From NCBI RefSeq assembly GCF_048128805.1, contig NC_136020.1, forward strand, positions 11,399,153 through 11,463,152: a DNA stretch of 64,000 bases, read 5' to 3'. Positions within the stretch are counted from its first letter, which is position 1. The number at the start of each line of letters is the position of its first letter. The stretch is from Centroberyx gerrardi. Lineage: Eukaryota; Chordata; Actinopteri; Beryciformes; Berycidae. This document shows positions 1 to 64,000 of this stretch, piece after piece. A program made the translations under genes and the position numbers. The notes beneath the pieces were generated by a model. The model had not been told where the DNA came from. It worked only from the letters and a program-made list of their open reading frames with translations, and searched no databases.

Positions 1-55
1 TCAAAGTATATATACAGAAGCAAAAATGTGCTAGTGCCAAAATGGGCAAAGAAGA
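1..55 (-). ncRNA. mir96: mir-96 precursor, 5' part only (cut by window edge)
   Basis: Bases 19-41 read on the minus strand are identical over 23 nt to mature miR-96-5p, with the family seed UUGGCAC. The upstream flank (GCCCATTTTGGCAC) resembles known mir-96 precursors. The start of the loop lies at 1-18, and the 3' arm falls left of base 1, so the hairpin cannot be folded here. It lies on the same strand as mir-183, 264 bases downstream of that mature sequence, as expected for a polycistronic precursor. The family acts in hair cells and photoreceptors (established knowledge). Identity is secure; precursor ends are estimates. Confidence 0.93.
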
Positions 56-251
56 GGAGCGGTTCGGGCAGCCGTTGGTACAGAGACACATCAGGCCAGA
101 GAGATGTCGAAGTACCCAGAGAGAGGTGTGCAGCTCAGCTCATGCAACCACACCAGAGCCATTACATCACATTCACCCCACCCACAAGCACAGGACAGGA
201 GAGGGAGGCACAGACAGTAAGCCGCTATGGACGGGCATCATCAAGTGGTTC

Positions 252-342
252 TTTCTCTGCTCTGTTTATGGCCCTATGGTAATTCACTGATAGTGAGCTT
301 TCACAGTGAATTCTACCAGTGCCATACACAGAACAGGAGTCA
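252..342 (-). ncRNA. mir183: mir-183 precursor hairpin, complete
   Basis: Bases 305-326 on the minus strand match mature miR-183-5p exactly over 22 nt (seed AUGGCAC). The complementary arm at 266-287 reads GTGAATTACC then ATAGGGCCATAA, the expected miR-183-3p form with small changes from the human arm as I recall it. The stem extends through CTGTTCTGT pairing with ACAGAGCAG, and the loop is about 17 nt (288-304). mir-96 lies downstream on the same strand. Short ORFs overlapping this hairpin on both strands are chance. Confidence 0.96.
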
Positions 343-3186
343 TCATCACCCCAACACCTACGCCAGCCTGTCAGGACAGTCAGCCCAGCGAAGCCAAACT
401 ACGCAGACTAGACCACCGACCCAACAGAGGAGAGCAGAAAGCGAGAGAAAAAGAGAGAGGAGGAGTGGAAGAGAGGTGGGAGCATGTGGAGAAATGATCT
501 GGACCGGGGAAAGGAGCGTCCATGGCCATCGATACGTCCACACTGTTGCAGTGACGCAGCTTAGCCCGGGACGCACCGCACTGCAGTGGATTGATCCAGC
601 CATTGAGTAACAGGTCAAAGGCTAGCGTGTCTCCACACTAACTATAAGTCCAGGCAATTCTAGGAATGAGCAAACATCCTCGTCTAATTATTTACTGCTA
701 ATCACCTACACTGCCTTCTTTAGATTTCTAGGAAAAGGATGGTTAGGATTTAAAATCTAATGAAACTATACGCAAGAACTATTTAGCCATTAGTACATGT
801 TAATAAGCAAGTAATACGATTCTAAACACATGAAGTCATTTCAACTATAATGGAAATGATCTTCCAGTTGAATATTTTCAGTTTAGTTGTCACAACAACA
901 CAGCAAGAAGGACTTGCAAGATTATTCTGCAATACAGTACAAGCATGCCGGAATCCAAAAAGGCCTTGGCCAAAGTCCTGAGATCTTGCCTACTCATCCT
1001 GCATCAAACATCTGACTTTATGCATTTTGCTATCTTTATTGGATTTTGGCGATTTGTTTGGGCGACTAAAACACTTTAAATCTAAAGCATCACTGGTTCA
1101 TTTTCCTGCACTCCCAGCAAAATGGGACAAATTAAAACCCAGACCAAAGAGACCGAGTTTCAACAATTATCCTCACTAAGACAAATTGATGAAAACAGGA
1201 ATACAGTCAATTATGCTATATTTCATTCATACTGCATTCTTAAAATGGCTTTCCATTGGGCAAATGCTGAATGCAACTGATAAAAAAATACACCCAATTT
1301 ACCAACAAATTACTACGTATGAATTACATATAAAGACACAATGAGGAACCAATCATTATTAAAGCCATCAATGCTCACCCTCTGTCTAAGAAGATGTCTG
1401 AGCATAAGGCTGGTAGACAGACTGGTGGTCCTGGAGAACCCTTATGGTTTATAGGTAATCTCTTTAGGCCCCGTCCCTGCTCTCCCCCCCACCCCCCCTT
1501 GACACTGTCTATAGAATGACACCCTAAACTTGACCTCTTAATTGGCTCCACTGAGCAGATTAGCAGTTGTTACATTGACCCATCGATGTTCTTCATGCCA
1601 GAATGATGAGCGACGCGCCACAGCTACTTAACCTCCTGCTCAGGATACCTTCTCTACCCAGCAAGTGAAGACTGGGCTCATTTCATCTTTACAGATTAGA
1701 ATAGAAATGTAAAGGACAAATGTAGGGGAGGAGATGTTTTTAGGGGAGCAAACCAAATGCTTTTTATCTAAACCAATTCTGCAAAATTTCATATTTACTG
1801 AAAAGATCAATTGATTTAGATGTCTTAATTTCACGTTTTATGGCCAGTGAAAACCTTTTGTGTTAAACTGCTTGAATCTCTCTTCTCTTGTCTGTCGCTT
1901 AACCAGTTTGAAGCATATGAAAATATGCAACTCTACACAAGTAAAATAAACAGCCAACTTGCAGGCTTTTGTTGTGCACTAATTCATTTGAAGCTAACCC
2001 ACTGAATGTATAAGCTCAGTGGAAGCTGAAGTATTATTTAACATGATGTCTTTGTGTTGATAGAGAGCCAGTGGATCACAGGCATTTCTCTCACTACTAC
2101 ATAAACTACACACCCAAGAAAATGGCTGCCATCATACTGAGATTTGGACATTGTGGCAATTTTACCATTTCAAATGTCTCACCAACAAGCATGCAAGGCA
2201 AATCATACAAGAACTACCAAAAATCTAATCCTGCCACTTTCCTTCTTAGATCATATTCTTGACTCAGTATAAATAATAATTCTATACAAATGATACTGCA
2301 GCTGAATAGTAACCTTCAGTAGTGAAAAGCATCTTTGCGCTGAAGACAAGGTCCTGGTCTCTGTGCTGCCTGTCCTGCAGGCCCAGCAGCCCCACCCTTG
2401 ATTCAGCCATTAGCTCCCTCACCCTGGCCCTGCAGCACCGAGCTCCCATTGATTCCAGCGATCAAACCATGTACTAAGTGATTCCTCAGACGCCCAAATG
2501 GCTCCCTGAGCAAGACTCCCATTGCCATTTCCTGGAGAAATCAATACCACTAAAAAGCCAAGTTGAAAAGAACCTGTGCTCTTTAAGGTTTGACTGTGTC
2601 TTGTTTTTCCATAACTTAATGAGTTAAGAAGGAATCAAAATCTTTGGGATTTTTGCAATATGTCATGACTTAAGATCATGACATGATCCATGTCAATAAC
2701 ACAAAGGCAATACAAAGTGCATTATTTCTGGGTGAAAAATTCTAGTTTACTCCAGTAATATGTTTTACTTGGTTAGATTCCAGTTATGTATTTATTCTGA
2801 GAGATGAGATTAGGTATATATTAGTGAATGATTGTTCCTCTATACAATAAGGCCACTATAGCAAATATGACTGACAGAATTAGCAGGCCTACTGTGCTAC
2901 TTCTATTTGATCCCTCTGTAAATAATCGTTTTCTATGGGTAATTATCTGGTTAATAGATGACACACAAACTCTTGTTCTGCTGTGCCATCAGGGCCAGCT
3001 GTCAAAATATAAAAACCACCTGCAATTAGCCTTATATAAGCCGGACCTTATTTTCACGATGATAATTTAGGAATTTATATTATCTGTGTAAAAACTGTTG
3101 TATTTTAGTAGTTTATACATTTTCATTAAATGTTTATCTTCGATAGACAATGTCAAAATATGGCTCTCGATTTGATCAATCCCCTC
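343..3186. other. Intergenic, AT-rich, no gene seen
   Basis: No ORF with recognisable protein similarity. The interval should be transcribed on the minus strand if the microRNA precursor starts further right. A GC-richer, non-repetitive block at about 2,335-2,560 stands out from its AT-rich surroundings and could be a conserved noncoding element. That is an impression from composition only. Confidence 0.5.
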
Positions 3187-3372
3187 AAAAAGAACTATAG
3201 TAACCCATTGATCAATTTTAAACGGATTTTATACAAATATCCTATAGGAATTTTATAGTGATACCAAAGAAAGTAAAATACTATAAAGTATTTGTCACTA
3301 GAAACTCACTACTGAGTACCGCAGATGCATTATAAATCCCTATAGGAATATTAAAGTGGTTTTTCGTTAGGT
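3187..3372 (-). repeat. AT-rich interspersed repeat, inverted arm 1
   Basis: This arm starts AAAAAGAACTATAGTAACCC and carries CCTATAGGAATTTTATAGTGAT and ACTCACTACTGAGTACCGCAGA-like segments. The reverse complement of 3,838-4,063 shares the same blocks in the same order, beginning AAAAAGAACTACAGTAATCC. The two arms are therefore diverged inverted copies of one repeat. The family was not recognised. Confidence 0.7.
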
Positions 3373-3837
3373 TTAGTAGCTACTAACCATTCCCCCCTCA
3401 CCATGAAGCAGCATGTGAATTTACCAACACATTTGATCCTGTTGAAAGGACATCGCATGCCTCGGGGTGCCTTTTGTCTCTGGTCAGCCATCGTTAATTT
3501 AACCTCAGAGGCAACTCCAAAGCCCCTTCAGTTAATCGCATTTGTCTGAATAGGGAGTCTACAAGTCCTCAACTTCACGGTTATTTCAGGAGGATTTATC
3601 ACTCCTGTAAGTCCTGCAGGATGAGCCAAACCCACTATATAGACTGTTCTCGTGCGACCTGAAATATCTGACCTGGCCGTGCCTGGTTTAAAGAGGAACA
3701 GGCCTGAATAAAGAAAAACCCAACTGAAAAAAACACTACGATAGTCCCATAATATTCCGATGGGGACTAATAGTCTGTCTGTGGTTTCTACATAGTTAGT
3801 TTACAGTGACCTTATCAAGCTTCATGTTTTTTAATCT
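3373..3837. other. Unique spacer between inverted repeat arms
   Basis: About 465 bases of mixed-composition, non-repetitive sequence enclosed by two inverted repeat copies. It has no coding potential on either strand. It could be the interior of a foldback element or a noncoding block flanked by two independent insertions. Confidence 0.45.
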
Positions 3838-4063
3838 TCTATGCTATCACTATAATATTCCTACAGTATTCTATAGAGACTTTCTGCGTCTGTGGTTCTC
3901 AATAGTGAGTTTATAGTGACCTTATCGTATTTTATATAGGCTTTTTTTTTTTTTTTTTTTAATGTATCTCCAATGGCATCTCTAGAATATTCCTATAATA
4001 AGAACTTAGAGTTTCTGTGATATATCCTTCTAAAATACATTATAGGATTACTGTAGTTCTTTT
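3838..4063 (+). repeat. AT-rich interspersed repeat, inverted arm 2
   Basis: It contains ATTCCTACAGTATTCTATAG, TAGTGAGTTTATAGTGACC, a T-run at about 3,941-3,960 and the terminal GGATTACTGTAGTTCTTTTT. It is an inverted copy of 3,187-3,372 and a direct copy of 6,150-6,340, sharing TAGTGAGTTTATAGTGACCT and ATCCTTCTAAAAT. Confidence 0.72.
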
Positions 4064-6149
4064 TCTTATGGGAAGAATGATAATAATCATTATGTGGCAG
4101 GTTCAGTTATTTCATCTTAATTCTTTTCTGTCGAAATGAAAAGAAAATTACAAGACACGGTAATCAGCATTCATCCTATAGGCTTAGGCTGCTAAAACCT
4201 GCTATTTACTGAAGTAAAATGTAGAAACACATGAGCAGGTGCAATGGGTTTATAAGACTACACCTGCCACCGTCTAATAGACCTGCAGCGTTAATCCGGA
4301 ATAACTGACATTAAAATGGCCACAACTTCGTTTAAATAATAGTGTTAAGTGTAGCGAAATTAATTCAATGTTGTAATGTTGCAATTCGTTTCTTTTGATT
4401 TATTTTTTTATTCGACCAAATTCAACCTGATCGGGCTACTTTATAGAACAAGCCAGAAGATGATAAAAAAAAGAAAAAGAAAAGTACGATTCTGCATTGG
4501 ATAAGATTCACAAGACCAAGGCCTGTAGACTGTTGCATTTAAATTTGTTCTTATTTTCACCAAATCCCCAAATCTAGGTCTAGAGACCTATTTAGTCAGG
4601 ATGAATGAGCCATGGCATCGAGGATTAACCACAGTCATATTTTGTTATTTTGGGAAATAGCCTATTTTATGAAATCTGATTGCTCAGCCTACCTCTTGAT
4701 GCGCAGCTTTCCGTGCTTTCCTTGAGGATGGTTTATAATCTATAAAAAAAACTTCTATAACTAACAGCCTAACTAAAGCTAAAAATGTAAAATGTAGTTC
4801 ATACCCCGTCCTCGATCCATCGTCGTGCGTCATATTTTAGGTTGATAAGCTACAAACTGGACTGAAGTCGCACCCGGCAGATATTATAGTCCTTAACCTA
4901 TTATTATCATTACGCTTTTCCACTATTAAAGTTGTATTGAACCGACACAAGCCTCCGGTCTGCGCTGCCCGCAGCGGCACTGCAGAATTACAATGAAACA
5001 AAAGAAATCCAAGCCCGTCCTGAACTTCCTGAGTATCAAATGTCAATTTCAGCCCTCTTCTCTTCTCTTCTGCTCTCGTCTCCTCTCCTCTCTCCTACTG
5101 GTTCCCTCTCTCTCCAAACTCAACCGCCTTCCCTTTTACCTGCACGGCCAGCTCCACACTGTCAGAAGGAAAGGTGCGGCGGTCTACCTTTTTAAAGGTG
5201 CAGAGCCGCAGAGGTGCGGCGGGACAACAGCAGGTTACAGCAGAGTCTCCAAATGAAGTTACAGCCCCAGCAGCTTCAAAATGTACACCGGTGTGCCTTT
5301 TTTTTTTTTTTTTTTACCTTTAAATACACAGTTACTAATGGTACAGTGGCGGACCTGCATGCATATTTAAACAATTTGTAGGCCAATTTGACCCAAGTGC
5401 ATTTCAGTACCATAAGTGCATGATGACCGCAGTGGGAATTGATCCTCGACCTTTTAAATAGTAAAATGTGCCCTAGTCACAAAACTACAGCATACCCCTT
5501 TAAAGGCACAGACCCAAAAGGTTCAAAGGGTTCCATCGTGCACCTTTTTTTCTGACAGCGGAGGGTTTTCCACCGCCTGTGGTAAACGGGAACCAAACAG
5601 CCTCCTGTCCAGTCCAGTCTCCCTCCACCAGTTTCCTCTACTGGTTTGGGCTGCAAGTCCGAGGATTTGCCCAGTGGGAAAGATAATTAGTTTGTAAGCA
5701 TCTTACCCCGGACCAGAGCAGTAATCCAAGCCGCCTCTGTGTCTCCTGTTCTGCGGTGTTCCCGGCCTCAGGTGCCGGGGCGTCTTTCCCCTTTAAGGTG
5801 GATCTCTCTGGAGGCGAGGCCACCTTAAGAGCGGTGCTGTTTTAACCCGGGACTGTTGCAGGCTGAGCAGATGAGGATTGGTTTTGTCTCTCCGGATTAA
5901 ACGATTTCCTGGCGAATAATTTGGACCAACCCCCTCTTTAGTCAATTGGTCCAGCTAACAAGACAGACGATTTTCTCGGGTTGGGACATTCACATTAGGC
6001 ATGATTTCCACAATAAATCATTTTAAACATTTAATGTAAATTCGGCCCATTAAAGAGGTTAAACGGAAATAAAACATTGGCGTTAACTAAAACGTAAAAC
6101 GTTTTCAGTAGGCTAGTGAATTTAGGACCTCATTGTATTTTCACTCTCT
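4064..6149. other. Intergenic, no gene seen
   Basis: No recognisable gene. The stretch includes a pyrimidine-rich run at 5,055-5,120, a T-run at about 5,299-5,317, and several TTTAAAGGTGCA / TGCACCTTT motifs between 5,175 and 5,550 that suggest an old interspersed repeat. The region from 5,560 to 5,900 is GC-richer without a protein signature. Confidence 0.45.
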
Positions 6150-6340
6150 GTTTAACTAGGCCTATAATATTCCTACAATATTCCCATATGGATTTATAAT
6201 GTGTAGTGAGTTTATAGTGACCTTTATTTTATTTTATGATATTTTTATCTATGGTAAAATATTCCTATAGCGGCTTGCAGATTTGCTGTGATGGTTGTAT
6301 CCTTCTAAAATTTAAGGAAGGATCACTAAGGTTCTTCTTA
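6150..6340 (+). repeat. AT-rich interspersed repeat, third copy
   Basis: It shares TATAATATTCCTACAATATT, GTAGTGAGTTTATAGTGACC, ATATTCCTATAG, TTGTATCCTTCTAAAAT and GGATCACTAAGGTTCTTCTT with the 3,838-4,063 copy, in the same order. The T-run of that copy is missing here. Confidence 0.7.
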
Positions 6341-6447
6341 CTGCAGGAAAAGCAAAAGGCCTTCACACGCAAACGGAGGCCTGCAGGCCCGTGGTTTCTG
6401 TACAGGTCAATGTCTGGAGGAGGATTAGAGTTTACCTTGGTACCACC

Positions 6448-6450
<3 letters not shown>

Positions 6451-6509
<59 letters not shown>
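6451..6509 (+). repeat. (AG)n microsatellite, 59 bp
   Basis: Uninterrupted AG repeat. It creates false Glu-Arg and Leu-Ser ORFs on the two strands. Confidence 0.98.
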
Positions 6510-6511
<2 letters not shown>

Positions 6512-8918
6512 AAAGCTGCTAGGGGAAAATGAACTATTGCTACATAGGTTAGGCCTATATCCCAAGACAAAAATTATTTTCCTCTATTCCGCAGTTTTAA
6601 TTGGTCTTTATGGACCTCTGATTTCCCCTGGTGGGTTCTTTGCTTTCTCCATCCAACAAATAGCAGAACAAAAAAAGAATAGAACAAATACTGCTGGAGC
6701 AGCCTACATATAGAGCATTAGGCTACTCACTAATGATCAATACAATATAGACTAGTGCTGCATTTCCAGAGATTAAACCCAGTATATAGATACACTGTTG
6801 GCGCATCTTCCCAGCCCCCATCCACCAGGATTAGTTTGAGCCGGCTGATGCTGTTGAGGCTGCAGTTCTTGGGTTGAAATGCTGCAGGATCAAATGACCA
6901 CGTCCAGATGGCCAATGATTATCAACCACTCAAATGCTGCATTTCATATATAAAGCCTGCGGTGGTTACTCCATGCAGTGCTGGATTGCGTAACATTTCC
7001 TGTCCGAAGCAGGCAGAATACCTTTGCTATGCCACACCGAAATGCAGTGTAGGACTTTTGTCGCCTGCCACATCAGAAAAGCAGGTTGCCAACGGAATCA
7101 AACAGTGTTACTCTCCTTTCCGATGGTCTTTATTGGGGTTTGATCTACGCGTTTTGGCTACTTTCTTCAGTTCTATATTCTGTCACCAAACACTATATAC
7201 TTAAAACCATACAACCTGAGGTGGGGATGAGATGGAGGCCTGGCGCGTCTTGTCCCGGCAGGCAGCAGCAGCTCTCCGGGCCCCCGGGGGCCTCAGTGTG
7301 GCTCTTCATCCTCCATTACAGGCCCAGCCCGAAGCCCAAAGCTCTCCTCGGGTTTTACGCAGAGCTGCGCAGCACCAGAGGGGCCCCCGCTGGAGGGAGA
7401 GCCCAAGGTATGGCTCCTATTCACCTTTGGACGCCTAATATATGAGGCCGACTTCTACCCATGCTCCTCTCCGATGGCCCGCCAGAGTCCATTTACCTGC
7501 TGTTGATAATTAGGCAGATAACTAGGTGGACAAAACTCGTCTAATATTTAGAGGTGATGTGAATGGGTTTGGTTACACTCCTTTCACAGTGAATAGCGAC
7601 AGTGAAATCAATCCGCGGTGACTCGTCGCGCCGGTCAGCGTGGAGAGCCGGAGCCCGCAGCTCTCCAAACCTCGACTTAGTTTCCACCTGGAAAAGCTGA
7701 AACCCGAGCCGCGGATCATCTGTGTGAGAGGCGGGCGTGTATAGGAGATGAGTAGCCCTCGATGAATATTTAAAATACTCATTTGGCCCGGTGCTGTCGC
7801 GCCCGGATCCAGATGAAGCAGCTGCCAGCAGAGGGATCAGATGGACGGTGTGCGTTTGTAGCACCGCGGCTCCTGTGCAGGGGATCCAGGCTATGTGATA
7901 GGACACTGGATGAAATAATAATGCGCTAAGATTTAGTCTACTGCTCCAAATGAAAGGCAAAATGCTAACAATAGGGAACATTTTATTGAGGATGCTAAAA
8001 GGATCAGGTTTGGATCAGTGTTATCTCAAAATGAAGATGCAGAGAAAGACCTCTTAACCCGGTCCCATCATAAATCCAAACAATCTGTTGCCAATACTTT
8101 TGAAAAAAATGAAGCACCAAAACAAGCTTATTTTACATTGAAGAGTGCTTATGAATAACAAAACAGATAGGAATATAGTTTAATCAAAACTTAGCCTACA
8201 AATAAATATTCACATCAGGCTAGTTTAAATTATTGGTCCATTCGTGGATTATTCTTAATATTGGACTTATATTGCGACAAAATAAAAATAAAAAGATGAA
8301 TAAAAATAAGAAAATAAATCAAATAAGACATTAAAAAAAATATATTGAATCAAACGGGCTAAGTGGAACTGATTTCAGTGGACAAAATTTAAATGATAGC
8401 CTTCTTGATATGAAATAGCAAGTTTGATCCAACATTGGAATGGGTTTTTTTCTGATTATTATTATTGAACAGGATTATTCAGGGAGCTCCGCTCCTGCAA
8501 CAGCATCACTGAGGGAAAATAAAAAGCACAGAAGATAGACATAAAAAGATTCTGAAATAAGGCTAATACTACGCTGATGGGCTTTTGCATAGATACTAAA
8601 TCTTGAAATAGGTGTGGTACATTTGTGATGTAGGTAATTCTATAGATATTTTTGGGAACTTGTATGAAACATATGGGTGTAACATAATTTATATCCAAAA
8701 TTTTAATTGGGATCCTTTATATCAAAAGTGAACAGATAGTCCACAAATTACCAATTAATCACTGAATAAAGAAAAGATAGAATGAAAAATCATAATTTTA
8801 CGAATATCACTCAAATTTAAAATCAGTGACTAGTTTTTTAACACTAATTAATTCTCTACTATATACATGCTAATTAATTAGTTAGTACATGCCGTTTTTA
8901 ATCTGAATTGCAAAATAT

Positions 8919-8920
<2 letters not shown>
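6510..8920. other. Intergenic; GC-richer island 7.2-7.9 kb
   Basis: No gene is supported. From 7,225 to 7,440 and 7,600 to 7,900 the sequence is GC-richer, with E-boxes (CAGATG, CAGCTG near 7,810-7,845) and an AT-rich POU-like stretch near 7,765. These are possible noncoding regulatory sequences upstream of the minus-strand microRNAs, but motif matches alone are weak evidence. From 7,980 to 8,900 the sequence is AT-rich and featureless. Confidence 0.4.

Positions 8921-8979
<59 letters not shown>
8921..8979 (+). repeat. (CT)n microsatellite
   Basis: CT repeat with one interruption (CCCT) at about 8,952. Confidence 0.97.
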
Positions 8980-10230
8980 CACACTCCCCTCCTGTGATTG
9001 TGTCCATACAAACCAGCGCCTCTTCTGCTCCTGCTCTGCACCCTGTTGCAGGGGGCCATGTTAATCAGTGGGTCATCTATTAGTAAAGACCCAGGGATCA
9101 TTGTACAGCCCCCCTCCTCCCCCTCCCCCTCCCCCACTGTGCCAGTGAAACAGAGCTTGTAACCTGAGCGAGCCCACTGCCTGCCACCCAGCCCCAGCCT
9201 GAGAAACCCAACACACAGCCTGCGTGTCGGTGTTGCTTCACCCAGATTGGCTGGCATCTCAGTCTGGACGGACCGGCCAGCTCCAGCCTGCTGACCGGCA
9301 GCCAGGTATAGGGAGGGAAAAGAGTGGGGGGTTCAGAGGTCATCATCTGGGTGGCAACTCAGGAGGCCTCAGTCCTGCTGCAGCATGCTGGATGGCAGAG
9401 TGAGGAATCCACACCCTCATGAACCAGCAGGAAAAAATACATAAATGATCTTTAAAGATGCCATACAGTTCAGTTTTCATGATTTGGTTTTCAAATTTAC
9501 TATGGCTCAGGACAAGAATAATGTTGCAAATAAATGTAGTTTGGTTAAAAGGGTATTTCTTGAACGTATTTGAATTCTATCTTCACACGCAGAACAGTCA
9601 AAATACCGGACCCTGATTGGCTGACAACACCAGCTCCTCTAATCCAAATGAGGCAAACCTGCTGAGTGGAGACATGTCAGTGGGTGTGTCAGTTCAAATG
9701 CTGTAAACTGGCTTGACACCAAGTCCAGTTGTGATGAGTTGACTGGAGTTAGTCTGAAACTGCCTGGAAAAAAGGACAGATTTTTTGAAAATGCAGTAAC
9801 TTAAAATGTAACCACTCAAACAAGATTTTAACAATGTCTTCATTAAGCATCTTTGATCATAAATGTATATAAATAGAAGAAAAGTTGAATTCCAATAAAA
9901 GGCCCCTTTAAGCTCCACCTGAAGACAACACCAAAAGATTTGTGCATTCAGAGTAAAATCCCTCATTGAAATTTTCTGCTGCACATTGAGCGTGAATTTA
10001 TGAAACATTGCATTGTGGAACTGTGGAGGCCTCATACCATAAAACAAGATAAGTGGGAAAATGTGAAAGAAGTAGGCCTATACTTCTATTTCTTCTAGGA
10101 CGACCATACTGTGGACTATATAGAGTCTTCATTAAAGAATCCACTCCTAAGGCAGATGCACTGCTAAAAGCTTTGCTATGGAAAATACCACAGCCAATAG
10201 TGATTGATCATAACTTGCAGCAGACAGCCC
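8980..10230. other. Intergenic, no gene seen
   Basis: 9,000-9,400 is GC-richer, and 9,601-9,670 contains ATTGG and an OTX/CRX-type TAATCC (9,640-9,645). The rest is AT-rich. No coding evidence on either strand. Confidence 0.4.
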
Positions 10231-10360
10231 ATGAGCCTAATGTGGAGCCTCGGGGCATTGTAATGCCTTAAAAGGCCACAGCGGCACAGGTCACCTGACC
10301 ACTCTGCTCTGCACCGACCAATCAGACGGCTGCTGTATGGCTTTGGCATTACGTCATGGA
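10231..10360 (-). promoter_or_regulatory. Promoter-like block, candidate for the mir-183/96 precursor
   Basis: Read on the minus strand, the block has in order a CRE-like TGACGTAA (10,349-10,356), an ATTGG box (10,318-10,322), an E-box with flanking half-sites AGGTCACCTGACC (10,288-10,300) and a TATA/CArG-like palindrome CCTTTTAAGG (10,266-10,275). The CCAAT-to-TATA spacing is about 43 bases, which fits a core promoter starting near 10,240. There is no other minus-strand gene between here and mir-183. Function is inferred; it could equally be an enhancer. Confidence 0.4.
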
Positions 10361-10477
10361 GGCCCGCAGTTTGCGTTGACCAACGCACTGCGGATAAAGC
10401 AGAAGCTCTAAATATTTCATTGAGGATCTCAGGTTGCTGGACTTCTGGAGGTCAGGACTGCGAAGAGACAGATAGCC

Positions 10478-10546
10478 TCTTCCTCTCCTCCCTCTCCTCC
10501 CTCCATCTCCTCCTCCTCTTCCCCTCCCTCCATCTCCTCCTCCCCT
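10478..10546 (+). repeat. Polypyrimidine tract (CTC-rich)
   Basis: Nearly pure C/T run built of CTCCTCC and CTCCCTCC units. Its complement gives spurious Glu/Gly-rich ORFs. Confidence 0.85.
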
Positions 10547-11043
10547 GATGCAGGAGAAGGGGAGAGAGGCTGGAAACAGAGGGGTGGGTTGCCGCAGCTG
10601 AAAGAGTCTGCTGTGAACAATGGTGCTCGACTGTGGGACTTGAAATGGAGCGCACAGAGAGGGAGATGAGTTGTCAGTCATTAGTGCTATCACTGATGGA
10701 TCAAACCGAACCCTCATCAGAAGGGATGCAAAATGGCTGCTGCAAAATGGCAGCTGTCACCCACATGCCCTATACGATTCATTCCCACAGTCCCCAGCAC
10801 TGAGGACAGGGCCTGCAGTACAGTGACTCAGTGTAGGCAAATAGCTTTACATGTGTGTGCACAGAGCCAGCTCTGTTCCGCAGAATCCTCTTCCTCGTTC
10901 TGCAGGCCTGCGGTTGGCAGACAGACGCAGGTGATCGACAACCTGACTGACATTCCTGGCCGGGCTGAAGACCCTCTGGGGCTCCGATCTGGACACGCTG
11001 CAGCATGTGGGCCGGGACAGGATGTACACTCAGAGACACAGAG

Positions 11044-11045
<2 letters not shown>

Positions 11046-11097
<52 letters not shown>

Positions 11098-11098
11098 C
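11046..11098 (+). repeat. (TG)n(AG)n compound microsatellite
   Basis: TG repeat to about 11,073, directly followed by GA repeat to 11,098. Confidence 0.97.
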
Positions 11099-12630
11099 AG
11101 AGACAGAGCGAGAGATACTAGATGGGACAGACAGATTCAACATTTATTCTATTCTAATAGTTTCCTCAGCTCACAATAATACAATTATTATTCATCCAAA
11201 CAGCTCAAACATGACTTGGCTTTGACTATATTAATTGCACAAGACCAAAGCTTCTGCAGAAGACCAAGATCATCTCTCTTTCACTCCTTCTCTCTCTTTC
11301 TGGCCAGGTCGCAATGATGATATTTCTCAAAAAGAATCTGAGAAATATCAAACCGGAGAGCAAGTCTATGTGAAACGAAAAGGGGCATGAAGAGAGAGCA
11401 GATTGCTGCGTGAGAGAATACATTTTTTTTTTTTTAGAGGAGAGGGGATTAAACAGCCTTATGTCACAGCATTTATTTTTCTCCCGCTGTGATTATACAG
11501 AGGGGTTTGAGTTGGGGATAGAGGAGGATGGAGTGGCACCCTCATCTGGGTCAGTGGTGAAATTGCATCCATCATTGCATGTCGAGGCTGCCCTCATAGC
11601 AAGGTTAATCTGACAAAGTCCAATGTCCCCTCCGACATAAAACCCCAGTCAGTACCTCAGATGCTTAGCAAATCTGGCATGGATCACTAAAGTATACAAG
11701 ACTTATGCAATGCTGGATAAACCCAACCAACACTCTGAAGGGTTAAGAGGCGGTTAGGTTGTTGACCCAAACTTGAACTGATCTGAGCTTTTACCAGCAC
11801 TTCCCTGGTTACATATAAATTGCAACTGGGGCTCTAAATGGCTGCCTGATTCCATACGTCTACAATAAACAGCTTCTACATGAATTCATGGCAAAGAAAA
11901 TAGCATAAAGCATTGGCTCTGGAGGAAAGCTCAGTATAGAGTGCTGTGTCTCTGGACTGGTGGAGTCATTCATCACCACCATTTCAGACTTGAAGGCCCA
12001 GGGTACTAACCTCATTCTCGAGTTTCACAGCACTCACAGGGATCCTATGTGAGACAGTGGCCCATATTGTATAAGCTGACTGAGACATGGAGGTAGACAG
12101 ACGGGGAGAGAGGAATGTAAGGCCATACTGACACCTTGTGGTACTGCTGCTACTACAGGGAAAGGCTTGGCTAGTGAGGGATTCGTCTGAGTGGCTGTAC
12201 TTAACATGTTTTTATATACAATCTATCTAATATTTCCTTTACTTTATTTAGTATGGTGTGGAAAGTAACCCATACTCTATAAGTCAGATCATTAATTCAC
12301 TAGTAGTGTGAGAGGTTTTCTCTCAACTGTTTGGATGATAAGTCCTGGTCAGTCTTCTTGATACTGATTTAATACATTTAAAAACAAGTTTAATTCCCTG
12401 GGTAAGATATTTTGTTCCAGACTCAAGTACCAGTTAATTTCTCAAGCCTGACAGAAACACCCTGGGCTCCTCTCACCATTCCTGCACAAGCACAACTCCT
12501 ACACCAATAAAGCTAGTATGAAATAAAATGACTTTTTTGCACATTACAATTGGTTTGTTACACTGAACAACCGAGGGATTAGTAGAAGTAATTGCTGCTG
12601 CTCAAGAGTAGACTCATAATCACTGGGTTT
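11099..12630. other. Intergenic, no gene seen
   Basis: No coding or RNA gene recognised between the simple repeat at 11.05 kb and the likely end of the ube2h transcript. Confidence 0.45.
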
Positions 12631-12639
12631 AGCTGCATG

Positions 12640-15600
12640 TTGCTTTATTGAGCATTTCAGTACAAAAGCTCCTTTTAGCCCAAAATCCCTAAACTGCAAG
12701 AAAGCTAGATAAAGACAAGTCGAAACCATCAAACTCAGACAAAGACCATTTATACACATTTAATGTTTTATTAAAAAAGAAGTTATAACAGTTTATTTTA
12801 TACACAACTATTTAAGAGGTTATAAGCCTATTAATAGAGAGCATTTGTCCTTTTGACAAGCATGCCCACTTCACAATGCAAAGAAAAAAAAAATAAAGGG
12901 AGGAGAGAAGGAGAGGGGAAAGAGGGAGATAAAAATAAGACCAAGGACGGATTTTAAAAACAAAAATAAACCTTTTGATTTTTTTTAAACCCTCAAGTAT
13001 CACACACTAGGTACCAAATACATAATTACTATAAAAAACAGCCATTTTCCATGCTGTGTGTGTGCCTGCTAAGCCCCCTAGTGGCAACAGTAGGCCGGCA
13101 CGGGGCACAAATCCACACAAGCACAAAGACAGAATGGGAGGTGTGCACCGAGCGAGCCTCAACTCCACACCAGAAGCATGCAAGTGCACAGGGAGATACA
13201 GCCAACACATGGGGGGAGGTGATACTACGGGATTAGGGTGCTGGCTCTCTGCAGCTGTGCTGATAAAAGGGAGAACGGGCCCTGGACGTCCTCTCTCTGG
13301 ATGGATAGTGGAGCAGTCCGTTCAGTTCGTCCTCATTGTATCCAGCAGGGTGTGGTGGGAGTGTGTGAGGAAGGTCGAGGGGCTTATGGCTCTGTTCTGT
13401 ACTGTACTTTCTCTGCAGGTTTACAGTTAGAAGTGGAGGGCCCCGGAAATCCCAGATCTCGCAACACGTGAACACAGGTCGACTGGGGTCAGTGTTTAAA
13501 ACTGTGGGTAGTAAAGACATCGGATCTGTAAGCCTATGGTCTTATAACAGAAGAGGAGGGGAGGGAAGAAAGCCAAAAGGAAATGAAATGAAAGTATGAA
13601 TAAACAGGCTTTTCCACACTTTTTCAAAAATAATTTAGAATCAAAGTTGCAACGGAAGCATACTCATTCACTGGTTTATTGGACATTTCTTTAGTCCTCG
13701 AGAGTTAAAAACAAACCAAAAACACAAAGGCTATAAATATTTCTCTTGCCATTGGATAAGTTTGAATAAAAAGGAAGGGGGGGGGGGGGCAACTGAAAAG
13801 ACCAGTTAGCCATAATGTTTACCATAGCAACACCAGGCTGCAGCTGAGTATATCATCAATTTATTGCCTAGTGGATGCACACTGCTGAAAAACAAAACTA
13901 TGATTTTACCCAAACACAAGAGTCCTCTTTTTGAAAAAGACCAAAGTATAATTTGTTCCCTCTTGCACCACTGCATCATAAGCAAATGTGCTTTTTTATT
14001 ACATTTCTCAACTTGTATATTTTCAGCACTCAAGTACAATACTGCATAAATGTAAAACAAAAAATAATTCCAATCTGAATACTTAAAACAAAAAACTCAA
14101 GATCAGATTATCCTCAGTGTGACAATTTAGCCGAACCATAACTTACACCTTTTTATAACAGTGGCGCTTGATGATTGAGATTAAAAACAGAAAAGAAATG
14201 CGTTTCTCTTTAATGAATAAATACACATATAGGCAGCTTGGGAGAAAAGCACAAGTCAATTGTGAGACCAGGACTCTGCGTACAGCTTCGCAGGCTCCAT
14301 TCTGTGTGTGGGTAGATGTGGATCACAGGCCTCACACCACAGCCACTTTGAACACATGTAAAACATTCAGATGGCAATATACCGCCTAGAACACATGTCT
14401 ATAATATCACAATAGTTAGTTAATTGTACTGAATTTGTAATTTTCTCCCTGCACCAATTAAAAATGCTGCATCCTGTTGAAAGCTAACACCTAGTTAACA
14501 CCCAAATCTCCCTCGGGCCAGTAGAGAGAAATGATTATCCTGCAGCTTTAAACAGTCAAACTGTTCAGTTAAATACTGGAAATTAAAAACAAACTAAAGC
14601 GGGGTAATCCCTATTCCAAAGTGGTGATGTTATGAGTACAGCATTTGACTAACTTATGCCTTTGGAGACAATCCAATCTATTGTATGGGGCTGAACCAAA
14701 CGTTTGATTTCTACACACATTTAGATCTATCAGGCTCACTACAGGTCAAATGTCGCCCTAGTTTGAAATCACTCACACTCATCTGTACAACTCTGAATCT
14801 GCAAGAAGAGGACAAGCAGGTATGTCTATGGAGTATCTTACATTTACCACGCAACAGACGCTAACTAAAAATCAGATGAACAATGAATGCCTTATCAGAT
14901 AATTATATCAAACTACCTAAGTCTATCTGTAATACAGCCATATATCATGTGTTGTTTAGTTGAAGTCACCACCCAGCAAAAACTAACTAAGCTGACATCA
15001 TGTCAAAAACACAGTTTAGCAAGTTCAACAAATGTTAGCATGATTTCCTCCCTTGCAATACCTTTTGGAGTGAAAAAGTTAATCACTATGCAAGATACAA
15101 CCAAACTCATGTCTTTCAAACCCAAGCCACAAAAGCCTCTACCAATCCTACGTTAGCTCAGTAAAGCCCAACGCAACTCAACCCTAGGTCGAACCCCTAA
15201 TCTGTACAGAGTAATGTTGAGAAAAAAAAATATTCAGATGCCAAATCACATATTCTACAAGGTCAAAATGCAGGGAGAGGAGAAGAAAAAGGAGGTTGGG
15301 TAAAAACACTGTGCTTTTCCATTTTCTTTTGACCTTCATGGCTTTTTGGAAACATGGTTTTTGGGACTCCTTCAATGGTCACCTTCCTTTTGTGATGAGG
15401 CACAGAAGACACTGCTGCATGAGGGAGTTGAGATCAGAGGTGGTGAGATGATCTCTTCCAAATCTGCCTTGACACAACAGGTGCGATTCAGTTTTTCAAT
15501 CTCTCACTCGGGATCCGCAATCTGCCGCAAAGCAACCAGTGAGTATTACTGCTATCTATGAAGTAAAAAGAAGGTGATGTACATTTCAAGGTTTCCTAGG

Positions 15601-17541
15601 TAGCTTGACTGCCATACTAGCCTCAAACAAGCAACACTTGGTCAGTGTTTCAGTTTCAACACTTGGAGTTTCATGAGGCTTTAAAGAGAGGTGTCGTATC
15701 ACTGTACAAGGTAGATGCTGTACACAAAAAACCCCAAACGTGTCGATCCCCCATCAGGTGAAAAGTGAGAAGTACAACAGGAAACAAATAGGAAAAAATT
15801 GTCAAAATCAAAGCTGCGATTGCCTTCTCTTTCCACATATCTTGGACTTAAACTTCATAACCCGCCACGTTGAATCAAGAGCAAATGACGCAAGTCAAAT
15901 CTGTATGCCCAAAATGAATTTCAAATTAATTTCCCTCAACAAAAATTGCCACAAGCGTAACTGTGACGACTTGTGTGATGCTCTATTTTGTCATCTTCTT
16001 CAAAATAGTGATCATGTGAAAAGGATGGGAGCTCCCCCCCTTTAATCCTGGCAGGCAGACAGCAGTCTGGGAGTCCAGTCGATGCAGTGGGGTTACATAC
16101 CACAGGTCAGACCAGTGTGAAGGGCATGCGTCGGAGCCAACTCCAGCTAACAGCGGAATGTGAGGAGGACCGCTACTACGCTAGCCTGATTCCAACACCA
16201 TGAATCGCTCATTTTCATTTTCACTCGTATTTGCTTATTAACCGTATGACCATTTCAATGTTGCTATTATACTGAATTCACAGTCACCTGAACCAATAAT
16301 GTTTCAGCTCTCGGCCTGGACGATTGTTCCTGACCAATCACACAAGTAACAATTTGTTTTAATAACAGGGGTGTAATATGTGAGCACAGGAGAATGCCGT
16401 CCTGCCCACAAACTGGCCAGTCCAATGAGAAAGCTTGATGCTCACGTGCTTGAGCAGCCTCCTCACTGGAAACCAGTGCCAGCTGCATGAACTGTGAAAT
16501 TAATATGATCACATGGTTAAAGCATAATCCCCGCCATTTTCAACCTGGACTCTATTTTCTTACCAATTTCTATCACACCAAATGATTCTGACTGAAATCT
16601 GTACAACTGCCTCACTATAGAGGTACTTGTCTTGTTTGCCTGGGTGTGCTACTCTCTAATACAGTGCTATAGGGGCAAAGAATGCTCCCAAAATCCTCCC
16701 TAAAAGCCCCTAAAGCATGTCTTTTTCACCATATTGACACTTATTTTAATGACATGTATTTAATTTTTGGTTTAATGCATTTTGCACTACTTTACACAGC
16801 GGCGCATTTAGACAGACAGTTGCAGCCAGCTGGCAAAGAGTAAACACAGAAGTGCTACAGCAATAGCCAAGGTAGCATCTAAAGTGTGCAAGAAAAGCAT
16901 GAGATAATTTTCATTTACATCTTTTTACTGACATGTCTCATTACAGGGCGAGCGATCGATGTGCTGAAAAAGACATACAATGGGAGCTTTTGGGGTTGAT
17001 TTTCTGAGTGTCTATTGGCTCTATAGGACTGTATTGGAGAGCTGTACACCCAAGCAAGCAAGACCTAAACAGCTCTATAGTGAAGCAATTGACGAGATTT
17101 TGGTCAGAATCGATCAGTATGATGGAAAACGATGGGAAAATAAGGTCCAGGTCAAAAATGGACAGTTATTTTTTTAAAGAAGCAAATCTGAGTGAAAACA
17201 AAAATGAGACATTCATGGGGAGAGATCCCGGCTACTACTACATGACCACACACACCTTAAAAAGGGAGGGATGGAGGGGACAGAGTGTGAAAGCAACCGC
17301 GACATTTGGGTAGGGAGAAACGGCTATAGAATGGGAGGGGTGTCTGTCATATACACCAAAGGCTAGATATCCATAAAAATCCTTGTTTAGTAGTAATAAT
17401 AATAATAAAAAAAAATCAACTTGTTTAAATATGAATATTATAAGTCTGCTTTCTCATGGTTAGGAAATCAAATATAGTCTCTGTGGGGGTTAAAGGAGGA
17501 GGCGGGCTGGGGGAGGAGGGGCGGGGGGGGCCCTCCTATCA
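12640..17541 (-). other. ube2h: Probable ube2h 3' UTR
   Basis: The ube2h stop codon ends at 17,542. Below it lies about 4.9 kb of AT-rich sequence without introns or ORFs of note. AATAAA signals on the minus strand occur at about 12,640 (GCTCAATAAAGC), 12,766 (TTTTAATAAAA) and 13,859. Mammalian UBE2H has a 3' UTR of several kilobases, so a long UTR is expected. Which poly(A) site is used cannot be told here. Confidence 0.5.
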
Positions 17542-17666
17542 CTACAACTCCATGTCCTGGGCCTCGTCTTCTGAGAAATCAGACATGGAGCTTTCAGACG
17601 AAGAGTCGCCGGCCCCCTCTTCCTGCTCCTTCAGAGCCTCCTCTGTTGCATATTTCTGGATGTACT
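17542..17666 (-). CDS. ube2h: ube2h exon 7 (C-terminal tail, stop)
   Basis: It encodes [20 protein letters not shown] then the acidic tail and TAG. The acceptor is CTCTCCACAG|AGTAC. The (CT)n microsatellite just upstream acts as its pyrimidine tract. Confidence 0.97.
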
Positions 17667-17694
17667 CTGTGGAGAGAGAGCGAGAGAAAGAAAG

Positions 17695-17791
<97 letters not shown>

Positions 17792-19767
17792 ACAAAGCAG
17801 AGAGAGAGAGAAAGAAAGAAGAAAACAGACAGTGAGTGAGAGACAGAAAGAGAGCATGGCTGCGTCACATAACTTCACAGGTTGGGAGGAGTACAAAGAG
17901 CTCACCCAGGGGATACTGGGAGAAGCAAAACACCCAGAGGATACAAAGACAGACACACACACACACACACACACACAAAATAGGTGCGAACAATGAAAAG
18001 TACATGACATCAAAGAGCGGAAGAGCAGTCTATGGCCAAAAGCAGTGATATCCATTACAGACGACTGTACCATAACAAACATGAAATCTACCGTACAATG
18101 TAATTTTGTCCTTAACACAATCGCATATAATATCACAATAAACAAGGGCAGAGGGGGGCAGGCATCCTGGACGTAAACCAAGACTAGACGTCACACCACT
18201 GTGAGAGACTGGTGCCTCCAGGAATTAAACTACAAAGAGATCATCTTCAAAAAACCCCACTGATTCTCAGTTTAACTGCTTGGTGTGATATGCTAATCAG
18301 AACTACTTTTAATCCTTTGTTGGACAAAGTAAACGCTATTCTCCAATTGCAAAATTACGTGATCTAAATACACCAAAACAGGATGGAATCGAGCTGAACC
18401 TTTGATTTTCTGTTTGTACTCCTCTGGCCGGTGGAGGTACATGGCGGCTGCGTCTCCATTCAGGGGGTCGATGGGGTTTGGGTAGGCCAGCAGCTGGGGC
18501 AGGAACGACTCAAAGATGTTGGTCAGATCTGGGGAGGAAGACGACAGAATATCACTCGTACCAACTTCACTACATTTAATCAGACAGTGAAATAACAATC
18601 TAACAGTTATAGATATTTAGTTCCAGACCACCGCTTCTTGGTCCTATACAAACGTAACCATTAATCTGACAGGACCTGATGGAGAAAATCTCACCTCATA
18701 TTTTGCCAATGATATTTCTAATTTCATCAAACACTGTGCCGCCTCTGCTAATCTGCCAAATGAAAGCTGTTCCAGTGCACCGCTGATGCTCATAATCAAT
18801 TTACACAGATGTCAGTCAGTGAAGACCATACAAAGGCGTCAAAGATGCTTGGTATATGTACTAGGTACCAGACTTAAAATGTAAAATCCTCAGCCTGATG
18901 AAGAGTGACTACACTAATCCCTTTCACTAGCTCTGTGCTAGCAGGCCTTGCTTTCTCTCCAAGCTGAGGCCTACAAGAAAAACCTGCAATTCTGCTCCTG
19001 TCTCCTGGGTGTCACTGTTGGGTCCATTCAAGTAGGGCAAACAAACACTTCCCTATCGTCCATTGTATTATCATGTTTTGATGATTTAATCAGTTGCATT
19101 TGTTCTCTCTGCCTGCAGAGACCAAATGCAGACAATGCTTGGCTGATTGGCCTATTCTCTCAATGCATTTTCCCAACCTGATTCCACTCCACAAAACTAA
19201 ACCTTCTGTATTCTACAAAAGTACAAACAAAGCTAAAATAAAAAGGAAAGATTAGCTACTCAAAAGGGTCTGATTTGATTTTAGAGGAGAAGAGAGCAAG
19301 CTACCTCACATGGCTGCAGAACGAACTCTGGATCTGGGAACTTGATAACATTAATGATAGTCCAATTAGAAAATCCATTCCCTTTCATATAAAAGCGCTT
19401 GAATCGGTGAGTTAATTTAGTATCAAGTTAATTAAATACCATTTAGGGCTTTTACATGCTCCTCCAGGTCATATCTGTGAATACCAGTGAAAATAAATAG
19501 GGTGGGCTGCTGAAACATCTGTTAGGGATATCACCATAAAGCCATTTATATTGCTCAACAGCTATCTTAGCCATGTGGAGGGGCTGTAATGAGAAATTAA
19601 TGGGGAAATGTACAGGGGGGAGGGCATGGGGAGGCGGAGAGCGAGAGAGAGAGAGCGAGAGCGAGAGCGAGAGAGAAGCAGTGACAGTGAGAAGAGAGCG
19701 AGAAGAGCAACTGGGTGAGAAACAGTAAGGACACTCACTGCCATTGCGAGTATGAGAGCATGCCCCC

Positions 19768-19813
<46 letters not shown>

Positions 19814-20091
19814 TGACACACAGTAAATCATTCCTGTCGGGGTGAATGTTTTCTGACCTTGCTGGCTCAGGGTATTACCTCGTTAGTGTTCACTTCACCC
19901 CCTAGTAAGTAGATTAGGGCCACTACTGTCCCATTGTCTAATGCTACAACACCCGCTAGCCAGGGGCCAGCAGTGACTAGTTCACCTTTTTGGCGCCGAT
20001 GGCCCCGTTTCCACTTCTTCACACATAATCACACAGAAACAGTATATGGAAAGAGTATGATATGCATTGTGTTTATGCTCCATCTCCCCCC

Positions 20092-20126
<35 letters not shown>

Positions 20127-21493
20127 CGTAAAGGGCTGTCCATGTCTGGTTGATGACATCTAAGCACACTGTCCCTGACCTGGGAACCGGACAAGAAAAT
20201 AGAGGTAGAAGGGCAAGGGGGAGGGGAGGTAAGAGGGAATTAGTGTGTGTGTGTGTCTATGCCAAGGCAGCTCGATAAATTGCAGCAGGTGACGGCACAA
20301 GCCCCCTCTAAACACCTATACACACCCACTGCAACTACCATTGACAATGCAATTAAGATTCAAGAAAAATTATTCTGGGGGTATGGGAGAAGGGGGTGTT
20401 AGGGGGGGGAGGGGGGGGAGGGGGGCAAGGTTCAATCCAAAATATATCCTGCGTGAAACACATGTTCACATGTCAAATGCGAATGTCGCATTTTCAAGAG
20501 GGGCTCTGAGAGATTATTGTGTTCAGATTCCTATTCTGGCCTCTAAATCCAGTAAGGCCCCTCACTATTTAACTGTGAGGGGGAATAAAACAACAAAAGA
20601 AGGCATACGTCCTTGGGAGAGTGCTGCCCTTGGGTGTCCCTAGCAGAGGGCGAAGAGATGAAATAAAGAATGTATGCATTGTGTTGGCAAATGGGTTGAA
20701 CTAAGACTCCACAATATGACATGACAGCAGCTAATTAGATGAGCTTTGGTGAGCTAGGCCTTCATATTCGTGTTGTGCACCAATAGTGTAAATTGATTTC
20801 TAATGTTTATGACAAATACTTTCTGTCAGTTCTTGGCTATACAGTCCCAAAATAATGGAAACCCAATCAAAAAATTGACACTTCAAAACTATGACTGGGG
20901 TCAACTTACGCTTCATCAATGTTGGGATGAAAAATCTTATTCATGAATCCTGAAAAAAAGAAAAAAAGGAAAGCAAAGATGAGAACAGCGTAAGAGTGAA
21001 GTAAAAACAGAAAATGTTAGCTTGTACGCCTGCATGCACAGTGAGAGCGCCCCTACCTATTGATGGCGATTTGAAAGGGTATTTGTCGGGAAGATCTACT
21101 CGCACCTTCCACACGCCTCCCTCGTACGGCGCTGGACGTGACGAGACAAAGACAGAGAGAACACACTTGAAGACAGAAGGGAGACTTTCATTCCATTCAG
21201 CATCATATTCCATCCTTTATGCACTCCTATGGGTTTGGACACTGTAGGATTGTAGCAATTTTCTTCACTCGTTTCTCCACTGCTGAGAAACACAACGGAG
21301 AGCTGGGCACTTGAGAAATGAGCTACTGCTCCCCCATCACCATCACCACCACCACCACCACCACCACCACCATCAGTCCTCCACCCCTCCCATTTTCTTT
21401 GATTCTATGCAGTAATGTATTTCAGCCCAGGGCTTTGCAGACTTCTTTACTTCCAAATCAATTGGTGTAATATAGTGACATCAAAGAGGATGT

Positions 21494-21528
<35 letters not shown>

Positions 21529-21529
21529 T

Positions 21530-21560
<31 letters not shown>

Positions 21561-21687
21561 GCTCTCCCAGAATAGCTGTGTGTAACTGGAGCTGCGTGTG
21601 CCGTACTGGAACTGGACAGCACATAGACACTAAAACACTGACACTTGTTGAGGACAGACGGCGGCAGCACGCATACACTCCCATATG

Positions 21688-21722
<35 letters not shown>

Positions 21723-22522
21723 CTACAGAGTGTGCTCGCGCTGAACACAGTGTCGAGGCATCATAAACAGGGCAAACACCCACTTCCTTTCTTTATTGAT
21801 GTGTAAGTAGCAGTGGCTTCGGTGCAACAGATGTTGTGAGCAGCGTCAGTAAGAAGTATTTCCTGCTGAGGAGGCCGTCGTCCTCATCCAACTTCCCCTC
21901 AAGCCTGGCTCCACTCCGCTTCACACTCGTTGCCTCGGGCCTGGTTTTAATCCACTTTATGTCCCTGCCTGCCCTCGTGAAGCCCTCTGTATGTTCCAAA
22001 CAGGAGAATGACTGAGATTCCTCCGCTGGCTGCTCAGGACAGCTCTCACTGTCGCTTCACGCTCTGTCGGGAGTTTGACTCGACCTCAGATATGTTCAGA
22101 CATCTTACTCCTTTACAGTAATGTGAATCTGGTCTTACAGGCATAGATTCAAAATGTTTATTTGCTCAGGAAAGGGGAATGAAAAGGAGAACTTTCGAGA
22201 TCCCAAATGGAGGACGCACGAATAAATGTTACTATGTTTCATGTTCCGAGGAACCAGGGTCAAAGCATATCCCAGGCCTAGATCCTAGGGCCACTTTCTG
22301 GGACACATTAGCCCAATGAGGATTCACCACTGAATTAGGAAACTTTGTTTTATGTGTCAGGAAAAAAAGGAACAGAAAAGAGAAACACTTACTTCCTGGT
22401 GGTCCAAAAAACTTGACTACAAATTCATTGAGTCCGCTGAGGATGGTGACTTCATGCTTGCTCTCAATGCTGCGTGGCTGTTAAGGACAACTGCAGTTTG
22501 GCTTCACAAGTACATATATGAT

Positions 22523-22557
<35 letters not shown>

Positions 22558-25500
22558 CATGATCTGTGGTACTAAAATGATAAATAATTCATGGCTAATA
22601 TTTCGGGTCTCAAAACAATTTGACCTTTCTGGAATGATAATTCACGTTCTGTTGTTTCCAGCCTGACACATCGCCGCGTGCTTTGTTACAAGGAAGACGA
22701 AGACGAGAGCAGAATCTGACCTCCTCTCCGTCTCTCCCTCTCTCCCCCCCAAACCCCGTCTCATTCCCTTTCACATCATACACAGTTATGAGGACTAAAG
22801 AGAGAAATGATCGCTTTTGACAGATAATGAAAACTAATCAATGCAGGGAAATTCCGCTGGGATTCTGCACCGGCCCCCAATCTCCTGCAGAACATTCAGA
22901 AGAATCAGCTTCAACGATGCTCATTAGCTGCATGCGGATTATTCATTCTGCACACCGATGAAGGACACTGTACTGCCTACAAATACACAACAACAAACAT
23001 CCCCACTCTGAATGTGAAGTTTCAGTGATTGCACACCCAAAAATGCATGCACGCACACACACACACACACACGCACACACAAGTGGATCAGAACAACACA
23101 AAATAGAAGGAAACAGTGGAAGGGAAAGCAGGGAAAAAGGAATCTCCACATCTCTGAAACATTCTCTCTCAGCTCTTTTCTAGATTGCATTTGCTCTGCA
23201 AGAACAAAACAGTCATGCCAAAGAAGATATTGAGGCTTAGCGTTGCACATATTGCCCACCCCTGATTGGGACTTTTGTGTGCTAGCATTTTGAGAGAGGG
23301 AGCACGAAACGAAGGTCCCCACTGAGCAACTCAGCAGAAGAGGCTGTGTCCTCACACTGAGGGCCTGATGTTCTGCTAATTTACACAATAACCCATACTC
23401 CTAACAAACACAATATGCTCTCTAGCTTGGCTGTAGTCCAACCTATGAGAATAAAACATGTGAAAAATAGCATGTATGGCATGTATTTATCAAGCTTCTG
23501 ATCCCACTTTGGGACCACTGATGCCATTAACCACCTCATTCATAAAGTGGTTAATCTAATATCTTACGTTGCTCACATCTCAATACTTATCAATGGCGGA
23601 GTTTATATGCTGCAAGATTATACATTAGGGGGAATAACTCACTCGTATTCAAGATTAAATCATCTCAGATGTCTCTGCCAGACTAGAGTAGCTCATTTCC
23701 AAACAACTGCGAATCCATCTGTAATAATCCAGCCAGTAGAACAGTGGTCTAACAGGGCATGTCAACAAACGTGCATGTTATTTCACTGCGATATGCTTAT
23801 GCTCAAACTCCAAAATAGTTTTCAAAGTTGCTTAGAAACTTAAATACATGGTAAGAGGTTAATGAGATGTCAATTTCTGTTTAACCCACATTTAAAAAAA
23901 TGATGAGTTATCTTGTGTAACCAAGGTAAATTTCCAGCAACACTTTTGCAAACTGCCTAGCCTTGATATTCAATCTATAACCTCATATCCATTTCATATT
24001 TTTGCAACGCTTCTCTGCACTTAGATGGCAGTCTTGTTTTTAAACTCCCTTATCATGCGATCGGTAGAACATAATTTTCTTGAAAATGTAAAACTGTTAA
24101 CCTAAAGCAATTTTCTGACTACTTCAGTTGCAAGCTGAGAATATTCAGCTGCAGCCTTGCGCTCTACATGGGATTGGTCAAGGAAAGGCTTTCAAAATTG
24201 CTTGGATTTGACTATCTCTATGTAGCACACTCCAGAAGATTGAGTAACTGACACCATGCAAATGTACAGATGCTAGGCTGTCATCTGCAGTGTGAGTGAG
24301 TGATAATAACACTTGAATTGCACATGACTCAAGCAACACAGATTCCCAACACATTTTAATAGGGTGCAAGAATCTTGGGACTTTGAAAATAAAAACAAAC
24401 GCTGGATATTAAGGCGCGCCTGGCCCAACTGTTTATAACTTTGTGTTCATTTTTGTGTTTATCTTCCTAATGTGATTCACTTCCAAACCTCCAAACAGGC
24501 TGAGCTTTAGAGAATTTGCATTTCCCCCAAACATCTGCCATAGGAGATGTTTTCCCCTGTGAGATGGGTGAATAATCGGTAAGCGTTTTCCTCTGTTCCT
24601 GCCCATTTAAAATGGCAGCTACTCCAGTTACAGACATAATTACAATAATCACAGACCCTCAAGCATGCGTATTTTCTTTTATTCAAAGAACCACATGGCT
24701 AAATCCAACATTATGGCTATGTGGATATGCTCTACCCTAGCCCTTATCATTCTCCATCCCCACTCTAGTATACGTAGAGCTCATCACAGAGATTATCCTC
24801 CAGTGTATGAGAGCAGAGGAAAAAGTATGGGAAATAAAAAACAGAAAGCAGAGAGACTGGGACACGGAGAGAGAAAAAGTGAACACGAATAAGACACAGA
24901 GACGGAAAGAATCATCAAACGAGTGCAAAAGACTTTGATAGAATGCGGTAAATGCAGAACACGAGACACAAAGAACGAGAGAAAGGATAAAAATGTGTGT
25001 TTTCCGAGCCACACAGTGTAGCAGCTGGCTTGTCAATCCTGATTGAGTGTGTATCCCATTAGCAGTGGCACTGACCCTCAAAGGGTTAAACCAAACTGGA
25101 GGTTATTTTAAGCTCCGGCTGAATCTGCGAAGGGCAGAATGAATCCCTAGCTTCACCCAGGAAATGTGTCATTGTCAGAAAGAAGAGGATCTTCTCTGTT
25201 CTGACTCGTGTTTGAGTCAAGGAGGCATCTTGAGGGTCTTTCAAAAAAAAGGCCAAGGCAGAATGAATGAACACTAACAGGAGTACTTAATGCTTACCTG
25301 AAGCATGCTAGCAAAACACCAACTAGCCTACGCATAATGGGGAGACTCCAGTGCTTAAAGAAAAGCCCCATCCACATTAGACTATATACATAATGTTTAC
25401 ATTCTGCAGCTTATCCAGTTCTGTCCTTCGTGTAAGGGCATCTGTGTACCTAACCAATAAGGGAAAATCACTGGTGTGTGAGGGAATGTGTGTATGGTCA

Positions 25501-26213
25501 TGTAAGAGAGGGCAGCAATCCCCAAGAGGGGGATGGGATGGAACGTGTGTGTGTTGTATGTGATAGAGGACAGCAGCGAGTGGGGGGTGGGCATACGTTA
25601 TTAAAGGGATGAATCAACAGTGATCCTGCTGCAGGCTAATTGACACCAGCCATACTGACATGGGTAGGCTACCTATGCCAAATGAGACATTTTTTAATTT
25701 ACATTTTAGGCGTTTAGCTGACACACTTATCCAGACAGGCTTACATTGACTGCAATAGTAGAAAAAGTTACATTTCCTACTCCTAGATCACCAAAATTAC
25801 AAGCAACCAATAGTAAAGAGTGCAAAGGTCAGGGCCTTAGTGTCCTGTGACCACCGTGAGATCATGTGAGAGAAGAAAGAGCTGTGACAGAGTACCTTGT
25901 AGAGCACCAGCTGACTTCTCACATACTGTTAACATTATAATAATGTGAACAAGTAAGTTGCACACAACAAGCATCAACTTTTAAACACATTTAAGTGCAG
26001 ATGACACTCAACACACAACTGTGTTCAGGAGCCAACAGTGCAAGACTGTGGCAGGACTGTGCGTAACCCCACCCCAACCTCGCAAATACACACTCATCCA
26101 CCCACCCCACCCTCCTCACAAACACACCCCCAGGCTATTCAATGAGCTCTTAGTTAACTTGTGCGGATAAAGAAGAGTTAAGTATAGCAGCAACAACTAC
26201 AACAGTAGATGTG

Positions 26214-26250
<37 letters not shown>

Positions 26251-29200
26251 GCATTACTCACAGTCTTTAGCATAAAGACCAACACTCTCTTTGGCTTGGA
26301 TGTAAACATCAACACCCTCTCGTCTTTGTCTTTAGTGAGGCCAATCCCACCGCAATGAATTCACTCTTATGGGACGCTGGCCATCTTTCATGCCGTCATG
26401 ACACCTTCATGTTCTGACCCACTGGCCTCGATTGATACAGGGAGGCCCGAGGAGCCAAGCACTCATTCCTCCCACCCAGCAAATAAATACAAGTCACTGT
26501 CAACAGCTGCTCGCTCCCAGTCTGAAGGAGTTTGGCAGGTCTGTTAAGACAGAAAAGAGTTCCTGCTACAGCTTGTAAACCTCCAACTGTTTGATGGAGT
26601 GGATGATGGGGTGAGAGAGGGTAGCTGACAAAACAGCCCTCCAGCCAGTCAAACACACAGAGGGGGAGAGGAGATATGCAGATTGTCACAAAACCTGATG
26701 AGCAGGACACACTTATTACATACCAATTTACCAGGAGCTGTTGTATTGTAGGACTACACAATTTTTTGTTGTTAGAAAGTGTCAAACTTGAGTTGAGAAC
26801 AGTGGTTAGATAGGCTTGCATTTGCCAAAAGAAAGATACATTTTTTTTCATCATCATAAGAAGCCAGCAATTGCATTACATTGGGTGCGTTTCATTCATA
26901 TTCAGGATATTCTTCTGTTTATGAGTTGGCGCTATATCCCGCTTACAATAACTAGGATAAGCTCACATCCCAAATATGAAAGCCTTAATATGCTATCTGG
27001 GATATGTTGATATTAACCGGTATATTCTGGCATGTAAACACTACATCCTATTTATTGTTGGGTTTGGTGAACAGCGCAAACACTGTTTCCATAGAGTCAC
27101 AAGCATCAAAATAGCATCCCACTAATGAACACAGCGGGAAAACTATAGAACATTAGACTATCTCCATGTATACAGGTAAATGAAAAAACTGGTTACTGAT
27201 CATTGCATGTAAACGCCATATCCTGACTAAGACCTGGTAAGGCTCATATTCTGAATATTAATGTGCATGTAAACACACTCATTGTCACCTAACCAGGATT
27301 CAACTGTACCAAGAAGTTTCAGGACAATTCAACGAACAACTTCTAACAGAAGTGTCTTGGTCGAGGATATGTGTTAATTTGTTCCCCACTCGCTGCATTA
27401 CTCCAGTCTTCGTCTGTCCATCCCCCCACCTAGGATTAGTATAGATAAGTCATAATCTGGATAGCACTAGGTCAATAATATCCCTTCACGCACACATATA
27501 ATCTGATGCACAGAGCCCAATCAATCCAGAAGAACAAACACACACATCCTTATAGCTACATCTCCCATAAACACAGCCATGTTTATTTTAAGCCCCAAAC
27601 TGTAACAGCAATATGGTTCCCTGTGGACAAGCCATTTCCCCACCACTGACTTTCTTCATATCGTGATTTATTGGATTGAAGAGACTCTGGGGACAGACAG
27701 TGTTAGCCAGCTCACCATTAGTTTTACATGTATGTTGACACAGTAAAAGGTTTGTTTGCATTTACAGTGTTTGTAATGTAAACAGCACTGTTAGGATAGG
27801 ATAAAAAAAGTTCCGGACAACTCCTTTTCAGTCTACAAGTCAACCTCTTCAAGAACATGTGAATATAACCAAATATTAGACTTGGTCAAATGTATACAGA
27901 ATTGTATCATTACGTCCTGTTCTGCTCTGTGATGGTCCTGGAGCCAAAGCTTCTAAGATGCCTCTTTCTCAGTCTAGGGCAGGCAACAGCCCTCCTCCCT
28001 CCTTTTCACAACACACTTGGGGCTAAGTTTTGGTGGTGCGCTCTGAGAAGTCAGTGCCAACTTAGCTCTGGAACTAGACAAATTTAGCCCAGGGCTAAGG
28101 TCAATGTTACCCTGATTCCTGAGTTTGTAATGCAAATCCAAAGTCTCGAGTGTAAAAATATGCAGTGAAAAACCTTTTCGGGTGTGGTCTAGACATATCT
28201 TGTTTTCCTTTTGGCCCATTCAGGCCACTATCCCTGTCTGACCCAGGCTCAAAATATCCTGTCCTGACCAACCGCTTGCTAAGTAGGGAAAACAAACATG
28301 ATGGTTCATCATAAACAGCACTGTGTCAAACAATGTGGCGTCAACTACACTTGAACATTTCTTCAGTAGCTGTTGACTTGGTGAAGTGAATGCACTATAA
28401 TTGAAAAGAAAGAAGAGGGAGACAGGGAGAGGGAAGGCAAGCTCAAAACCATCCTCTGATCAAACCTCCCAGCAGGACGATATAATGAATCAAAAACCCT
28501 CAATACTGACTACTGCAAATTCCAGTTCACAACAAAGTGAATTTTTTGTGCATTAACATCTTATTTTTTATCATCTATTTTGCATGTTTCCAAGTTAAAA
28601 AGACGGGGTGGAAAAAGCTGTGCCCACATGTATCACAACAACTGTCGGCACAAAGAATTTGCTGTACAATTTTTAGACAACATGGTGCAGCCCTATGTCT
28701 TGGGCACATAAAAACCGGATTAAAAAGCACCAAATTGACACAGCAGGCCAGACTAGACCCTTTATTTCTCAGCATACAACACACTGACCACCTGCTGAAT
28801 CCGCCAGCTTTAAGTCAAACCTTTTCAAGTTAAGGTATGGAGCGTCTAGGCCGATTAGGGATAAATAAAGGGAGAGGCAGTAAGTCAAAGAATACCAAAG
28901 AGATGGAGAGTGCTAGGCAACAGGCTAGCAGAGGATCACATTCAGCATTTCCCTTGGGTTTTACAGTCATTTGCAGAACTCAGCAGTGAAAAGGACTGTC
29001 ATTAATAGTCAGTGTTAATGTGTTTTTGTTTTTTTTATCAGATTGGGAAATGTATTTGTGGTGAGCCTGTCTTATATTGTGGTGCAGAAAAGAAGTCTGC
29101 ATGGGAAACACTGTCATTAATAGTCAGTGACCCCAAAGCCAGGGGGAAAGAGGAATATAAAAAGAGAGGGCACAATAAGGTCAGCCAACCACACAGCCAG

Positions 29201-29447
29201 TGAGAGCGATGAAGCAGGGGAGTAAGCAAGCGCACGAGAAGATGACAGAGAGGGCTGACAAACAGTGAGGTGAAAGAAACATGGACAGAGTGATGATGAA
29301 AGAGCGGTAGAGAGATAGTGATGCAGAGAAAATGAGAGAAAGAGTTCAGCCTGGTGAATGCTGATCCAGCCTCACAGGCAGATCTGTGGATGTGAATGAC
29401 ATCATTGCTGTGGACCGCAGGCAACAGCCCATGATGGTGACTTGGCC

Positions 29448-29489
<42 letters not shown>

Positions 29490-30021
29490 TGCGCACATGT
29501 GAATGTCTATTATACATGACTGAAATCAGTGTAGGCAGCAGTTAGCATAAAATAGTGCACTAGTGGCCAGAGGGTAAGCACAGGGCGGTTGAATTCTCCA
29601 TCCTCTCTCAATGGAAAAAAGGGATAGGTCTATTCACTGGTCAATGGGATGAGGCTACAAACTGGTCTGCTTTAACAGCAAGGCAAATATTTAGGCTACC
29701 TACTGCCAACAGGGAATACAACACTGTCTCAGAGAGGTGAGACTGCCTACATTGGGCCGACTGCACGCTGACAGCAAGTCTCTCACTTGCGGAACTGTGT
29801 TTGCCCTCAGCAGTCGTGCAGCCTTGGATAGAGATAATGTGGTGTGAGATGAAATTTGAAAGTATATAGGAATTGGATGATGTAACTTTGCTGGCTGTCA
29901 ATTTACCTGGTAAGGGCAACAAAAACACTGTAAACACTGAAACACAGTAACAGTAACCTGTTTTAAGCGTGAATCTTCTATTACAGATGAGGAACTATGA
30001 AGCATCAACCTCTCTCTCACT

Positions 30022-30080
<59 letters not shown>

Positions 30081-33000
30081 ACTCTGGCCACCATGTACAA
30101 TCAAAGGCCTTGCAGATGAAAGGCAGGAAATATAGCAGCAGTCCTCGGGGTGAGAGCAATGGAGTAGGTTTCCTCCACCAAAAGAGACACATGCTTTGAG
30201 TACCAAAAGAAATGCACATACTAAGATGCATTGCCAAAAAGAGAGAGAGAGAGAGAGAGAGAAATAAGGCTTATATTTATGAGAGCATAAACTCCATTAT
30301 GCAAAAAGAAGAGCAGAAAGAGGCCTACTACATCTGAAATACAATAATGGAGCAGGCGGCAAACTCTATACCAGCACCCTACCACCAAACCACCAACAAT
30401 GCTGTTCTTTCTTCTTCTTCCTCACATGATGGGCCCAATGCCCACTCTCTGATATGGGGCCTTATTGAAAGAGAGAGACAGAGGAAAAAAAGGGATTTCG
30501 GGTACACATGTGGTTGGATGCACATACAATTTTGGTCAATGTGTGTGCATAGCTGTGTGAGTGTAATCGAGCTTGCTCGTAGGCAGCCTCTGCCAGCATA
30601 CATACACCTCTATCTCTACAGGTGTGCACAAGGTTCTGGTGTGTGCCTGTGTCTGTGTGCATGTGTTTGTGTGCGCATCCGATTTCGTGTGTATTAGCGT
30701 ACTGCACCGTGCCAAGCAGGATTAGTGTGTGACCTCCACTATACTAAACAGTCTGGGAACACAGGCTGCTAGTGTAGCACGGCAACCATCCTGGGTACAG
30801 GCCACAGCAGGCAGAGAGAGAGAGAGAGATAGAAAGGCAGTTGCTGTGAGAGCGTGATTTAATCAGCTCCATGCCAAACAAACATCGTTCTCCCTGCAGC
30901 CGTCTCCAGCCAACCCCACTGACCCACTCCAACACTCTCCTTCTCTCCATCTCTCTCATTCTCCCCCTAATACTGTGAGACTAGCTTTTGTCTCCCCGCT
31001 GTTTGCTTTCTTTTATTGCTCATTAAGGCCGGGTCATACTAGATGATTTTAATGCAGATTCAAAGCCCGAATGGACCATCCTGACTGACAGGAGTGCCCC
31101 CATCCCCAGCTCACTCCTAAGGTCATGCAGATTATCCTGTTGTGAGAACGGGCTCAAGTCTGGAGACTCTGGCCCTCCCAATAACCCCAGACCAGTCGGA
31201 GCCCCACAACAAAATGTGTTTGATTTTGTCACTCCCAGTATGGCCAGGTTCGTGTAGTGTGAAGCGGTGCAAGACTCACCAAGACTGAAATCTGACTGAG
31301 TGGCACTGACAACATCCAATGGGAGTTTAGCTCAAGGGGGAAGAAAAAGAGAATGCACCAGAAGAGAAGTCACCAACAACTCCCACTCATGTAGATAGTT
31401 TACATCAGTAGAGATCTGCAGCTCCACTTGCTACACTCTTGATAAGTTGCTACACAAATTTATTTGGAGGAATAAATCTCATTAAATGGTATAAAATGGC
31501 GACATGCCTGGATCAATCCATACAAGTATGTATTTACAAATTAAGTGAATGAAGTCAAAATTCCTCAATGTTATCCTTGTAACACTGCCACTTCAAAATA
31601 CAGTTGTAATGTAAATGTAGACTGAAACTTCTCTACCATGACACAATAAAGTATCAACATCTATTATGAACATTCCTTCAGTGACACTGAACTGTCCTGA
31701 AGGAATGGGAAAATGTTTTTGAATGACAAAATCAGGGTAGTGCGTGATCCCTCGTTTTCATGTGTGTGACGCCCCAACTTTGCCCTGCCGTGTAGTGTCA
31801 ACAGATTCCAGACAGGACAGCCAGCAGACCGGCCATTTAGTGTGAACTGCTCTCATTGGGCAAGATATGAACCGTGTTTCGATCTGACCTAGGCGTAAAT
31901 TCTAGCTCTCACTGAATAGAAGAGTGCAGCCCAGCAGGTTAGTGAAGCTTTACGCTGGCTGAAAACTGAAGTAAAAACTAGGCTACGGAAGAAGTCTTCA
32001 GGGCTATTACAAAGTAAGATCAACCGAAATCAGCGACAAAATGTCATTAGTCTTGCAAGCCCTATTTAACTAGAGGCTGAAAATGGAATACTATGAAAAA
32101 AAACATGACGGCTAAAAAGGTAGCTAATCATCAAACCTGCTTCACTTAATAGGCTGCCTCACAGGATTCAAAGTTCACAAATGTCTGCTTAGTGCTCTTT
32201 ACAGACGGGTGGCGGCCGATGATAGAGCAGAGCTATGGCAGTTGCTGCCTTGGTTACAGTGCAGTAATAAGGAGTTTAACTGCATGTTTGCCTGACTGAT
32301 TTGGGAATTGTGGTACCCTTCACTGTACTGGACTCTCATAATTAAGACGCTAATGCTTCCAGTTATTCATGGATCCAAATCTGATTCTGACAGGCACTGT
32401 AACAGCCACCGCTCCTTAGCCTAGTTTCTTCCCTGTCAATGTATGGGCTGGTTGTTCTCAGCTCTCCTCAGAGGCGTGGGGGCCCCGGCTGTCCATGACT
32501 GGCCTGGCCCGCTCCGATAAGTGAATGCAGGTGGAGCGGTAGGACAGTAACAGGCCTGCAGCCCTTCACCAGCTGTTCTCACTTCCCCTTTTTCCTGCCC
32601 ACGCCTCGGGGGAGGAACGTGTGCTGGCTCTCCACTCTGTCCCCTCTAGCTCAGGGACGCTAGGGTCTTAATAGCCCCCAGTACAACACAAATAGTGTAC
32701 TTGTAAACAGATTAAGCACATGTGATTGTTCTATGTGGAACCAAAACAAATGAATTAGCCATGAGGAGTGGCCTAATCCTTCAGAGACTAGGCTAGCATA
32801 GTCCTGATACAACTCATGGTTACAAAGACCTATGCAGATCCACATTATGAATAGACCTAGAAAAACTACCTCATCTAGTGTCTGCAACTTTGTCCACAAC
32901 AAACTTTATGGAGGGTTCAGCAGGCTTTGGGACTTGCAGCCATCAAGTCAAGATTTTCAAAAAAGGCTACAAGGCCCATCACCTCACAATACTGTATGAC

Positions 33001-36000
33001 AAGCTGGACTCAAGCAAAAGGTACAACACTGAAGCCCATTCTCTCTCTTTATAAGCAAGCTCTCAAAGTGTTAGACAGAAAACCCAATAATTCCCATCAC
33101 TGCAATATTCTTGGCAAATATGACATCCTTAGCTGGGAAAATCTAATGAAATACACTGACACCTGCCTGATGTTTAAGATCCTAAATGGCAAGGCTCCTC
33201 CACCACTTCGTACTTTTATTAAGCAGAAAACTTCAAACAACAGATCTACAAGATCTGAACCTGCTGCTAACTTGTCCCATGTCCGTTGCCAGGCGGCCAG
33301 CTTTGCATGGCTTAGGTATGTATGGAATATCTACTAGTATTTTATTAATAATTTGGTAACATTTTATCAAGATCAACATAATGATTGCTGTATTATATTT
33401 ATGTTTACTGGTTATTGCTGCTCTGCATGTCTGCATGTATCAAAAGTTGGTCGTGGTCAGTATTGCTTGGCTGTGTGTTGTTGCTTCGTGTTGCTTGCAT
33501 GGCTATATGTGCCGAAATGGTGTTTTTTACCGATACCGATACCAGTATCGGTATCGGTGCATCCCTAGTCTCTATGGCGTCTTGCTGTCTTCGTTCTGTA
33601 AATTTTATCACTTTATAGGTTTTAAAACATCTCGTCAAAAGGACTGCAGTTGAAAATTAGCCAGCTGGCTAACACTGTCTGGCACATTTACAGAAATGTT
33701 GATTAATGTGTGTTGTCCTTATAAATAAATAAATAAATAAACAAATAAAATAAACAAATAACCTGTGCTTGCTACTAAGAACACATAGAGTAAGGTCATC
33801 TCTTTCATCCTAACTTATTTCCTCACAACTAGTAAATGAACTGGACTGCAGTTGAAGAAATACAGAATTTCTTGGGTGAAAAATAAACAACCCAAGCAAG
33901 CAAAGGGAAAATAAACCTTGTGGGTAATTTAAAGTCTGGTATATGACATCATAGTTGGCTGGTTTTCTACAGGCTGTATTTTTAGCAGTTTAGATTTTCA
34001 AATGGTCACTCACAAGTTCCTAAGGTCAAAAAACTACAGTAGCAAGGCCTAGGCTATATATACTATATTGAGAAATGCAACATAGCTTTTGTTTTGCCTT
34101 GGAGCTCAGTTTGATGACAACAACTGAAGTAGGCCAAAAAGAAATGTAGGCTATAGCTAAAAAAAAAGTTTAGGCTAAGTAGAGAGTATTCTATACAATA
34201 TAAAATAACCCTCCACAAAATAGTAATCTTATCATACTGAGACTTGCAGAAACCTGCTAAACTGTCATTTGGCATTGGGCTGCTGCTATTCCCCATTCTA
34301 TTCTTATCCTGGGTGGGAAATGACCACGGGCCAAATGCTGGAGAATTTTGGCTGCTAATCTCCTCTACTCTACCAGCTTCTCTGACAGGTTATATTTGGC
34401 TGGTGAAAGAGTCAGTTTAGGGAACTACTTGCCATTGTGTCAGTTAGATGAAATCAAGTAGATTAGTTTCCTGCTCTGATCTCATCTCCTTACAGCAAAA
34501 CACTGTAAAAGAATGTATGGCTGTTTAATGGTAACACTCTGTACTTTGGACGGGTCACGCATTCAGATGCATTTCAGAAAAGCATAGCAGCGAAAGTATG
34601 CCCCTTTGCAGTAGTCAGATAATATGTTCATAATGTTGAATCATAACTAATGAACCTCTCCTTTCAACATTTCAAGATTGGTAAAGCTGAGTTCAGACTG
34701 TCTGTTCTGGAAGCATCCAGCTCCTCCTGACACATTAAGTGTTTGAATACTGATGGAGGACTGGGTGCCAGTGTGTGCGGCCTGCGCTAAAAGAAAACCT
34801 CACAGCATGTTTTACATATCAATGGACATATGGCCCCAAAGGTCTGACTCACTGAAATCCAAATGTAAATGCCTTTTAGCTGCTAAGTACATACTGCACT
34901 CACTGGGCGGTGGACGGAAGATAAGTCTATGAATACTTCAGTTTCACATTCCACTTTGAAAATGAAGGGTAAACATCTGAAATTTTATGAAACATTTGAT
35001 ATGACGAGAGAGGTTGTGCCATCAACTGGAATATACGTCTGTTACCTTGCAATGCAATAGTAGAGGAAGTAGCTTATGTAAAGCTTATGTCTATGTATTC
35101 ATTTCAATAGCCAGTCTAACGTGTTGAACCTGTGTACATTTCCCATTCTCATTCAAAACACTGACAGACTACATTTCTCACCTCATCTAGAGATGAGTAA
35201 CAGACAAAAAACACAAAACACAGACACACACCATCTGCCCCTGCACCTTAGGATGAGCCTTTTGAACTAACACTATAATAACAGCTGACAATGCATATGA
35301 ATAAAGCTGTCTTCACAATCCATGATTTTCATTTTCATTTCAATATGCACTTGCACTGAATATGTGCATTTTCTACGCCTGCTCTAAAAGCAAAAGAGAA
35401 TGAAACAAAACAAACAGCTCAATGCTCCACAGATAACCAAGAACATCATAACCACATTGCAATGCAGATCTGGTTCCCACTAGAGAGAGGCCTACATATA
35501 CCAAGCTAGCTGCTGGCTACCTCGCTGGATGGGAGCTGGAGCAGTACAGTACGGCACAGGGTGAGTTCTTTGTCTTCTCTGGTGAGAGATGAGAGCCCAC
35601 CCACCGCAATCAAACATGAATCCCTGAGCTGCTCCTCCTCTCAACCCTTCACTAAATCAACAGTCTATTTACAGCAACAGCACTGTGTGTGCATGTGTGT
35701 GTGTGTGTGTGTGTGTATACAGGATATGATCATTAATGATCATGAAAACTCTGATATTGAGCCAGGGCAGGAGAAACAATGGCCTGAATCCCAGGCAATT
35801 GTCTAATGAGCAAATCTGCAAACAGACGAGACGACAACAAGCTTGGCTGTCTGTTGTAAGAAAAAAAAAAAAAAAGAGGGGCACTGAATTTCAGCACTCG
35901 AATGTTGACAAAGCTGCCACTGTGGTAGACAAACCTAGGTTTTGAGTAGAGTGTGAACCACACACACACACACGCACAGGGCTGCTTCTATCAAGCTGAT

Positions 36001-39000
36001 ACAGACGAGAGACACAAAGAGGCAGATCGTCAGATAGAGCCAAGTATAGGGTGTGGATAGGACTGACTAAGTGTAGGTTCCACTCACGATAAGGCCTCTT
36101 TTTGCTTCATATCTAGGCTATTAGCTGATACCATTTGAGAAGCTGAGCTTATAGTAAGATAGATAGATTTCAGAGGGCTGGATTCAATGTGATAGGCCTA
36201 TACTCCATCATATAATCAAATGTGTAGCTGGTCCATTGCCACTTCTTAAGGTTTTTTACATAGGAGCAGCAGTGCACGTGAGCGACACAGGCAGGCTGAG
36301 CTCTCCAGTGCCAGAAAAAAAAAGAATCACGCGAAACAAAGAGAGGAACTTCAGTCCATCTGTTTTTCTGAGAGAACTCAGCCATGCGTACAGGAAGCTT
36401 CACTGTTTGCACTGTGGGATTAACAGTGAGGGCCTCAAATCTCCTACTGTCAGAACGCCTTGCTCCTGGACCCCGAAAAACAGGACTGTCAATCAAGGTG
36501 GGGGCCCCCCAACTATAATGGGCCTCACCCATAATTTACTAGGTTACCTTATGGTCATTCATGGGCAAATGAATGGAAAAAGTGCAGGATCTTGGTTAGG
36601 GCTGGATGATATACCATATTTTTAAGTATAACAGTAAAGATCCACACAAAGGTATACATTGTTACAAAACCATTGTCAACAACATATTTATATTTTATAC
36701 CAAATATATTTGGCTGTTTTCATATATACACACTGAATGTACAAATAGTAGGGGCACTAACTTTTGTGCACTGATGAGGTGAATCCAGGTAAAAGCCATT
36801 ATCCCTTGTTGATTTTTCTTATTAAATCTATACCAATCACAAAGGAGGAGATAAAGTGATGCAGACGAGTTACAGAAGGATTTTTAAGCTTTGAGACATT
36901 TGAGATGTGGATTGTGCACAAGGGGCTGCAACTCAATATTAGGAAGATGTAACTAATATTTTGTACATTCAGTGTCTGTCAGTTTTCCTTCTTTTGTAGC
37001 AAAGTGTAAAGGGCAAACAACCTGAAAATAGAAGAACTTGTGTTGATATACACTCAAGTTCTTTTCATAAAGTGCCCCTTGTATTAGAACAACCAAATAC
37101 AGTCAAATATCGTTATGAAAAATAACATATTTCTGCCAAAATCATCCGGCCATAATCTAGCTTCATGAGAAGTACAGTAAAACAATATATTAGTTAGTTT
37201 AGCCCTGATTATTCCACACTGTCAGTATGTACAGTAGGTGGGCAATTCCCTAGATAACCGAAGTCAGTGTTTGAGCTTCTTACTACAGATTAAATATTAA
37301 CCATGAGCCACAATGAACATGGACCAGAAAGCGATATCTGGGTTTCAGGGTCAACAGTATGGTCTATACCTACCTAGCCAGGGCTAAGTGGAGAAAAAAA
37401 AACCCTATTGCATTAAACACCCGTCTCCTGTCATAGATTCCCATTGAAACACCAGTCTCCTGTAATTGTCATCCCATCAAAACCACATATTATATAAGGA
37501 ACTTTTGATATGTTTGATTGTTGGTGAACCAAATCTAAACATCTATTTTATATTTTTGTTCATCATGTGACCTTTACTTATCTGTTGTCAACATACTGTA
37601 AAATGGTAAGAATTACTAAGTGGTACCATTGCTAGCAGATTATCTGTAACCTCCAAGTACCATGACAGCTTGTATGCACCTACTACTATGAAGTTCCTTC
37701 TATTAGACCACAATAACATAGCATACTGTTAGTTTATGCAGCTGTATCACCAGACCAGAGCTTTCCCCATTCTCATCACGGGTTCAACATGCTCCTATTC
37801 ATTCAATCCATCTCTCAGTCAGGAGCAGGCAGAGAACTGGCTGGCTCCTTCCCTACAGTCAACTGCGTCCAGTTGGTTCAGCCCTGCAATAATAGAGCTG
37901 GGTGCAGATTAGCTGCCTGTGACTGTGTGACATGGTCTGACACAGCAGCGGGAGGTGGAGGTCACAGGGGCTCCTGTAAACGGGAAAGACAAAAGACTTC
38001 GCTGCTGATGCTGTCCGGATGTCAGGCTACAAGCGCACAATAGGGCCGAAACGCCAAGCCGAGAGCAGATAAAGCCCAGGATTGGTATTCCACTCAGGGA
38101 GGGTGGAGGGTTGTAGTGGGGAAGGGAGTGGGGGAGGACGGTCTAATAAGCAGGAAGGAGGTGGACATTGCCCCTACCAGCCTACCCCCCTGCTGTGGAC
38201 AGCTAAATAAAATCAGGCTCACCGAAACCCAAGTGCTGCTTCAACAGTCACTTCAGGAAAAAAATATCAAAGGTTCCTTTAAAAAAAAATCTGCGATACA
38301 CAAAGGTACAGATGTGATACACAACATGCCCTTCTCACCCAAAGATGCTGATTTGGGGAAAAAAGGATGAAGAGCCATATACACTGGTGGTGATGCCAGG
38401 TATTATGATGGATACTGGGCCCGATGAAGCATGCAAAACCCCTCCCAACAACCCCCCCCACCCATCTCCCATATAATTCACTGGTGCCATGCTTCACAGA
38501 ACTGCTATCCAATCACTTTTAGGCCTTCGGGCAGCAACTGGAAACCTCAACAGCTCAGCTGAGAAGCAGTTTAGTTTACATTAAAAAAATGTCTCAACAT
38601 GCCCTCTGATGTAATGAGCTTTCATCTATGAACAAACGCTCACCTCAAGTCTTCAGGCCCACGCCATTAAAAAGATAAGAGCTTCATGAGAAAAACGGCC
38701 TCAACAATGACCAAAGTAGGCTATGGTTCAATAGTGCTGCTTCAAAGGGCTGAGCAAAGCTGGTTCATTGATTTGACAGGAAGTCTCAAACCCTCACTCT
38801 GTCCCTTGATGTTATGTTAATAACTCTTTAGTTCTCCTTAGTCTTGTTGCAGGGTGCCTATACATTTTGGATAATCAAATGCCTTGACTTTCATATGGCG
38901 TAAAGCACAATCTCCATGACCTACATTTAGCAGTGGCCATGTGAAACACTGCATTTTTTGATAAATTACTGATTTGAATGCCCCAAGCTCTAAATATAAC

Positions 39001-42000
39001 TACATCAGTAGTAATGTAATCAGGAAATTTGGGCATTCCTTTAAAAGGTGACAAGCAAGTCAAGTTCAACCAGTCAACAACAATTGACTGGTTGAGGGAA
39101 GCAAAACAATTATCAACAGACTTCCATGAAAAACCTAAGATAACTTTTTAGAAATGTATCACTTTGATGGCCTCAGAAACACCATATACAAAATACTCAG
39201 TTGTACATAAATTTCTTACATTTTTCAGGTTTTTCAAGACTATATGAATCCTCTTTGTATAAGCTGCCTCTAAATCTTCAAACTGTCGTACAGACAATCC
39301 TACACGTTTTCCATTTCTATCCCATTCTGTGCTTTACAATCCATAGGCCTTGTGTCACAGATACTATCAGGGCTTGTGTTAGCACTCACAATAGGCCTAG
39401 GCTTTTGTAATCTACCTGTGCTCAAATTCCAGGAGCTTACTACTCAATAGCATTTGTAAAGAGAGTAGGCCTATAATGAATAAATGAGAATAACAGCACA
39501 ACTACCTACACGATACCTGCAGTCAACCCCACACAATAACCTGAATGTAAAGCTTTTGGAAACAACATACTCAACTAAGAACATCATGTTCCAAAATTTA
39601 AGTACCATGTCCAAGAACATGACTAAAGAGCAACATTGAAAAGGTATGCAGGCCGCTAAAGAATAAATATGATTTAAGGCGGTTTAGGCCTACAGTTTGG
39701 CAGGAACTGGCCTAATAAACAAGATGTCCCTTGCCACTTAAGACTGTAAGTTTGCAAAGTGGGGGCGGGAGATGGCGAGCGTGGAGGACGCACAGATAGA
39801 CACTGTGTGTACAGTCTTAGTGTAACACAACACTTCCAATGCCTTCTCCATGACTACTTCATTAAATGCTGCAGAGTTCAGACCATTGCCATGCAAATAT
39901 AGGGATTGTACACTTGGTGTCCAAGGCAGGTTGCCATCCTTCTACCTGGCTTAGGATGAAGCTTAAACCCAGTGATACTACATGCCGAGGTCATTCTAAC
40001 ATTCATTTTCATGAATTCCCTAATGGGCCCCGCTCTAGATTCTCAGCTCTCCGGTGGCCGCAGCAAATTAATGCGTGAGGGCTCTCAGTGTCAGCCCATA
40101 AGAGAGGAGCTGCTCCTGTCTAAAAGCCGGTGTGAGTTTCGGGTTTTGGTTACACCGGGGGGAGACGCAGGGACAGGGAGCACAGAGAGGAGGTTGTTAC
40201 TGCTAGTTTTGCTCCAGGGACACATACAGAAGGAAGGAACTGCTGCCCAGGCCAGTAACCCAGAGCCCTCCTTCCCTCAACCCAACAAGTAGTCAACAGT
40301 GAGCTCACTTATGTAGCCCAGTCAAATCTCCATCCTATAGACCTACATGCAAACACATGTGCACACACATAGCCGTCTTTCTCAACACTTGTCTACCCAT
40401 GGTAGCTTTAAACACACATAACTGAGCAGGTGGCACTCAGCAAACCTGCTCTCGCCTGTCAGTGAGTGAGAGCTTCAGGAGAGAGTGGGGGTTTAGCTGA
40501 GGAGACTACCCCCAGTGCTGCAGGGCTGTGTGTGTGTGTGTGCACGAGAGAGCGAGTGTATGTGTTGCAATCACTCTTGTCTGTCTGCTGCACTTTGTCA
40601 TGGCTGCCATAGCCTACATGGAAGTAGAGTGGAGTAGGGGGGAGCATAAACTTGCTCAAACAAGCACTGTTGCTAGCTAGCAGACGTTACACAAATGCCT
40701 TAGGCAGCAGGCCAAAATAACAACAGAATAGTAGCTAGAAAGTGGATGACACACAGACAGACACTGTATACAGTCTTAGTGTAACACAGCACTCCCAATG
40801 CCTTCTCCATGACTATTTCATTAAATGTTGCAAAGAGTTCAGACCATTGCCATACAAATATAGGGCTGAGGCCTTCTTGTCAATGTGTATGTCACATATT
40901 GTAGCCACATGCAGGCTCAAAAGTACAGGCTAACAATAAAATGACATTACAGTTCCAATTATAATGTGATGGTATGAAGTACTATGCACTATGAAATACT
41001 GGGTCAAAAATGCACAAGTCAAGTAGGATAGGTCTACTTTTAAGTAAAAACAACTGAGAGAGGGGTTTCTCAAAAACAAAGTAACTGTCAAGGTTTTCCA
41101 ACTTTTCAACCATTATGTTGACCTTTTTGAGCCAACTTCGCCTTGTTTTTGGTTTGTTTTGACCACCCCAGTTCTAGCCCCATATTTGACTAAGCGCTAC
41201 TGCCGTCCCATCAGCTGTTTTAAGTCCCTCCCTCTTGTGGTTTCCGGCTAGTAACAGACTACCCAATCATTAAGCTGGTTTCCACTGTGCTGGGACAAAA
41301 ACAAAACAACTTGTTCATACTGCTCTTCTAGAACATTGCAGGGATTGAAAATGTGTCACTATGATTCATTTTTAGAACTCCCTCGGTCAGCCCTAAGTGA
41401 ACTTGAACAAAAAATATCCCAAACACAAAAGTAAACAGTAATGGCAATGACTTGAAAAGGGAACACACTAGATGTAGGCTATTATGCATGTAAAGTAGAG
41501 CATTCCACAGTGAAAAGGACAATGCATGTTCGTGACACCTGCTGTCACTTTCCATTTTCAGTACTTATGAAACAACAGAATACAACACTCTAAAATTATA
41601 CTAGTTACCCATCCATATATCTGCCTGCAGACATTAAAATACAGTGAGATACACAGATCAGGTGGCCATTTTGATGTTGAAATTAACCAGCAGACTAGCC
41701 AGCCAGCTCAGCTGCGTGACAAGGTACATTTCAAGTGGCAGATGCAACAACCCAATTTCAAAGCCTTACTAAGGTTACAAAGCAAAGCCAAGCCTCAGGA
41801 CGCTATACATACTGCTCTAATGTTAACGTTTCTGCCAATGTGTCTTAGAGAACAAAGGCAGCAGCATTTTCAGTTAGCCTTACGTTATGTAAACAAGCTC
41901 TGTCAACGTGTAAAGGGGCCAGTGTGACTAACTCCCCTGACAACAACAGGCTGGACAAAGAAACTGAATTGCCATAATGTCTTTTAAATTCGCCTACCGC

Positions 42001-42497
42001 TGCCAGATCTGTAAAATTCGTGGTGCAACAAGATGAAAGACATTCCAGGAAAAGGGGAATCGGCTGTTGCAGTCATTTTCGACTATGCACAGCAAGCTAG
42101 CCAGCTAACGTGAATGTTACCAAAAATACAGAGTTGGAAAAATGTTGAAAGGACACGGGACCGATTTGATTAGCTAATGCAACTGTCCCAATCAGCGACT
42201 AAAGGTCCGCTGTGAGCTGAGCAGGACAGAAATAGCTAACAGTAGGCTTTGCTAGCAAAATATTGTTTACATAAAATACCAGGCACTGACAATTAAAGCT
42301 GTAAAAACGTCGGGTTACCAAACACCTGCAAGGCAAATTAGAGACATCAGAGAATATGTTTTGCTCATATCACATTTCCAAATCTACCAGCACATAGCTA
42401 ACTAGACAGCGATTGAGACTGTTGTTTATGTTCAGAAAGGATACAGTTTCACCACATCGGTATCCATTCGCCTTTTACCCGGACTTGGAGACGACAT
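17542..42497 (-). CDS. ube2h: Ubiquitin-conjugating enzyme E2 H, complete, 7 coding exons
   Basis: The exons (minus strand) are 42,445-42,497, 22,393-22,469, 21,057-21,131, 20,910-20,949, 20,127-20,179, 18,400-18,528 and 17,542-17,666. They sum to 552 nt, giving 183 residues, the length of human UBE2H. All junctions are GT-AG with matching phases. The product starts [18 protein letters not shown], has the UBC-fold HPN motif (FHPNIDEA) and the catalytic cysteine in [13 protein letters not shown] (Cys87), and ends in the serine/acidic tail [20 protein letters not shown]. This E2 accepts ubiquitin from E1 and works with the CTLH/GID (MAEA-RMND5A) ligase, with a known role in erythroid maturation. 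Exon 2 differs from the mammalian form at three sites ([16 protein letters not shown]). Upstream lies a CRE/CArG-containing promoter; intron 1 is 20 kb. Confidence 0.97.
17699..17789 (+). repeat. (AG)n microsatellite in ube2h intron 6
   Basis: Pure GA repeat of about 90 bp, extended with interruptions from 17,671 to 17,820. On the transcribed strand it is a (CT)n tract ending about 30 bases before the exon 7 splice acceptor, and the interrupted part reaches it. Confidence 0.97.
17952..17979 (+). repeat. (AC)n microsatellite
   Basis: AC repeat in ube2h intron 6. Confidence 0.95.
18400..18528 (-). CDS. ube2h: ube2h exon 6
   Basis: 129 nt, from [20 protein letters not shown] through [11 protein letters not shown]. 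The donor AAAG|GTTCAG is weak at +3 to +5, and the acceptor is CCCCAG|ATCTG. Confidence 0.97.
19637..19810 (+). repeat. GA-rich run, C16 run and (TC)n in ube2h intron 5
   Basis: GAGAGCGAGAGC units occupy 19,637-19,676. A run of 16 C lies at 19,763-19,778, directly followed by (TC)16 to 19,810. The two outer parts are complementary in type. Confidence 0.93.
20095..20122 (+). repeat. (AC)n directly at the ube2h exon 5 splice donor
   Basis: On the minus strand this is (TG)n beginning within the donor itself: G|GTGAGTGTGTGTG. Confidence 0.95.
20127..20179 (-). CDS. ube2h: ube2h exon 5 (catalytic cysteine)
   Basis: 53 nt encoding [17 protein letters not shown], including the active-site cysteine. 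The donor TACG|GTGAGT runs straight into a (TG)n repeat. Confidence 0.97.
20910..20949 (-). CDS. ube2h: ube2h exon 4 (HPN motif)
   Basis: 40-nt microexon encoding [12 protein letters not shown] with split codons at both ends. Acceptor TTTTTTTCAG|GA, donor GC|GTAAGT. Confidence 0.96.
21057..21131 (-). CDS. ube2h: ube2h exon 3
   Basis: 75 nt encoding [20 protein letters not shown] then SPSI. Donor ATAG|GTAGGG, acceptor GTCCAG|CGCC. Split Thr and Gly codons at its ends join correctly to exons 2 and 4. Confidence 0.97.
21335..21374 (+). repeat. (CAC/CAT)n trinucleotide repeat
   Basis: About 13 triplets, in ube2h intron 2; not coding. Confidence 0.93.
21497..21559 (+). repeat. (TG)n followed by a 30-base G run
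   Basis: TG repeat at 21,497-21,526, then an uninterrupted G run at 21,530-21,559, in ube2h intron 2. A G run of this length can form quadruplexes and is prone to length error in sequencing. Confidence 0.95.
21688..21720 (+). repeat. (AC)n microsatellite
   Basis: AC repeat in ube2h intron 2, complementary in type to the TG repeat at 21.5 kb. Confidence 0.95.
22393..22469 (-). CDS. ube2h: ube2h exon 2
   Basis: 77 nt encoding [20 protein letters not shown] then FGPPG. Acceptor CCACGCAG|C, donor GGAA|GTAAGT. Confidence 0.96.
22525..22555 (+). repeat. (AC)n microsatellite
   Basis: AC repeat about 55 bases above ube2h exon 2, in intron 1. Confidence 0.95.
23051..23081 (+). repeat. (AC)n microsatellite
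   Basis: AC repeat with one GC interruption. Confidence 0.93.
25698..25765 (+). repeat. Teleost interspersed-repeat fragment
   Basis: It contains TTTAGGCGTTTAGCTGACAC and ACTTATCCAGACAGGCTTAC, a diverged form of a motif scattered through many fish genomes (TTTAGC-GAC-CTTATCCAGAG-GACTTAC). The family name was not assigned. Confidence 0.55.
26216..26246 (+). repeat. (AC)n microsatellite
   Basis: AC repeat in ube2h intron 1. Confidence 0.95.
26880..27285. mobile_element. Non-autonomous DNA element (MITE-like), about 400 bp
   Basis: The left end TTGGGTGCGTTT plus TCATATTCAGGATAT and the reverse complement of the right end TGAGTGTGTTTACATGCAC plus ATATTCAGAATATG are similar and form imperfect terminal inverted repeats. 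The interior repeats AGGATAT / GGGATAT and GCATGTAAACAC motifs and has no coding sequence. This resembles MITEs common in fish. Exact ends and target-site duplication are not resolved. Confidence 0.55.
29451..29486 (+). repeat. (GT)n microsatellite
   Basis: GT repeat in ube2h intron 1. Confidence 0.96.
30024..30081 (+). repeat. (CA)n microsatellite
   Basis: CA repeat with one AAAC interruption near the right end. Confidence 0.96.
30240..30262 (+). repeat. (GA)n microsatellite
   Basis: Short GA repeat in ube2h intron 1. Confidence 0.9.
32930..33752 (+). mobile_element. L2-type LINE, 3'-terminal fragment
   Basis: The frame from 32,927 to about 33,300 encodes a decayed C-terminal part of a non-LTR retrotransposon reverse-transcriptase ORF ([40 protein letters not shown], then [12 protein letters not shown]). 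The terminal part GGACTGCAGTTGAAAATTAG ... ATTTACAGAAATGTTGATTA followed by (AAAT)n at 33,723-33,752 is typical of fish L2 3' ends. The endonuclease and catalytic YXDD part are missing (5' truncated). The middle (about 33,310-33,580) is foreign to the element and includes a hAT-like terminus. It lies in ube2h intron 1, antisense to the gene. Confidence 0.8.
33529..33570. mobile_element. hAT-like element terminus inside the LINE
   Basis: ACCGATACCGATAC, CA and GTATCGGTATCGGT form a perfect 14-bp palindrome with a 2-bp spacer, followed by GCATCCCTAG. This motif is typical of hAT-derived repeats in fish. Confidence 0.55.
35694..35717 (+). repeat. (GT)n microsatellite
   Basis: GT repeat in ube2h intron 1. 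Confidence 0.93.
36594..37212. mobile_element. Possible non-autonomous DNA transposon
   Basis: It starts GGTTAGGGCTGGATGATATA and ends TTAGTTTAGCCCTGATTA. The ends are inverted (TTAGGGCT / TTAGCCCT) and resemble fish hAT-like repeats that open with GGGCTGG-GATATA. The interior is AT-rich and non-coding. The boundaries are approximate. Confidence 0.35.
39788..39906 (+). repeat. Direct duplication, copy 1
   Basis: It shares ACAGTCTTAGTGTAACACA, CCAATGCCTTCTCCATGACT, TTCATTAAATG and GTTCAGACCATTGCCAT with 40,746-40,867. The copies are roughly 90% identical, lie about 960 bases apart and have the same orientation. Confidence 0.85.
40746..40867 (+). repeat. Direct duplication, copy 2
   Basis: Second copy of the 39,788-39,906 unit, with a few substitutions and small indels. 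Sequences outside the unit differ. Confidence 0.85.
42445..42497 (-). CDS. ube2h: ube2h exon 1 (start codon)
   Basis: ATG at 42,495-42,497, then [16 protein letters not shown] and two bases of a Leu codon. Donor AAACT|GTATCC. The start is fixed by identity to the conserved N-terminus. Confidence 0.95.
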
Positions 42498-42790
42498 TTT
42501 TGCTATTCCACCGTAGAACACCGATAAGTAAACTGATAGCTAGCCCCTCAAACGCTAGATAGTCTAGCTAACTGTACTATCCGAAAGTTAACATTTGCTT
42601 TCAAAAATGTTTACAGCGAAATGTCTCCACAGTTCAATGCCTCTCTGTCCTGATCAGTAGCTGAGCTAACGTTAGACCTCTGCTGTTCACTGTCTCTCAG
42701 CGCTCTGACAAGCTGCGATCCCTCCGCGGACGACGTCATATATGTGCGACCAAACGTCACCATAAATGGCCATTTTTGTAGTGTAATTGT
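42498..42790 (-). promoter_or_regulatory. ube2h: ube2h 5' UTR and promoter
   Basis: Immediately upstream of the ube2h start. On the minus strand it contains a CArG box CCATTTATGG (42,760-42,769), two CRE-like sites (TGACGT at 42,754-42,759 and TGACGTCG at 42,731-42,738) and the GC-rich CCGCGGAGGGATCGC. The transcription start probably lies between about 42,650 and 42,720. Motif-based only. Confidence 0.5.
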
Positions 42791-44140
42791 AGTTTTGATA
42801 TTTTGTTGTGTTGTCATTTGACATCAATTATACTGCAATTGTCTATTTGAAGAATTGTTTTAAAACTGTAATACAAATCTTAGGTGTTTTCTCAATGGTC
42901 ATCAAAAAGATAATTCTTATGAGGTGTTTTGTGTCATCTCTAGAGCTGGAATATTCCATAATGCTGCATTAGCCAGCTTGATGTCTCACCTCTTTGCCCC
43001 TGGCCCTCTGCAAGCCAGTCTATCTTACTAACCTACACATACACAGGGTCAAAAAGACAAGAGTGGGCTTCATTTTCTGTGGATCCAATGGACTACTGTT
43101 TCTCTCCTTATCTTGCCAGTACAATAAACTCAGCAAACCCCCCAAACATTCAAACACCCAAGAAAATTAATTAATGATAATTTTCCCCTTTGTGAGATCT
43201 CCTTTTCAACAGCAACAAGCACTGAAAGGAGAGTGGGGAAAGACACATTCTTCCAGGGTTTTCACTTGAACACTTCAGAAAGTTACCCTCTCAATATTGT
43301 GGCTGTGTGGCTCAATCCAGATCTTGCCTGTTCCCCTGTTCTCCCCCAGGGATACGTGACGCTCACAGATGTTGGATGGCAGGGCAGACCCCCAAATGGC
43401 TGGCTACCGCTGACAGTCCTTTAAAAAGCAGATTCTGTCAGCCATACCAACAGTAGGAGGGGAGGGCACACCAGCTTCAGCATGTACAGCACTCACTTTC
43501 TGCTGCACTTAAATTATCACACTTGTAGATGTAGAATCTGTTTTTAGGAAAGAGAAGGAACTAGGGTTGATCCTTTCTCTCACACTGTTAAGTAGCTGAA
43601 ACAGACTGAAGTGAAGATGAAATCTCCAGTATAACAAGATACAAATGGGACCTAATCAAGAGAATGTTTTCAAGCGCACAGCCGTGGCTATAAATACACC
43701 ATTGCTCCAAGGACAGGCTCGTAGCTGCTTTCATACGAGCAATGTTTTTTTCTCCTCACTATTATCAACAGTTATGAGGCTAGAGTCAGTGGAGCCAGCT
43801 TAACAGTCATTTATACAAAATGGGGAATTCTCAGGAACATAGTTTTGATGTAACTGCCAGCCCTCTCTACAGTGAGAGGTGCAGATGCTGTTTTAAAGAC
43901 AACAAAATGGCTGCCAGTGGGTGCTGGAAGGCAACAGTCCACTGCCAATGGAATAAATGAGGTGACCCCAAGTAACACCAATGTGAAACCACTGAGCAAC
44001 CTCTGAGAAGTCATGGCCATTGTGTAAGCTGCAACAGTAAGTAGCAAAACACTTGCATCAAGAGCCAAGCTGATTAGTTCAAGCCTCTGAAAATACATTC
44101 CTTTAATTGACAATACAATCATTTCAGAGAACATTTCCAA
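42791..44140. other. Intergenic between ube2h and zc3hc1
   Basis: No recognisable gene. A 109-codon minus-strand ORF at 43,811-44,140 resembles no family I know. Confidence 0.5.
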
Positions 44141-44149
44141 TTTATCCTT

Positions 44150-45179
44150 TATTATTTTTCATATTTAAAAGAATGCAGAAGAACAAAATGCGGAGTGAAA
44201 AAGAAACTTTCAAAAAAGTGTTTTTTATTAAAACCCCTTAGGATATTCTAAGGAGATGAAAGCACATGCATGATAGAGGGGACTGTGTTAGCTATGAGAA
44301 GTCACAGGAAGGCAAAATGGATTTACAGACAACCGGATTGTAATCCAAAGCATGTTTGGAGATCCATGGCACATGGTTCTACCTGCCTGCGATACCTATG
44401 ATATTAGCATTAACAAAAAAAAATACCACCACTCCAAAAGGACTTTTTTTTCCCTAAAAAGGACTCATAACTAAATTGCCTTTTAACAATTTAGTTCAAA
44501 GGTTGTACAACCTGTAGTTACATGTGTAAATGCAGTCTAGAAAAACGCACAAATAGTACACACAAAAAGGTCATCCTCACAGTTTTTGCTAAATTGAAGT
44601 TAATGTTTACCCTTCCCTCAAATGACTCAACATACATTGAAGGTAAACATTGCCTTTCCAGTGTCAAGCCATTTGGCCCGTTCTCATGATCAGGGTTTCC
44701 TCGTCTCTTGTATTTCATAGAAATCCATTCCAGACCCTCGTGATCTTGTGAAGGATTCCCCAAGCAGACTTCGTGTGAGGTTAATAGTAGATGCCTTGCC
44801 TGTGGCCCATTTCATATGCTCAGATGTGTTCTATGTGTGACATCTGTCTATTAATCCACATGATGCGAGGCCTAGACATCCCCTGGTAGGTGCACATCCC
44901 AATATCCATCCATGCAGCAGAATTCAAATGTTTTCCAAACGCCACACAGGCAACCTTCACATATTTCATTGTTCACAGAAACGACAATCATCCTTTTGAC
45001 TAAACACACCATCAAATTCCCTTCCCTCCAGAAACATTTTGGCTGTAAACACGACTTAAAGGGATGGGAGACAAACATCAATATGACACTCCTTGTCGGT
45101 GGTTCTACAAACTCGGTACCACAAAGAAGAGGATGAGTCAGTTCAGAGTGCTGCGACGCTCTTGGGGTAGAAACAGAGT
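44150..45179 (-). other. zc3hc1: Probable zc3hc1 3' UTR
   Basis: It runs from the stop codon to AATAAA signals on the minus strand at about 44,224 (TTTTAATAAAAAAC) and 44,150 (AATAATAAAGG). The sequence is continuous, unspliced and AT-rich. Confidence 0.5.
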
Positions 45180-45251
45180 CTACTGAGATGGAGAGGATAC
45201 CTGCCACTGACGGAATATAGCAAACACCCTTTTAGACTTGGCATGAGGGCC
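45180..45251 (-). CDS. zc3hc1: zc3hc1 exon 10 (stop)
   Basis: It encodes GPHAKSKRVFAIFRQWQVSS then PSQ and TAG, the conserved KVFRIFRQW-like end. Acceptor CCTTCCAG|GGC, phase 0. Confidence 0.93.
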   Translation of the reverse strand, partial: GPHAKSKRVFAIFRQWQVSSPSQ

Positions 45252-48200
45252 CTGGAAGGGGAGAGAGAACAGAGAAAAGTCAGATAATGCTTAAAGAATG
45301 AAAGATGCAGGACTAAATGGTAGGGTGTCTTCGAAAGAGTAAAACACTAGATCCTAAAGCTCTAGTTCATTAACAGGTACTGTTGAAACTGGGTGATCTG
45401 CACAAGCTGTCTGTCATTATGCCCAAAATGTATAGTATATACTTACACTATCACACAAATTTGTAATTTAGAATATGTATTACTACACATTAGTTTTTAT
45501 TAGGATGATATGATTAGATTATTCTTGCTGAGGAGGCTTTCTTGTATCAGAAACATTATCTAATAAATCTGAAAAACCAAGATCAGAACTTAGGACTTGC
45601 CTGTGCCGGACTGCGTTCCCCTGTGTTGGAGTTCTTCTTCATGGGCATGAGGAGGTCCAGAGCAGCCTTCCAGCCCTGCTGATGCAGTGCGTAGTCGCCA
45701 TCCAGTAAGGGGATGGCTCCTGGATTAGCGTTCTCTTTCCCCACATTGACCCAGGGGCACCAGTCTCTGTGCTGGGCGAGCGGGTCGAATGCATTCCGGT
45801 GCAGAGGGCCGTCCTGAAGTAACAGAGAAGCAGGACGTTGGTAAAAGCTCCTGCAAATATGCAACGCGAGATCCTCTTTGAGATTAACTAGGGGGAACAT
45901 TTAGGTTAAACAGCATGGTCTTGAATGCAAACATTCAAATCATATACATTACTGTCAAAGCATTTAGGGGCTAGGTTGTGCCCTGAGTTCAAACACAAAA
46001 TCACTGATCATAATAAAAGGTGTAAAAACAGCAGTAAAGGCAGCCAGTTCTTACAGGACCGCCAGCTGATGAGAGGCGCAGGCGTTTGGGAGTGTGTTGG
46101 GGGCTGGCTGTCCCATCAGCCACTGAACTGTCCCCCTGTCCTCGGCCCCGGGTCGCATTCCTCTTGCCCCTGGTCAGGGGACTGGGCAGCTCTTCGCTGG
46201 GGCTGGGGGAGTCTCTGCTGCGGGCGCGCAGCACCAGGGGGGACGACGTGCCCTCACCCTGTAGGACACAACAGCAGAAGTGAGGATGCGGCCGAGAAGT
46301 TTTTGGTTTGAAGATTTCACCGACCATTGTTGTACATGAACATGGTGAACCTGCATTTCCTCAAGGCTCACCTGATCAGAGCGGCTGGTGTCCTGGCTCC
46401 TCAGCTTCATGCGGCAGGGGGCTGTGGCAGGAGTGGGTGAGGCGGAGGCAGACCGGTCCCCCTGGGCTTCCTGTGTGGCTGCTGAGGCGGGACCCGGCGT
46501 CTGGGCAGAGGGGCTTAGAGTATTTGGAAAGGCGTCTACCTCGCCTCCCGTTCCCTCCATCTGGTAGAAGTTCCACAAGCCCACCTTGCGCATGCAGTAG
46601 GAGCAGGTGAGGATGGGCAGGTTCATGGCGCGCAGAGACGGGCTGAGAAGACACAAAGGAGACCCATGGATCAGGCATGATGTTTGGGTGATGCTGTATT
46701 ATTTGTACCATGTTTCCATCAGTTTATGAATTGCCTCCTCTGTCCTTTTATTCCACTTTTCCTATATGCAGCTAGTAAACCATACATACATCATTCTTTT
46801 GACATCTGAATTGGGCTTCTGTATGAATGCTTACCTTGGATTATGGCACAAAGGATAGTGTCATCAAATCATGTGCATTGGTAAATGTTACATAAAACCA
46901 GACAAAAACTTAGGAGGAGTTGAGTGTAACAAAAGAGGAGTTGCATCTCACCTAGCAGCCCAGCCACAGAGAGAAACGATGCATGCAGCCACCTGGACGG
47001 CCAAAGGTTCAGAAGACGGAGTGCCGCCCTGTTTCTTCTGCTCTTCCTCGATCAGCTGCAGCACAACGCTGATGACATCCTCAGTCAAAGACTGCAAGGA
47101 AACAACGACTACTAATTACATGTGCACAGTTGTCTTTCTGAGAGTTGTATACATCCACACATAAAAGTTTGTTATGTTTTTTCAAGATGCATTTCTACAG
47201 GCTTGCTTTTAAGTAATTGTTTTTCATGATGTTAATTTACTGTTTGTCTTTTGTGCCTTACTTCTATTGCGCTCTGTTAAGCACTTTGTAAACTCTTGTT
47301 TTTACAAAAGTGACATAAAGTTTATTGTTATTATTTGTTTTGAGGAAGTGTTTCTGACAATTTTCAAAAAGGGAATTAGAAGAAGAACCAGACTGTTTTC
47401 CTGCCTCACCATGGATTTGAGCTGCTCTGGCTTCATGGCAGGCAGCTGCTGTTCAAGGAGACAGGCGCTCTGGAAGCGATCCAAGAAGGCAGTAAGCAGT
47501 GCTGAGGGCTCAGAGGCAGGGACCAGCCAGAACCGCTCTGAAACAACAGCAGCCTTCACATGTAACCACCATGTGTAACACACACAACTAAAATCTTCAT
47601 CCAGCTGAAATGACTTGATCACATTAAAGTTCATGTTTTGTTCTTAAGCATGCAACAAAAAAAACTGTTGCTCTTACCTGGACATGGGAAGTCAGGCCAA
47701 GGACAAAACTTCTCATGCTGCGTCTGCAGCTGCCTTGATATCTCTGCAATGCGGGATTCATCTATATGAAAAGAGATGGTGACCTTTAATGTTTGGCAAT
47801 GACAGTATCGGCCTAGCCCTGCCAAATTAATGTTTGCCCTGGCTTTGACATTGGTCTTTCAGCCGGTTTTGCTCACATTTTTCGAAGTCCAAAGTCGGTT
47901 GCAGTGATGCACAGAGGAAAGCCTGGCAACTGGAGCACTTGAGCATATCACAGCCTACGTTGATCCAGCCATATCTGGCACACCTCAGAGGGGAGAGCGT
48001 GCGGGGCTTTCCTGCCCATCGCAAACAGTGCTGCGCTAAGGAAAGTTTCACTCAGACAGACAACAATAGGATAATATTCATCATTACTTAGCCCATTTTC
48101 CCCACAGAGATCATTTAAGTTTCATATCATCTGCTATATAATAAGAAATAACAGGAACATAGTGCAAGTGTTGCCATTACAGGTTATTATACAGGTTATG

Positions 48201-49280
48201 TGCACTGTTACAATTTAAGAATGAACACGACAGTCTGTGCTGTGTCACAGTGAGTAAAGGATATTGAATAGGACTCCACTCTTGAGAAAAAGGCTTCTTT
48301 GTTGGTTGCCTCACAAGGTGCTTGAGCAATGCTGTTTGGTTCCACAACTTTCAAATCCCCTTGAAAACTGAAATTCATATAAAACATCAACACATTCAGT
48401 TTGCATTCTGTTTGGCTTGACAATTGACTGGTTAAATAGTTGTGATCAGCTGACTTTCTGTGTACTGTGCTATCTGCACAGCTAGGCAGGAAGGCCTAGT
48501 GCAGACCTGCCTAGTGCAGACCTGCCTAGTGCAGACCTGCCTAGTGCAGACCTGCCTACTTCTATTGATGAAGTGACAGGGGAAAGGGGTTGGAGTTTTT
48601 AGCGGAAAGAGGAATTTCAAGTAATCACGCTCCCAACTCCGTAAAGCAGTGGGTTATCCTCCGTCTGAATGCAACTTTATGCAGCAGAATGAAGAATGAG
48701 AATGAATGGAAAGCAGCTCCATCTCAGCACAAAGTGGACAATATCAATTGCATAAGTACACAAGAACTTAGTAACAAAGTGCCACGATGCAATGCTTCTA
48801 TCTTTTGCGCCCCCCACCCGCTTTATCTGTATTTACGGCTCTGTGTGCAGAACTGCTTATGTAACGACCACTACCATAACAAACCTGTAGGGTAGATTGC
48901 AAAAAAAAAATGAAAAAGGCACGGATCATATGCAAACTACAGAATGAAATAGAGGCAAGCAAACTCCTGTCTGCGTTACAAACTCTGGTGATCTGTGGAG
49001 ACTTGCCCCTCTTCAGATTACACTGGTTGGAGGCGGCTAAAGTAGCAGAGCTGTGAAGCTAAGTGGCTAACTAACTAGCTAACAGCAAGTTGTTCTTCAC
49101 CCCGTGTTAAATCAAATAAATCGTACGCGATTATTCAAAAACGCACCTATTAGATTTGCTGTCTGCGGAAGACACTCCTTCATTGAGAAGTTCTCGGACT
49201 TTCTCTGGCGAGGCGAAAGAAGACTTTTGATGGTTAGAGTTGCTGAGACGATCTCCACGACTGCTGCCGAGAGTCGCCAT
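45180..49280 (-). CDS. zc3hc1: Zinc finger C3HC-type protein 1 (NIPA), complete, 10 exons
   Basis: The exons (minus) are 49,147-49,280, 48,265-48,367, 47,877-48,027, 47,678-47,761, 47,410-47,537, 46,952-47,091, 46,372-46,642, 46,055-46,258, 45,601-45,813 and 45,180-45,251. They sum to 1,500 nt, 499 residues against about 502 in human. The first C3HC module shows GWINVGCDMLKCSSCQAFLC (Cys110, Cys113) with HEKFCPWPDFP (His145, Cys149). The second (Rsm1-like) shows TCSYCMRKVGLWNF (Cys260, Cys263) with HRDWCPWVN (His420, Cys424). A Ser/Arg-rich stretch with KRLRL lies between. The family binds TPR at the nuclear-pore basket and was described as an SCF component controlling cyclin B1. Intron 2 is AT-AC and intron 9 is GC-AG. 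Confidence 0.96.
45252..45600 (-). other. zc3hc1: GC-AG intron of zc3hc1 (intron 9)
   Basis: 349 nt. The donor CACAG|GCAAGT is the canonical form of the GC subclass, and the acceptor is CCCCTTCCAG. It is the only donor that keeps phase 0 with exon 10; the nearest GT shifts the frame. Confidence 0.82.
45601..45813 (-). CDS. zc3hc1: zc3hc1 exon 9
   Basis: 71 codons, starting DGPLHRNAFDPLAQ and carrying the zinc-ligand motif HRDWCPWVN and GWKAALDLLMP. The donor is CACAG|GCAAGT, a GC donor. Confidence 0.94.
46055..46258 (-). CDS. zc3hc1: zc3hc1 exon 8
   Basis: 68 codons, Ser/Pro/Arg-rich, low complexity, with a likely nuclear signal TPKRLRL. Acceptor CCTACAG|GGT, donor CCT|GTAAGA. Confidence 0.93.
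46372..46642 (-). CDS. zc3hc1: zc3hc1 exon 7
   Basis: It encodes PSLRAMNLPILTCSYCMRKV then GLWNFYQME and a variable acidic/Ser-rich region ending SRSDQ. Acceptor TTCTCAG|C, donor CAG|GTGAGC. Confidence 0.95.
46952..47091 (-). CDS. zc3hc1: zc3hc1 exon 6
   Basis: It encodes SLTEDVISVVLQLIEEEQKK ... VAACIVSLCGWAA. Acceptor CCTTGCAG|TCT, donor GCTAG|GTGAGA. Confidence 0.95.
47410..47537 (-). CDS. zc3hc1: zc3hc1 exon 5
   Basis: It encodes RFWLVPASEPSALLTAFLDR ... EQQLPAMKPEQLKSM. Acceptor GTTTCAG|AG, donor ATG|GTGAGG. Confidence 0.95.
47678..47761 (-). CDS. zc3hc1: zc3hc1 exon 4
   Basis: It encodes ESRIAEISRQLQTQHEKFCP then WPDFPCP, with the His and Cys ligands of the first zinc module. Acceptor CATATAG|AT, donor CCAG|GTAAGA. 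Confidence 0.94.
47877..48027 (-). CDS. zc3hc1: zc3hc1 exon 3
   Basis: It encodes CLRWAGKPRTLSPLRCARYG then WINVGCDMLKCSSCQAFLCA. It begins right after an AC dinucleotide rather than AG (U12-type intron 2); donor AAAT|GTGAGC. Confidence 0.94.
48028..48264 (-). other. zc3hc1: U12-type AT-AC intron of zc3hc1 (intron 2)
   Basis: 237 nt. The 5' end is |ATATCCTTTACT, matching the minor-spliceosome donor consensus ATATCCTTT. The 3' end is TTTCCTTAGCGCAGCAC|TGT, with a branch-site-like TTCCTTAG about ten bases before a terminal AC. Splicing here joins VESYS to CLRWAGKP in frame, aligning with mammalian VETFS-SLKWAGKP without a gap. Confidence 0.88.
48265..48367 (-). CDS. zc3hc1: zc3hc1 exon 2
   Basis: It encodes FQGDLKVVEPNSIAQAPCEA then TNKEAFFSRVESYS. 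Acceptor ATTTCAG|T. It is followed by ATATCCTTT, a U12-type donor. Confidence 0.93.
48496..48555 (+). repeat. 15-bp minisatellite, four perfect copies
   Basis: The unit is CTAGTGCAGACCTGC, tandem and identical in all four copies, within zc3hc1 intron 1. Confidence 0.97.
49147..49280 (-). CDS. zc3hc1: zc3hc1 exon 1 (start codon)
   Basis: ATG at 49,278-49,280. It encodes MATLGSSRGDRLSNSNHQKS then SFASPEKVRELLNEGVSS, similar to the SPEGTPQKIRQLIDEGI part of the mammalian protein. Donor AATAG|GTGCGT. The frame is open for a further 19 codons upstream from another ATG, but conservation and length favour this start. Confidence 0.85.
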
Positions 49281-51348
49281 GATCGGTTCTGAATTGAAAG
49301 TCTCCCCCCTGGAAAATAAACCCGGTGCACAGCCCACTGGGGTTCCGCTTTACCAGACCTACCAGACCCACTCCACAGCACACTGACCGGGGACCACAGC
49401 ATGCAGAGACAGACAGAAGAAATCTGCTGTGGCTTATTATATGATTGGATGTGGTAAATATAAGAATTGAAGGTCCCTGAGTCAAATGAAAGCAAATACC
49501 TATGATGACTTTCACTGAGTTTTGAATTACAATCTGCCTTTGGGGGGCGGGGGGCTTTGAAGAAACCTAATTTCGGCCGCTTGTTCCCATGATCTCATTC
49601 TGTCTGTCCTACCCCGAGCTTCTGACCATATAGCTGGATATAGAGGACCAGAACAAAGACTGGCGGGTGAATAGAGAGCTTTGCTTTGCAGCTCAGCTCT
49701 CTGTTAGTTTCTCACCCCACCTGACATGCCACCCTTCTCCAGGAGAGAGCCATGCTCTCTGACCCAGAGACAGTATTATATTGTGCTGATCCTCATCCCG
49801 TTCCAATGCGCATTGGGCAGTCAGGACAACCTCTCTTAGAAGTGGCATTCAATTTAATGGAATTGAATAGAGTTCAGTTCTATTGCCTGTCATTCCAATT
49901 CTGTTTCCTTAGAGCTGGGTGCAGTTCAAACTCCAACTCTAGGAATTGAATTGGAATTTGCCATTCATTCTCAGTTCAATTCATGAATGGCATCAACTGG
50001 CTTCCAGCTAGTACCAGCCAAACCTGTTGGCTCATTGTTTTCACCCTCCTCTATTATGCTCAGTTGGATTTTACAGTATAATGACGGGGCTGCTCTGCAG
50101 GGTGACTGGGTGTAGCTGCATCATGCCAACCAGAGATAGCCAGAAAAATACCCAGTTAGCTTTTGCTATCAAATTAAAAGTCTAAATTTGTCACTTTTGA
50201 AATACAGAATAGTTAATAGCTATTGGTATGTAGCCTATAGAACAACAAGTTTTGTATCAAATTAGGCCAACTCGTGGAATTATATATAGAGTGACATTCT
50301 ACAAGATATGGCATCTTGCATAGGCCCATATAGCCATGAATATGCTATGAAATTACTTTTTGGGGAAAAAGAGACCCTGTCCATGATTACCTGGGGCTGA
50401 ATCCCACCTGAACTCATAAAAATGACATTCAATATAAAAAGTAAGTTCCAACCACACCAACCAAAATAACCAAAATGGCATCCAACCATAATGACATCCA
50501 AAATAAAAAACAGTTCCAAACACAAACATTAAATCCAAGCATACCAACCACAGTACACCCAAAATAAAAAAACAAAAATTCCTACCAAAAAAATGGCATC
50601 CGACCATATACCAAAATGACAAAGTAAAAAGGTTCCAACCGCAAAACTGACATCAATCACTGACATGTTTCATTTTGAAAAACTTGTGTGCATTGTAGAC
50701 TGGCCAGTGATATACAAGTAGTGTATCCTACCTTGTGTTTACAATGTTGACAAATGATCATTCTCCAATATTATCATTAATTATTTAATCTCTACCAAGT
50801 GAAACCAGCTCACTAGTACAGAGGTGGAAACAGTTAATTAGATAAAATGAAACTTTAATATGTATCCCATGGATAAATGGGTGAAATTGCAGATTGTATA
50901 GAATAAGCAACTTTTGCTCATGCAAGACCTGGTTTTATTTGGCCAAGCTATATTGAAATAAGAATTCAGTTTGAGTTTGTTGCTTCAACTCGTATCACAT
51001 TTCCCTTTGGAATTGTGATTTAATTGTGCAGACCTACTTTGTGCAAGATGATGCCACAAATGTGGGAATTATCATCTTACATTTTATAGGGTTTCATTAT
51101 AATGGTGTGAAGTTTGCTCACGCTAAATTTACAAAGATCAAATTATATCACTCATTTTGATTGTCAGTTTTGCACATCCAATGCCAATTAAGCAATTTTC
51201 CTCCAGTCCTTTTGTCAGACAGAGCTAATGAGTGTCTCTGTGTAGGGAGCAACTTTCATGTATTTCAGATGAAATGTAACACAAGGGAGTGTGTCACCAG
51301 GAAGCGTGTCACACCAAGTCTCAGAGGTTCACACTAAATGATGTAAGG
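49281..51348. other. Head-to-head intergenic region zc3hc1 / klhdc10
   Basis: The 5' flank of zc3hc1 lies at 49,281 to about 49,500 with no strong promoter motif. 49,846-49,990 repeats ATTCAATT / GGAATTG motifs (old interspersed repeat). 50,400-50,660 is a degenerate C/A-rich repeat. No gene recognised. Confidence 0.5.
50400..50660 (+). repeat. Degenerate C/A-rich repeat array
   Basis: Loose recurrence of AAAATGGCATCC-ACCAT, AATAAAAAACAGTTCCAA and ACCAACCA-like units. The plus strand is almost free of G over about 250 bases. Confidence 0.6.
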
Positions 51349-51599
51349 CAGGGGCTCCCTAACCTTTTCATGCCAAGGACCCACAAGTGGAGATGTTTAA
51401 GACTCTAGTCCCCATTTAGTAAAGGTTTTCTCTGAATGACACCCATCATCTCCCAACCAAAGTGGACAGTTGTTCTCCTACTGGTGAGATAACAGGTATG
51501 ATTTAATTTTGTAAATAAGTTTCACTAAGGCTAAAACATTTTAAATGCATCAACTTTCTTGATTGTTTGATATTTGTATCATGGCACTTTGTAACTTTG

Positions 51600-51675
<76 letters not shown>

Positions 51676-51871
51676 ATAGTAGTAGTGAGGAGGAGGAGGA
51701 GGAGTAGACTAGTAGTAGGTGGTAGTAGGAGTAGGCTGGTAGTAGGCAAGTAGTAGTAGGTGAGAGCAGTGCAGTGAATTTTCTATATCATTCTCTTACT
51801 GCCTCATCTTCAAAAATGAAATAAATATGAGAGCAAACTATTCTTCAGTTTGCTGGGGACCCCACTTTGGG
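51349..51871. mobile_element. hAT-like non-autonomous element with microsatellite interior
   Basis: The left end is CAGGGGCTCCCTAACCTTTT. The right end GACCCCACTTTGGGA is the inverse type (TCCCAAAGTGGGGTC), as in the fish hAT repeats that open CAGGGGTTCCCAAAC. The interior holds (TTA)n and (TAG)n. The right terminus looks clipped. Confidence 0.5.
51601..51704 (+). repeat. (TTA)n(TAG)n compound microsatellite
   Basis: TTA repeat to about 51,636, then TAG repeat to about 51,687, then GGA repeat. Degenerate TAG units continue to 51,760. Confidence 0.95.
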
Positions 51872-51899
51872 ATGTGTTGTTGTTGTTGTTGTTGTGGAG

Positions 51900-52115
51900 A
51901 CACGCACGGCCCCGCCCAGCTCTCCTGACGCTACGTACCGCTACGCACCAATAACAAGCCTTCTGATTGGTCCATTTTCGGCCGGGGGGGAAAATTTGTG
52001 AATGGCCTTAACTGAATGAGATGAGTAATGATTTATAATGTTTTATCAGCACTTTAGAAGATTTTGCTTTCATTTTATGTAACATTTCCCAGGACTGGAT
52101 TGTAACGGGGAGACG
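51900..52115 (+). promoter_or_regulatory. klhdc10: klhdc10 promoter and 5' UTR
   Basis: It has a GC box CCCCGCCC (51,910-51,917), CCAAT (51,948-51,952) and an inverted CCAAT, ATTGG (51,966-51,970), with no TATA box. This is typical of a housekeeping promoter. The start site is probably around 52,020-52,090. Confidence 0.55.
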
Positions 52116-52191
52116 ATGTCGGACGCTGAAGGTGCTCGCAGTCCAGACCAGCTGAATAAATTCGAGAGGCTGACAGGCAGGCCGCCGCTCG
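52116..52191 (+). CDS. klhdc10: klhdc10 exon 1 (start codon)
   Basis: It encodes MSDAEGARSPDQLNKFERLT then GRPPL, matching the mammalian GQLNRFVQLSGRPHL. Donor CTCG|GTGTAA. An alternative donor GCAG|GTCGGT fifteen bases later keeps the same phase. Confidence 0.85.
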
Positions 52192-55100
52192 GTGTAACGT
52201 TAGCAGGTCGGTCAACAACATTAGCAAGACATGCTAGCTACGCTAACTAGCTATTAAGTTAACGTTGTCACATTAAACCAAGCAAATAATCATTGCACGA
52301 TTGAGATCGGATCCACACACAACAGCAGCTTTACATTGTATTCATTTAAACGTTGCCCTTACTAGTGACATTGATTAGCAAGACACTTGAGCTAGCAACA
52401 TCCAAGAAAACCTGCTTGTCTACCTTTTGGTAGCTTGTTAGCAAGCATAACCTAGCTAAAGGGATGTTTTGGAAAGTGCAAAACTGTTTAACATGCTGTT
52501 TCATCATTTGTAACATGTTGTCTTTTATACAGCCAGCTAACTCTTATGGCTTGACCCCACACAATCTGTGCTATTTCAGGTGGGGAAAGCGTGTGGTTAA
52601 AATGGGCCGAATAACTGTAAGTTAGTCTGCTCGGTTCTTGACAGTTCAGAATATAAATAGAGTTTGCAAAAAAAAAAAGTGAGTGAGAGAGAGCGTCCAT
52701 GCTACTGTAGCCAATTTTCTATAAATTTATAGCTGTAGCAAAAGACATGTGGATGACACTTTTAATAGGATAGTTGTCAGTTCATCAGCCTGTAAGCAAG
52801 CATGGGTTTCTACATATCATGTCCTGAGTAGATGATACTTTTTACTGCCAGTACTCTACCGGCTGAAAAGCTATGCTGGTACAGCTTCACCCACAAACAA
52901 GGTGCATGAAATGGACAGGTATGTTCTCAGATCTGCAAGTTTTGCTGGAATCTCCACTTTCCCATTACTCTACAGCTGACACACAAGCAGCCTACTGATG
53001 CTATCCATTATTTACATCTAAGACAGCAGTTTGGAAACATATGACCGAAATGATTGAGAGATATAATCCAACATGTGTGGAAAAAGTCAGGAAATCATGT
53101 TTGCTTTGATTTCTGACATGTTCCATGTGGCTCTTGGTATCAGATCTTAATGTCTCCAATACAGATAATTCTATTGTGGCCTGTTATCAGTTCACCAACC
53201 AACACTAGTATGAGTACATCCATTTTTTGAGATCCCGTTTTGTTTTTGTGTTTTCACACATTCAGTCTTACAGTTGTTACACATCAAGCCCATCCACAAC
53301 TGGGGCTTCAGGTAGTATTGTGGTGGTTTGACTATGTTTCCCATAGTCCAACTCAGGTTCCTGCGACTGGCATAGACATAGAACTGGACAGGAAGATTTA
53401 CTTAGCTGTTGCGTGTGTGTGACTTTTCTCATTTTGGGTTGCCACTTGGCTGGCATACTGGACGCCCTAATAAGCCTTATAGTTCAGTTTTAGGCAGCCT
53501 TTGTTTTATAGATCAGCAACTGATTCTCTTTTTGCCAACATTGGACTTCTGCTTATTGAAGGAAAGACTTAGGATTTTCAGAAGTGTGTGTTCATGTGTG
53601 TTCATTCTGAGAAAATGAGACTGTTACTCTTAATATTCATTCAAGCCATTCCGTACACTACCATAGGTGTAAATAGATGGTCTTATACCCCATTGAATGC
53701 ATTGACAGTTGCCGAACAAAAACTGGTGGGTTGGAGGTGGCTTGATTAAAGATCAATAGGGGTAACTACTAAAAATCCTGAACAATCCCTTTAAAAACAG
53801 AGCTTTTATAATCATACCTAATAGTCACAAATTGCATTGAGTTGAAACCAGGTATAGCCTGCATAAGAAAGAGATGTATGAAGGGCAGCCTTGAGACAAA
53901 TTTCGTAATGACTTCTGTGTTCTCGCAACCTACCATTCTACTGTAATTTGCACCTGCCATGTTGGTGGAGTCCCACAAGCTTGTAGTCAGCTCACCAACC
54001 AGAAGTTTTAACATGACATTAACAACATAATAACATGAGAGTCGATTGTAGCTTAGCTGGTCTGATCCAAGATAGCAGCGTGACAGTGAATTAAGGTCTA
54101 CTGTGATTCTAAACCATTTGATTAAGTAATTGTGACTATAAAACATGTAATTGAGACAATGGTAATTGTGTAGATTACAACCAAGTTGATTAACTCACTA
54201 ATTTGCACTTTTACTGGCATCAGATTTGCATTAGTGTGGATGCTGGGTCTGCTACATTCCCCCGCTCTGTCTCCTTCTGTTCCCCTTGGTTGCTACACTT
54301 TCCCAATCCATTATAAATCCTGATTATTAAAAATGCAGGGGTTACCTGAAACATTGGGGCTGGATTGTAGGTCGGCCTCAGTGCTATTCTTAGTACATTA
54401 AACAAAGGTGCATTATTAGTGTTCAGCTGAATGTGCTCTGTATTCTGTCATCTTGTGCATGCTGATAGAAACCTGCTAAACCCTAAGGCCAAACATCTTG
54501 GCATCTCACATGGTGGTGTTTTATTCTCAGCTATTTGCATAACATTCCTTATAAGTCACGGTAATACTGTCAGCCTTGCTAATCATATTGTGAATATCAG
54601 TGAATGGGCCTAAATGATAAGGAGACAGATAATGTAGCCTCTTCAGTGTGACTGAAATGACTAACTGCACTGTATGATGTGTCTTGAGAATAGGCTGCTT
54701 TCTCTGCTGTCTTTTTAGAAGGTGTCAAAGAGGCATCTGATTTTGTATTGCACTACATAGGCTTTATAGATTATAAGGAGGACAGACCCGTTGCCAAGGT
54801 TTTATTGGTCACTCTTCAGTATGCGCTTTTCATCCACCAGCAGATGGAAGGCTCTCTGATAAGACCTAACTGGGTACAGAACACAATGCAATAAAAAATG
54901 CTATCACAAGAGTATGAGCTCTGTCACCGGAGCAGCTGGGCCCAGAGCTGGCCGAGATGAACAAGTCCAAACCTAGCTTCCTCTTTGACCACTTTTTAAA
55001 AAGAATCGGGCAGCTAGGATGATTCCAATGTTCTGAAAAGCCCTAAACTGGATAAACTTGCCTAGTTCATTCAGGTTGAGCCAGCTTTTCATAGTCCAGA

Positions 55101-58100
55101 GTGAATCTACACACAACCAAAGATATTTTGACTTCAATTGAGCTTATCGTGTCTTTTGACTGGCTTGTATTAGACAGGGATAGGACAGGGTTTTATGTGG
55201 CCAGTTTATCTTGATGCTGTGTAACAGGGTATCTGTGGTTCGCAAATCGAATTGGTCCAACCCATGTAAGTGAGTGAGTTTTGTAGCATAGTCAGAGATG
55301 TGATCAGGAATACAAAAGGAACTCTTTTTTTAAATAATAAGAGAGATTCTGTGATTGCATGTGTAGGCAGGAGTCTTTTGGCTCTTGTAATCTCTCTTTA
55401 ATGGAGAGGGAAGTTAGCCCTGTGCTCCCAGCATGCCCTTTTAAAAGATGTGCTCCATATCTTTGAGTTGTCCTCAATAAATGATGAGCCTTTGCAAGCT
55501 TGTCAAAATATTCTTATTGTTCTGCTCCAGTTGTAAATAGGCTACCAGTTCAGGAGTAGTCAAAAACATTCACAAAGCCCCACAGACATCACCTCCCTGG
55601 CCTGGCTTAACACTTGGAATTAGCCTTTAAATGACGTATATTTATTGTAGTCTCTGTAGATCAATAGCAGCACAGAACACAGGAGTGGTCAAACATGCTT
55701 CCATGCTCCCGTCATATTCTACCCATACAGTTTCTCCGTTAGCATGCTGCTGTTATCTCTCTGTTATCTTTGTAACGCTGTTCCCCCCTCCCCAGGTCAT
55801 CGTGCCCCTCCTGCCCGCAGCGGGCATCGCTGTGTCGCCGACAACACGAACCTGTATGTGTTCGGAGGGTACAACCCGGACTACGACGAGTCAGGTGGCT
55901 CAGAGAACGAGGACTACCCGCTGTTCAGGGAGCTTTGGCGGTACCATTTTGCCACGGGATCCTGGCAGCAGATCCGCACAGAGGGCTACATGCCCACGGA
56001 GCTGGCCTCCATGTCAGGTGAACCATCATATCTCCAATAGTTCTGAACATTTTAATAAATTCAGTGTTGTACATTTTTTTTTTTGTAGACGTAGGGAGGT
56101 AGGGTTAATTTGAACCAAGGTGCAGTTCTGGGACAATTTCAGGATAATTTCTTACTTGGATATTTCTATCATCATACATGGACAGTTGTAACTGTTATTT
56201 GCAGATGATGAATTTTCATTGCATGTACATTTTTTTAGCTGTGTGGGGGCAATATTCCAGTTGTAGGGAGCCACTGCAGCTAAGTGCATGTAAAAGATGA
56301 CTCTTGTTTACAGAAGGCATTACATGTCAGGCTTAGGTGATGGTGCCAAAGTGGCCATACCATCAATATAGCCATATTAGCCTAAAATATGTGAGAATTT
56401 GTCCCAAGATGGCTGTGGGGATCACTAATTTTAAACTCGCAATGTTCAGTGTGCAGGTCTGCCTTGGTTAGTTCATAGGACAAAGGGATTATAGTGAATC
56501 TGTGAAAGCATCAACGACTATAATGTTTTTTCCCTGTGTCCCTTCAGCTGTTTTGCACGGCAACAACCTGCTGGTTTTTGGCGGCACCGGCATCCCCTTT
56601 GGTGAAAATAACGGGAATGACGTTCACGTTTGCAACGTGAAGTACAAGCGATGGTCACTGCTCAACTGTCGGGGGAAGAAGCCCAACAGAATCTATGGAC
56701 AGGTAGCCCCAGGAATCCGCAGTCTTATTGGTTATAATGTCAGATGTCTGTGCTCTAATGACTCATTTTCTTCTGGTTAATAGAAGGATGTAATTCTGTC
56801 GAGTCTTCAGGCCTTTTGGGCACACCACTTCCAATCATTTCTCATGGAAATTAGACTCTTGTCATTATTGTTTATAACTTGGATGAGGTTTTCAAAATGC
56901 AGTTACTGGATACACCAACGTTTTAACTCTGATTTAATAGAGCTGTCATTTATTAGACTGCCATTTCATATTACTGCCATTTATCTTCCCTCCTCCAGGC
57001 AATGGCCATTATAAACGGCTTCCTGTACGTGTTTGGAGGGACGACGGGTTACATCTACAGTACAGACCTGCACAGGCTGGACCTGACCACCAGAGAGTGG
57101 ATCCACCTCAAGCCCAACAACCCCCCCCACGACCTGCCTGAGGAACGGTAGGATTAGACCATGCTAGGGAGCTTTTCAGTCTAGTACAAACACCTGATAA
57201 TGGTCCAACAAAAGTGGTGTGATCTGTGTTTTTTTATGAACGAGTGACACAACAGTAGAGGTATACACAGGACCTGAAACAGATTTCTTTGTGTTTCAGT
57301 GAGTAGCTATGCATTGTGGAATATGAGTATGAAGACTGACGCTCTTAATGTGGCAGTGAAAATGTGTAGGAACACTGAAGAAATGGGCCTTCCACTCCTT
57401 AAAGATGGGAAGTGACGTGGTGTTGTGCTGTGTTGTGTGTGTGTCACAGGTACAGGCATGAAATAGCACACGACGGACAGAGGATCTACATTCTGGGAGG
57501 AGGAACATCCTGGACATCTTACCCTCTGGACAAGGTAACATACCACTTATCACCAGACTTACATCAAATTAAACTAAGTACCAAATTTGTGTGCCAGATG
57601 AGAACGTTCCAAGAAAGCCTCTGAGAAAAATGAGCACCTTGATCATTGTCATTTTTCATGACAACTGAAGCAATAGCTAGTCTAAATGTTCTATTTGTCC
57701 TCCCTTGCACGTCTGTAAGTATATTGCAGTGAATGAAATGGAGAACATTTTAAAGGGAACAAAAATGTCTACAGTCATTTGAACAGTGATTTGATATTCA
57801 TCAACTGCGTCTATTACTATTTACATTAGTTTCTTCTTGTACACAAGCCAAATCCATCTTGATCACTACGCAAAACACTCACTTATAATGAGTAGGAGTG
57901 TTCATGTATATGTAGACTGCTAATTACTGTGCAGGTAGGCCATGAGGGTAAGACAATGATGAGAGGTTTCACTGATGCTAAGTATAGTCTTTGTTACCGG
58001 CTTATGTTTTTTATAGATACATGCTTACAATCTGGAGACCAATTCCTGGGAGGAGATTACAACTAAACCTCATGACAAAATAGGTCTGTATGTTGCACCA

Positions 58101-59955
58101 CATGATCTGTTAAGCCTGTTGTTCTTCTGATGGCTTTCTCATTGCAAACTGTTCTAAAACCTCCATGACTTTGACAGGATATCCTGCTCCTAGAAGATGT
58201 CATAGCTGTGTGCAAATACGAAATGGTGAGAATTTTCTGTACCCAAGCAAATAGTGCTGTGCTATCATTATCACTTCATAACTATAACTATTCTTTTATC
58301 CCTTTGTTTTTATACTAGTTCAAAGATAAAGTACCGCTGACCTTTGGTATCACACCCTCATCTGTGAAACCTTCATTACTTTGTTGATTTAAAACGAGCC
58401 AATTCCTGGCCAGCTAACGGCAACAACTCCATGTTTCTGACCCTTTCTTCTTCTCTGTTGTAGATGTCTTTATCTGTGGAGGCTACAACGGGGAGCTGAT
58501 ATTAGCTGATCTGTGGAAGATCAACCTGCAGTCGTTCCAGTGGAGTAAACTACCGGCGGTGATGCCTGAGCCTGCCTACTTCCACTGTGCTGCTGTCACC
58601 CCGGTTAGTGCAACACTACCCTTTATGGTCACTCTGTGTCTCCGTCCAAATGCCTATGTATAGTCTGGAATAGCAATATTGCCGTGGCCAGTGGCTGTTT
58701 TCATGCCAGTGGCAACAAGCCTCAGTATGTACACAGCAAGGAAATTAAATGAAAGTAATTAAATCTAAGTCTAAATCTGAACTCATGACATTCTTTAAGA
58801 AATGATAGTAGGCTTAATTTCGCAGTCCTCCTGTACACCTTTTCTTCTTTAATGAATTTAATGTGTTGCCTCCCTACACAAGGAGGTCAGAGGTCAAAGT
58901 CAGTCTTTCTCAAGGACACTGAGTCCTGACCAGCCAAAGTTCTTCCTTTTTTATGTTTTGTAATTAGTAGCAAAATGAAGAAAAATGACATGATTGCCAA
59001 TCAGAAGAAGAAATTACCTTTTTTCAGAGAGCATTTTTTGCCCCCTTCATCTGATTTTGATTGTTTTTTTAGGGGCATTTTGCTCCTTTTTGGGGGCAAT
59101 TTTATTGAGCTATTAAATAATACATTTGCATTGCATATTGGCAAATAAACACTGAATTTGTGCCAGTAAGTTTTTAAAAAAAATCTTAAATCATATGATA
59201 CCACACGTCCCACTTCTTTCCCACTGCTGGAAACATGTGAGCAGGCGTTACAGAAGAGAATGGTGCTGTTTTCCTCTCTCTGTCCCCAACCAGTCCATCT
59301 TCCCCCTCTTGACTATTACGTTTTTTATGATACTGTTTGTTTTTTTTGTTGACGCAGTGGTTTGTGTTGGTCGGCATTTTCTCCTACTGCTGGCTGTTGT
59401 GGTGCCAACATTTTCTACAGTCTCAGGCTGCATGCTCGGTTGTTTTCTTGTTTTGAAATCGCTCCAGTTTTCTTGACCAGAATGCACTGGAAAGAATCCC
59501 TCAGTCATAGGCTCCAACAAATCGCCTACGGTGGCCCATGGGGGACAGTTATCGCATTCACATGTGAATATTTGACAAGTCAGTGAAATAAAATGTGAAC
59601 AGGGTTAAATGCAAAAAAGGTTACTCCTATAATTATCGGGGGCACTTTTTGCCCTGAGCCCCCTGTTAATTTCTGAAGTAATACTCATGTATGCATCACT
59701 GTCTCTCTCTCTCCCTCCTCTTTCCCTCCCTCCCTCCCTCTTCAGGCCGGCTGCATGTACATCCATGGCGGCGTGGTGAACATCCACGAGAACAAGAGGA
59801 CTGGCTCTCTGTTTAAGATCTGGCTGGCTGTGCCCAGCCTGCTGGAGCTGTGCTGGGAGAGGCTCCTCAAGGCCTTCCCCCACCTCACCTCACTCCCCAC
59901 CATGCAGCTGCTCAACCTGGGCCTCACACAGGAACTCATTGAACGCTTGAAATAG
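52116..59955 (+). CDS. klhdc10: Kelch domain-containing protein 10, nine exons found
   Basis: The exons are 52,116-52,191, 55,796-56,017, 56,548-56,702, 56,999-57,147, 57,450-57,534, 58,017-58,083, 58,178-58,225, 58,464-58,603 and 59,746-59,955. Joined they encode 383 residues in frame. Human has about 442, with a longer Gly-rich N-terminus and a linker (KKKIRWDPV...) not found here. Kelch motifs are clear: NLYVFGGYNPDYDES, NLLVFGGTGIPFGE, FLYVFGGTTGYIYS, RIYILGGGTSW, DVFICGGYNGE and CMYIHGGVVNIHENK. The C-terminal SLLELCWERL fits the elongin-binding BC-box. The family member is a CUL2-RING substrate receptor reading C-terminal degrons, and an activator of ASK1 through PP5. It lies tail-to-tail with the CAX gene. 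Confidence 0.95.
55796..56017 (+). CDS. klhdc10: klhdc10 second exon found
   Basis: It encodes HRAPPARSGHRCVADNTNLY ... FRELWRYHFATGSWQQ ... ELASMS. Acceptor CCTCCCCAG|GT, donor TCAG|GTGAAC. Confidence 0.97.
56548..56702 (+). CDS. klhdc10: klhdc10 third exon found
   Basis: It encodes VLHGNNLLVFGGTGIPFGEN ... NVKYKRWSLLNCRGKKPN-RIYGQ. Acceptor CCCTTCAG|CT, donor CAG|GTAGCC. Confidence 0.97.
56999..57147 (+). CDS. klhdc10: klhdc10 fourth exon found
   Basis: It encodes AMAIINGFLYVFGGTTGYIY ... PNNPPHDLPEE. It contains a run of eight C in PNNPPH, where length errors would shift the frame; as written the frame is open. Confidence 0.96.
57450..57534 (+). CDS. klhdc10: klhdc10 fifth exon found
   Basis: It encodes YRHEIAHDGQRIYILGGGTS then WTSYPLDK. 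Acceptor TGTCACAG|G, donor AAG|GTAACA. Confidence 0.96.
58017..58083 (+). CDS. klhdc10: klhdc10 sixth exon found
   Basis: It encodes IHAYNLETNSWEEITTKPHD then KI. Acceptor TTTTATAG|ATA, donor ATAG|GTCTGT. Confidence 0.95.
58178..58225 (+). CDS. klhdc10: klhdc10 seventh exon found (48 nt)
   Basis: It encodes YPAPRRCHSCVQIRN between split codons. Acceptor TTGACAG|GA, donor AATG|GTGAGA. Intron 6, before it, is only 94 nt. Confidence 0.95.
58464..58603 (+). CDS. klhdc10: klhdc10 eighth exon found
   Basis: It encodes VFICGGYNGELILADLWKIN ... PEPAYFHCAAVTP. Acceptor TTGTAG|AT, donor CCG|GTTAGT (weak). Confidence 0.95.
59746..59955 (+). CDS. klhdc10: klhdc10 last exon (BC-box, stop)
   Basis: It encodes AGCMYIHGGVVNIHENKRTG ... 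SLLELCWERLLKAFPHL ... LGLTQELIERLK and TAG. The acceptor is preceded by a long CT/CCCT pyrimidine tract (59,700-59,743). Confidence 0.97.
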   Translation, partial: AGCMYIHGGVVNIHENKRTGSLFKIWLAVPSLLELCWERLLKAFPHLTSLPTMQLLNLGLTQELIERLK

Positions 59956-61890
59956 GCCGCACAGTGGAGGAGGGACAGATGAATGGATGGGAAGGGCTGG
60001 GCCGGGACGGGAGGACACGACGTCTGACAGCACAGGATTCATTTCTCGGGAAAATGCCCTCTCCTTCCCCCGCCTAACGTAGCCCCGCCTTAAAACCAAA
60101 AACAATGGGATGCCTTTTTTGTTGTTTTTGTTCTTATTTGTTTGCACTTATGATGATTATAAAGAAAGTAAATGTGGAATGTTTTATGGATTTTACTCAA
60201 ACCACCCTGCCACCATTATCCCCTACAACAAGTTGCCTTTGCATCAGCAAGGTATGAATCCCCCCTTCCCATCCTCCAAACTGTGACTCCTGGAAATACT
60301 TTATTTCACCACGTCATGTTTGTAACAAAGACTCTTTCCTCACCCATTTTTTTTTATCAGCCTTCTTTACCACTTTTAAGAATGCTGTTTCAAAGGAAAG
60401 CTGCATGCATATTTATTTGAAGGACTAAAGCAGTTTCTTGGTGTGTTTTCACCATCAGATATTGCTGTTTGCACACTCTGTCTTGCATACTTGTAGGGAT
60501 TTATTTTTCAATAGATGCACCATGAGGCTGGAATTAAGTCCAAGCATTGGTGACCAGACTAGTGGTTTATCAGTCTAAAAAGTGAAATGCTTAAGGTTGA
60601 TAACGCTTGTCTCATTTGCTGGTTCCACCTGTATGCTCTTCATTAGTGTGTGAAGAAAAGTCAAATGCTGGTTTTGCCTAATCCTGCACCATTACATTTC
60701 CAGTATTTTCCTTGATACACAATGTTACAGCTTATTGTCTGCTGGGGAATCTTCTGCAAAAAAAAAAAAAAAAAATCAAAGGTGGCTAACTAATGCATCA
60801 ATAATGCTTTATTCAAAACAGTACAAGTAACTTAATTTTCATCCTGTGTTTGCTTGCAGTTCTCATTTGTAAACCAAACCATACATCACTGTGAATTTGG
60901 TGCTCCTAAAAATTACTTTAAAATGCTTTTATTCAAATAAAGACTAATCTAATTCTGTTCAAACTTTTACTCCATCTCTGTTGATCAAATGGAAATTAAT
61001 GCTTTTGCAGGGGAGTTGCTTTAGTAGCGGGCTTATACAAACATTTGTTTCTATGATGCAGTGCCTTTTCCAGACTTTTAATGATGTTGAAATATCACCA
61101 ATTTAGGCAGTAAAAGATCTTTGCATGTTTAAACAGACATGAAGTTCACTAGAAAAATATTTCAATGTTTTCATGTATTATATGACTCTGCCATTCCCAT
61201 AAGACTAACAGTAGTGAATGTTTTAACCATTTACATTCTGCTGTCACTTTTAACTATGCTACCATTATATGTAATCAGTCAGCATACTGTTGGCAAAAAT
61301 TGCAATTTTGTATCCTAATTCACTGCCTGTGAATGGCCAGACAGAGGTGCGCTACAGGACAGGGTGCAGCATATTAAGCCTAGGAACACTGGTAGTGATA
61401 TCGCTGTAAGGATGAATTACCACAACAGTATGTTTACTTTTGAGGATTAATCCTAAAAGCAATTTGAATTCTCTTATACAGAGTGTCATGGTAATGTGAT
61501 CAATACAGTTCACACGGTGTTTGATTCATGAATATATAACTGATGCCAAATATTGTTGCACCTTGTGTGAACAAAGAGTGATTTCAATCTGGTGTGAGAG
61601 GTCAGGTGGGACCTTGGATTCAGGGTCAGGATGGGATTTTGCCAATTTGATTAATGATGCTTCCCACGAATGCATGAATTTGCCTGCACTTACTTCTTTA
61701 CCTTGCCCCCTTTTTTATGTTCTGCATAACAATCTACTAGTTGCATGGTCATGATCCTCGTTTTATATGGACTCCATCAAATCTTTACTTTGTGACAAAT
61801 AGTTTTAAGGCGACCACTAAAATGTTGACCTGTGTATGTGAATGTTGTGTTTGAGTTCAGTCAATAAAAGTGTACTGTAAATAGCTTTTT
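59956..61890 (+). other. klhdc10: klhdc10 3' UTR
   Basis: AATAAA signals lie at 60,936-60,941 and 61,863-61,868. The second is followed by a T/G-rich stretch and is the likelier distal end. An A-run of about 17 lies at 60,760. Confidence 0.65.
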
Positions 61891-62314
61891 CTGTTTCACT
61901 TTTCCCTTTGCTTGTCTAATAATCTGGCATGCCATATTATGGAATGAAAATCCTAATTCAAGTTTGATTTCTTTAGATTCTGTTGACATTATCGCATGAA
62001 ATGTGCTGCATACAAAGGATTATTGTTGGATTGCTTACAACTTTTAGACACTTAAACCCACTTTCTGAGAATGCTGACTAGATGAGTCTGATCACATGTG
62101 CATGCCATTTCTGTTATGGTAATGCAGCCAAAAAATGCCAATGAGGTACAGGTGAGATAAGTTAGAGGCACAATCAAAATGCAGCAACAATCAAGATCAA
62201 ATTTAACTCAGTTCTTCTCACAGACAGCCAAGTTTTTAAGCTACAAAATAGAGTTTGTGTAGGTAGTGGAGTACTGGTTGAGATTCTTATTTCACAAAAA
62301 CAACAGCAAATGAC

Positions 62315-62788
62315 AAGTTTTATAAATTGATGCATTTATTACAATATAACCATTGTAAACAACCTATTACAATAATTCATACCCATCTTTACCAAATTAC
62401 AAAACATTCAATCTTTTTTTCAGCACTTCCCATGATGCACAAGTACAAAAATAAATAGCGCAGATTGACATTACAATGCAAGTGCAAAAATACTGCCAAT
62501 AAAAGATTTGAGGCTCTTTTTTGTAGGACACAGCCAGTGCTCTGAATCTCGTTTCTAAATACACAAAAACACCATCCAGTATCAGCTTATATTCACAGAA
62601 GCAAACTGCAGTTCATCTAGGGATCCACAGACATTTCAAAACTTGGACCAGTTTGATCGATGACTTGTGTGGCACTAGTAATGTATAATCCACATCACTT
62701 GAAGATATTCCAGTATATTAAATCAACTGAGGCTTCTGTATAGTGGCAAGGAATTGTAGGACTTCATGATTCCACTTTCACCAGCAGA
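62315..62788 (-). other. CAX-type exchanger 3' UTR
   Basis: It runs from the stop codon to an AATAAA on the minus strand at 62,335-62,340. About 430 bases separate it from the distal klhdc10 poly(A) signal on the other strand. Confidence 0.6.
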
Positions 62789-62862
62789 TCAACAAGAACG
62801 TGGTGAAGGAGCGAAGAAGTAGAGGGCCAAGAGGATAAGGTAGACGACCACCAGAGCAGTAC
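62789..62862 (-). CDS. cax1: CAX exon, last (stop)
   Basis: It encodes TALVVVYLILLALYFFAPSP then RSC and TGA, the last membrane segment. Acceptor GTGTGCAG|GT. Confidence 0.85.
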
Positions 62863-64000
62863 CTGCACACAAAACAGAACGCATTATAATTGTGGCCAAT
62901 AGGAAGTATCTATCATGACTGGGGCTATACATCAGCCAGACTACAAAACAAGGCCACAGGCACATGTCCTCTTTTACTTGCTACTTCATGTATCTGCATG
63001 GTTTGAATGGATAAGTGGAGATAATGCTGATTGTATGACATTTTAATAAAAGCAGCCTTTTTTGCTAAACGCATTTAGGATTCTCTGCTCGTCCCTGGGA
63101 AGTGATGATGTCCGTTTCTGCTGTGGGGAAATCTCTGCATCATTACTCACCCTGAAAGTAGTCACATTTTCCATCCATGAAGATGTAGTTGACCACAATG
63201 ACACTGAAGATGCTGGCCCAGAGGTGGATATCACTGAAGACGAGCACGAATCCCACATCCTGGAAAAGTCAGCCAAGTCATGAGAGAAACAATTCCATTA
63301 CACAAAAAATAAAAAGCTACAAAAATCTGCTTCATTGATGTACGTTTTAACTCACGTAGAATGCGTTGAAGAGGATGAGCAGGGGAATCTGAATCATGCA
63401 GACCTGCACAGCTATACAACTGCCCACTTCAAGGCTGAAGACAAACATTTATACAAGTTAAAATTTCATAAACACTTGACTTTACAATGGCCTGATTCCT
63501 GTGTATTGACCTTGGTATTAGCCTATGGGAAAACTACTGTAGGGACACAATAATGCTGAATACGTGCTAGATGAAAATCTCTACAATAGATAACTTACTT
63601 ACAAATGTGTAAGAATACATGTACAAATGTGCAAGTTGTAAATTGCGCTATTATACCTTTTAAGTACATGATGCATTTGGTAGATTTTCATCAAGCACTT
63701 ACACAGCATTGTGTTCTTACCATAAATCCCATAGACTAATAATAAATTGGACAGCAATTCAGTGGCTCGTACCTCAGGCTGATATTGTTCTGCAGTGCAA
63801 ACTGGATCCCGTTGACAATCTCAGGAAGCTCGGGCACCATGGCCAACACTGTGACACCGATGAAGTACTGCAGCAGAGGGGACAGGGACATCTTTCAATA
63901 CAATGAAACACACCGACTGAGGAAGACTCAAGCCTGTCAAGCCTAGCAAATACCTTAGGAATGAGCTGCTGAGCTCAGGTGGTTTTCTTGGCAGTTTTTC
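62789..64000 (-). CDS. cax1: CAX-family cation/proton exchanger, C-terminal exons (partial)
   Basis: The exons (minus) are 63,773-63,867, 63,356-63,434, 63,151-63,259 and 62,789-62,862, in phase, ending in TGA; upstream exons lie right of base 64,000. The 118 residues hold four hydrophobic segments: YFIGVTVLAMVPELPEIVNG with the acidic PELPE motif, VGSCIAVQVCMIQIPLLILF, LWASIFSVIVVNYIFMDGKC and TALVVVYLILLALYFFAP. This is the C-terminal half of a Ca2+:cation antiporter of the CAX type (vacuolar/endosomal Ca2+/H+ exchange), closest in feel to the type II / VNX1-like branch present in fish and lost in mammals. The symbol is a best guess from the zebrafish gene name. Downstream it converges on klhdc10. 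Confidence 0.8.
63151..63259 (-). CDS. cax1: CAX exon, second last
   Basis: It encodes DVGFVLVFSDIHLWASIFSV then IVVNYIFMDGKCDYFQ. Acceptor TTTTCCAG|GAT, donor CAGG|GTGAGT. Confidence 0.87.
63356..63434 (-). CDS. cax1: CAX exon, third last
   Basis: It encodes LEVGSCIAVQVCMIQIPLLI then LFNAFY. Acceptor CTTCAG|C, donor TAC|GTGAGT. Confidence 0.87.
63773..63867 (-). CDS. cax1: CAX exon, fourth last
   Basis: It encodes YFIGVTVLAMVPELPEIVNG then IQFALQNNISL, containing the acidic motif of the second repeat. Acceptor CTCTGCTGCAG|TAC, donor CTGAG|GTACGA. Confidence 0.88.

Follow-up and report, generated by a model that had tools for sequence, protein, structure and literature searches.

The window, the whole 64-kb stretch of DNA analyzed here, almost certainly starts within the vertebrate mir-183/96/182 microRNA cluster of an animal that is most probably a teleost fish. 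A second complete copy of that cluster is present on another contig of the same genome and most likely derives from the teleost whole-genome duplication. Each locus carries the three hairpins in the same order on one strand, has ube2h and a kelch gene as neighbors, and shares with the other a small set of short noncoding elements. Because both clusters belong to one genome, the elements can be picked out against a background that has diverged to about one-third identity. Vaguely defined "control sequences" are in this way narrowed down to a handful of named candidates, each 63-111 bases long.

Features are listed in Table 1. Window position p corresponds to base 11399152+p of contig C24, and positions ≤0 lie to the left of the window. 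Positions prefixed C4 are on contig C4 of the same genome, which comprises 278 contigs and 778,876,752 bases.

Table 1. Positions of microRNAs, genes and conserved elements at the two loci (window coordinates unless a contig is named)
Feature	Position	Strand	Evidence or remark
mir-183 precursor hairpin	260..333	-	RF00663, 97.7 bits; fold z -5.67 with short flanks; contains exact mature sequence
miR-183-5p	305-326	-	Exact over 22 nt
mir-96 precursor, 5' part	1..49	-	RF00669, 47.1 bits; final 29 bases left of window
miR-96-5p	19-41	-	Exact over 23 nt
mir-182 hairpin	C24:11398500-11398576 (-652 to -576)	-	RF00702, 102.1 bits
CNE1	2448..2558		72% over 114 columns with C4:18803183-18803295, 65.4 bits
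CNE2	5644..5754		74% over 112 columns with C4:18804406-18804515, 71.1 bits
CNE3	7490..7562		75% over 76 columns with C4:18805107-18805180, 48.3 bits
CpG peak	7300..7999	-	Putative start region of primary transcript
CNE4 (ube2h intron 1, ~1.1 kb inside from exon 1)	41210..41309		72% over 102 columns with C4:18816420-18816518
nrf1-intron element (63 bases)	-9308 to -9246; C4:18800227-18800291		49.7 bits; best shuffle 32.6
nrf1	-23165 to -6791	+	Coding pieces, left of window
ube2h	17545..42497	-	Seven coding pieces, tblastn with human UBE2H
ube2h coding pieces	42497-42444, 22468-22391, ~21129-21055, 20950-20909, 20178-20128, 18529-18401, 17667-17545	-
zf-C3HC and NuBaID_C domains	48024 to 45646	-	Pfam
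kelch gene	55786 to 58594	+	Pfam
Second mir-183/96/182 cluster	C4:18801727-18802449	-	Rfam families over cut-off
Second mir-183	C4:18802376-18802449	-	Whole-genome RF00663 search, over cut-off

The cluster at the window edge and its neighbors

A preliminary description of this DNA reported two mature microRNAs that were matched over their full length, in cluster order and on one strand. Query sequences for mature miR-96 (23 nt) and miR-183 (22 nt) each match the 64 kb once when up to three mismatches are allowed, and have no match in 100 shuffled sequences; together with exact identity and the Rfam scores, this result confirms the report. The mir-183 hairpin spans its entire Rfam model (positions 1-74 of 74; E 1.8e-22) and lies above the curated gathering score of 53 bits, which places it in the family. 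It is the sole Rfam match at gathering scores within the whole window, and none of 200 shuffles of the hairpin and its short flanks folds as well. A plus-strand match at the same position (44.4 bits) was rejected as a separate gene, because it is the reverse complement of this hairpin. Weak Rfam matches within positions 1-15000 (mir-3154, Six3os1_2, mir-2944 and others; E 0.11 to 4.3) were rejected because they fall far under gathering scores and lie mostly in simple repeats.

The window contains 49 of the 78 model positions of mir-96, in a match marked as cut at its 3' end (E 1.3e-7). Its score is below the gathering score of 65 bits because the window edge removes the 3' end. Alone, this half does not form a hairpin (z -0.62, equaled by 48 of 200 shuffles), because a single arm cannot. 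The whole hairpin, retrieved from the genome at C24:11399124-11399201 (-28 to 49), scores 97.3 bits and is a member of the family. It folds with -30.4 kcal/mol, which none of 300 shuffles equals, so that the 3' arm of mir-96 is indeed foldable.

The description also predicted that mir-182 would be found just to the left on the minus strand. Within the 64-kb window, no match to the mature miR-182 sequence is found at ≤3 mismatches. The hairpin lies 577-653 bases left of window base 1, on the same strand as mir-183 and mir-96, and exceeds the gathering score of 71 bits that defines membership in the mir-182 family; its mature sequence is exact over 22 nt. The prediction therefore holds to within 0.7 kb. 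Given this nearby mir-182 and the foldable mir-96 arm, the description also survives the two tests that it had set for itself, namely the presence of mir-182 within several kilobases on the left and of a mir-96 3' arm that can fold.

On C24, the cluster has the order 183-96-182 on one strand, with gaps of 210 and 547 bases and a span of 986 bases. It is located between nrf1, whose plus-strand coding sequence stops about 6.8 kb short of the window on its left side, and ube2h, whose stop codon is about 17.2 kb from mir-183. The earlier use of ube2h as an anchor for the locus is upheld, in that seven minus-strand coding pieces cover residues 1-183 of the human protein and match it at 81 to 100% per piece. 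Exon edges in the window were read by eye from the tblastn-based alignment. Pfam scans, in which stop codons within whole frames were read as X, covered positions 301-17542 (six frames) and 42501-62102 (whole frames). The first of these regions has no domain at the cut-off. Weak matches to ODV-E18, DUF3915 and ERbeta_N in the scans were rejected as below their cut-offs. The zf-C3HC and NuBaID_C domain pair is read as zc3hc1, and the kelch gene to the right is probably klhdc10, judging from the human gene order. Placement of the cluster between nrf1 and ube2h, with zc3hc1 nearby, is the gene order found in humans. Thus, the cluster at the window is the ordinary vertebrate mir-183/96/182 cluster and was correctly recognized; in itself it is textbook material, well known from sensory organs and linked to deafness and the retina.

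A second cluster in the same genome

We searched the window's own genome with the three Rfam families, scoring only the best candidates and listing matches to E 0.001. Among the candidates scored, each of the mir-183, mir-96 and mir-182 families has two loci over its cut-off. Further matches to E 0.001 are weaker, reverse-strand ones to the same hairpins of mir-183 and mir-96. The second cluster, on C4, has the microRNA order seen on C24, with gaps of 153 and 341 bases. To compare the two loci, we used regional sequences of 113.9 kb (C24) and 100 kb (C4), each joined from neighboring stretches (213.9 kb in total). Of the 86 DNA matches listed, the collinear ones extend from mir-182 to about 70.6 kb in window coordinates and to 18840814 on C4. 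The two contigs therefore carry a collinear paralogous block, as expected of a duplication pair, that continues through ube2h and the kelch gene, and ube2h is a neighbor of the cluster at both loci. Neither nrf1 nor zc3hc1 turned up in the 100 kb of C4 that was compared, which leaves the second block incomplete. The ube2h genes differ in length, extending over about 25 kb in the window (intron 1, about 20 kb) and only about 7.5 kb on C4 (18810219-18817704).

Divergence between the copies is strongly uneven. All 67 positions of the three main mature arms are identical, and the hairpins are 96% (mir-183), 85% (mir-96) and 90% (mir-182) identical, whereas identity is 35 and 28% in the two spacers between hairpins and 45% in the 67 bases upstream of mir-183. 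Of 300 shuffles for each hairpin (mir-183, mir-96 and mir-182, respectively), 1, 0 and 0 fold as well on C24, and 0, 0 and 4 on C4. A CNNC motif occurs ≤40 bases 3' of each of the six hairpins, at varying distances; according to passages of PMC7785829, such motifs can aid processing by Drosha. For ube2h, dN is 0.012 and dS is 0.94, with differences at 35 of 80 fourfold sites, as calculated from coding sequences in which, for each copy, a single codon is duplicated where exons 3 and 4 join. Taken together, the conserved hairpins and arms, the diverged spacers, the folds and the ube2h rates fit an old duplication after which both clusters have remained under constraint.

The age of this duplication rests on ube2h dS in the one genome compared, and we also considered that the second cluster arose by a younger segmental or lineage-specific duplication. 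A dS of 0.94 is short of saturation, and the failure to find nrf1 and zc3hc1 in the C4 block would suit a duplication of that kind. However, the copies reside on different large contigs, are collinear over about 71 kb (C24) and 39 kb (C4), and have spacers with no more than 28-35% identity. These features fit an old event followed by gene loss, and we regard a younger duplication as improbable. The teleost whole-genome duplication is thus the most likely source of the second cluster, an origin and a date that are suggested by these patterns.

A further proposal would be that one cluster has fallen silent and is in decay. The C4 hairpins do score lower, at 82.6 bits for mir-96 (versus 97.3 on C24) and 87.5 bits for mir-182 (versus 102.1), and the C4 mir-182 is the weakest fold of the six. 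Yet all three C4 hairpins remain over their gathering scores, and their main mature arms are unchanged despite the diverged spacers, which makes decay very improbable.

Conserved noncoding elements and a candidate promoter

The 12 kb to the right of the cluster had been expected to carry its control sequences. In the gap between mir-183 and the ube2h stop codon, where no Pfam domain reaches its cut-off, three elements (CNE1, CNE2 and CNE3) are conserved between the two copies, which supports that expectation only in part, as far as conservation is concerned; the control role is one that we infer. Their order and orientation are kept at both loci, and their scores compare with a best of 32.6 bits among 30 shuffles. 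None of the three has another match within the 213.9 kb compared. A whole-genome DNA search with CNE2 returned only CNE2 itself, at a sensitivity too low to list even its C4 partner. In the window's copy, one reading frame of CNE1 and one of CNE2 stay open across all or nearly all of the element. However, their alignments to C4 contain gaps of 1 and 2 bases, which argues against coding.

Two further elements lie outside this gap. CNE4 scores 59.7 bits, compared with 34.0 for the best of 30 shuffles, and is more likely an element of ube2h. The element to the left of the window is assigned to an nrf1 intron because the last nrf1 coding piece is at -6955 to -6791. On C4, this element is 1.4 kb from mir-182, although the 100 kb compared there yielded no coding piece of nrf1. 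When a bystander gene is lost but an element from its intron is retained, the pattern is that expected of an element that serves a neighbor. The nrf1-intron element, positioned beside mir-182 where nrf1 was not found, is a lead for a sensory enhancer of the cluster.

Several other matches were set aside. Those at 3187-4072 and 6114-6508, to C4 sequence near mir-183, were dropped as a dispersed repeat, since further occurrences exist on both C4 and C24. This repeat occurs several times around both clusters, also at C4:18802892-18803113 and 18775633-18775837, and on C4 one copy precedes mir-183 by about 0.45 kb. A CA run accounts for the match at -12169, which was dropped. We do not claim the matches at 14966-15019 (34.0 bits) and 15151-15232 (32.6 bits), which score no better than the top shuffle level (32.6), nor five more on the left side with 34.0 to 36.8 bits. 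For the zc3hc1 interval, the best C24 match to C4 (32.6 bits) is below the best shuffle (35.4), and none exceeds it.

On the basis of sequence comparison, we propose that CNE1-3 and the nrf1-intron element would control the microRNA cluster. Alternatively, the conserved elements might serve ube2h (or nrf1) while the cluster's promoter is elsewhere. The first version of this alternative gains from the position of the elements between mir-183 and ube2h, both of which are present at both loci, and from CNE4 being inside ube2h; but CNE1-3 are nearer to mir-183, being 2.1 to 7.2 kb upstream of it, than to ube2h, whose stop codon they follow at a distance of 10 to 15 kb. Service to nrf1 is at odds with retention of the intron element beside mir-182 on C4, where nrf1 coding pieces were not found. 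We consider the alternative somewhat unlikely.

CNE3 is located in the strongest CpG peak of the window: the highest count among 400-base windows (step 100) is 26, at 7501-7900. The next-highest windows include the start of ube2h (42401), the first kelch exon (55601-55801) and 51801-51901, and high counts also occur where there is no known gene start, for example at 4601-4901. In the corresponding C4 interval, CpG content reaches its maximum at 18808561-18809260 and not at CNE3, where 17 CpG are present in the 400 bases from 18805161, versus 22 at that peak. Therefore, CpG content argues cleanly for CNE3 in the window's copy but not in the C4 copy. The CpG-rich C4 stretch is situated between CNE3 and ube2h and has no clear partner in the window.

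An exact 14-mer at 7490-7503 in CNE3 is common to both copies. The conserved CAGGTAAAT in CNE3 may represent either a 5' splice site or a ZEB-kind E-box, with neither reading preferred. A pattern scan of positions 7300-8000 on the microRNA strand of the window's copy found no TATAAA, TATATA, CCAAT or GC box. C4 has TATATA at 18805084, just past CNE3, and the window has, by eye, a weaker TATATTA at a similar place. According to passages of PMC5432258, the human cluster's promoter contains a pair of CpG islands that precede the predicted transcription start. We judge the chances about evenly balanced that CNE3 and the CpG peak at 7.3-8.0 kb constitute the promoter, at a position suggested by conservation and CpG content. 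In this model, the primary transcript would start near CNE3 and the CpG peak. Wherever it starts, the three hairpins would be transcribed as one unit and the cluster would be expressed in sensory cells.

A broader and more speculative proposal is that the genome has two separately controlled, complete clusters with identical main mature microRNAs. Four or more ancient control elements, including CNE3 as a promoter element and the nrf1-intron element, would survive at each, and sensory expression (for example, ear and lateral line versus eye) would have been divided between the clusters by the loss of other elements. We think that this full scenario is unlikely to be correct.

Comparison with known systems

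We found no duplicated fish mir-183 cluster in the literature searched. One may well appear in Desvignes et al. 2021, reportedly the main survey and the likeliest to hold it. We claim no priority for the second cluster; what this analysis adds is that cluster together with the elements picked out by comparison.

The C24 cluster resembles the vertebrate cluster (RF00663, RF00669, RF00702) in its three hairpins, their order and strand, and the compact intergenic layout. Its main mature arms equal the human ones, and nrf1, ube2h and zc3hc1 are its neighbors. According to passages of PMC3145563, the vertebrate microRNAs are co-transcribed from 1-4 kb of intergenic DNA, and passages of PMC6635406 describe a shared primary transcript and mature sequences that are fully conserved between zebrafish and mammals. 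A difference concerns number: in passages of two reports (PMC6635406, PMC11750094), the zebrafish cluster is spoken of in the singular, whereas the present genome carries two complete clusters. In this respect, the pair resembles teleost microRNA clusters that were duplicated by the teleost genome duplication, which likewise form collinear blocks with clustered microRNAs in both.
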